A stretch of DNA of 32,741 nucleotides from a virus: positions 1-32,741 of the IMG/VR virus record IMGVR_UViG_3300036828_000741, one strand, 5' to 3'. The notes beneath the pieces are model-generated. The model saw only the letters and a program-made list of their open reading frames with translations, ran no database searches and was not told the DNA's origin. Both the position numbers and the translations under genes were made by a program. The first letter of the stretch is position 1. Each line of letters begins with the position of its first letter. Below are positions 1-32,741 of this stretch, in pieces.

Positions 1-1719
1 CGCGATAGCGGCGGTGACCCGGACGGCAGGCAGGACAATGGCCACCGTGCCCGCGGCGGCCAGCGCGGCCGTCACGCGGATGGCCGGCGGCGCGCCGGTG
101 ACACCCGCGCCGGCCAGCTGCGCCGTGACCGTGACGGACGCGGTCCCGGTGGCCGTGCCCGCGGCCACGGCCGGCCCAGTGACCCGGATGATGGGCGGGG
201 CACCGATGATGCCCGCGCCGGCCAGCTGCGCGCTGACCGCGCCTGTCCCGGTCGCGGTCGCGGTGGCCGCGCCTGCGCCCGCGATCTGCGCCGTGACCCC
301 GGCGGCAGGCGGGACGCTGATGCTGCCCGCGCCGGCGATCTGCGCGGTGACCGCACCCGTCCCCGTGGCGTTCGCGGTGACTGTGCCCGCGCCGGCGGCA
401 GCCGCGGTGACGCCGGTGGCAGGCTGCGCGGCCGCAGTGCCCAGCCCCGCGGCCACGGCAGCGGCGCCCGTGGCAGGCGGGGCGCTGGCCGTGCCCGCGG
501 CGGCCAGCTGCGCGGTGACGCTGATGACCGGCGGGACCTGCGCGGCACTGCCCGCACCGGCGATCGCGGCGGTGGCATTGACCGGCGCCAGGCCCGCCGC
601 GGGGCCGATGTACCCGGCGGTGGACACACCGATGTCATCGAGCCAGAACGCGGTCAGGGACGTCTGGTTGTTGCAGATCCCGTACCGGGCGCGGAGCACA
701 CCGGCGCCTGTGTTCAGCGTCGCCGCGCTGGTGTTCGTCGTGTCAGGACTGGTGCTGTCCATGTTCGACGTGAACACCTTCAGCTCCACCTGGCCCACCG
801 TGGCGGAGCTGATCACGTAACCTTCGATGCGCCACCAGGCGTTCAGCGGCAGCGCTGCCGTGGTGGTGAACACGGTCGCGGCGGCGCTGTCCACGAACCG
901 CAGCACACCGGTGTTCAGCAGGTTGACGCCCGCGCACAGCGAGCCGGCCGTGCCGACCGCGTTGAACAGCCGGAACGTGGCTGACGGGTTCGCCGTCAGG
1001 TAGCCGTAGATGCGGAACCAGGCCTGGCCCACGCTGGTGCTGGTGAGCTTCGGCCCCCAGTCCACATACACGGTGGATGCGCTGCCGCCAGCGAACTCGC
1101 CGGCCAGTGTCCCGTGCGCGGCGTGCGTGCCATCGTAGATACCGGTGGTTGAGGCACCCAGGTTGACCACATCGAAGTTCGTGTCCCCGGTGCCCGCCCC
1201 GGTGATGGACAGGTTCGTGCCCTGGCTACCGCCCTCGAAGCTGTAGGTCAGCGTGAGAATGCCAGCCGCGGCCGCGGTGACGCTGCCTGCCGCGGCCAGT
1301 GCTGCGGTGACGCTGATAACCGGCAGTGCACCGGCGCTGCCCGCTCCGGCCAGTGCTGCGGTGACGCTGATAACCGGCAGTGCACCGGCGGTACCCGCTC
1401 CGGCCAGTGTGGCGGTGACACCAGGAACTGGCAGCGCACCGGCGCTGCCCACCGCGGCCAGCGTGGCGGTGACCCTGATAACCGGCGGTGCGGCGACGCT
1501 GGCCGTGCCGGTGATCGCTGCGCTGGCGGGCACGATGCTCGCGGCGGTGCCCACGACGGCGCCAGCACCCGCGATAGCTGCGCTGACGCTGATGATGGGC
1601 GGGGCACTGGCCGTGCCCGCGCCAGCGATAGCTGCGGTGACATTTACCGGGCCCGCAGCACCGGTATCGGTGGTTAGCCACGCCCGGTAGAAGTTCCGGG
1701 CCGGCGAGGTGGCCGGCAT
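1..1719 (-). CDS. Lectin-like minor tail/fibre protein, 3' end beyond window
   Basis: This minus-strand frame is open for 573 codons and leaves the window without a stop. The ATG at 1719 follows a strong GGGAGG Shine-Dalgarno. After a short N-terminus (MPATSPARNFYRAW) comes a block of Ala/Gly-rich repeats of about 16-18 residues with an AGAGTA core and a VTA lead (about residues 25-157). A globular domain follows (about 158-372), beginning TYSFEGG and ending FWLDDIG, with the look of a concanavalin/LamG-like jelly roll. A second AGAGT repeat block runs to the edge. The same architecture is found in the protein at 12243-13757, so the two are paralogues. I infer a distal tail or fibre protein that binds cell-surface sugar. 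Family membership is judged by pattern only, and the high-GC repeats create long false ORFs on the other strand. Confidence 0.8.
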   Translation of the reverse strand, partial: MPATSPARNFYRAWLTTDTGAAGPVNVTAAIAGAGTASAPPIISVSAAIAGAGAVVGTAASIVPASAAITGTASVAAPPVIRVTATLAAVGSAGALPVPGVTATLAGAGTAGALPVISVTAALAGAGSAGALPVISVTAALAAAGSVTAAAAGILTLTYSFEGGSQGTNLSITGAGTGDTNFDVVNLGASTTGIYDGTHAAHGTLAGEFAGGSASTVYVDWGPKLTSTSVGQAWFRIYGYLTANPSATFRLFNAVGTAGSLCAGVNLLNTGVLRFVDSAAATVFTTTAALPLNAWWRIEGYVISSATVGQVELKVFTSNMDSTSPDTTNTSAATLNTGAGVLRARYGICNNQTSLTAFWLDDIGVSTAGYIGPAAGLAPVNATAAIAGAGSAAQVPPVISVTAQLAAAGTASAPPATGAAAVAAGLGTAAAQPATGVTAAAAGAGTVTANATGTGAVTAQIAGAGSISVPPAAGVTAQIAGAGAATATATGTGAVSAQLAGAGIIGAPPIIRVTGPAVAAGTATGTASVTVTAQLAGAGVTGAPPAIRVTAALAAAGTVAIVLPAVRVTAAIA

Positions 1720-1728
1720 GCCACCTCC

Positions 1729-2232
1729 CTACAGCGCGGGTTCAGCCCACATGATCCACGGGATGACGTTCACCGCCGCGGGGGCCTGGCAGCGCACCCG
1801 CACGAACTTGCTGACGGGGATACGGGGCTGGTGGATCTCGGACTGCCACATCACCGCGTACCCGGTCTGCGGGTGAACGTGCTGCGCGTCGAACTGGCGC
1901 ACCGCGGCGATGGTCCCCTCAACGCTCGCGTTGTACCCGGTCGCTGACGTGCCGCCCACACACAGCGACACGGGGGCCTGGTCGTGGCCCCACAGCTCGG
2001 GGGTCAGCGAGGTAACCGTCGCCGCCACGTCGGTCTGGATGAGCTGGCAGATCACCGGGATCGCCGTGCCGGACGCACCGTCGAACGACACACCCCAGCC
2101 GATAATGCGGATGTCAGTCGTCGCCGGCGTGGCGACCTGCACCACCGTCTTGGCTGTGCCCCCGACCAGCGCCACCACGGTCGGCATAAACGGAGCGGCT
2201 GTCGCGCGTGGCAGCGCCTGGTATTCACTCAC
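1729..2232 (-). CDS. Probable virion structural protein, unknown function
   Basis: A 167-residue protein starting at GTG 2232, which overlaps the TGA of the upstream gene by four bases (GTGA), so translation is probably coupled. It ends ten bases before the start of the lectin-like tail gene. Composition is Ala/Val/Thr-rich with alternating hydrophobic stretches such as IRIIGWGVSFDG and FVRVRCQAP, suggesting an all-beta fold. There is no signal peptide, transmembrane segment or catalytic motif. I do not recognise the family; position among tail-fibre genes and composition suggest a small structural or fibre-associated protein. Confidence 0.7.
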   Translation of the reverse strand: MSEYQALPRATAAPFMPTVVALVGGTAKTVVQVATPATTDIRIIGWGVSFDGASGTAIPVICQLIQTDVAATVTSLTPELWGHDQAPVSLCVGGTSATGYNASVEGTIAAVRQFDAQHVHPQTGYAVMWQSEIHQPRIPVSKFVRVRCQAPAAVNVIPWIMWAEPAL

Positions 2233-2513
2233 GAAGCGACCCCATCGACCAGCAGGTACGCGGCGTCATGGGTCGCGCTCGCCGGGACGGTGATCGTTCC
2301 GGGCCGGGAGATCGTTGCGGAGGTCACCCCGCCGGGGCCGGTCACGATCACCCAGGCGGCCTGCTCGATGACCCGGAAGTTCCCGAACCCGGTAGCCACG
2401 GACAGATCTACGGTGTCACCGGCCGTAATGTCCTTGACCTCAAAGAGAGTCCGGCACCGCGCGCCCTGCTCGGTGTAGACCTGAACCACCTGATCCTGGG
2501 TGAGTGCGGCCAT
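2229..2513 (-). CDS. Small probable structural protein
   Basis: A 94-residue acidic protein starting MAALTQDQVV, with AGGGAG about eight bases upstream of the ATG. Its stop overlaps the GTG of the next gene. The sequence is rich in Val/Thr/Ala with a probable beta-sandwich pattern (FRVIEQAAWVIVTGPGG, TISRPGTITVPA). It is the first gene after hairpin element 2567-2620, which separates it from the fibre-like gene 2623-3042. No recognised domain. A small head-tail or fibre accessory role is inferred from context only. Confidence 0.65.
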   Translation of the reverse strand: MAALTQDQVVQVYTEQGARCRTLFEVKDITAGDTVDLSVATGFGNFRVIEQAAWVIVTGPGGVTSATISRPGTITVPASATHDAAYLLVDGVAS

Positions 2514-2553
2514 TGCGGGACTCCCTATCGGTAGATGCTGGCCGGCCTGCGCG

Positions 2554-2620
2554 TAGCCTTGAGTAGCGGGTGCCCGCCCAGCGTTGTCCCGCTCTCCAGA
2601 GTTGTGACGGCGGGCACTCG
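2554..2620 (+). repeat. Hairpin element 1 with upstream -10-like hexamer
   Basis: Arms CGGGTGCCCGCC (2567-2578) and GGCGGGCACTCG (2609-2620) pair with a G-U wobble around a 30-nt loop that begins CAGCG and ends GTGAC. TAGCCT at 2554-2559 lies seven bases before the arm. The element sits between two minus-strand structural genes, three bases past the stop of the fibre-like gene at 2623. Read in its own direction it is antisense to the operon. Confidence 0.75.
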
Positions 2621-2622
2621 CC

Positions 2623-3042
2623 TTAGCTCAGCGACACGGAAATGGCATTCTGCGCGACCTGCAGAATCTGGCCGTTGTTCACGGTCACGTTGCCACCGGT
2701 GAATGTGCCAAACCACCACCGGAGCTTTGTGCCCGCATTGTCCCACAATTCGAAGCCCGTCACCGTCCACGTCGCGCCCGCCGTCCACGACAGTGCCGCC
2801 GCCGCAGTCATCCCCGAGCTCGTCGGGCCGTTCGCGCCGGTCGCCGCGGCGCCGAAGTTCCCCGACAGGCCACCCGCGGCGTATCCCGCCAGGGCCAGTT
2901 CGGTGCCGTTACCGGTCATCGTCCCGTTCGTGGTCATCAGCCGCAGCCACATCGGGTTAACCGCGCCTGTCCACGCCGTGCTGGTGTTACCCAGCATGTT
3001 CTGCAGGACCATCGTCGCGCGGATATTGTCAATCGCCGCCAT
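2623..3042 (-). CDS. Fibre-like virion protein, paralogue of 4320-4763
   Basis: A 139-residue protein starting MAAIDNIRATM, with GAGAGG upstream. It shares an extended pattern with the protein at 4320-4763: LRLMT, NGTEL, a GY-AGG segment, FGA, SWTAG-W, E-WD-AG and a C-terminal NG block. This glycine/alanine/threonine-rich pattern resembles short phage tail-fibre or structural proteins. Its start overlaps the end of the upstream 96-aa gene by 14 bases, and its stop abuts a hairpin element. Structural role is inferred from paralogy and position. Confidence 0.75.
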   Translation of the reverse strand: MAAIDNIRATMVLQNMLGNTSTAWTGAVNPMWLRLMTTNGTMTGNGTELALAGYAAGGLSGNFGAAATGANGPTSSGMTAAAALSWTAGATWTVTGFELWDNAGTKLRWWFGTFTGGNVTVNNGQILQVAQNAISVSLS

Positions 3043-3319
3043 CGGGTGATTCCTCTCCGGTACTGGGCTCAGGCACGCCCTTCAGCTGAATGCTCAGGTC
3101 CTCTGGCGGCGGCAGCCCCTGGCCAGCGTCGGTGAACGCCACCAGCTGGAAGTCGCTCGCCGGGCCCCACTGGTCGATGCTGCCGTCCGCGTTTTTCACC
3201 ACCCAGCCGGCGCCGTCCGGCCACCCCTCGGGTGACTGGAACGTGCCGTCGGGCCGCCAGTGGCCCTGCGGCACAATCTCGGCCTGCGGCATTGAGGTTG
3301 TGTCCCCGTTATCCGTCAC
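3029..3319 (-). CDS. Small acidic proline-rich phage protein
   Basis: I chose GTG 3319 because GGAGG lies four bases upstream and the GTG overlaps the TGA of the upstream glycosyltransferase (GTGA), the coupling style used throughout this operon; an upstream in-frame start at 3355 lies inside that glycosyltransferase. The product is 96 residues, rich in Asp, Gly and Pro, containing VPQGHWRPDGTFQSPEGWPDG and WGPASDF. No transmembrane segment or known domain is visible. It lies between a glycosyltransferase and its downstream fibre-like gene and may be a fibre accessory protein. Confidence 0.65.
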   Translation of the reverse strand: MTDNGDTTSMPQAEIVPQGHWRPDGTFQSPEGWPDGAGWVVKNADGSIDQWGPASDFQLVAFTDAGQGLPPPEDLSIQLKGVPEPSTGEESPDGGD

Positions 3320-4323
3320 GGTTCCTCCAGCAGGGTGCGGTATGCGGCGTCCCACAGCGGCCAGCCGTGCTCCTCGATGGTCCAGCCGGCGGCGAGTTCC
3401 CTGGCCTTGCGGCCCATCTCGTCGCGCAGCATCCGGTCGTGCACCAGCAGCAGCATCGCCTCACGCCACTGCGGCGGGGTGCGGACCAGGAACCCGGTCA
3501 CCCCGTCGATCACGAAATCGCGGTACGCCTCACAGTCGGAGGCGACCACGGGGATGCCGAGCGCGGCGAACTCCAGCGCCTTGATGCTGGACTTGCTGCG
3601 CGCGAACGGATGCTCGGCGATGGGGATCAGGCCGATGTCGAAGTCGATGGTGCGGTAATACTTCCGCGGGCTGTTCTCCCACGGCGTGTGGCCGAAGCCG
3701 CGGGGCCGCAGCATGTTGCGGTAGTCCACGCCGACGAAGTGGCCGCGGGCGCCAGTCTCATCAACCACGTCCCGCCATACCTGCGCGATCATCGCCATGT
3801 CCCGCATGTGCGACGCGCCACCCGCCCAGCCGATGGTCAGCTGCGGGTGACGCAGCCGCTGGATGTTCAGCAGCTCAGTGGGGATGAAGTTCGGGATGAC
3901 CGTCACGTTGGGGCTGAACTGGCGGAACACCTCCGCGAGGGGCTCGGTGGTGACGGTGACAAGGTGCGCGAGCGCGGCGCACGCGCGGATGCAGGCCAGC
4001 ACATCCGCCTTGCGGAACTGCGGCTGCGCCAGCCAGTTCACCTCATCGACGGTGAACGGGTCATCGTCCATCTCGTAGACAAGTTTCCGGCCGCCCGCCG
4101 CGCGGAGCTGCGCCCAGCCCGGCACCGCGGTGATCTGGTCGAACCGTTCCGCGACGACAATGTCCGGTTCCTGCGCGGGCCCGCCCGCGGAGGACGTCCA
4201 GCAGGTGTCCCAGCCGTGCCTGGCCAGCTCAGCGAGCGGCAGGCAGATCCGGTAGTACCCGCACGCCGACGGGTTCAGGTCCCCGAACCCGACACAGTCG
4301 TGGATACCCCAGATGGTCCTCAC
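3316..4323 (-). CDS. GT-B glycosyltransferase (GT4-like)
   Basis: A protein of about 335 residues with a two-domain GT-B pattern. The N-terminal half carries WGIHDC, GYYRI and YEMDDD. The C-terminal half carries VIPNFIP, LTIGWAGG-SHMRD and SSIKALEFAALGIPVVASD followed by GVTGFLV, the nucleotide-sugar-binding signature of GT4-type enzymes. The start is GTG at 4323, overlapping the upstream TGA as GTGA; a second GTG three bases earlier is the alternative. The protein at 5497-6507 is a clear paralogue of the same length. It probably transfers a sugar to a virion protein or to a sugar on it. Donor and acceptor cannot be read from sequence. Confidence 0.88.
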   Translation of the reverse strand: MRTIWGIHDCVGFGDLNPSACGYYRICLPLAELARHGWDTCWTSSAGGPAQEPDIVVAERFDQITAVPGWAQLRAAGGRKLVYEMDDDPFTVDEVNWLAQPQFRKADVLACIRACAALAHLVTVTTEPLAEVFRQFSPNVTVIPNFIPTELLNIQRLRHPQLTIGWAGGASHMRDMAMIAQVWRDVVDETGARGHFVGVDYRNMLRPRGFGHTPWENSPRKYYRTIDFDIGLIPIAEHPFARSKSSIKALEFAALGIPVVASDCEAYRDFVIDGVTGFLVRTPPQWREAMLLLVHDRMLRDEMGRKARELAAGWTIEEHGWPLWDAAYRTLLEEP

Positions 4324-4763
4324 CACTGGGAGGCGTCGATCGTGATCGAGCCAGCCGCGAAGTTCAGCGTGTTCCCGTTCGCCAGTGTCACCGACGTGAT
4401 CGCGCCCTGCAGGTAACGCAGCGGGACGCCCGCGCTATCCCAGATCTCAATGGCCACCACCGCCGGCCACGATGACCCAGCGGTCCACGACACCACGTTG
4501 CTGCTCGCGGCGAGCCCGCCGACCGGCGCACCGAACGCCGATGAGCCCAGCGTCGACCCGCCCGCCGTGTACCCGGTCGCGGACAGTTCCGTGCCGTTCG
4601 CGGTGCTGGATCCCTGCGCGGTCATCAGCCGCAGCTTGAACGGCGGGGTGACCGTGAACGCTGACCCGCCACCCGTGCCGGGCGTGACCGTGAAAGTCGA
4701 GGATGACGTGTACAGCGCCTGGATCAGCTTGTTCACCTGAGCGCGGTCAGTCATGGACGGCAC
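4320..4763 (-). CDS. Fibre-like virion protein, paralogue of 2623-3042
   Basis: A 147-residue protein starting GTG at 4763, six bases after GAGG; the ATG at 4754 is an alternative. The middle and C-terminal parts match the protein at 2623-3042 (FKLRLMTAQG, NGTELSATGYTAGG, SWTAGSSW, IEIWDSAGVPLRY). The N-terminus differs (TDRAQVNKLIQALYTS), as expected for an attachment domain. It lies directly upstream of the glycosyltransferase at 3316, overlapping its start. A short tail-fibre or structural protein is likely. Confidence 0.75.
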   Translation of the reverse strand: MPSMTDRAQVNKLIQALYTSSSTFTVTPGTGGGSAFTVTPPFKLRLMTAQGSSTANGTELSATGYTAGGSTLGSSAFGAPVGGLAASSNVVSWTAGSSWPAVVAIEIWDSAGVPLRYLQGAITSVTLANGNTLNFAAGSITIDASQW

Positions 4764-4766
4764 AGC

Positions 4767-4997
4767 TCACCTCACAATCACGCCAGACAGGTAGGTCACC
4801 GTCACCGGCCGGCACACCGTGCAGCCAGCCACCCCCACCCCGCACGGCCCGTCATGGCCCGGGCACGCCCGGGCGGCGGCGCCGTGGTTGTGCGGCAGCG
4901 GGCAGCAGTCACAGTCCAGCGACTCATCCACGTCACGCAGCGGGTCAGCGATCTGCACCCACTTGCCGCACTGCTTGCACTGGACGTGAATCAGCAC
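4767..4997 (-). CDS. Small cysteine-rich zinc-ribbon-like protein
   Basis: The GTG at 4997 lies just after the TAA of the Lsr2-like gene, with GGGG upstream. The 76-residue product has CKQCGKW near the N-terminus, CDCC in the middle, and CPGHDGPCGVGVAGCTVC near the C-terminus, enough ligands for one or two structural zinc sites. The C-terminus is hydrophobic and beta-like (VTVTYLSGVIVR). A longer reading frame upstream has no supporting ribosome site. Function is unknown. Confidence 0.6.
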   Translation of the reverse strand: MLIHVQCKQCGKWVQIADPLRDVDESLDCDCCPLPHNHGAAARACPGHDGPCGVGVAGCTVCRPVTVTYLSGVIVR

Positions 4998-4999
4998 GG

Positions 5000-5398
5000 T
5001 TACCCCTGGTGCGCCCCGTCGTAGAGAGCGCGGATGTCCGCGGGGATGCGGCCCCGCGCGGCGATCGCCAGCCCCTGCGACTGGGCCCACTCCCGGATCT
5101 GCGCGTCGTCAGCGGTGACGGGAGTGGGTGTGGCTTTTGGGGGCGGCTCCGGCGCGGGCCCGTCCTCAGCCGGCAGTTCCTCTGCGTCGTCTTCAGGCGT
5201 GTCTTCAGCCGATGTTTCCTCATCTTCAGCCTCGCTGGCTGAAACTTCAGGCTTCTTCTTCGCGGTGGGCTCGGCGATCCCCGCGGCTTCCAGCTGCTCA
5301 GCTTCCTCAGCGCTGACCGTCATCTCGGACCCCACCTCAGGCCACATCGAGCCGTCAGGGCGGGGGCCGCTCATCTGCATCTTCAGCCGAACCTTCAT
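5000..5398 (-). CDS. Structural-type protein with Lsr2-like C-terminal domain
   Basis: A 132-residue protein with AGGGAG before ATG 5398. Residues 1-45 (MKVRLKMQMSG, WPEVGSEMTVSAEEAEQLEAAG) resemble the short N-terminal fold of many actinophage head-tail proteins. Residues 46-90 are an acidic Glu/Asp/Ala/Pro linker. Residues 93-132 (IREWAQSQGLAIAARGRIPADIRALYD) match the C-terminal DNA-binding domain of Lsr2, the actinobacterial xenogeneic silencer, including the RGRIP core. The joining of the two parts in one phage structural-operon gene is unusual. The Lsr2 resemblance is strong; the role (DNA contact in the virion, or regulation) is inference. Confidence 0.7.
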   Translation of the reverse strand: MKVRLKMQMSGPRPDGSMWPEVGSEMTVSAEEAEQLEAAGIAEPTAKKKPEVSASEAEDEETSAEDTPEDDAEELPAEDGPAPEPPPKATPTPVTADDAQIREWAQSQGLAIAARGRIPADIRALYDGAHQG

Positions 5399-5433
5399 GG
5401 GATCTCCCTGTAGACCCTTCGCTACTGAGCCTG

Positions 5434-5500
5434 TAAACTGTTCGCTACCCTGACCCCGCCCAAGGTCTACACGCGTTCCAAATCTCCCGCGGCGGGTCAG
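5434..5500 (+). repeat. Hairpin element 2 with -10-like hexamer
   Basis: Arms CTGACCCCGCC (5450-5460) and GGCGGGTCAG (5491-5500) pair with one bulged C. The loop begins CAAGG and carries the inner motif CGCGTTCCAAAT. The 3' arm overlaps the TGA stop of the glycosyltransferase at 5497. TAAACT (5434-5439) stands about ten bases before the arm; TACCCT at 5446 overlaps it. Confidence 0.7.
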
Positions 5501-6507
5501 TTCTGGATTTCGGAGTAGACCTGAGCCCAGCGCCAGTAATTGCCCTCGATCGTCCAGTCCCGCGCCTGCTCCCTGGCTTTCGCCCCCATGGATTCACGCA
5601 GCGCAGGGTCATGCGCCAGCTCCCGGAGCGCAGCGCGCCACTGTTTCTGCGTCCTGCACAGGAAACCAGTCACCCCATCAATCACAAAACCCCGGTACGC
5701 CTCCACATCCGAGGCGATGACCGGGATACCCAGCGCCGCATACTCCAGCGCCTTGATACAGGATTTAGAAGCGTCGAACACCGACCCGGTCAGCGGCGCC
5801 AGCCCAATATCGAAATCAATGTTGCGGTAATACAGCCGCTGATCCGGTTCCCATTGCGTGAAGCGCGTCTGGTTCATGCAGAACGTGCGCCGAAAATCAC
5901 ACCCCACCAGATTCAGCTCAGCGCGGGGGTGCCGTTCCAGGAACAGGCGGACCGTCTCCGCGATCATCGCCACATCCCACGTGTGTGACCCGCCGCCAGC
6001 CCAGCCCAGCACCAGTTTCCCCGCGCGCCGGGGCCGCTGCCAGGCCAGCGTTTCCTCAGGCACAAAGTTCGCGATCACCCGCACATTGGGGTTGTGCTGC
6101 CGCATCACCTCTGCTAGCGGCTCAGTGGTCACCGTCACCACGTCTGACACCGCAGCGCAATGCGACACCGCGTCCTGGTACGCCGGGTCACCGTAAATCT
6201 TGTAGGCGTTCCGGTTCATCGCGTCCACGTTGTACACGTCATCGTCGATCTCGTACACCGTGCGGTGCCGCAGCCGCATCCGCCGCCAGTCACCCAGCAC
6301 ATCAGGCTGATCCAGCCGCTCCCCGACCATCACCCGGTACCCGTCAGCCTCGGGTGGCGGGGTCAGCGCCTGCCAGCGCACCCGCCACCCGGCGGCCTTC
6401 AGCTGCTCCAGCGGCAGCACAATCCGGTAAAACCCGCAGCCCGTCGGCCGCAGGTCCTCAGGCGAGCAGCAGTCATGGATACCCCAGACGCTCAGGTCTG
6501 CTTCCAT
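5497..6507 (-). CDS. GT-B glycosyltransferase (GT4-like), paralogue of 3316-4323
   Basis: The frame is open from 6585, but ATG 6507 gives a 336-residue protein aligning end to end with the paralogue at 3316, so I use it. Shared landmarks are VWGIHDCC, GCGFYRIVLPLEQL, YEIDDD, VTVTTEPLAEV, VIANFVPEE, WAGGGSHTWD, YYRNIDFDIGLAPL, CIKALEYAALGIPVIASD and GVTGFLCRT. This is a complete GT-B glycosyltransferase with the conserved C-terminal sugar-nucleotide site. It overlaps the upstream 62-aa gene by 16 bases. I infer glycosylation of capsid, tail or fibre; the substrate is unknown. Confidence 0.88.
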   Translation of the reverse strand: MEADLSVWGIHDCCSPEDLRPTGCGFYRIVLPLEQLKAAGWRVRWQALTPPPEADGYRVMVGERLDQPDVLGDWRRMRLRHRTVYEIDDDVYNVDAMNRNAYKIYGDPAYQDAVSHCAAVSDVVTVTTEPLAEVMRQHNPNVRVIANFVPEETLAWQRPRRAGKLVLGWAGGGSHTWDVAMIAETVRLFLERHPRAELNLVGCDFRRTFCMNQTRFTQWEPDQRLYYRNIDFDIGLAPLTGSVFDASKSCIKALEYAALGIPVIASDVEAYRGFVIDGVTGFLCRTQKQWRAALRELAHDPALRESMGAKAREQARDWTIEGNYWRWAQVYSEIQN

Positions 6508-6680
6508 ACCCCGCTGTCGCCCCACTCGCCACCCGACGGCTGGAACTTCTCGTTCGTCGGGCCCGAGTCCATCAGTTCCTCCCACCGGCCCGCATTCACG
6601 TCGCCGTCCTCAGTGGCATCCCAGTTATTTCCGGGCACCGCCGGCGTCGAGATCACATGACCCGAGTTCGGCTCAGGCAT
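6492..6680 (-). CDS. Small acidic phage protein
   Basis: The ATG at 6680 overlaps the preceding TAA as TAATG and has AAGGAG eight bases upstream, so I prefer it to the longer frame from 6698. The 62-residue product starts MPEPNSGHVISTP and is acidic and Trp/Gly-rich (NNWDATEDGDVNAGRWEEL). No transmembrane segment or recognised domain. It is one of three short proteins between the major capsid gene and the glycosyltransferases. Confidence 0.6.
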   Translation of the reverse strand: MPEPNSGHVISTPAVPGNNWDATEDGDVNAGRWEELMDSGPTNEKFQPSGGEWGDSGVWKQT

Positions 6681-6982
6681 TACGGTGTCTCCTTCCATCC
6701 GCCACCAGACTGGCCAGCACTAGTCCACGCATCCGTGAACCCTGACCCGGCGGCAGGCGCCGCCGGCTTGTTCGGCGCGTTCGACACCGGGATCCGCGCG
6801 CTCGCCTCCGCCAGGTCGTCGACGGCCACCGGCATCCGCGGCGGCCCGACCTGCGACGGCAGCGGCCCAGACACAGGCCGCGACCCGACCGCCGACATAT
6901 CCATGTTGTGCGTGTCGGACTGCTCCCCGCCCGCGCTCATCGAACTCGGGCACAGGTATGAAGGCTTATTGACTTCCTGCAT
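6680..6982 (-). CDS. Small phage protein downstream of capsid
   Basis: A 100-residue protein whose ATG shares its A with the TGA of the upstream gene (TGATG). It is rich in Ser, Gly, Pro and Ala (MQEVNKPSYLCPSSMSAGG, PPRMPVAVDDLAEASARIP) and probably partly disordered. The C-terminus ends GGGWKETP. Its family is not recognised. Tight coupling to the genes on both sides supports it as real; the position suggests a head or head-tail role. Confidence 0.6.
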   Translation of the reverse strand: MQEVNKPSYLCPSSMSAGGEQSDTHNMDMSAVGSRPVSGPLPSQVGPPRMPVAVDDLAEASARIPVSNAPNKPAAPAAGSGFTDAWTSAGQSGGGWKETP

Positions 6983-7503
6983 CAGTACCCCGCACCCGCG
7001 CTGTTGCGGACCCGGCCGCTGCCCGGCTGGAATTCACCGGTGCCCGCCATCGGGGTGTTGCCCTCAACCCCGGGCGCGTTCCAGCCAGGCCCGTACTGCG
7101 CGTCGTTGGCCTGGGTCCAGTCCGCGGTGCCGCCGATCGTGCCCTGCGCGGGCGCCGTGATGTCACCCTGCTCCGTGGCCGCGTCAGGTGTGTGGATGCT
7201 CTTGTAGCCGGCCGTGAACGGCGTGAAAGTCACCGAGTCGGTGCCCGTCAGCGTCGGCCGGCCATTGGACACACCTTGCGTGCCCGGCGCGCCCGTGCCG
7301 CCCAGCGCTGTGCCCACGAATGGCATCGACGACGGGTACTGGCCCTCCATGAGGGTGTCCCCGGTGTCCATGCCGCCGCCAGGGCCCGTGCTGCCCGGCG
7401 CACCCGAGCCCACGTCCTGCGCCAGCAGGCCCGGCCGCATGAAGGTGACGTCGTCCGCGGACTGGCCCTTCTGGTTCACGTTGTCAGAATTGTAACTGGC
7501 CAT
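6982..7503 (-). CDS. Gly/Thr-rich protein encoded after major capsid
   Basis: A 173-residue protein starting MASYNSDNVNQKG, with AAGGGA about ten bases before the ATG. Composition is extreme in Gly, Thr, Pro and Ala with little hydrophobic core (DVGSGAPGSTGPGGGMDTG, VEGNTPMAGTGEFQPGSG), suggesting an extended or disordered protein. It follows the capsid gene after a hairpin array. A decoration or minor head protein is possible, but nothing specific is recognised. Confidence 0.6.
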   Translation of the reverse strand: MASYNSDNVNQKGQSADDVTFMRPGLLAQDVGSGAPGSTGPGGGMDTGDTLMEGQYPSSMPFVGTALGGTGAPGTQGVSNGRPTLTGTDSVTFTPFTAGYKSIHTPDAATEQGDITAPAQGTIGGTADWTQANDAQYGPGWNAPGVEGNTPMAGTGEFQPGSGRVRNSAGAGY

Positions 7504-7525
7504 TTCGGGCCGTCCCTTTCATCTC

Positions 7526-7682
7526 TGTGCTACACTGTGCTACACGTCGCCCAGACTCGGCGCGGAGGCCAAAGTCACGACGGCGGCGTACGCCCGCCCA
7601 GACTTCACGCGAAGGCCAAAGTCACGACGGCGGACGCCCGCTCAAAGCTCGAACGTTTCCCAACACTGTAACGGCGGGCGTA
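7526..7682 (+). repeat. Triple hairpin array with promoter-like repeat
   Basis: TGTGCTACACTGTGCTACAC (7526-7545) contains TACACT at 7531-7536. Three related units follow, each with a CCCAGACT- or CTCAAAG-like 5' loop, a CCAA centre and an ACGGCGG end: arms CGTCGCC (7545-7551)/GGCGGCG (7582-7588), TACGCCCGCC (7589-7598)/GGCGGACG (7629-7636), and ACGCCCGC (7634-7641)/GGCGGGCGTA (7673-7682). Units 1 and 2 share GGCCAAAGTCACGACGGCGG. The outermost TACGCCCGCC pairs perfectly with GGCGGGCGTA 75 bases away, so alternative folds exist. Confidence 0.7.
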
Positions 7683-7684
7683 GA

Positions 7685-7731
7685 CGGGGCTGGGCCAGGA
7701 AGCTGCCCCACAGCGAAATGGCCCAGCCCCG
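7685..7731. terminator. Long hairpin downstream of major capsid gene
   Basis: CGGGGCTGGGCCA (7685-7697) and TGGCCCAGCCCCG (7719-7731) form a perfect 13-bp stem with a 21-base loop, starting seven bases past the capsid stop codon as transcribed leftward. There is no T-run on either side, so this is either a non-canonical terminator or a 3'-end stabiliser of the capsid message. It lacks the CCCAA/CCAA loop motifs of the dispersed hairpin family. Confidence 0.55.
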
Positions 7732-7738
7732 CCGGCTG

Positions 7739-9016
7739 TCAGGTGCTGGCCGTCTTCACCGCACCGGTCTGGTCCACGAGGACACCATCCCCGCGGATCA
7801 GCGCCCGGAACGCCACCAGATCCGACCCGAACAGGTAGTCATCGGAACGCTCGAAGCGCACCGGCCCGACGATCCGCACAAAGAACTGCGAGAAGTCGCC
7901 GAACAGGACCACCTTGTTACCGGTCGCACCCAGCGCCGGCATGTACGGGTCCGCCACCAGCGGCTTGCCCAGCAGCAGGTCAGGCGACCCCAGCACCATC
8001 GAGGGCTCCCAGATGGGGCGCCCGTTCGCGTCCACGATCAGCCGGAACGACCCGATCGTCTTGTCCGCCGCGAGCCAGTAACAACTGCGCGACTGACGGT
8101 ACGGGGCGATCACCGAGTACTCAAGGTTGACCAGGTTCGCGTACGACGCCCCTGAGATCGCCACACCCGTCACACCCGCGGCCGCGGACGTGATCAGCCC
8201 AGTGGGCTGCGCCGTCCCAGTACCGGTCACCAGGTCCGACCCGAACTTGTTCCCCAGCGCACGGCCCGCCTGCATGGCCAGGTAGCCGACAAGATCGACA
8301 CCCGAGTCATCCAGCAGTTCCCGCGCCACCTGGAGCAGGATGCCGTACTTGTACGCACCCAGCGTCGCCAGCCCGAACGTCGGGTCCGCCGTGGCGAGAC
8401 CCGCACCCTGGGCCGCAGACGCCGCGGTGGAGTGCTGCGTGGTCTTCGGGATCTGCAGCGTCTCGCCGCCGGCCGTGTTCAGCACGGTCGGACCAGTCTG
8501 CAGCACACCGGACACCTCAATAAGGTGAGCGATCAGCTGGTCATAGAAGTCGATGGGAATGATCGACGCACCAGCTGACGTGCCACCAGACGGCGTCGGG
8601 CCCGGGCCCGTGAGGGTACGCAGGTTGATCGGGCCGTAGTTCCAGTCGATCCGGCTGGACTCCGGCCGGGCCACCTCCATGGAACGCGGGGCACCCGGGT
8701 CGCCACGCAGGAACGCCCGGAATTCCTCGTTCAGCCTGCGGTGCGTCGGGGGAGCGGACGCCATTTCCTTCTTCGCCTCACGCGAGGTGAGCGCATTAAA
8801 GGTCTTGTCGGCCTCGGCGGCACGCTTCTCGGCGTCAAGCGCACTCTTAATGCGCTTGTCCAGCGTGTCCATTTCCTCATTCATCACGTCCCAGGTGCCC
8901 TGCTCCTCAGCGGAGAAGGCACGGTTCTCGGACGCGGCGCGGTCGGCAAGAGCCTTGCACTCTTCCCAAACCTTAAGGCGCCTGTCACGCAGGGCCTTGG
9001 TCACTTCACTGGCCAT
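7739..9016 (-). CDS. HK97-fold major capsid protein
   Basis: The start is ATG 9016 (MASEVTKALRDRRLKVW), eight bases after AAGGAAA; an in-frame extension to 9088 lacks a good ribosome site. The 425-residue product has the phage capsid (HK97 family) layout: a charged coiled-coil scaffold region at about residues 1-95, a linker, then the core with INLRTLTG, GGTSAGASIIPIDFYDQLI, LQTGPTVLNTAGGETLQIPK, ELLDDSGVDLVGYL and a C-terminal VVLFGDFSQFFVRIVGPVRFERSDDYLF. The scaffold region is expected to be removed by the protease encoded just upstream. This is the main building block of the capsid shell. Confidence 0.95.
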   Translation of the reverse strand: MASEVTKALRDRRLKVWEECKALADRAASENRAFSAEEQGTWDVMNEEMDTLDKRIKSALDAEKRAAEADKTFNALTSREAKKEMASAPPTHRRLNEEFRAFLRGDPGAPRSMEVARPESSRIDWNYGPINLRTLTGPGPTPSGGTSAGASIIPIDFYDQLIAHLIEVSGVLQTGPTVLNTAGGETLQIPKTTQHSTAASAAQGAGLATADPTFGLATLGAYKYGILLQVARELLDDSGVDLVGYLAMQAGRALGNKFGSDLVTGTGTAQPTGLITSAAAGVTGVAISGASYANLVNLEYSVIAPYRQSRSCYWLAADKTIGSFRLIVDANGRPIWEPSMVLGSPDLLLGKPLVADPYMPALGATGNKVVLFGDFSQFFVRIVGPVRFERSDDYLFGSDLVAFRALIRGDGVLVDQTGAVKTAST

Positions 9017-9105
9017 GATGGTTTCCTTTCTCTGGGCCAGTACCTGATTTCTGTGACCTCGGCCTGGGCAGGAGGTCCGGGGATGCAAGCTGTGCTATCC
9101 CTTGA

Positions 9106-9231
9106 TACACTGTGCTACGCCAGCACGCCCAAAGGTCTTACGGCACCTAGAAGCAGCGCGGCGTGCTGGCTGTAGTGCCAGCACGCCTAAAGGTGGCGCG
9201 CACGCCAGAGCATGAGCGGCGTGCTGGCACT
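9106..9231 (+). repeat. Tandem pair of hairpin elements with identical arms
   Basis: Copy A has GCCAGCACGCC (9119-9129) and GGCGTGCTGGC (9160-9170), a perfect 11-bp stem. Copy B has the same arms at 9177-9187 and 9218-9228, extending to 14 bp (9174-9231). Loops differ after a shared AAAGGT: copy A allows AGGT/ACCT pairing, copy B TGGCG/CGCCA. TACACT (9106-9111) lies seven bases before the first arm, with TGTGCTA-like sequence on both sides. The copies lie between capsid and protease genes, antisense to both. Confidence 0.8.
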
Positions 9232-10240
9232 ACTCATCCCCGTCCGCAAAATATGGGTCATGCTTGCGCGGGAGCATGAGCGCGGCGGCCTGCGCCCCGA
9301 ACAGCGTGCGCGGGCTGGGCCGGCTCACATGCGTGGGCGACGGGCCGGCCTCGGTCCTGGTGAGGACGGTGCGCAGTTCCCCGTTCTCGGCGAGGGAGCG
9401 GATCTCGTCGACGGACGCCTGCACATAGTTGGCCAGCGACGCGAGGGCCGCGCTGGTCGCACGTACCGCCGCCGTCGCGTCCGGGTAGCCGGGCGACAGG
9501 ACCGGTGCCACGTCAATCAGGTCCACGCTGTGCAGGGTGCGGCGCGGGAAGTTCTGCTCCGTCACGTCCCATTCGTCGCCGCCCGGGTTGACCCGGAACG
9601 CGAACGAGGAATGCCGGATGTCACCCCGCTGCACGAGTTCCCGCACGTCAGACCGCGACTCCGGGGGCAGGACCTGGTAGTCGAGGCCCATCTGGTCGGG
9701 GCGCAGCCGCAGCGTCCCCGCCGCGGTGGTGCCCAGCACAAAGTTGGCGTCATGGTTGAATCGGCAGACCACGTCATGCCAGTCGCCGGCCTTGGCGTCG
9801 TCGAAGGCGTGCGGCGCGACCCGCTCGACGAACCCGCCGAGGTTACGGGACATGCGGGGCATGAACACGGTGGCGTACCCGCCGATCCATTTCCCGTCGC
9901 TGCCCATGTCCCGCATTTCGAGGGGCCATGACAGGTCGCGGTACTGGCTGGTGATCCGCAGCTCGCGGATCTCCTCATCCTGCGACAGGCTGTTCTCGCC
10001 ACCGACGTTGACCCCGAACCGCTTCGCGGCGGCCTTGATCTTGCCCATGGCTTTCTCGCCGAAGGGGGACTGGCTGGCCCGGGCCAGCGCGTTCCTCACG
10101 TGTGCCGCGTCGTGCACCGGGAAATGCCGCAGCGACCGGGGTGTCGTCTTGCCGCCGCTGTCCTTCGTGCCGCCCGGCTCGATGTACGCGAAGGCGGAGT
10201 CGGGAAGGTCGTTGACCGACGCGCTTGTCAGTTCCGCCAT
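9230..10240 (-). CDS. HK97-family prohead (capsid maturation) protease with extra N-terminal domain
   Basis: A 336-residue protein. Residues 95-255 match HK97 prohead proteases: GGYATVFM, F-ERVAPHAF, RFNHDANFVLGTT with the likely catalytic His163, LDYQVLPPESR, and GDIRHSSFAF with the likely Ser211 or Ser212. Residues 10-80 form a separate module (FPVHDAAHVRNALARASQSP, KIKAAAKRFGV) seen in other actinophage head proteins but not in the minimal HK97 protease. The ribosome site GAGG is about 11 bases upstream. Location between portal and capsid genes is typical. It should cleave the capsid scaffold during head maturation. Confidence 0.92.
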   Translation of the reverse strand: MAELTSASVNDLPDSAFAYIEPGGTKDSGGKTTPRSLRHFPVHDAAHVRNALARASQSPFGEKAMGKIKAAAKRFGVNVGGENSLSQDEEIRELRITSQYRDLSWPLEMRDMGSDGKWIGGYATVFMPRMSRNLGGFVERVAPHAFDDAKAGDWHDVVCRFNHDANFVLGTTAAGTLRLRPDQMGLDYQVLPPESRSDVRELVQRGDIRHSSFAFRVNPGGDEWDVTEQNFPRRTLHSVDLIDVAPVLSPGYPDATAAVRATSAALASLANYVQASVDEIRSLAENGELRTVLTRTEAGPSPTHVSRPSPRTLFGAQAAALMLPRKHDPYFADGDE

Positions 10241-10310
10241 CTGACCATTACCTCTTTCTCATACCGGCCGCGGACGGCCACTGAGCTCCGCGCGGCTCGG
10301 AGCAGACTGA

Positions 10311-12138
10311 TTACCTGGGTTGCGACCCGCTGCCGTTCAGCACGAATCCTTCAGACATTTTCCTGAGCTGCAGCAAGGTCTGGGCGGCGCTGCCCGCCGT
10401 GTTGGGGGCGGGCTGCGGGGCAGGTGCGGGGATGGGCAGGGCACGCAGCTCGGTTTCCGCTGGGAGATCCTTCACGATCTCGTCGAGGATGCCCTTGGTG
10501 CGGGCCTTCCCTGCCTTGCGCCGCCGGGTGCCCGATTCCTCATCGTCGAGGCAGCCGGCCCGCTGGGCGAGGGTGACCCAGTCGCTGGCGCGCTGCCGGT
10601 CGGTGCGGGTGGCGAGCTGGTGCGGCGGCCCGAAGAAGTGATCCCGTGGTTCCTCTTCCTCAATGCCCCGGTCCCGCGGGGCGCCTGCAGCTCCAGTGAC
10701 TGGGCCGGCGGGCTCAGTGCGCTGCTCCTCACCCTGGCCGTTCTTACTGCGGAACGTGGTGAGCTGCCGGCCGAGATACGCGGTGGGGGTGACCGCGATG
10801 GGCGGGACACCAGGCTGGTCCTCAGCGGTGAGGCCCTTGGCCTGCAGTTCCTCCAGCATCTCCGCCGCGAGGGTCGCTTCCATGGTGACGTCGTTCATGT
10901 AGCTGTTCGGGATGGCGCGCGTGGTCGACGCCATCCGCTCCAGGACCTTCAGCGGGATGAACTCGTTACCGCGGCTGCCCGGGTACGGTGGCAGGTCCTC
11001 GATCGCGCGGATCTCGTCGATGGTCCGCAGGCCCATGTCCCGCCAGGCGGCCTCGATCTGCACCCGGGACTTCAGGTCGGTTTTCAGCAGCGCGTCGGTG
11101 TTGAACCGGGCGAACTGCGGTTTGGGCAGCAGCTGGGTGAACAGCCCTTCCAGCCGCACCAGCCACGGCCGCAGCGTGTCGGTGATCAGCGACAGGGTTT
11201 CCTGTTCCTGCGTGCTGTACGTCAGGGAGTCACCGCGGGCGCCGCCGACCTTAGTGGGCGGGACACCGTAGACCGCGGCGATCTGGGTGGCGTTCAGCTG
11301 CATCGCCTGGATGAACGCGGCCTCGTTCGGCGGGACCACGACGGGCTTGTAATCCCAGTCTTTGCCGTACACGAGGGGCTGCCGCAGCTGCAGGGTCTCG
11401 GTGAGGCGCCGGCGGATCTCCTTCGCGTCGTTCTCGCCGACTTCCTCGGCGAGGTTCTGGAAGGTGCCGGGCGGGAACCCGCCGTTGCGGAACCACGTCG
11501 CGGTGTACTGCAGGGCGTCGATGCCCTGTTCCATCAGCAGCGCGAACGCGCGCAGCGGGGACACCGCGGCGAGCTTGCCGGGCACCACGAACGCGCGGAC
11601 CTGCACCAGCTGCTGCCGTGGGATCTGCTGCCCGTCGAAGTACACTTTCGCGGCGCGGGTGTTGAAGGGCTGCTGCTCGTCGTCCTCAACGCTGACCCGC
11701 TCAGGGGGCAGCCATTCGATGGTCTGCGGGTAGCCCAGCCCATTCGGTGAGTTCACCCCGGTGCGGGAGGAGATCAGGCCCCACGAGTTGCCCCACAGCA
11801 GCGCGGACGTCATGGCCTGGAACAGCCAGTCGTAGATGGTGGTGCTGGGGTCCGCGGACGGGTTGTCGAGCAGCTGGCTGCCTGGCAGCTTGATCTGTGA
11901 CCCGTCGGGGTTCATCCGGTACACGTTGACCGGCAGGGAGGCGACCGCGTCGGCGATGTACCGCACGCAGGAATACACGGCGGCCAGGCCCAGCACCCGG
12001 TCGGCGCCTGTCACCTGCTCGCTGGGGTGGACCGGGCCGCCAGTATTAAATTTCCAGTAAGTACGGGTTCCGCCAGGGCTGCCACGGCACGCCACCGATG
12101 GTGCGGTACTCCGTGTTAACCCGGTCGAGAAGACCCAT
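10311..12138 (-). CDS. HK97-family portal protein with apparent 1-nt frameshift
   Basis: The body (10311 to about 12057) is a clear HK97-type portal: FNTGGPVHPS, VYSCVRYIADAVASLP, LLWGNSWGLI, PLRAFALLMEQGIDALQYTATWFRNG, and MQLNATQIAAVYGVPP. The best start is ATG 12138, eight bases after GGGAGGTG, but that frame (MGLLDRVNTEYR, GGVPWQPWRNPYLLEI) stops after 30 codons, at 12046. Removing one base from TACTTAC near 12057-12064 joins the frames as WRNPYYWKFNTGG, a natural portal sequence. The conserved frame stays open up to 12200, but that extension overlaps a hairpin element. A GTG at about 12147 in the body frame is an alternative start. Sequencing error, mutation or programmed shift remain open. 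The C-terminus is long and charged. Confidence 0.85.
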
Positions 12139-12163
12139 TCCTGATTCACCTCCCTTCCTGCGC

Positions 12164-12239
12164 TACTGTGTGCTGCCGTTGTTTCTGGGTGCCCGCTCAA
12201 ATTTCCAGCGTCTAGCCAAATCCGTAGCGGCGGGCACTC
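12164..12239 (+). repeat. Hairpin element with -10-like hexamer
   Basis: Arms GGGTGCCCGC (from 12187) and GCGGGCACTC (12230-12239) pair with one wobble. The loop begins TCAAATTT and contains CAGCGTCTAGCCAAA, the family's inner CCAA motif. TACTGT (12164-12169) lies about 18 bases upstream of the arm. It sits between the portal start and the lectin-like tail gene stop. Confidence 0.75.
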
Positions 12240-12242
12240 TTT

Positions 12243-13757
12243 CTATGGCCCCATATAGCCGGTGCTTGAGGCGCCGATGTCGTCGAGCCAGTAGGTGAAG
12301 ACCGTGGCGCTGGACCCGGACTGGCCGAACTGCACGCTGGAGATCGTCCCGGCCGTGGCACTGGTGGTACTGGTGACCGTCTGGTCTGGGGTGGTGCCGT
12401 TGACGTTGGCGCCGACGTAGATCTGGATCTGTGCCGACCCGCTGGCGGCGTCACCAATCAGGTAGCCCTCGATACGGTTCCAGCCGGTGGACAGCGTGGT
12501 GGTGGTGGAGACCATGGTGCCGCCGCTGGCGTTCAGCGCCCGGATCGTGCCCGTGGTGGTGATGACGAGCGAGCCGCAGATCGTGGCGCCCCCTGACGTG
12601 TTGTACCAGGCGACGATGCGGTAGTTCCCGGCCGGCGCGGTACCGGAGTAGTACACGTAGGCGCGGACCCACAGCTGCGTGTACCCGCCCGCGCCGAGCT
12701 TCGGGCCCCACCGGGCGAGTGCGAAGTGTGAGGTACCGGAGGTGGACACCTTGCAGGACAGCGTCCCGCTGTGCGCCTGCGTGCTGTCGAAGTTCAGGAA
12801 GTCCGTGCCCGGGGTGGTGAGGGTGACCGCGTCGAAGTTCGTGTCGCCGGTGCCCGCCGACGTGGTGGTGACAGCGGCGCCGTTCGTGCCGCCCTCGAAG
12901 CTGTAGGTGATGCCCGCGGTGGTCACGGCAGAGCCCGAGCCAGCCGCCCCGGCACCAGCCAGCGCGGCTGTGCTCCTGACCGTGGCGGTGGCGGTGGCGG
13001 TCCCGGCGCCGGCCAGTGTGGCCGTGCTGCTGACTGCCGCCCTGGCGCTGGCGGTCCCGGCGCCTGCGATGCCCGCGGTGGCCTGCACTGGCCCGCCGCT
13101 GACCGTGGAGGCAGCGCCGGCGGTGCCTGCCCCGGCGATCTGCGCGGTGGCCTGCACGAGGACCGTGGAGGCCGCGCCGGCGGTGCCTGCGCCGGCGATC
13201 TGCGCGGTGGCCTGCACTGGCCCGCCGCTGACGCTGGCCGTGGCCCGGGCGGTGCCCGCACCGGCCAGCGCGCCGCTGACCCGCCACCCGCCGAAACTGG
13301 ATGCTGCGGCCGCGGTGCCTGCCCCGGCGATCTGCGCCGCCCAGGACAGCGGCAGGAACCCCTGCGTGAAGGTCACCCCGCCGGCGGACGCCCACGTCGC
13401 CTTGACCGACGCCGCAGCGTTCACCCCGCCTGCCGCGGCAAAGTCGGCGATGATGAGACCGGATACGAACGTCTGGCTGTTCGTCATATCCGGGTAGAGG
13501 TAGAAGTTCCGCGGGTACCCGTCCGTCGCAGCGACGTAGGTCTGGCTGGTCGCGTCGTCATAGAACCCGCTGAACGACCCGCTAGCGTCGTCCAGCGACG
13601 GGACCTGGATGAGCATGCGGTCGCGGATCGACGTCACATCGGTCCAGGCCAGCGCCCAGTCGACTTCCCAGTCGGACAGGTACGCGATGGGTGATGCCTG
13701 GCTGCCGAACGTCTGCCCGAGGTACACGATGCCGCGTTTCCCGTGCAGCCGTCCCAT
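12243..13757 (-). CDS. Lectin-like minor tail protein with AGAGTA repeats
   Basis: A 504-residue protein whose ATG overlaps the upstream TGA (TGATG). Residues 1-136 look like a tail attachment domain (IAYLSDWEVDWALAWTD, DRMLIQVPSLDD, FYLYPDMTNSQTFVSG). Residues 137-283 are about nine Ala/Gly repeats with an AGAGTA core. Residues 284-504 form a jelly-roll-like domain from TYSFEGG to YWLDDIG-SSTGYMGP, parallel to that of the protein at 1-1719. It likely contributes to receptor or sugar recognition at the tail tip. A tail gene located between sugar-modifying genes and the portal, upstream of all head genes, is an uncommon order. Confidence 0.78.
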   Translation of the reverse strand: MGRLHGKRGIVYLGQTFGSQASPIAYLSDWEVDWALAWTDVTSIRDRMLIQVPSLDDASGSFSGFYDDATSQTYVAATDGYPRNFYLYPDMTNSQTFVSGLIIADFAAAGGVNAAASVKATWASAGGVTFTQGFLPLSWAAQIAGAGTAAAASSFGGWRVSGALAGAGTARATASVSGGPVQATAQIAGAGTAGAASTVLVQATAQIAGAGTAGAASTVSGGPVQATAGIAGAGTASARAAVSSTATLAGAGTATATATVRSTAALAGAGAAGSGSAVTTAGITYSFEGGTNGAAVTTTSAGTGDTNFDAVTLTTPGTDFLNFDSTQAHSGTLSCKVSTSGTSHFALARWGPKLGAGGYTQLWVRAYVYYSGTAPAGNYRIVAWYNTSGGATICGSLVITTTGTIRALNASGGTMVSTTTTLSTGWNRIEGYLIGDAASGSAQIQIYVGANVNGTTPDQTVTSTTSATAGTISSVQFGQSGSSATVFTYWLDDIGASSTGYMGP

Positions 13758-14356
13758 CAGTAATGCTCAGCGATGGTGTCGGGGCACATGGCCCACCGCG
13801 CGCCGGCCTGCATCCACCGGTCCGCGATGTCCCAGTCGATGGTGGCCTCACCGGTGCGCCAGGTCGCGAACCTGGTGTCCACGCCGCGGCGGTGCGCCAT
13901 CCCTGACGTGTCGATCTGGGTGTAGGCGGGCGGGTCGGCGCCCACCGCGCTGCCCTGCGCGTGGATGAACACCCGGCCGTAGGCGAAGTCGGTGAGCGGG
14001 TCCTCGAAGAGTTCCGCGAGGCGCTTGCACGCCATCGGCAGGTAGGCGTTGTCGTCGTCGAGGTAGGCGATGATGTCACCCTCGGCGATCTCCAGCCCGC
14101 GCAGCCGGGCGTGCACACCCCACGAGCTTGGTTCCACATGGGCGGGGAGCTGCTCGAAGCGCACTGCGTGTTTCCGCGGCCGGGCGGCCGGTTCCTCAGC
14201 GGAAATCAGGTCGGCGAGCTGCGGGTCAGGCCCGTCGGACACGATGACATGCTCGACCCACCGGTACGTCTGGGCCTGAACTGACGGCATGCAGCGGCCC
14301 AGCAGCAGCTCGTGGCGGCGCCATGTCGGCGTGATAACGCTGATTGTGGGCTTCAT
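13757..14356 (-). CDS. GT-A family 2 glycosyltransferase
   Basis: A 199-residue, single-domain GT2 enzyme: SVITPTWRR at residues 6-14, HVIVSDGPDP, GLEIAEGDIIAYLDDDN with the metal-binding Asp triplet at 100-102, and WMQAGARWAMCPDTIAEHY near the end. Its length covers the nucleotide-binding half and a short acceptor part. The ATG at 14356 has no strong Shine-Dalgarno; the epimerase gene ends 15 bases upstream. It belongs to a four-gene sugar/tail cassette (15782-12243) and probably acts on a virion or tail glycan; the donor is unknown. Confidence 0.85.
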   Translation of the reverse strand: MKPTISVITPTWRRHELLLGRCMPSVQAQTYRWVEHVIVSDGPDPQLADLISAEEPAARPRKHAVRFEQLPAHVEPSSWGVHARLRGLEIAEGDIIAYLDDDNAYLPMACKRLAELFEDPLTDFAYGRVFIHAQGSAVGADPPAYTQIDTSGMAHRRGVDTRFATWRTGEATIDWDIADRWMQAGARWAMCPDTIAEHY

Positions 14357-14371
14357 GCATCATGACCAAGA

Positions 14372-15220
14372 TCAGCGGACCTGCTGCTGATAGCCTGCGA
14401 GCCAGTTGCGATACCAGTCGATGGTCTCGCACATCAGGTACGGCCAGGTGGACTTGACCACGGGCTTGCTGGCCACCACGTCGGCGCCGAGGGGCTCACC
14501 GGGCCGCCCAGCGGTGATGCGCAGGACGTGGCTGTCAGAGCCGGTGGCGACAGCAATGTCGAGGGCCACGTCGAGGACGCTGATGGCCCGGCCGGTGCCC
14601 GCCTCGGTGACCTCACCGTACGGGCCGTCCAGCGCGTCCACGAGGACTTTCGCCACTTCCGTGACGTGCACCATGTCGATGCGCTGGGAGCCGTCACCGT
14701 ACACTTCCAGCGCCATGCCGGTCAGGGCGCGGCACGTGAAGCTGGGGAAGATCTTCCGCACCGGGGACGGGCCGTGCGGCGCGCATGGCTTCTGGCCTGG
14801 CCCGTACACGTGGTACGCGCGGACCACGGCGATGCGTTCCCCGCCCCACTGCGCCCGGGCCAGGGCGAGATCCTCAGCGGCGGCCTTGGTGATCGCGTAC
14901 GTGTTGGGCTGGCCGCGGTGACCGGTGCCGATCTGGACCACGGGGATGTTGAGCGTGGCCCCCAGCTCGTACACGTTGACCGCGCCGAGAATGTTCACCC
15001 AGGCGGCGTGGTGCTGCCGGCCATGCAGTTCGCTGGTGCCGAGGACGCCGGCGAGGTTGATGATGCCCTCGGCTTCCAGCCCTGCGGCTACCTCCAGCTC
15101 ACCGGCGTGCCGTATGTCATGCGGTGCGTCGAAGGACAGGTACTCGTGCCCGCGGGCGGCGAGTTCCTCACGGACGGCCAGGCCGATGAAGCCGTTAGAC
15201 CCGGTTACCAGCACTTTCAA
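14372..15220 (-). CDS. NAD-dependent sugar epimerase/dehydratase (extended SDR)
   Basis: I start at TTG 15220, nine bases after GGAGG; this gives 282 residues and puts the Rossmann motif VTGSNGFIG at residues 5-13. The catalytic Tyr108-x3-Lys112 lies in NTYAITK, the fold continues with AGVLGTSEL and VYGPGQ, and MVHVTEVAKVLVDAL is typical of extended SDR proteins. It overlaps the methyltransferase stop by 26 bases. Together with the neighbouring methyltransferase and GT2 it suggests synthesis of a modified nucleotide sugar. Exact reaction (epimerase, dehydratase or reductase) cannot be fixed. Confidence 0.88.
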   Translation of the reverse strand: MKVLVTGSNGFIGLAVREELAARGHEYLSFDAPHDIRHAGELEVAAGLEAEGIINLAGVLGTSELHGRQHHAAWVNILGAVNVYELGATLNIPVVQIGTGHRGQPNTYAITKAAAEDLALARAQWGGERIAVVRAYHVYGPGQKPCAPHGPSPVRKIFPSFTCRALTGMALEVYGDGSQRIDMVHVTEVAKVLVDALDGPYGEVTEAGTGRAISVLDVALDIAVATGSDSHVLRITAGRPGEPLGADVVASKPVVKSTWPYLMCETIDWYRNWLAGYQQQVR

Positions 15221-15782
15221 GACGCTGGACCTCCAGTTTGCGGCTGACCCACATGGAGCCAACGATCCTGTCCTGCATGGCCTGCTGGCCCATCACATCG
15301 GTGAACGCCCTGTCCACCGCGGCCTTCACGCCGGGGCAGCAGCAGTCTTCCAGATAGTCATGCACCGCGACCACACCACCGGGAGCCAGCAGCGGCAGCG
15401 CGGCCGTAATGTCAGCGGAGCAGGCTTCATAGCTGTGGTCACCGTCGATGAAGATGAACCCGAAATACTTTTCCCGCAGGCCGAACAGCCCATGCGGGCT
15501 GCCTTCCTGGATGATGGTCACCCGGTCGCCGACACCGAAGTTGTCCAGGGCGGTGCGCATCGGCTGGATGGACTGCAGCCAGATGTGCGGGTCCACGGCG
15601 ACGATGCTCTTAGCGCCGGCCAGGGCCATGCAGATGGCGCTGTACCCGAATGCGGAACCGATCTCCAGGACACGCTGACCCGCGGCGAGCTCCCCCAGAA
15701 TCGCTGATTCCTCTTCGAGGATGGAGGTGCTGATGCCTGGCCGGCCGGGCGCGGGGGAGCGGTACACCCAGGGCAGATGCAT
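15195..15782 (-). CDS. Class I SAM-dependent methyltransferase
   Basis: A 195-residue protein with motif I VLEIGSAFGYSA (38-49), an acidic end of strand 2 in VAVDPH, and FIFIDGDHSYEACSADI followed by LLAPGGVVAVHDY. This set is typical of the Methyltransf_24/CmcI-like group, many members of which methylate sugars or small molecules. The ATG is two bases after the upstream stop and has only a weak ribosome site, so it relies on coupling. It is co-operonic with an epimerase and GT2, so sugar O-methylation is the best guess. Confidence 0.85.
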   Translation of the reverse strand: MHLPWVYRSPAPGRPGISTSILEEESAILGELAAGQRVLEIGSAFGYSAICMALAGAKSIVAVDPHIWLQSIQPMRTALDNFGVGDRVTIIQEGSPHGLFGLREKYFGFIFIDGDHSYEACSADITAALPLLAPGGVVAVHDYLEDCCCPGVKAAVDRAFTDVMGQQAMQDRIVGSMWVSRKLEVQRLESAGNRV

Positions 15783-15783
15783 G

Positions 15784-16098
15784 TCAGGTCACCCGCGCCA
15801 GTTCCGCGCGGAGCTGCGCGTTCTCCGCCAGCACCTGTTCCAGCGCCGGCTGGGTGAGCGGTGTGCCGCGGGCTTCCCGCCAGCCGGTCCGGACCGCGAC
15901 CGCGCACCACGCACCGGAGAAGAACAGGATCGTGAAGAACTTCGCGGCCAGCCAGCCGATGAGGAAGAAGAACGAGGCGATGACCGCGAGGATGACGCGG
16001 CCCGGCTGGACCTGATGGGCTTGCGCGGTGATCTCGTCGAGGTGACGCCGCTCCGCGAAGCTGGGCGGCACGATCACATTGTCGGTGTCAGCGGTCAT
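15784..16098 (-). CDS. Small membrane protein
   Basis: A 104-residue protein with two closely spaced hydrophobic segments (VILAVIASFFFLIGWLAA and FFTILFFSGAWCAVAV), a soluble N-terminus of about 35 residues and a C-terminal helix (EQVLAENAQLRAELARVT) that may form a short coiled coil. Its ATG overlaps the TGA of the upstream 56-aa gene (ATGA). Phage membrane proteins next to terminase genes vary in role; no function is assigned. Confidence 0.7.
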   Translation of the reverse strand: MTADTDNVIVPPSFAERRHLDEITAQAHQVQPGRVILAVIASFFFLIGWLAAKFFTILFFSGAWCAVAVRTGWREARGTPLTQPALEQVLAENAQLRAELARVT

Positions 16099-16265
16099 GA
16101 TGGCGGGGCGATTCCTTTGAGGAGCCGGCTGGGCGGCCGCATCTTCGGCTTGGGCGGGACAACCGGCATGGACGTGATGGCGATGGGCGCGTCGGTCAGC
16201 TCAGTGTCCTCGGTCTTCTCGCCAGCCTTGTGCGCCCACCGGCTGGTCACCTTGGGCAGTTGCAT
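16095..16265 (-). CDS. Small basic phage protein (56 aa)
   Basis: ATG 16265 with AAAGGA about 11 bases upstream opens a 56-residue frame ending in an ATGA overlap with the membrane-protein gene. The product starts MQLPKVTSRWAHKAGEK, has an acidic centre and a Pro/Lys-rich C-terminus (PPKPKMRPPSRLLKG). No known domain. The overlap and ribosome site support it. It lies just after hairpin element 16295-16346. Confidence 0.6.
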   Translation of the reverse strand: MQLPKVTSRWAHKAGEKTEDTELTDAPIAITSMPVVPPKPKMRPPSRLLKGIAPPS

Positions 16266-16282
16266 TGGATATCACTGTCCTT

Positions 16283-16346
16283 TAACGTCGCGCTGGGTGC
16301 CCGCCCAAAATTTGGGCACTGGTCATAGCCGCGACGGCGGGCACCC
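16283..16346 (+). repeat. Hairpin element with -10-like hexamer
   Basis: GGGTGCCCGCC (16295-16305) and GGCGGGCACCC (16336-16346) form a perfect 11-bp stem. The loop begins CAAAATTTGGG and ends GCGAC. TAACGT (16283-16288) stands six bases before the arm. The 3' arm ends two bases before the terminase nuclease stop. Confidence 0.78.
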
Positions 16347-16348
16347 CC

Positions 16349-16906
16349 TCACGCGATGCTCTTGAGAAGATCGTAACCGCGCCCAAACTTGTTGGCTGCC
16401 CATGCGGCGAGGGTCGCGGCACACAGCGGCGTTATGTCAATGGTGGTAGCTTTGCGGGCCCAGGCGTACTGGCCGTCACCGATCTCGCGGCGGACTGCGC
16501 CGGCGACGGCGGCGCTGATGTCGGGCTGGCCCAGGTGGACGATCTTGTGCTCGCCGCACCACGTGTAAAACTGGCCGAAGGCCTGCCCCACGTCCCGCAT
16601 GGTGGGGCAGGTGATCTCCAGGCCGGCCTTCTCCGCTTCGACGAGCAGTGCGGCAGCCGGTGACAGCGGGTCGATCACCATGGCGCACACCCGCACCCGG
16701 GACTTGAGTTCCTTCATCCGCGGGATCACCCAGCTGGTGCCAGCGCGGTGGTCTTCCCACCGCTCGCCCTGCGGGGTGATCTTGACGGGCCGCTCGACCA
16801 GAATCCGCCCGTCCGGGATCAGGCCCGCCAGGACGATGCACGCCGCCGACTGGTCGGGGGTGACATCAGCAGCGATGGCCAGCCGGCCAGGACGCGGAGG
16901 AGGCAT
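16349..16906 (-). CDS. Terminase large subunit, C-terminal nuclease half (split gene)
   Basis: A 185-residue ORF from ATG 16906 (MPPPRPGRLAIAADV), with only a weak AAGAGA upstream. It matches the RNase H-like nuclease domain of actinophage terminases: AADVTPDQSAAC with Asp14, CAMVIDP with Asp79, DVGQAFGQFY, HLGQPDISAAVAGAVRR, and TTIDITPLCAATLAAW with Asp157. These are the expected metal-binding acids. The ATPase domain is a separate ORF at 17094-18167, about 190 bases upstream across a triple hairpin array. In most relatives both domains are one polypeptide. The nuclease should cut concatemeric DNA during packaging, presumably with the ATPase chain in trans. Confidence 0.85.
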   Translation of the reverse strand: MPPPRPGRLAIAADVTPDQSAACIVLAGLIPDGRILVERPVKITPQGERWEDHRAGTSWVIPRMKELKSRVRVCAMVIDPLSPAAALLVEAEKAGLEITCPTMRDVGQAFGQFYTWCGEHKIVHLGQPDISAAVAGAVRREIGDGQYAWARKATTIDITPLCAATLAAWAANKFGRGYDLLKSIA

Positions 16907-16993
16907 CGTTTCTCTTGACTTAGCTACGGGATGCTGCTTGACTGCTACACATCGGGCTTGTCTCACATATGTGGTGCTGGCCGAGACAACCCG

Positions 16994-17157
16994 TGCCGGC
17001 CCTCATGCGGGCGCAGCCCAAGAGCGAGACGGCCGGCAGGGCGCCCGCCCATGGTCATGACTTCTCGCGCATAGATCCGGCGGCGGGCGCCCGCTAAGTG
17101 AGAGGGTGCCCGCCCATGGCTCGAACGCTATCCAATGCTCCATCGGCGGGCACCCTC
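16994..17157 (+). repeat. Three tandem hairpin elements between terminase halves
   Basis: Copy 1 has TGCCGGCC (16994-17001)/GGCCGGCA (17031-17038) with inner GCGCAGCCCAAG. Copy 2 has GGGCGCCCGCC (17039-17049)/GGCGGGCGCCC (17082-17092). Copy 3 has GAGGGTGCCCGCC (17102-17114)/GGCGGGCACCCTC (17145-17157), a perfect 13-bp stem with loop CATGGCTCGAACGCTATCCAATGCTCCATC in which ATGG and CCAT can pair. Copy 3 lies inside the last codons of the terminase ATPase ORF. TGCTACACA at 16943 may be a promoter for the set. Confidence 0.8.
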
Positions 17158-18167
17158 ACCTCAGGCTCACGCCAGGTGCAAGCATTCCACACCGCCTCGG
17201 GTATCACAGCCCAGCCGAATTCGTCGGCGGGCCAGTCCCCGACGCCGAGGCGCTCACGCCGGAATTCCGCGGGGGACATCTTCACGAACTCGCGGGTAAC
17301 ATGCTCGACGGAGATGCGGATACCGAGCCCCGGGTTCGCCTTGGCCCAGGAGTGCACGCTGTCGGGCTCGTCATGCTCACGGCAGCCAGGCAGGCACATC
17401 TCGTGGTGCTCGTTGATGGACCATTCCAACCAGGTCAGCGAGTTGTCGCTGCCATTGATGCCGCGGTTCCGCACCCGGTTCAGCTGCGTCGAATCGGGGT
17501 AGCCGGCGCTGGCGGTGTACCACACCTGAGGATTCGCCACCGCGGACAGGGTGGGCAGCGACGCGCCCACTTCCTCGTCAGTCAGGATCATGGATTCGTC
17601 ATAGAACAGGCAGTCACAGGTGAAGGAGCGGCCGGACCCGCGGGACCGGGCGAGGAAACGCAGCCGTGGCGCCACGGACCGGCGGATCTGGGTCCCTTTA
17701 TGCCCGAAGATCAGTGTCGGGGTGGAGCGGAGCTCGATGGCCTCGTCGCCGTGGCTGGTGCGGATCCCGTGCGGCCGGACTTTGCTCATCAGCCAGCTCT
17801 GTGATTCGACGAGGTCCCGCATCCTGCGGAAGTGCTCGTTGGCGGCCTTGAATTCGTGCGCGGTGTGGATCAGCAGGGACTCGCCGAGGAGGAACAGCCC
17901 AGCGAGCTGGCGGGCCTGCAGGATGGCGTTTTTCCCGTTTTGCCGGCTGACCAGGATGCCGACCTCGAACGCGGACCAGCGGCCGTCGGTGCGGGTGCCC
18001 ATGGCCTGTTCCACAGCCCAGGACTGCCAGTCGTCGAGGCGGAGCCCAGCCTGCCTGGAGAGGTCGGTGGCTTCCTGCCCAGCGGCCGAGCTGGCTGACT
18101 GCGGAATGCAGGACAGGCGCGGGCGCTGATCCCCGATGAGCTCGGTTTCGGCCGGGGCGATGGTCAC
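17094..18167 (-). CDS. Terminase large subunit, N-terminal ATPase half (split gene)
   Basis: A 357-residue ORF from GTG 18167 with GGAGGGG upstream. It carries the terminase ATPase signatures: LRLDDWQSW, Walker A-like VSRQNGKN (73-80), TAHEFKAANEHF, FLARSRGSGRSF, Walker B CLFYDES (186-192, Asp190 and Glu191), TLSAVANPQVWYTASAG and WAKANPGLG. It ends soon after VIPEAVWNACTW, where relatives continue into the nuclease domain. The last 20 or so residues are read from a hairpin element and are not terminase-like. It powers DNA translocation into the prohead; the nuclease half is encoded at 16349-16906. Confidence 0.9.
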   Translation of the reverse strand: MTIAPAETELIGDQRPRLSCIPQSASSAAGQEATDLSRQAGLRLDDWQSWAVEQAMGTRTDGRWSAFEVGILVSRQNGKNAILQARQLAGLFLLGESLLIHTAHEFKAANEHFRRMRDLVESQSWLMSKVRPHGIRTSHGDEAIELRSTPTLIFGHKGTQIRRSVAPRLRFLARSRGSGRSFTCDCLFYDESMILTDEEVGASLPTLSAVANPQVWYTASAGYPDSTQLNRVRNRGINGSDNSLTWLEWSINEHHEMCLPGCREHDEPDSVHSWAKANPGLGIRISVEHVTREFVKMSPAEFRRERLGVGDWPADEFGWAVIPEAVWNACTWREPEVRVPADGALDSVRAMGGHPLT

Positions 18168-18229
18168 GGGCGCCCCTCCGGCTGTTTTCGGGCAGGGTTG
18201 ACTACGGGCACATTGTAAACGGAAATTCG

Positions 18230-18514
18230 TTAAGACGCACCAGGTAGCTGGGACATGCGCTGCTCGCGCTGGTGGCGTACCTCGTCCACCGGGTCGATGG
18301 GTGACTTCGCGGGGGCCAGCTCGTAGAGGGTGAGCAGGCAGAGCCGCAGTTCGCGGGTCAGGCTGGCTGCGTCCCGGGCGGACACGCCGGCGTCGAGCCG
18401 GCGCGACAGCATGAGGTAGCTCTCGGCGACGGCACTGCGCTTGTACTGGTCAGGCAGCGCGTTAATATCCCGCTTCGCGGCGGTTTCCACGGAGAGGCGG
18501 CGGCGGCGCTGCAT
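18230..18514 (-). CDS. Probable terminase small subunit
   Basis: A 94-residue basic, helical protein immediately upstream of the large subunit (MQRRRRLSVETAAKRDINALPDQYKRSAVAESYLMLSRRLD, LTRELRLCLLTLYELAPAKSPIDPVDEV). The pattern (LP--Y--SA-AES-L-L-R-LD and L-ELAP) resembles small terminase subunits of other actinophages, which recognise packaging DNA. The ATG at 18514 is seven bases from TACGCT on the minus strand, so the transcript may be leaderless. It is the first gene of the leftward late operon. Confidence 0.65.
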   Translation of the reverse strand: MQRRRRLSVETAAKRDINALPDQYKRSAVAESYLMLSRRLDAGVSARDAASLTRELRLCLLTLYELAPAKSPIDPVDEVRHQREQRMSQLPGAS

Positions 18515-18521
18515 GACGATC

Positions 18522-18527
18522 AGCGTA
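18522..18527 (-). promoter_or_regulatory. Putative leaderless late promoter (-10 TACGCT)
   Basis: Read leftward, TACGCT is followed by seven bases and the ATG of the terminase small-subunit candidate, the same -10-to-ATG spacing seen at six other genes here. It would drive the whole late operon. It is back to back with a rightward promoter at 18536-18564. Confidence 0.5.
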
Positions 18528-18535
18528 GCGGAACT

Positions 18536-18564
18536 TTGCGCTGCCAGCTACTGTGCGCTACTCT
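18536..18564 (+). promoter_or_regulatory. Promoter TTGCGC-17-TACTCT facing hairpin array
   Basis: TTGCGC (18536-18541), a 17-base spacer, and TACTCT (18559-18564) are followed six bases later by the 5' arm of the first hairpin at 18571. An almost identical TTGCGT-17-TACTCT lies at 24329-24357. No SD-led ORF begins in between, so its immediate product would be the hairpin RNA. Confidence 0.55.
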
Positions 18565-18570
18565 GATACA

Positions 18571-18788
18571 GAGCGATGCCCACTGTGGCGGCGTCAGCCA
18601 CAACCGCAACGGCATCGCTCACACGAGCGATGCCCAAAGACAGTACCGCTGGCTGGATGCCCAGAAGGTCCGCCGGCGCAAGGAGTGGGCGGCATCACTC
18701 ACCGGCGGTATGAGCGGGGAGGGTGCCCGCCCAGGTTTGCGGCGGGGACGTAACCCTCCAGGCACTCAGCAGCGGGCACCCTCCCCGC
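18571..18788 (+). repeat. Three tandem hairpin elements in the divergent control region
   Basis: Copy 1 has GAGCGATGCC (18571-18580)/GGCATCGCTC (18611-18620), perfect. Copy 2 has the same 5' arm at 18625-18634 and GGCATCACTC at 18691-18700, with a longer loop. Copy 3 has GCGGGGAGGGTGCCCGC (18714-18730) and GCGGGCACCCTCCCCGC (18772-18788), a perfect 17-bp stem, the longest in the window. They fill the gap between the leftward late operon and the rightward small genes. Confidence 0.8.
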
Positions 18789-18795
18789 TTCGCTG

Positions 18796-18854
18796 TATGG
18801 TGTGCGGGCGCAGCCCAGGGGTCCTGCGGTCTCCACATGCCCTGCGGCTGCGCC
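18796..18854 (+). repeat. Hairpin element with -10-like TATGGT
   Basis: GGCGCAGCC (18807-18815) and GGCTGCGCC (18846-18854) form a perfect 9-bp stem with a loop beginning CAGGGG, in which AGGG and CCCT may pair. TATGGT (18796-18801) ends five bases before the arm. The element lies in the 5' leader of the gene at 18883. Confidence 0.65.
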
Positions 18855-18882
18855 TCACATCCACGGGGGAGACACGGGAATC

Positions 18883-19062
18883 ATGCTTGATCCTGCTGTG
18901 TACGCGGTGCACCCGGGCATTGAGGGGTGCACCTGCTGGTGGCGGCTGTTCGCCGACGGTTACTGGCGGCATATCACGGTGGATGCCGCGTGCGCGACCC
19001 ACGCGGAGGTGGGTGTGCGCGCGCCAGCTGCGGGTGCTGATCTTGATTCGACTAGGCGATAG
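18883..19062 (+). CDS. Small hypothetical protein (59 aa)
   Basis: ATG 18883 follows GGGGGAGACACGGG. The product starts MLDPAVYAVHPGIEGCTCWWRLF and contains DGYWRHITVDAACATHAE, ending in a low-complexity tail. Two closely spaced Cys and a Trp-Trp-Arg motif stand out, but no family is recognised. It is the first rightward ORF after the divergent control region. GC3-rich codon use supports coding. Confidence 0.5.
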   Translation: MLDPAVYAVHPGIEGCTCWWRLFADGYWRHITVDAACATHAEVGVRAPAAGADLDSTRR

Positions 19063-19337
19063 TGCTGTGCTACGCTATATATACTGAGTGATACGCACAT
19101 GCGATCTTGACAAGTGGATTTCTCCCGCTCTGCGCACAGCCCCGCCGTGTGTCCGGAACAGCCGCGCGGCGGAGTGGAGTGGGAGAGAAGCCGGTGACCT
19201 GCGAGAGTTCGGGACACGCTTCCCTCGTGTGGAGCCGGCGCAGAACGGGGTGACCTGGCCGCGGACAGTAACCCCGAGGGGGGCGCCGTGGTTTTCTCGT
19301 GGCTGCGGCGTCCCCCGCCCCAACACGAGAGGACGCC
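19063..19337 (+). promoter_or_regulatory. Promoter and structured 5' leader, no convincing gene
   Basis: This 275-base stretch begins with an AT-rich promoter-like segment (TGTGCTACGCTATATATACTG, around 19066). It then has two adjacent hairpins: one closed by GCCGG/CCGGC and one by GGGGT/ACCCC, both carrying GGTGACCTG. Next to the ATG are mutually exclusive pairings: GGGGGGCGCC with GGCGTCCCCC, and CTCGTG with CACGAG just before the ribosome site GAGAGGACG. An 85-aa frame crosses it but is not protein-like. The layout suggests a regulatory leader for 19338-19619. Confidence 0.45.
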
Positions 19338-19619
19338 ATGACTGACTTTGACTTTGCCATGCGCGAGGCAGCCGGGAACGGCCCCGCGTACTGCTCCTAT
19401 CAGTACGTCAAGGGCGGCGTCAGCCGCCCTGATCTGCGCTGCCCAAATGACGTGGACTTCGTGATCCGCCTGCCCGCAGCGCAGGCCCGCAAGGCACGCC
19501 TCGGGTGCATAGACCATCTGCCGGAGGTGATCTGGCAGATGGCCGCCGATTACGGCGGCTACCAGGGCGAGTACACACTGCTGGCCCGGCACATCAATTA
19601 CCGCAACTACGGCGACTAG
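19338..19619 (+). CDS. Hypothetical phage protein (93 aa)
   Basis: ATG 19338 follows GAGAGGACGCC. The product (MTDFDFAMREAAGNG, CSYQYVKGGVSRPDLRCPNDVDFVIRLP, GYQGEYTLLARHINYRNYGD) is a compact soluble protein with two Cys. No known domain is recognised. It heads a run of small rightward genes ending near 21175. A start further upstream in frame would lie inside the structured leader. Confidence 0.65.
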   Translation: MTDFDFAMREAAGNGPAYCSYQYVKGGVSRPDLRCPNDVDFVIRLPAAQARKARLGCIDHLPEVIWQMAADYGGYQGEYTLLARHINYRNYGD

Positions 19620-19628
19620 GAGAAGCAG

Positions 19629-20030
19629 ATGGCGCAGGAAACAACCGTCGACAAGACGTGGCTGCTCGGGAAGCTGAACGAGAACCGCGGCAAGCACCGC
19701 ACCGTATTCGAGGCCGCGGTGGAGGGCTACCGCCGGCAAGCCGAACTGGAACTGCGTGAGCGCCTCGACGCGCTGCGCTCCGGGAAGCTGCCCCGCATCA
19801 ACCTGAGCCTGCTCTTCCCCACCGACCACACCCGCGACTACGACCGCATCATCCTCATGGTCGAGCAGAACGTGTCTGACACCTGGACGATGAGCGAGCG
19901 GGACTTCGCCCAGTACGTGATGGACGACTGGGCATGGAAGCGCGAGTTCGTGCGCATGTCCCACCGGTACGCCGCGGGCGCCACCCAGATCGCATACGGC
20001 GAGATCGACGAGGACGTGTTCGACGCATGA
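19629..20030 (+). CDS. Hypothetical phage protein (133 aa), ubiquitous small-gene-region type
   Basis: ATG 19629 has AGGAGAAG upstream, nine bases after the previous stop. The product is highly charged and helical at the N-terminus (TVDKTWLLGKLNENRGKHRTVFEAAVEGYRRQAE), then INLSLLFPTDHTRDYDRIILMVEQNVSDTWTMSERDFAQYVMDDWAWKREF. This type is common in the non-structural region of actinophages and has no assigned function. Its stop overlaps the next start (ATGA). Confidence 0.75.
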   Translation: MAQETTVDKTWLLGKLNENRGKHRTVFEAAVEGYRRQAELELRERLDALRSGKLPRINLSLLFPTDHTRDYDRIILMVEQNVSDTWTMSERDFAQYVMDDWAWKREFVRMSHRYAAGATQIAYGEIDEDVFDA

Positions 20031-20212
20031 CAGACGGCTACTGGGCCGGCCTGGTCAAGCTGAATGTGCTCGTGCTGGGCGGGGCGGTGACGGTGGCATG
20101 GCCGCTGGTGGTGTGGCATGGCGTGACCGGCGCCGGCGCCGAATGCATCTGGCTGGCTGCCCTCACTGTCGTCGGCTGGCTGGCCTACCAGATTAAGGTG
20201 CCGTCGCGGTGA
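20027..20212 (+). CDS. Small membrane protein (61 aa)
   Basis: The ATG overlaps the preceding TGA as ATGA. The product has two hydrophobic segments, LVKLNVLVLGGAVTVAWPLVVW and CIWLAALTVVGWLAYQI, with a short loop between them and a basic C-terminus (KVPSR). Two-helix membrane protein of unknown role; such proteins can act in lysis or exclusion, but nothing specific supports that here. Confidence 0.65.
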   Translation: MTDGYWAGLVKLNVLVLGGAVTVAWPLVVWHGVTGAGAECIWLAALTVVGWLAYQIKVPSR

Positions 20213-20240
20213 TCCGCGAGCGGTGGAAAGGGGAATGGCC

Positions 20241-20387
20241 ATGAGCTACGCACCGCGCCGCAGGCGCCGCACGGGGCGCCGCGGTTTCAGGCGGATGACG
20301 ATCGTGGACAAGAAGCGCCGGGCCGACCAGCGGCTGAACCGTTTTATGGTGTCAGGCGGTGGCGCCCGCTACCGGATGCGCGGCTGA
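20241..20387 (+). CDS. Very basic small protein (48 aa)
   Basis: ATG 20241 follows AAAGGGGA. The product begins MSYAPRRRRRTGRRGFRR and continues TIVDKKRRADQRLNR, with about one third Arg or Lys, so nucleic-acid binding is likely. It stops two bases before the next ATG. It falls below usual ORF length cut-offs. Confidence 0.6.
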   Translation: MSYAPRRRRRTGRRGFRRMTIVDKKRRADQRLNRFMVSGGGARYRMRG

Positions 20388-20389
20388 CC

Positions 20390-20545
20390 ATGACTGAGCG
20401 GCGCCAGCCCCTCGCGGCCCGTGTCTGGGGCACGGTATACCGCACCTGGTTTCCCCCGGATGTACCACGGCAGCGCCGCAAGGCTAAGCGCCGCTCTGCC
20501 CGCCGCGAGCGTCACCAGATGAAACAGGATCTGCGTCATGGCTGA
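20390..20545 (+). CDS. Small basic protein (51 aa)
   Basis: ATG 20390 starts two bases after the previous stop, so it probably depends on coupling. The product ([26 protein letters not shown] then [17 protein letters not shown]) has a hydrophobic N-terminal half and a strongly basic C-terminal half. It overlaps the next gene by eight bases. Function unknown. Confidence 0.55.
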
Positions 20546-20852
20546 GCTAATGGCCAGCGCCTGCCCCGACTGTGGTGTGGCCATCGGCGCGGCTCATCAC
20601 GCCGGCTGTGACGTGGCCCGCTGCTGGGTCACTGGCCGGCAGCGCCTGTCGTGCAGCCGCGCGCACGAGGCTGGTGATCTGGACTGCGGGCAGGACCGCT
20701 GGAGCGGGAGATGGCCAGGCGAGGCCGAATGTGAGCAGTACGGCTGGCTAATCGACCCGGAGGGCCTGCGTCTCGCTGACCTGAATCGGCTGGTCACCGA
20801 ATGCGACTGGGACCGCGCCGCGCGGCGGTGGGTAAGACGCGGCACCGCATAG
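20538..20852 (+). CDS. Zinc-finger-like small phage protein (104 aa)
   Basis: The product begins [29 protein letters not shown], a likely treble-clef or ribbon site with four Cys and two His. It continues [33 protein letters not shown] and [12 protein letters not shown]. This layout (CPDCG, GCDVARC, PGEAE---YGW, DLNRL) recurs in actinophage accessory regions without a known function. The start overlaps the previous gene by eight bases. Confidence 0.75.
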
Positions 20853-20956
20853 CCAGAGTGAATCACAGCAGAGCGCGCAGCATCACAGCAAGACGCACTG
20901 TGTAACAGCAGCCGCCCGCACGGCCTGGAGACGATACACACGGATACGGAAAGGTT

Positions 20957-21175
20957 ATGAGCACCACGATCCTTGCCATCAAGTGCCTGAGCCGCAACCG
21001 GGACCGCCGCGTGGAGATCACCGTCAACCGCGCGCACAGCGTCTCTGGTGAGCCGTCGGGTGACGTGTACCTGTGGCTGGATACTGGGCAGGGATCGCCG
21101 GTCATGTTCACGATCGCGCCGCATGACTGGGCGGAACTCAACAAGGCCGCCGACGTGCGGGAGGTCACGAGATAA
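20957..21175 (+). CDS. Hypothetical protein (72 aa)
   Basis: ATG 20957 follows GGAAAGGTT. The product (MSTTILAIKCLSRNRDRRVEITVNRAHSV, GDVYLWLDTGQGSPVMFTIAPHDWAEL) is predicted to be mainly beta, small and soluble. No family recognised. It is the last gene of this rightward run before the tRNA-Arg promoter. Confidence 0.65.
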   Translation: MSTTILAIKCLSRNRDRRVEITVNRAHSVSGEPSGDVYLWLDTGQGSPVMFTIAPHDWAELNKAADVREVTR

Positions 21176-21204
21176 TACGTCGCGCAGCCTGTGCGTCTGT
21201 GCGA

Positions 21205-21210
21205 TACTGT
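21205..21210 (+). promoter_or_regulatory. -10-like TACTGT upstream of tRNA-Arg
   Basis: GTGCGATACTGT, a -10 resembling the TGNGC-TANNNT pattern elsewhere in the window, ends 11 bases before the tRNA. The transcript would include the tRNA and the two hairpin elements behind it. Confidence 0.4.
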
Positions 21211-21221
21211 AAGCGCGTATT

Positions 21222-21293
21222 GCCCCCGTAGCTCAAGGGATAGAGCACTGGCCTACGGAGCCATGGGTGCGGGTTCGAATCCTGCCGGGGGCA
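21222..21293 (+). tRNA. tRNA-Arg(ACG)
   Basis: The acceptor GCCCCCG pairs with CGGGGGC, the D stem is GCTC/GAGC, and the T arm is GCGGG-TTCGAAT-CCTGC. The anticodon stem is CTGGC/GCCAT (outer pair mismatched) with loop CTACGGA, giving anticodon ACG. CCA is not encoded. It is followed four bases later by hairpin elements. Confidence 0.9.
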
Positions 21294-21296
21294 CTG

Positions 21297-21410
21297 TGAT
21301 GCCTGCCTAACGCCTGGGCGCCCGCCAGCGGGTACGCGGCAGGCATCACTGGGTGATGCCTGCCCAACGGAGATACGGCATCGTGTCCAGGCGGAAGACG
21401 GCAGGCATCA
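21297..21410 (+). repeat. Tandem pair of hairpin elements with identical arms
   Basis: Copy A has TGATGCCTGCC (21297-21307)/GGCAGGCATCA (21338-21348). Copy B has the same arms at 21354-21364 and 21400-21410. Both stems are perfect over 11 bp. Loops differ: TAACGCCTGGG and onward in A, CAACGGAGATACGG and onward in B. The arm sequence is unlike that of the GGGTGCCCGCC elements, but the loop-closing CC-AA and CGG remain. Confidence 0.8.
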
Positions 21411-21439
21411 CTCAACAGCAACGGAAGGAGGTGAAGGGC

Positions 21440-21475
21440 ATGGTCTATCGCCACTCCCCGGTAATCGGCAGATAG
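21440..21475 (+). CDS. Possible 11-residue leader peptide
   Basis: A near-perfect Shine-Dalgarno, AAGGAGGTGA, precedes ATG GTC TAT and a TAG after 11 codons (MVYRHSPVIGR). A second strong site then leads to the gene at 21500. The short frame may only be a by-product of repeated ribosome sites, or it may be a leader peptide. Confidence 0.3.
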   Translation: MVYRHSPVIGR

Positions 21476-21499
21476 CCGAGGAGGGGAGGTGATTAACCA

Positions 21500-21676
21500 G
21501 TGGCGCGCCAGAACAGGCAGAAGCAGGGGCGGAAGAAAAACCGCAAGTGGGGCCGGAACAAGATCAAGTGTGAGCGGTACGCGGCCCAGCACCGGCGGAC
21601 CCGGAACAACCCGGGCAAGACCCTGCGGCCCAGCGAGCGCACCCCGCACAAGGGCGCCAAGCCCAAAGTGAGGTGA
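21500..21676 (+). CDS. Very basic small protein (58 aa)
   Basis: GTG 21500 follows GGAGGTGATTAACCA, a strong site. The product starts MARQNRQKQGRKKNRKWGRNK, then CERYAAQHRRTRNNPGKTLRPSERTPHKGAKPK, with roughly 40 percent basic residues and no hydrophobic core. Likely a nucleic-acid-binding or disordered protein. A terminator follows 38 bases downstream. Confidence 0.6.
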   Translation: MARQNRQKQGRKKNRKWGRNKIKCERYAAQHRRTRNNPGKTLRPSERTPHKGAKPKVR

Positions 21677-21713
21677 CCTATAATGAGTACGCATTCCCAC
21701 CCCACCAAGGGGG

Positions 21714-21745
21714 AGCCCCGGGTCCCGACCCGGGGCTTCTTCGTT
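21714..21745 (+). terminator. Rho-independent-type terminator
   Basis: AGCCCCGGGT-CCCG-ACCCGGGGCT forms a perfect 10-bp stem, followed by TCTTCGTTT. It is the clearest canonical terminator in the window and ends the unit containing 21500-21676. Confidence 0.8.
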
Positions 21746-21747
21746 TG

Positions 21748-22122
21748 ATGACTAAGACGCAGGCGGCTAAGCAGCGGTATATCTGGCTGGCTGGGCACCG
21801 CGGTAAGAGGTCATACGAGAAGCGGTGGCTGGCGTGGTGTGGTGTGCTGCGGACGTGGTGGTGTAACAGGCGGCTGGATCTGGGGCTGCGGCCGTATGCG
21901 TGTGCGCGGACGCATAACTGGCGGGCGGGGCAGAGTGGTGTGCTGCATTACCACAACGGTCATGCGGGGCGGAGCCGGCGGACGTGGGCGCGGGTGTGGA
22001 TCGTCTGGCCGTATTACCGTGTGCGGCGCTGGGTTAGGCTACTGGCCCGCCGGGCCCGCGTACCCAGGGTGTCCAGGGCCAGGCGAGGTGCGCGGCGAGG
22101 CAGGCGAGCCCGATCGCGATGA
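21748..22122 (+). CDS. Basic Trp/Arg-rich protein, convergent overlap
   Basis: ATG 21748 begins just after the terminator, with no clear ribosome site. The product (MTKTQAAKQRYIWLAGHRGKRSYEKRWLAWCGVLRTWW, HNWRAGQSGVLHYHNGHAGRS) is very basic and Trp-rich. The last 30 residues are low-complexity Arg and lie antisense to the small membrane-protein gene 22034-22204, so the C-terminus or even the gene is doubtful. Confidence 0.4.
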   Translation: MTKTQAAKQRYIWLAGHRGKRSYEKRWLAWCGVLRTWWCNRRLDLGLRPYACARTHNWRAGQSGVLHYHNGHAGRSRRTWARVWIVWPYYRVRRWVRLLARRARVPRVSRARRGARRGRRARSR

Positions 22123-22204
22123 GGCCAATGACCGAGATGCTTCCCCCGGCGAATGCCACGAAGGCGGCGATGGCGAACAGTACGATGGCGGCGAGTGCAA
22201 GCAT
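22034..22204 (-). CDS. Small membrane protein (56 aa)
   Basis: Leftward ATG 22204 follows GGGAGGAAGAAA. The product has two hydrophobic segments, LALAAIVLFAIAAFVAFAG and VIGLIAIGLACLAAHLAW, ending WPWTPWVRGPAGPVA. This short two-helix type is frequent in actinophage accessory regions. It is divergent from the gene at 22254 and was too short for ordinary ORF cut-offs. Confidence 0.65.
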   Translation of the reverse strand: MLALAAIVLFAIAAFVAFAGGSISVIGLIAIGLACLAAHLAWPWTPWVRGPGGPVA

Positions 22205-22253
22205 TTTCTTCCTCCCTGAGTGACACGCTCAGGTACCCCCGGCTGGAGGTCTC

Positions 22254-23003
22254 ATGCTTGTGGTGGTGGATGGGCAGCGTTTCGGCCGCGGCATCGTCGT
22301 CGAGCGGTTCCTGTATGACAGAGGCAAGCGGTGTGCGGCGCTGGTGTGTGAATGCGGTACGCGGTATGTCGCGCGGATCAGTGATCTGCTCCGTGGGCAT
22401 GTGCGCTCGTGTGGCTGTATTCGCGGCAAGCCGCCGCATGTGGTGCCTGGTTCAGTGCTCGGGGACAGCCTGGTCATGTTTGAGGTCGCGGTGGGGAACA
22501 GCCGCGGCATGCTGCTCCGGTGCGGGCTGTGCGGAGAGGAATACCGCCGGTCGCATTCGCGTATTGCGCGTGGCCGGCATCAGCATGGCTGCCAGCGCCG
22601 GGCTCACGTCATACGGCCCAGCCAGCAGTACGGGCGTGCTACGGTCATACGCCTGCTGCCTGAGCAGATGGTTTACCTGCGCTGCTCGTGCGGCCAGTTC
22701 TTCACGGCCCGCACCGATCACGTAGCTGACGGTAGTACGCGGTCGTGTGGCTGCCTGCGCCGTGAGGTCAGCCGCCGCCGCCGTAACGTCATACACGGCT
22801 ACAGCGATCATCCGCTGTATCACAGCTGGCTCTGGAACCGCAGACGGTATGGCACCGCACTGTGGCGGGACCCCGCCCTCTTCGTCGCCGACGTGACGAA
22901 TACGGTAGGCGCCCGGCCGGCGGGTGCCATCCTGACCCGCAAAGACGCGGCGCAGCCCTGGGATCCCGCTAACCTCCGGTGGAGGCCGCTCAGCCGCCGG
23001 TAG
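22254..23003 (+). CDS. Repeated zinc-ribbon DNA-binding protein, homing-endonuclease-like without HNH
   Basis: ATG 22254 follows TGGAGGTCTC. The 249-residue product has three similar modules, each with a short Cys pair and a Cys-Gly-Cys end: CECGTRYVARISDLLRGHVRSCGC, CGLCGEEYRRSHSRIARGRHQHGC and CSCGQFFTARTDHVADGSTRSCGC. The C-terminal part, HPLYHSWLWNRRRY then ILTRKDAAQPWDPANLRWR, matches the DNA-recognition tail of HNH homing endonucleases and AP2-type phage proteins. No HNH catalytic motif is present. It is probably a DNA-binding selfish or regulatory protein. Confidence 0.7.
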   Translation: MLVVVDGQRFGRGIVVERFLYDRGKRCAALVCECGTRYVARISDLLRGHVRSCGCIRGKPPHVVPGSVLGDSLVMFEVAVGNSRGMLLRCGLCGEEYRRSHSRIARGRHQHGCQRRAHVIRPSQQYGRATVIRLLPEQMVYLRCSCGQFFTARTDHVADGSTRSCGCLRREVSRRRRNVIHGYSDHPLYHSWLWNRRRYGTALWRDPALFVADVTNTVGARPAGAILTRKDAAQPWDPANLRWRPLSRR

Positions 23004-23125
23004 ATACCGCGCAAACGCAGCCTGTCCGGCCGGAACCGCACACAGTCACACAGGCCACAGTCGCTGCCGTGCCGGAAATGCTCATGCGCGTAGGCGCTGT
23101 GCGCGCACAGGCACCAGGCCGTCAC
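22820..23125 (-). CDS. Small Cys/His-rich protein, antisense 3' end
   Basis: GTG 23125 overlaps the TGA of the upstream gene (GTGA). The first 45 residues (MTAWCLCAHSAYAHEHFRHGSDCGLCDCVRF) are a metal-binding pattern recurrent in actinophages. The frame then stays open antisense to the zinc-ribbon gene for about 180 bases; that part (from about residue 41) is arginine-rich and may be a read-on of a truncated gene. Confidence 0.55.
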   Translation of the reverse strand: MTAWCLCAHSAYAHEHFRHGSDCGLCDCVRFRPDRLRLRGIYRRLSGLHRRLAGSQGCAASLRVRMAPAGRAPTVFVTSATKRAGSRHSAVPYRLRFQSQL

Positions 23126-23274
23126 TTCTGCGGTTCCTGCGATCCAGCATCCGCGAGGGCCTGCAGCACCTTCAGCTGAACCTCGGCCTGCTCGCGGGTC
23201 AGGCCGCCCGCGATCAGGTGGCCATCATCACCAGTGATCTTCCAGCCTGCGTTGCCGTCGCGCTCAATCTGCAT
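23122..23274 (-). CDS. Small protein (50 aa), paralogue of 23276-23437
   Basis: ATG 23274 lies just after the previous stop, with GGGGGAAAC upstream. The product MQIERDGNAGWKITGDDGHL and GGLTREQAEVQLKVLQALADAG matches its neighbour over nearly its whole length (IERDGN-GW, G-TRE-AE-QL--L-A). A tandem duplication of a short beta-plus-helix protein is likely. Function unknown. Confidence 0.65.
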   Translation of the reverse strand: MQIERDGNAGWKITGDDGHLIAGGLTREQAEVQLKVLQALADAGSQEPQK

Positions 23275-23275
23275 G

Positions 23276-23437
23276 TCAGTTTCCCCCGGAGGGCTTGTAG
23301 CCATGCTCGATGGCGTTGAGCAGGCGGAGCTGGGACTCGGCGTTCTCCCGGGTCATCCCTGACCCCTTCACGTCGCCGGTCTCGGTGTTGACCACTCTCC
23401 ACCCCGAGTTGCCGTCGCGTTCGATCTTGTATGGCAT
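23276..23437 (-). CDS. Small protein (53 aa), paralogue of 23122-23274
   Basis: ATG 23437 opens a 53-residue frame: MPYKIERDGNSGWRVVNTETG, then GMTRENAESQLRLLNAIEHGYKPSGGN. It shares the IERDGN-GW and TRE-AE-QL-LL-A pattern with the next gene and ends one base before that gene's ATG. Divergent from the lipoprotein gene; the 55-base gap holds promoter-like GCGCTACAATGCGCTACAC. Confidence 0.65.
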   Translation of the reverse strand: MPYKIERDGNSGWRVVNTETGDVKGSGMTRENAESQLRLLNAIEHGYKPSGGN

Positions 23438-23492
23438 GTGACCAGGCTACGCTTACGCGCTACAATGCGCTACACGATCACGAGGGGGGACT

Positions 23493-24011
23493 ATGCACAC
23501 ACGCCTGGCACTCACCGCCCTGGCCACCGGGGCCCTGGCGCTCGCGGCCTGCTCCAGCTCACCATCACCCGCACCCAGCAGCACCACATCCGGCACCGTC
23601 ATCTTCGCCGGCAGCAGCACCAGCCTGGCCAATAATCCCGTCATCCCGCTGCGCGCCACGGGTGTCATCACCGACACCGGCACGATTAAGCTGTCCGGCG
23701 GCCCGGGCGCCGGCACCGGGGTGATCAAACTGTCCCACGGCCACGTCAACGTGATGCATTCCAGGGGCACGGGCAGCGCCTTCCACCTGTCGAAGGCCAC
23801 CTGCACCGCGGGCCAGAACGTCCACGGCACCTACACGGTGACCGGCGGCACCGGCAAGTACGCGCACGCCACGGGTCACGGCCGCTTCGACGTGACCTTC
23901 ACCGTGAAGTTCGCGATGACCGGCGGCCAGTGCACGGTGACCAGGCACACACAGCCGGCCAGCGGCCACACCACGTTCCTGGCCACGGGCCCGCTCACCA
24001 TCCACAGCTGA
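23493..24011 (+). CDS. Secreted lipoprotein with beta-barrel-like domain
   Basis: ATG 23493 follows GAGGGGGACT. The 172-residue product has a signal peptide MHTRLALTALATGALALAAC with a lipobox (LALAAC, Cys20), then a Ser/Pro-rich linker. The rest is a Gly/Thr-rich beta protein with TGVITDTGTIKL, HGTYTVTGGTGKYAHATGHGRF and a Cys pair (about residues 109 and 150). The GTGKYA-ATG motif resembles allene-oxide-cyclase-like barrels. It should be anchored outside the host membrane. Phage lipoproteins of this size often block superinfection, but that is inference. Confidence 0.75.
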   Translation: MHTRLALTALATGALALAACSSSPSPAPSSTTSGTVIFAGSSTSLANNPVIPLRATGVITDTGTIKLSGGPGAGTGVIKLSHGHVNVMHSRGTGSAFHLSKATCTAGQNVHGTYTVTGGTGKYAHATGHGRFDVTFTVKFAMTGGQCTVTRHTQPASGHTTFLATGPLTIHS

Positions 24012-24012
24012 G

Positions 24013-24326
24013 GTCCAGGGCGCCCGCCGCACCTACCATGGCTGGCCGCGCGGCCATTGGGCGGGCGCCCTGGACGCTGCAGGATGAGGCGTGCTGTTCA
24101 CCGACACCCACGGGAAGACCGGCAGGCAGTTCCGTGGGAGGAATGACCTCCGCCTCCGGGGACCCATACGGGACTCAAACCCGTGCCTCCTCATCCATCA
24201 GCACCCGCCGCAACCCTACTGGTGTACGCGCCATAGCTGGGCGGGCCTGGCCCCTCAGCACCGCCGCTGCCCGCATGAAGCATGGCTGGCTACGTCGTTG
24301 GGCGGGCGCTGAGGGTGCATAAATTA
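24013..24326 (-). repeat. Three hairpin elements in reverse orientation
   Basis: As read on the minus strand these match the family. Plus coordinates: GTCCAGGGCGCCCGCC (24013-24028)/GGCGGGCGCCCTGGAC (24060-24075), a perfect 16-bp stem right after the lipoprotein stop; CCCGCC (from about 24204)/GGCGGG (from 24240); and CCCTCAGC-ACCGCC (24252-24265)/GGCGGGCGCTGAGGG (24301-24315). Read leftward their loops start CCCAA or CCCAG and end GCGG. TAATTT on the minus strand (24321-24326) precedes the first arm by five bases, so orientation and promoter agree. The 76-165 bases between copies hold no gene. Confidence 0.75.
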
Positions 24327-24328
24327 TG

Positions 24329-24357
24329 TTGCGTCTCTGCACACTGAGCGCTACTCT
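24329..24357 (+). promoter_or_regulatory. Promoter TTGCGT-17-TACTCT, leaderless
   Basis: TTGCGT (24329-24334), a 17-base spacer and TACTCT (24352-24357) lie six bases before the ATG of 24364-24852, with no Shine-Dalgarno, as expected for a leaderless message. It nearly duplicates 18536-18564. Confidence 0.6.
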
Positions 24358-24363
24358 AGCACG

Positions 24364-24852
24364 ATGCAGCTAGACGAAGCACTTAACGAGATAGCCGACG
24401 CGCGCAAGCGCCTCGCGCAAATCTCCAATCGCCTGCCCAACGTGGCGCGCTACCAGGAAGGCGAGGAGCCCGCCGAGAACGCTGGTGACCTGCTCACCGA
24501 GGCGCGCGGCCTCATCGACCGCATCGAGGAACTCAACCATCACATCAATCTGACCAACAGCCGCACCTACGTGGACGCCGGGGACGGCGACACGGGCCGC
24601 ACGCTCACCGAGCTGCTGGCCCGCCGCGACGCACTCGCCATGAAAGCGCGGCTGTACAACGAGACCGCTGACGCGGCCACCGGCGAGACCAGCACGCGCG
24701 GGCTGTACGGCCGGCGGACCCGCAGCGAACTCACCGAGCGAACGGATCTGGATGTGCCGGCGCTGCGGCATGACGCGAGCCAGATCGCACGGGAACGGCG
24801 CCTGCTTGACCTGGCCATCCAGCGCGCCGGCCAGACCACTGAACTTCTGTAA
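24364..24852 (+). CDS. DIP1984-family protein
   Basis: A 162-residue helical protein: MQLDEALNEIADARKRLAQISNRL, VARYQEGEEPAEN, LIDRIEELNHHINLTNSRTYV, GRTLTELLARRDALAMKARLYNETADAATG, RSELTE, LDVPALRHDASQIARERRLLDLAIQRAGQTTEL. This matches the DIP1984 (septicolysin-like) family throughout, including QEGEEPAE, ARRD-L and TTEL. The family is widespread in actinobacterial chromosomes and some mobile elements, with no firm function. The gene is probably leaderless. Confidence 0.85.
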   Translation: MQLDEALNEIADARKRLAQISNRLPNVARYQEGEEPAENAGDLLTEARGLIDRIEELNHHINLTNSRTYVDAGDGDTGRTLTELLARRDALAMKARLYNETADAATGETSTRGLYGRRTRSELTERTDLDVPALRHDASQIARERRLLDLAIQRAGQTTELL

Positions 24853-24854
24853 AC

Positions 24855-24900
24855 GTCCGCCCAACGGCCCCACGAAAAGGGCAGTGCGGCAGCGGCGGGC
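24855..24900 (+). repeat. Weak hairpin element
   Basis: GTCCGCC (24855-24861) and GGCGGGC (24894-24900) pair with one wobble. The loop begins CAACGGCCCC, where GCCC and GGGC can pair, and ends GCAGC. It is directly after the DIP1984-family stop codon. Confidence 0.55.
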
Positions 24901-24929
24901 AGATGGTAGCCAGACGGAGGGTGAGCATC

Positions 24930-25142
24930 ATGCTTGGCTTGCTTATCCCATGTGGACGGCGGGGGGTTCGCCCCCCCAAGGTCATGACGGGACGGCATGA
25001 CCTGGCGCACGGAGGGGCCTGTGCATACGGGCAGAAGCCCGGATCGTACGGCGCAGCCCAGCACAATTCCGGCCAATGGCCGGCGGACAGCGCAGCGAGC
25101 ACACGGCATCGCGTAATACCAGATGCTGACTTCGCCTGGTGA
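24930..25142 (+). CDS. Doubtful ORF (70 aa) in repeat-rich region
   Basis: ATG 24930 follows GGAGGGTGAGCATC. The product starts MLGLLIPCGRRGVRPP and is otherwise low in hydrophobic content. It is read across a GGGGGG-TTCG-CCCCCC hairpin (24961-24976) and a GTCATG/CATGAC hairpin, which suggests the DNA serves as a structured RNA instead. Kept only for completeness. Confidence 0.25.
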   Translation: MLGLLIPCGRRGVRPPKVMTGRHDLAHGGACAYGQKPGSYGAAQHNSGQWPADSAASTRHRVIPDADFAW

Positions 25143-25387
25143 GGGTGGGTACGGGGAACCACAACTGAACAGCGGGAGACGGTAGCCAGCGGAATGAAGG
25201 GCGGGCATATCTCTGCTCTTTTGCAGAGCCTTCCAGAGGGTTTGCCACCCTGACGCATGAGGGCCCCATGCTGCACGCACAGTGCAGGGCCAGCAGGCAC
25301 ACGGCGCAGGGAGCAGGGCGCACAGGGCACCACCATGTGCCGACTTCAGTTTCACTGGTGAGGGTGGGTAAGGGGACTCCCGCGGCT
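24961..25387. other. Gene-poor stretch with hairpins and an imperfect direct repeat
   Basis: The stretch has a UUCG-capped perfect hairpin (24961-24976), GTCATG/CATGAC just after it, and CTGCAC/GTGCAG near 25270. A direct repeat is built on CTGGTGAGGGTGGGTA with a GGGGA tail, near 25135 and again near 25357, about 220 bases apart. The second copy ends at the tRNA-like gene. No convincing protein gene is seen besides the doubtful 24930 ORF. Confidence 0.5.
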
Positions 25388-25460
25388 GGGCCTGTTAGCT
25401 CTATGGGACATGAGTCGCCCCGGAAGGGGAGGTACGCGGGTTCGAATCCCGTCAGGTCCA
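25388..25460 (+). tRNA. tRNA-like gene lacking a normal anticodon loop
   Basis: Acceptor GGGCCTG pairs with CAGGTCC, the D arm is GCTC/GAGT around TATGGGACAT, and the T arm is GCGGG-TTCGAAT-CCCGT. Between D and T arms there are only 20 bases where 23 are expected, and the obvious hairpin is CCCC-GGAA-GGGG, a tetraloop with no U33 and no anticodon. It is a degenerate tRNA or tRNA mimic. CCA is not encoded. Confidence 0.6.
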
Positions 25461-25480
25461 CACGTTCTACAGGAGGCACC

Positions 25481-25843
25481 TTGACAGGTAACTGGTATGT
25501 CGTGACCACGCAGTCCTGGGTGCAGGCCGGCCGTCAGGAAGAAGCCGTGGACATCGTTCTTGCCCGTCTCGGCACCAGCCGTGAGGGGCCCATCAGGCTG
25601 GCCGTGGGAGGCAAGTCGCGGGAGCTGTCCCCCGAGGCCGCTGAGCAGTTCCTCGACTTCATGGAGAAGCTCGACCAGGCCGCCCGCGACGAGGACGCTG
25701 GGCCCGGCATCACCGATGCACGCTGGCCGAATCTGCGGTTCACGCCGCAGGCCGCAGCTCAGCTCGCCGCGATGGAATTCGAGGCCGGCCTGGCGGGGCC
25801 GCCCAGGGACATGGGAGACCACGACGGTGAGCGCCCTCGATGA
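25481..25843 (+). CDS. Hypothetical protein (120 aa), TTG start
   Basis: TTG 25481 follows AGGAGG with ideal spacing, just 20 bases after the tRNA-like gene. The product (TGNWYVVTTQSWVQAGRQEEAVDIVLARLG, IRLAVGGKSRELSPEAAEQFLDFMEKLDQAARDEDAG, LRFTPQAAAQLAAMEFEAGLAGPP) is soluble, with a beta N-terminus and helical remainder. No family recognised. The DUF3310 gene starts within its last 17 bases. Confidence 0.65.
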   Translation: MTGNWYVVTTQSWVQAGRQEEAVDIVLARLGTSREGPIRLAVGGKSRELSPEAAEQFLDFMEKLDQAARDEDAGPGITDARWPNLRFTPQAAAQLAAMEFEAGLAGPPRDMGDHDGERPR

Positions 25844-26168
25844 GCAGGCCGGCGGTGACCACTACCGCCGGCTGTCGCCGCAGCCGATCGAGGTGATCCG
25901 CGCGTGGGGGCTGGGTTTCGAGGACGGCAACGTGCTCAAGTATCTCGCCCGGTGGCGGTACAAAGGCGGTGCCGGTGACCTGCGGAAGGCACGGCATTAC
26001 CTGGACCTGCTCATCGAGGAACTGGAGCGTAACCCGGCCTGGGCCGATGCTGGCGCCTGGGTCCGGCCGGAGGCTGGCAGAGACGTCCCGCCCAAGGATG
26101 TTGCGGATACCAGCGACGGGACGGCGGGATGGGGTGGGCCCACCCAAAGCGTGAACGACGGCCAATGA
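25827..26168 (+). CDS. DUF3310-family protein (nucleotide-kinase-related)
   Basis: GTG 25827 follows GGGAG. The product contains AGGDHYRRLSPQPIEVIRAWGLGFEDGNVLKYLARWRYKGGAGDLRKARHYLDLLI, the standard DUF3310 pattern (H-Y, P-IEVI-AW, G-VLKYL-RW--KGG--DL-KA--YL). T7 gp1.7, a nucleotide kinase, belongs to this family, but a catalytic role here is unproven. The last 15 or so codons run through the hairpin element at 26136, so its C-terminus is formed from repeat sequence. Confidence 0.85.
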   Translation: MSALDEQAGGDHYRRLSPQPIEVIRAWGLGFEDGNVLKYLARWRYKGGAGDLRKARHYLDLLIEELERNPAWADAGAWVRPEAGRDVPPKDVADTSDGTAGWGGPTQSVNDGQ

Positions 26169-26230
26169 CTGGGCGGTGGGCCCGCCCAATCGCCGGGCGC
26201 AAGCCAAACCCGCAACGGTGGGCCACCGCC
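26136..26230 (+). repeat. Tandem pair of hairpin elements sharing an arm
   Basis: Copy A has GGGCCCACC (26136-26144)/GGTGGGCCC (26175-26183) with inner GAACGACGGCCAATG. Copy B has GGCGGTGGGCCCGCC (26172-26186)/GGTGGGCCACCGCC (26217-26230) with CGGG/CCCG pairing in its loop around CGCAAGCCAAA. The 3' arm of A is the 5' arm of B. Confidence 0.7.
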
Positions 26231-26279
26231 TGAATAGGGCAGGCTGGGCTGGGCAGGTCAGGGCGGGAGGTGAACCGCC

Positions 26280-26426
26280 ATGATCATTCTTGGCCTGATT
26301 CTGCTGCTGGTGGGGTTCCTGCTCGGCATCTCGATTTTGTGGATCATCGGTGTGGTGCTGCTGCTTGTGGGCCTGGTCCTGATGGTGGCCCATGTCGGCG
26401 GGCCGGTCTCCGGGCGCTGGTATTAG
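26280..26426 (+). CDS. DUF6131-like small membrane protein (48 aa)
   Basis: ATG 26280 follows GGGAGGTGAACC. The product is almost wholly hydrophobic: MIILGLILLLVGFLLGISILW, IIGVVLLLVGLVLMVAHVGG, ending VSGRWY. This matches the short two-helix DUF6131 type common in actinobacteria and their phages. Its stop overlaps the peroxidase stop by four bases, tail to tail. Confidence 0.75.
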   Translation: MIILGLILLLVGFLLGISILWIIGVVLLLVGLVLMVAHVGGPVSGRWY

Positions 26427-28168
26427 CTGGTGGGTGTGGCGGCCGGCGGCTGCGGCCCGGCGTTCTGGCCCAGCGACGGCGCCGGATTGGACCCGGACGG
26501 CACGACACCCGCGAAGGTGAGCAGGTCCGCGATGCTGAACTTCCCGGCGGCCGGCGCGACCGGTGGCGACGGGGAGAAGGACCCATGGGTGATCCCGTGC
26601 GGGTCCAGGCCGATCAGTTTGAGGAGCACATCCACGCAGATGTGAGCGCCCACCGGGCCGAGCTGGGCCTGCTGGAAATCATTAGCGGTGCCGGTGTTGT
26701 CGAAATCATTGGTGGCCGCGCTGGCCTGGTTGTTCAGGAACGCCTCGTACAGCACGTAGAAGAACAGCGGCGTGCCGGTGCTGAACCCGGGCACCGACGA
26801 GGGGATCGCCACGGTGGGGTCGATGGGGGCCAGCCCGTATGCGCTGGCCACGTCCTGGCCGGAAGGCAGCAGATAGCGGAAGCCGCGGGCGAAGTCACGG
26901 TAGGCGATGGAGTTCGAGCCGGCGGGCTGCACCCCGGCGGGCCCGCCGACCGGCATGCCCGCGCCCGTGCCTCTCAGCGGCACGCCGGGTGGCTGGCCGA
27001 ACATCGACTGGCCGATCATGTGCAGCCCGTCGGCGCCGGGCTGCTTGAGGACCTGCAGGGACGCACCCAGCACTGAGGAATCGAAGAGGTCCTCGTGGAA
27101 GTTCCGCCAGTCGATCTGGTGGTCGAGGGTCAGCGGGTACCCGCCGTGCAGGTCACCTGCCGGCGTCAGCGGCACCCCAGTCCCGCCGGCTGGGCCCGTC
27201 GCGCCCGCGACCCCGGCGAACAGGGTGTTCCGCGCGTTCTTGTTGTTCGGTGAGATGACCGGGTTCATGGAGTAGGCGTTCCGGACCAGGCTGTGCCCGA
27301 ACCGGTACGCCGCGGTGGAGAACTCGACGGGCATGATGGGCCGGGCCACGTCCGCGCCCGGGTCGTACACCTGGTGCTTGCCGGAGGCGAGGTCGTCGAT
27401 GACGGACTGGCCGAACAAGGTGGGCATGAAATCATGCAGCGTCGCCCACTGGTAGTAGGAGACCACGGCCCGCTGAGCCGAATTGAAATCCTTGATGTTC
27501 AGCGCGTCCACCACGTTGTTGTGGAACAGCAGCAGCGCCACATGCAGCTGGGACAGGATCTGGTTCTCGTCGTTGCGGGTTTCCACGATGATCGCGGACC
27601 CGTCCGCGCGCCGCGGCAGGTCGATCACGCCGTTGACGTTGGCGGGCACCAGGAAATGCAGCCCGTCGCTGCCGTACAGCTGCGGTGACACCGACGGCCC
27701 GCCGCCGTAGATCTGGGACAGGTCCAGTTTCTTGGATTCGAAGTCGGGAACCACGCTGCCCTGCGGGTCGAGCAGCGGGTCCCGGGCGCTGGTGCCGGCG
27801 AAACTGAAGTCCGCGTCGGGCTGGGGCTGCAGGTCCAGGGTCACGTCATGGTCGATGAACTGCCCCCAGTAGGTGTACGCCGCGCCGTGCGTGGTGTCGA
27901 ACCCGCCACCGGGTTCCAGCATCGCGTCCGCGAGGCCCGCCAGGTTCGCCAGGGACACCGACGGGTCAGTGTCGGGCCGCAGCGGCGCCAGGGACGGGAA
28001 CATGCGGCCGAACGTGGCGGTCTGGCCGTTCTGCCCCGGGACGGGTGACGCGCCCACCGCGGCTGACGCGGGCCCCGCCAGGGCCCGCCCACCGCCTTTC
28101 AGCAGCACCACGGTGCCGGCTGCGCCGAGACCGTACCGGAGAAGCTGGCGGCGGGACATCTCGGGCAT
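26423..28168 (-). CDS. Tat-exported haem peroxidase (animal haem peroxidase family)
   Basis: ATG 28168 follows AGGAGG with nine-base spacing and gives 581 residues. The N-terminus MPEMSRRQLLRYGLGAAGTVVLL is a twin-arginine signal. Family motifs are present in order: AYTYWGQFIDHD with the distal His107, ETRNDENQILSQLHVALLLFHN with Arg198 and Glu201, and YRFGHSLVRNAY with the proximal His292. The C-terminus is Pro/Ala-rich. It should oxidise substrates with peroxide outside the cell. It is about five times longer than its neighbours, on the opposite strand to them, with its own ribosome site. No structural role is expected, so it looks like an acquired cargo gene. Confidence 0.88.
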   Translation of the reverse strand: MPEMSRRQLLRYGLGAAGTVVLLKGGGRALAGPASAAVGASPVPGQNGQTATFGRMFPSLAPLRPDTDPSVSLANLAGLADAMLEPGGGFDTTHGAAYTYWGQFIDHDVTLDLQPQPDADFSFAGTSARDPLLDPQGSVVPDFESKKLDLSQIYGGGPSVSPQLYGSDGLHFLVPANVNGVIDLPRRADGSAIIVETRNDENQILSQLHVALLLFHNNVVDALNIKDFNSAQRAVVSYYQWATLHDFMPTLFGQSVIDDLASGKHQVYDPGADVARPIMPVEFSTAAYRFGHSLVRNAYSMNPVISPNNKNARNTLFAGVAGATGPAGGTGVPLTPAGDLHGGYPLTLDHQIDWRNFHEDLFDSSVLGASLQVLKQPGADGLHMIGQSMFGQPPGVPLRGTGAGMPVGGPAGVQPAGSNSIAYRDFARGFRYLLPSGQDVASAYGLAPIDPTVAIPSSVPGFSTGTPLFFYVLYEAFLNNQASAATNDFDNTGTANDFQQAQLGPVGAHICVDVLLKLIGLDPHGITHGSFSPSPPVAPAAGKFSIADLLTFAGVVPSGSNPAPSLGQNAGPQPPAATPTS

Positions 28169-28331
28169 GGCAGGAGCCCTCCTGTGAGTCAGGCGACACA
28201 GTACCGGCTGCCTCAGTGACGATTCCACCGTTATGGCGATTCGCGACCGCTCGATTAGCCAGCTCGTCTGTGCGACACTGTATGTAACACGCGCACACGC
28301 GCACACTCAGCGACTAGGGCGAGGTACAACA

Positions 28332-28709
28332 GTGAAGCAGCCGGACTACGAAGTACAGGAACTGGCAGCCAAGGCGCTGGAGCCGCTCGGGCCCAGCGGC
28401 GAGAACTGGCTGCAGAACGCTCTCTGGCTCCTCGGGGACGACAGCGACGCCACCCTGATGTGCATGTACGGTGCGATCTACTGGGCCGCGATGCAACTGC
28501 ACGGCGTGGCGCTGTGCGATGCGTCCAAACACCGGGTTGTCCGCCGGCTCACCCGGCGGCTGTACGACATAGCCTGCGAACAGTACCCGGAGGGCTGGGC
28601 CGGCAAGGGTGGTAACGGCGGCCTGATCGGGCAGCTGCAGGCCTGGAACGACTGGTCTGGCCGGCAGTTCAGTGAGGTCGCCGCCCTCCTGCAGAAGGCA
28701 GCCCAGTAA
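28332..28709 (+). CDS. Hypothetical phage protein (125 aa)
   Basis: GTG 28332 follows GGCGAGG. The product (VKQPDYEVQELAAKALEPLGPSGENWLQNALWLLGDDSDATLMCMYGAIYWAAMQLHG, RVVRRLTRRLYDIACEQYPEGWAGKGGNGGLIGQLQAWND) is mostly helical and soluble. No family recognised. Its promoter region (28265-28290) has CTGTGCGACACTGTATGTAACA and faces away from the peroxidase. Confidence 0.65.
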   Translation: MKQPDYEVQELAAKALEPLGPSGENWLQNALWLLGDDSDATLMCMYGAIYWAAMQLHGVALCDASKHRVVRRLTRRLYDIACEQYPEGWAGKGGNGGLIGQLQAWNDWSGRQFSEVAALLQKAAQ

Positions 28710-28714
28710 TCCCG

Positions 28715-28770
28715 GAGGGTGCCCGCCCAGCACAGCGGCGGCAGCCAGAACCCCAGCGGCGGGCACCCTC
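28715..28770 (+). repeat. Hairpin element
   Basis: GAGGGTGCCCGCC (28715-28727)/GGCGGGCACCCTC (28758-28770) is a perfect 13-bp stem with the same arms as the element at 17102 but a different loop (CAGCACAGCGGCGG and onward). It lies between convergent genes. Confidence 0.75.
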
Positions 28771-28782
28771 TGACGGGCCCGG

Positions 28783-29421
28783 CTATTCACTGGGCCGGTG
28801 ATGGTCGCGGACCCGCACGTGCGCCCATGGCCCCAGCGGCGCCGGTCGCAGCCCCATCTTCCACAGAATGTACGGCTGCGAGATCTGGTCCTCATACGTC
28901 CAGCGCATCTGCTCCGCCAGCCACGCTGCGCCGAAGTCGGGGCAGTCCGCGCGGCGCACAATCAGCCCCGTCCACCACACCCCGTAATCCCGGGGATAGC
29001 CGTCTTCCAGGTAATGCCGGGTTTGCTCCCACAGCGGCAGGCCATCGTACTTGCTCATGCGGGTGGCCTCCACGCATTCGTCCATGAGCTGGCCACGCGC
29101 CGGGTTGAGGTGCTGCGCCAGCGGGTGATCCCGCACTGCGCCGGCCGCCCACTGGGCGAAACCCGCACTGAGAATATCCACGTTCCCGTCCGCCCAGACC
29201 GTGACCGGCGCGTCACTGTACAGGTGTGGCATGGCTTTCGCGACCTTCGCCGCCAGCCGCGGGTGCAGCTGCGGCCGCGGCTCAGTGACCACCTGCCACG
29301 GCGCCGGCGCACTGTCCTGGTCGGTGACCAGAATCCAGTCGCACGGGATGTCCTGCTCAGGCGGGACGGCGGGTGTGTCATAGGCACCGTAGATGCTGGT
29401 GATGACCGCCACCTCCGCCAT
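28783..29421 (-). CDS. DUF616-like glycosyltransferase
   Basis: ATG 29421 follows AAGGGG and gives 212 residues; the longer frame runs back across the tRNA-Thr and is not coding. Features are VAVITSIYGAYD, CDWILVTDQD, RLAAKVAKAMPHLYSDAPVTVWADGNVDI, ECVEATRMSKYDGLPLWEQTRHYLEDGYP and GVWWTGLIVRR. This matches the DUF616/TOD1-type hexosyltransferase group with its WADGN acid motif. It is an isolated leftward gene and a fourth glycosyltransferase in the window. Target unknown. Confidence 0.75.
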   Translation of the reverse strand: MAEVAVITSIYGAYDTPAVPPEQDIPCDWILVTDQDSAPAPWQVVTEPRPQLHPRLAAKVAKAMPHLYSDAPVTVWADGNVDILSAGFAQWAAGAVRDHPLAQHLNPARGQLMDECVEATRMSKYDGLPLWEQTRHYLEDGYPRDYGVWWTGLIVRRADCPDFGAAWLAEQMRWTYEDQISQPYILWKMGLRPAPLGPWAHVRVRDHHRPSE

Positions 29422-29490
29422 GCAGCCCCTTCCCGGGCACGGGCCCGCCGCCAGATCCGTGGCGTGCGCGATGCGCTGGGGCGGGCCCTG

Positions 29491-29562
29491 AGCCCTCTGC
29501 CGGGATCGAACCGGCGGCCGCCGCCTTACCATGGCGGTGCTCTGCCGCTGAGCTAAGAGGGC
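29491..29562 (-). tRNA. tRNA-Thr(GGT)
   Basis: Read leftward, acceptor GCCCTCT pairs with AGAGGGC, the D stem is GCTC/GAGC, the anticodon stem CCGCC/GGCGG encloses ATGGTAA (anticodon GGT), and the T arm is GCCGG-TTCGATC-CCGGC. The discriminator base is T and CCA is not encoded. It starts one base past the stop of the gene at 29564. Confidence 0.92.
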
Positions 29563-29563
29563 G

Positions 29564-29917
29564 TTACCGTGTGGGCACCGTGGCCTCACGCTGCTTGCGC
29601 ACCAGGCCGTCGATCAGCGCCTTCGTCTTCGCACCGACCAGCGAGCCAACCGGCTTCTTCTTCTTCCGCTGGTTATGCCACTTCCACCACTGCCAGCCGT
29701 CATACACCGCGACGCCAGCGAACAGCGGGATCCAGCCGTAGCGGTGCGCGGCCAGGTTCACCGCGGCGAATATCACGTTGACAACCATGTTCAGGCCCCA
29801 CCACGCCTCCGCCCACCATGGCTTGCCGCGGTGCCCCAGCAGCTCAGCGACGGTGGTGCACAGAGCGGTGGCCATGCCCACGCCCACGAGGAGCAGCACG
29901 TTCAGGAAGGTGCTCAC
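29564..29917 (-). CDS. Membrane protein (117 aa), probably leaderless
   Basis: GTG 29917 lies seven bases after TACACT on the minus strand and has no Shine-Dalgarno. The product has hydrophobic segments at residues 4-25 (FLNVLLLVGVGMATALCTTV) and about 40-60 (LNMVVNVIFAAVNLAA), an amphipathic third (WIPLFAGVAVYDGW) and a Lys-rich C-terminus (NQRKKKKPVGSL). A small phage membrane protein, possibly holin-like, but without specific evidence. It may be co-transcribed with tRNA-Thr. Confidence 0.65.
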   Translation of the reverse strand: MSTFLNVLLLVGVGMATALCTTVAELLGHRGKPWWAEAWWGLNMVVNVIFAAVNLAAHRYGWIPLFAGVAVYDGWQWWKWHNQRKKKKPVGSLVGAKTKALIDGLVRKQREATVPTR

Positions 29918-29924
29918 GTATCAT

Positions 29925-29930
29925 AGTGTA
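29925..29930 (-). promoter_or_regulatory. Leaderless promoter -10 TACACT
   Basis: Leftward TGCTACACT, an extended -10, is seven bases from the GTG of 29564-29917. The complementary strand offers TATCAT (29919-29924) rightward toward the hairpin at 29941. Confidence 0.5.
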
Positions 29931-29940
29931 GCATCGGGGT

Positions 29941-30005
29941 ACAGGGGATGCCCGCCCAGTAGCGCAACGATTACCCCAATGATACAACGGCGGGCATCCC
30001 CCTGT
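29941..30005 (+). repeat. Hairpin element with 16-bp arms
   Basis: ACAGGGGATGCCCGCC (29941-29956)/GGCGGGCATCCCCCTGT (29989-30005) pair with a single bulge. The loop begins CAGTAGCGCAACG, contains CCCCAATGA and ends ACAAC; GTA/TAC may pair inside. Confidence 0.78.
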
Positions 30006-30016
30006 GGACTGAGTGC

Positions 30017-30022
30017 TACAGT
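30017..30022 (+). promoter_or_regulatory. Leaderless promoter -10 TACAGT
   Basis: TGCTACAGT, an extended -10, is followed by six bases and the ATG at 30029. It lies just beyond the 3' arm of the hairpin at 29941. Confidence 0.5.
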
Positions 30023-30028
30023 CACGCC

Positions 30029-30196
30029 ATGATGTGCGACCCCTGCAAGCAAGCCGGCCAGCAGCTGGCCGCAGGCGACCACGCCAGCGCCCTGCTGCTG
30101 CACGCCCAGTGCACCGACCCGAACTGCACCTGCCAGCATCACATGACCACTGTGCTGCGCGATGACCGGCAGGCTGACCCGCGGCGTGGCGGCTGA
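30029..30196 (+). CDS. Small Cys-rich protein (55 aa), leaderless
   Basis: ATG 30029, six bases after TACAGT, without a Shine-Dalgarno. The product MMCDPCKQAGQQLAAGDHASALLLHAQC then TDPNCTCQHH has a likely zinc site built from five Cys and several His. No known family beyond small phage zinc proteins. It is below usual ORF length cut-offs. Confidence 0.6.
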   Translation: MMCDPCKQAGQQLAAGDHASALLLHAQCTDPNCTCQHHMTTVLRDDRQADPRRGG

Positions 30197-30198
30197 GA

Positions 30199-30222
30199 TT
30201 GTGTAGCCCTAATGCTACACAA
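30199..30222. promoter_or_regulatory. Operator-like palindrome
   Basis: TTGTGTAGC-CCTAAT-GCTACACAA is a perfect inverted repeat with 9-bp arms. It lies 17-40 bases upstream of the -10 TATCAT (30239-30244) of the next gene, and GTGTAGC recurs at 30226. The half-site GCTACACA also occurs near 7526, 16943 and 23465, hinting at a shared DNA-binding protein. Confidence 0.55.
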
Positions 30223-30238
30223 GCCGTGTAGCACGCTG

Positions 30239-30244
30239 TATCAT
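30239..30244 (+). promoter_or_regulatory. Leaderless promoter -10 TATCAT
   Basis: TATCAT is followed by seven bases and ATG 30252. The palindrome at 30199-30222 overlaps the expected -35 position. Confidence 0.5.
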
Positions 30245-30251
30245 CGTGCGT

Positions 30252-30611
30252 ATGACAATCACAGAACTCCCACCAGTCCTCACCCCCGCGCCCGTCACCG
30301 ACCGGTCACCCGAACTGCTCCGCCACGCCGGCTTCCCCGTTCACTGCGGACCCGGCAGCCGCGTGCCAGTCCACGTCACCCAGGACGACATCAATGCCGG
30401 CACCCCCGGCGACGGCGCAGCATGCCCCGTCGCGCTCGCCATTCAGCGCGCACTGCCCGGCGCCAAAGTCCATATCGGCGCCACCCCCACCATCAACGGC
30501 CGCGTCATCGGCCTCGGCGCCGACATCGCCGACTGGATCGGCCGCTACGACCGCGGCGAGCACGTCGACCCCTTCACCATCCAGCTCTCCGGCGACCTGC
30601 GCACACCATGA
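30252..30611 (+). CDS. Hypothetical phage protein (119 aa)
   Basis: ATG 30252 is the best start given TATCAT seven bases upstream; GTG 30246 is in frame. The product has HAGFPVHCGPGSRVPVHVTQDDINAGTPGDGAACPVALAIQRALPGAKVHIGATPTINGRVIGLGADIADWIGRYD. The D-CPVALAI--A pattern recurs in actinophage early regions without known function. It overlaps the next gene (ATGA). Confidence 0.72.
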   Translation: MTITELPPVLTPAPVTDRSPELLRHAGFPVHCGPGSRVPVHVTQDDINAGTPGDGAACPVALAIQRALPGAKVHIGATPTINGRVIGLGADIADWIGRYDRGEHVDPFTIQLSGDLRTP

Positions 30612-30829
30612 CCGCGCACCACATCGCCCTCGTCCTCGCCTTCGCGATCCCTGGGCTCGCCATCGTGGCGATCCTCATGTGTTTCGCATGGATCGCCACC
30701 AGGGACCCCGGCAACCGCAGCATTCCCCGTGGATACGGCGAATACGATGGCACCTCTGGGCAGGACCGCGAATCCTACAGCGACAGCCAGGACCGCGAAA
30801 CCTACGTCCCAGACGACTGGCTCGACTAG
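30608..30829 (+). CDS. Single-pass membrane protein (73 aa)
   Basis: The ATG overlaps the previous TGA. Residues 5-27 (HIALVLAFAIPGLAIVAILMCFAWIA) form one membrane helix; the rest is acidic and Ser/Tyr/Asp-rich (YGEYDGTSGQDRESYSDSQDRETYVPDDWLD), probably cytoplasmic. The tandem QDRESY and QDRETY motif is a short internal repeat. Function unknown. Confidence 0.68.
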   Translation: MTAHHIALVLAFAIPGLAIVAILMCFAWIATRDPGNRSIPRGYGEYDGTSGQDRESYSDSQDRETYVPDDWLD

Positions 30830-30833
30830 GGGA

Positions 30834-30983
30834 ATGCCACGAAACGATGGGCACAACCCCGAACCCACCCGCCGCCATCACAAAGCCATGCACAGCGCAC
30901 GCCACGGGCGCGGCGCCGACCGCCGGCGCCGCGCCCGCAAACGCGCCGCTAGGGTGCCTCCACCACACCGCCAGCACCGATAA
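30834..30983 (+). CDS. Possible basic protein (49 aa)
   Basis: ATG 30834 is four bases after the previous stop, with AGGGGA too close for an ideal site. The product MPRNDGHNPEPTRRHHKAMHSARHGRG then ADRRRRARKRAARVPP is His/Arg-rich. The end overlaps the convergent gene 30949-31125 by 35 bases. Similar in style to the basic proteins at 20241 and 21500. Confidence 0.45.
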   Translation: MPRNDGHNPEPTRRHHKAMHSARHGRGADRRRRARKRAARVPPPHRQHR

Positions 30984-31125
30984 CCACATTGCTCGTAGTC
31001 GCATCACCCGCCACCAGCGATACCGACTCAACCTCGTAATACGTGTCACCGTTCCGCACGTACACACTGTTGTTGATCCCGATATTCTGCAGCGCCGCAG
31101 CCAGTTCCCCAGCCTTCACCGACAT
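30949..31125 (-). CDS. Hypothetical protein (58 aa)
   Basis: Leftward ATG 31125 follows AGGGAGGTCC. The product MSVKAGELAAALQNIGINNSVYVRNGDTYYEVESVSLVAGDATTSNVVIGAGG is well-composed beta-rich protein. It is read out from the region in front of the hairpin array, divergent from it. No known function; too short for usual cut-offs. Confidence 0.65.
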   Translation of the reverse strand: MSVKAGELAAALQNIGINNSVYVRNGDTYYEVESVSLVAGDATTSNVVIGAGGVVEAP

Positions 31126-31168
31126 CGGACCTCCCTGTTAGCCTGCCGCCAGCATAGCGTCAGTGTGA

Positions 31169-31635
31169 TACACCAAGACGTGCCCACCCCCCAAGGAGTC
31201 AGCGTGCAGCCAACTTTTGGGCGGGCACCAGGGCCGGCCCCGCCCAAGGACGGTGCCCCAGTCAACGGTGCGGCGGCGGGGCCGGCCACCACCACGAACC
31301 GCCCATCGAGTTCGGGTGTGTTACCAGACGTGCCCACCCAAACAGGGAACGTTCCGCCAACGGCAGGGCGGTGGGCACTGGGCCGGCCCGCCCAAGGACG
31401 GTGCCCAGTCAACGGGCGTGCGGCGGGCCGGCCCGCCCAGAGCGATAGCGTCACCAACGGCGTTACGGTGTGGCCGGCCCGCCCAATCACGGCACGCAGC
31501 CAAAAGCCGTGCGGCGGGCTGGTCCCCACCACTAGCCCGCCCATCGAGTTCGCGCTAGGCAACTATGGCGCGGCGGGCACAGAGCCGGCCCGCCCAATCC
31601 CGCTGCGCACGCCAACGAGGGAACGGCGGGCCGGC
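31169..31635 (+). repeat. Array of eight tandem hairpin elements
   Basis: TACACC (31169-31174) precedes the first arm by about five bases. Copies: 31180-31228, 31232-31287 (13-bp perfect), 31330-31378, 31381-31433 (12-bp perfect), 31426-31479 (3' arm imperfect), 31473-31522, 31535-31578, 31584-31635. Arms are mostly GGCCGGCCCGCC-like, with GTGCCCACC in copies 1 and 3. The palindrome GGCGGGCCGGCCCGCC serves as 3' arm of one copy and 5' arm of the next. Loops differ but keep CCCAA at the start, CCAA or TCAA in the centre, and CGG at the end. No gene occupies the array, and 31288-31329 is a degenerate spacer. Confidence 0.8.
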
Positions 31636-31645
31636 CCGCCCGGGC

Positions 31646-31651
31646 GATACT
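31646..31651 (+). promoter_or_regulatory. Leaderless promoter -10 GATACT
   Basis: GATACT is followed by six bases and ATG 31658, directly after the last hairpin of the array. Confidence 0.4.
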
Positions 31652-31657
31652 GGCGGC

Positions 31658-31858
31658 ATGATCAACCTGCCGAAAGAACGCGTCGGTGAACTCCTCGACA
31701 TCGGTGAAGCCGCACTCAACGCACACAACTACACGGCGTCGGCGGACAAGCCCCACGCCCGGTGGGCCGCCGCGTGCGTCCTCGCCGCCCTGGCCCCGCA
31801 CCTGATACCAGGCTCCACCACGGAGGATGATCTCAGCCAAACAGAGCTGGCTGAATGA
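31658..31858 (+). CDS. Small helical protein (66 aa) after hairpin array
   Basis: ATG 31658 without a Shine-Dalgarno, six bases after GATACT. The product MINLPKERVGELLDIGEAALNAHNYTASADKPHARWAAACVLAALAPHLIPG then TTEDDLSQTELAE is helical with an acidic C-terminus. It is the only rightward gene near the eight-copy array. Its end overlaps the HNH gene by 26 bases, tail to tail. Function unknown. Confidence 0.6.
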   Translation: MINLPKERVGELLDIGEAALNAHNYTASADKPHARWAAACVLAALAPHLIPGSTTEDDLSQTELAE

Positions 31859-32651
31859 ACTTTTCCCTGTTAGCTGCATGCCGCTTACGGTTACACCGCC
31901 AGTGAGTCAGCCGCAGATTCGCCAGCTCATCCGAGCCACCCTGGCTGCGTGGTATCAGGTGATCAATACTCGGCCCGTTACCCGTCGGATCACCCTTCGG
32001 GCCGCTCGGCAGGCTGAAGTCCCTGATCATGCGGTGGCAGATCTGGCACCGATCCCCATCGCGCTCACGCAGATAGCCGATCAAGTTCAGGCGCCAGCCC
32101 GCACCCGCCGCGTTGCGCTGGCACGCCAGCGCATACAACTGATTGACCCGGTCCGCGTTGTCCGCGACCCAGCAGTGGTAAGTGCAGAACTTGAGCCACC
32201 GCTGGCCCTCCTGCCGCTCCCGGCCGCACACCTTGCAGTGGCACACCCGCCGTGGCGCCTTCGGCTTGAGCTCGATATGGATGACCTTCACCAGTCCATG
32301 ACGCTGACCCTCGTGGTAATGCTCACGGCAGCAGAAGCGGGCGTCTCGCTCAGTTGGCACGAAGACCAATCCACACCAGTCACAGGGCCGTGCCGCATTC
32401 TTACGCAGCGCTCCGGCCACCAGAGCCTGGACGCATTCGGGGCGGCGGCACGTCTTGGCAAGGTATCCGCCGCCGCCCTTCGGATCGCCCGGGGAGAAAG
32501 AGGCGGCACATACAGGACACGGCCGTTCGGCGCTGCGCTCCTCACGTGCTGCGCGGCGGCACGGCTGGCAAAGCGGGGCTGGCGAACTCGTCGAGCCCCG
32601 CCAGAGCAGCTTCCCGCAGCCAGTACACGGCATGTCCGGCTTACTCGGCAT
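31833..32651 (-). CDS. HNH endonuclease with multiple zinc ribbons
   Basis: ATG 32651 is seven bases after TACGGT on the minus strand; a start at 32681 is possible. Of 272 residues, the first 165 hold at least four Cys-pair ribbons (CTGCGK, CPVCAA, CDWCG, CKVCG). The C-terminal HNH domain has CQICHRMI (202-), SIDHLIPRSQGG with Asp230 and His231, Asn245 in ELANLRL, and His250-x2-Cys253 in THWRCNRKRH. It may be a homing or packaging-associated nuclease. Its position far from the terminase favours a free-standing homing-type gene. Confidence 0.85.
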   Translation of the reverse strand: MPSKPDMPCTGCGKLLWRGSTSSPAPLCQPCRRAAREERSAERPCPVCAASFSPGDPKGGGGYLAKTCRRPECVQALVAGALRKNAARPCDWCGLVFVPTERDARFCCREHYHEGQRHGLVKVIHIELKPKAPRRVCHCKVCGRERQEGQRWLKFCTYHCWVADNADRVNQLYALACQRNAAGAGWRLNLIGYLRERDGDRCQICHRMIRDFSLPSGPKGDPTGNGPSIDHLIPRSQGGSDELANLRLTHWRCNRKRHAANREKFIQPALFG

Positions 32652-32741
32652 GGGCAGTACCGTACCGTAGCCAACCGACAATCGCCGTCTAGGCGCCTCA
32701 GGTGGACATCCAAACTATTTCCACCTAGAAAGTATCCATGG
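32652..32741. other. Window-edge intergenic sequence
   Basis: This holds the leftward -10-like TACGGT (32659-32664) of the HNH gene and a hairpin AGGTGGA/TCCACCT near 32699-32727, with CCAA in its loop but without the GCCC/GGGC arms of the family. No gene is visible before the edge. Confidence 0.4.

Follow-up and report, generated by a model that had tools for sequence, protein, structure and literature searches.

Two genes for the terminase large subunit in a soil phage, with an array of small hairpins at their boundary

The association of the terminase ATPase with its nuclease was called universal across the Caudovirales in a survey of jumbo phages (PMC7824862). Arthrobacter phages of cluster AY encode the terminase large subunit (TerL) in two genes (PMC11920828, PMC12820723), as exemplified by BillyTP, in which gp2 carries the ATPase domain and gp3 the nuclease domain (PP978841), and by gp2/gp3 of BlueShadow. 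A literature search under the name "split terminase" found no paper; the precedent appears under cluster AY. Other phage genes also exist in pieces, e.g. nrdA with mobE in Aeh1 and gene 43A/43B in phage 25, and the split Aeh1 NrdA and phage 25 gp43 reassemble (PMC2988022).

The soil phage described here is represented by a 32.7-kb virus record (the window, i.e. the whole stretch of DNA that was analysed). Two genes encode its TerL, which very probably works as separate ATPase and nuclease polypeptides joined non-covalently. We assign a probability of about 0.86 to this account as a whole, which includes fission of the gene at the interdomain linker, a route through a short indel in a sister lineage and the later arrival of hairpins in an existing gene boundary. 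A two-gene TerL has already been published for cluster AY, and the window phage is a new, independent case. The window and its relatives add further independent examples from other lineages of TerL, clues to the origin of the split and a hairpin array as its secondary occupant.

The structural genes of the window are on the minus strand, with portal, prohead protease and capsid recognised by Pfam matches, and the two TerL halves were read from genes on the same strand. The ATPase ORF (18167–17094) and the nuclease ORF (16966–16349) are in different frames, are both closed by stops within the gap and match consecutive stretches of one profile, PHROG 9 (terminase large subunit). The ATPase domain ends at about residue 336 (..CTWREPE), and the final ~21 codons (residues about 337–357) are hairpin DNA. 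Walker A (RQNGK, residues 75–79) and Walker B (DE, 190–191) are conserved in the ATPase half, and D14, D79 and D157 of the nuclease half are invariant across 12 homologues. The AlphaFold model of the nuclease half (pLDDT 87.6) is most similar to HK97 TerL (PDB id: 6z6d), followed by the G20c nuclease (5m1f); that of the ATPase half has a mean pLDDT of just 70.8, and its top match is likewise HK97 TerL, which is one chain. The window thus has the packaging-ATPase Walker motifs and the RNase H-like nuclease with three acidic catalytic residues of an HK97-like TerL, but on two genes instead of one polypeptide, each domain still being a TerL member. Consecutive ATPase and nuclease genes with a break within the linker are the arrangement of the cluster AY type. 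The initial annotation had described separate ORFs broken at the linker, catalytic residues intact in both halves and three hairpins in the gap, one of them read as the ATPase C-terminus; frames, stops, PHROG 9 adjacency and fused relatives bear out the break, and the residues and hairpins are as it described them (Table 1).

Table 1. Coordinates of the terminase genes and hairpins in the window.
Feature	Position	Strand	Details
Family hairpin	16295–16346	-	just downstream of the nuclease gene; missing with its flank in L014/L090
terL nuclease gene	16349–16906	-	185 aa, MPPPRPGRLAIAADVTPD..., start ATG 16906; PHROG 9 positions 478–669, E 7.7e-14
Small inverted repeat TTGTCTC/GAGACAA	16958–16989	-	between hairpin 3 and the nuclease start; outside the 52-nt family; read directly
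Hairpin 3	16994–17038	-	8-bp stem, 29-nt loop; weaker family member
Hairpin 2	17039–17092	-	11-bp stem, 32-nt loop; L014/L090 have the same loop sequence
Hairpin 1	17102–17157	-	13-bp stem, 30-nt loop; translated as ATPase tail; R1 56.3 bits over 17104–17155, copy included in the model
terL ATPase gene	17094–18167	-	357 aa; PHROG 9 positions 55–471, E 1e-44; best PDB fold 6z6d, HK97 TerL; Walker A/B
Small gene	18230–18514	-	immediately upstream of the ATPase gene, as a terminase small subunit gene would be
Family sites up to the terL gap	2568–2619, 5450–5500, 7588–7639, 9119–9228, 12187–12239, 16295–16346, 17039–17155		
Family sites beyond the terL gap	18570–18856, 21297–21410, 24018–24070, 26134–26185, 28717–28768, 29946–29999, 31234–31635		

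The small gene next to the ATPase gene has no Pfam or PHROG match. The portal ORF (10311–12200, minus strand) carries a DUF1707 (SHOCT-like) match at residues 530–580, C-terminal to the portal domain. A 627-aa ORF (26423–28306, minus strand) resembles by eye an animal-type heme peroxidase, which is unusual for a phage and may point to cargo or host DNA within the record.

Fused and split homologues were found by scanning IMG/VR with either TerL half as query, and all close relatives are metagenomic contigs. Fused homologues (L015, L016–18, L029, L005–12, L030–40; 55–84% identity) run uninterrupted through the linker, the ATPase and nuclease of L015 being 84% and 74% identical to those of the window; L015, L016, L006 and others locate the break at the interdomain linker. 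L014 (the same contig as L013, L019 and L090) is split as in the window but has a longer hairpin array, with five units in the gap compared to three. L004 (80% identity in the ATPase, 79% in the nuclease) is also split as in the window, with an 82-nt gap that holds no family hairpin (best unfiltered cmsearch score 5.8 bits). A 33-aa ORF in this contig (L004:4869–4970, MTDEQIVLPYPPLRALWICLREHWRHRHAPPAA) overlaps both halves and may be due to chance. Contigs L025–L028 are split without any insert: the two genes overlap by 8 nt in L025 and by 4 nt, ATGA, in the three contigs L026–28 (..CQWEAG-stop / MSEMPRPDR..). A 96-codon ORF with tight junctions on both sides and no phage match lies between the halves in L024 (3699–3989). 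Another group, L061–L070, seemed in a first pass to be split like the window, but there the ATPase frame stops inside the ATPase domain and an overlapping downstream ORF encodes the remainder and the nuclease; this different situation is possibly a frameshift site or a sequence error in another TerL group.

The nuclease most likely starts at ATG 16906 rather than at the listed GTG 16966, because in L014 a 1-nt indel immediately ahead of this ATG shifts the upstream extension out of frame, whereas all 185 residues encoded from the ATG onwards are the same. The ribosome-binding site of the window nuclease is weak and its start is distant from the ATPase stop, so coupled translation is not obvious here. 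The ATPase tail made from hairpin DNA is not conserved: ..REPE is followed by VRVPADGALDSVRAMGGHPLT in the window (tail peptide ..VRVPADGALDSVR), by DERAPAAGLLVNR in L014 and by ND in L004 (..REPEND). The genes themselves are under purifying selection in the window lineage. Between the window and L014, the nuclease has 28 nucleotide differences, 27 of them at third positions and none changing an amino acid, and the compared ATPase part has 41, with three of 150 amino acids changed. Against L004 (NG86), the nuclease gives dN 0.17 and dS 0.96 (dN/dS ~0.18) and the ATPase dN 0.14 and dS 0.66 (dN/dS ~0.21), dS being near saturation in both. Selection therefore keeps both genes intact in their split form. 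A sequencing or assembly error was rejected given these silent nuclease changes and the recurrence of the split in other samples.

In an ML tree of 23 rows labelled as split or fused, the label changes at least twice; the two changes, which fall in the window clade and in L024–L028 (clade support 90/91), are both forced by starred branches. By its position in this tree, the L024–L028 lineage split independently of the window clade. The placement of fused L015 relative to L004 within the window clade has support of only 65/28, so this clade may have undergone either two fissions or a single fission followed by re-fusion, and our ordering of events within it is an inference.

Fission took place at the interdomain linker of terL. 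In the fused genes of L037 and L006, a Met codon stands in frame exactly where the split nucleases start (..GEMPRP.. and ..GDMPRP..), so a 2- or 4-nt change in linker length relative to L037 would suffice for a split, and L026–28, with nothing but the 4-nt ATGA overlap, indicate that a small linker indel is enough. A short frame-changing indel upstream of this Met codon (M-PRP-R) would thus account for the sister lineage, in which the remaining stop/start overlap would couple translation. Given such a boundary, dispersed 52-nt hairpins would have built up in the now wider gap, taking over the end of the ATPase reading frame. Comparison of the contigs suggests that terL was probably split before the hairpins arrived; they seem to have moved into a boundary that was already there, and their copy number varies between relatives.

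The initial annotation had suggested the reverse order, with the split explained by hairpin insertion, and had named in advance a hairpin-free homologue with the same split as its counter-case. Such a homologue was looked for and found in L004. One could still suppose that an array inserted into an intact terL and split it in the window lineage, and that L004 lost its hairpins later: the hairpins sit exactly at the linker and form the ATPase tail, the array length differs between relatives, and L004 has family hairpins elsewhere (6039–6092 and 3725–3774), so its ancestor had the element. This sequence of events is unlikely, however, as the L004 gap retains no hairpin remnant even with filters off, L025–L028 are split without an insert, and hairpins are otherwise solely intergenic in the structural arm.

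The initial annotation also left a choice between a two-chain terminase and an intervening sequence excised from the RNA to restore one chain. The two-chain option, with its break at the linker, stands. Excision is highly improbable, although the gap is structured and its flanks match an uninterrupted linker: gap content is not homologous among split relatives and is absent in L026, gap length varies, the borders of any removed segment differ between the window and L014, and start and stop codons are present in each half. Positions 16800–17260 have no Rfam intron match even at a relaxed threshold, and there are no recognisable intron core or splicing motifs and no in-frame inserted protein domain, in agreement with the annotation's view that neither an intein nor a recognised intron is present. 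Ribosomal bypassing or frameshifting over the gap, with a hairpin role like that in T4 gene 60 and some single-chain TerL as the product, would also make use of a structured gap, and frameshifting is formally possible in L026, where the frames overlap. It has hardly any probability in the window, where stops inside the gap close both frames and the hairpins beside the ATPase end differ from those of L014; known bypass gaps are far shorter than this one. A second intact terL may exist elsewhere, since the record is perhaps incomplete at 32.7 kb. A two-gene terminase, its boundary later occupied by hairpins, accommodates all of the observations, and domain integrity, selection and the parallel with split phage enzymes that reassemble suggest that the two chains would form one motor.

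The hairpins are the less explained part of the locus compared to the split TerL. Family members are ~52 nt long, with an 11-bp covarying stem, free in sequence but paired, and a loop of ~30 nt that contains a fixed motif; the window holds about 20–25 copies. Its 31 stem-motif matches compare with 11.7 ± 3.5 expected by chance, a number that none of 100 shuffles reached. In an alignment of 23 copies (21 from the window and two from L014), nine of 11 stem pairs are changed on both sides, a covariation that is partly circular as copies were chosen for complementarity. The loop has G first, YTGG around positions 10–13, CG near 18–20 and TTG last (roughly G-N8-YTGG-N5-CG-N8-TTG), and, the CC/GG stem ends aside, copies were not chosen for this motif. 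A covariance search with model R1 places nearly all window copies on the minus strand regardless of gene direction (on the plus strand, 24018–24070 is clear and those at 24199 and 29439 are weaker), and finds 8–9 copies in L090 and two in L004. No convincing copies turned up beyond these three in the sequences searched, including 297 actinobacterial genomes of the class (only ~19 candidates per genome scored, hence a weak negative). An exact-stem search of IMG/VR (GGGTGCCCGCC N28-32 GGCGGGCACCC) had no match outside the window; a relaxed pattern gave four contigs, whose isolated, chance-like matches were discarded.

All ten hairpins of the structural arm lie in gene gaps, as would 5% of random placements (gene starts being partly assumed). 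The window and L090 are 93–96% identical in long blocks over 3250–17096, and these blocks break at hairpin loci (7544–7687, 16244–16348 and around 17037–17157); a further break, at 12160–13146, contains one hairpin plus gene differences. Window hairpins at 5450–5500 and 9119–9228 keep the loop motif of their L090 counterparts (2198–2248 and 5791–5904), and those at 9119–9228 also the stems, while the rest of the loop is strongly different, and the loops at 5450, 9119 and 9177 vary more than the stems of 9119/9177 and most flanks. Fast loop change and recombination between hairpins are candidate causes. Two tRNA genes, 21222–21293 (plus strand) and 29491–29562 (minus strand), are also flanked by the family: a hairpin starts within a few nucleotides of the former (21297), and a weak member adjoins the latter on the opposite strand (29439–29490). 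Tentatively, these are undescribed small structured elements of this phage lineage that are gained and lost between genes, with loops changing faster than stems and flanks, and that in the terL gap may adjust how much ATPase chain is made relative to nuclease chain; if so, it is the two-chain motor that makes such tuning possible.

Independent two-gene terminases in unrelated TerL lineages speak against a need for the covalent link, and they offer ready natural two-chain systems for studying ATPase–nuclease communication. Gene callers and TerL-based surveys will meet half proteins in such phages.

Cluster AY phages are a third, sequence-unrelated case. Their ATPase and nuclease genes are likewise consecutive and split at the domain linker, but they overlap by 17 nt, and no hairpins have been reported for them. 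Blastp of the window halves against the AY halves gives no significant similarity (best E 0.28 for the ATPase and 0.02 for the nuclease), and the fissions are apparently independent. As in Aeh1 and phage 25, an essential enzyme is encoded as two polypeptides, which in those phages work together and in the window would do so, and a site that is already split can receive an inserted element; the window has no homing endonuclease between the halves. The hairpins share with the ESAS of cluster K and the palindromes of cluster O a dispersed, mostly intergenic distribution in actinophages and inverted halves. ESAS are imperfect 17-bp inverted repeats with a fixed consensus and a variable spacer, tied to start sites and located upstream of a 13-bp start-associated sequence, and cluster O has a fixed 7+3+7 palindrome (17-bp). 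The window hairpins differ from both: their stems, mostly 9–18 bp, are variable in sequence but paired, and the conserved part is their own motif in the ~30-nt loop.
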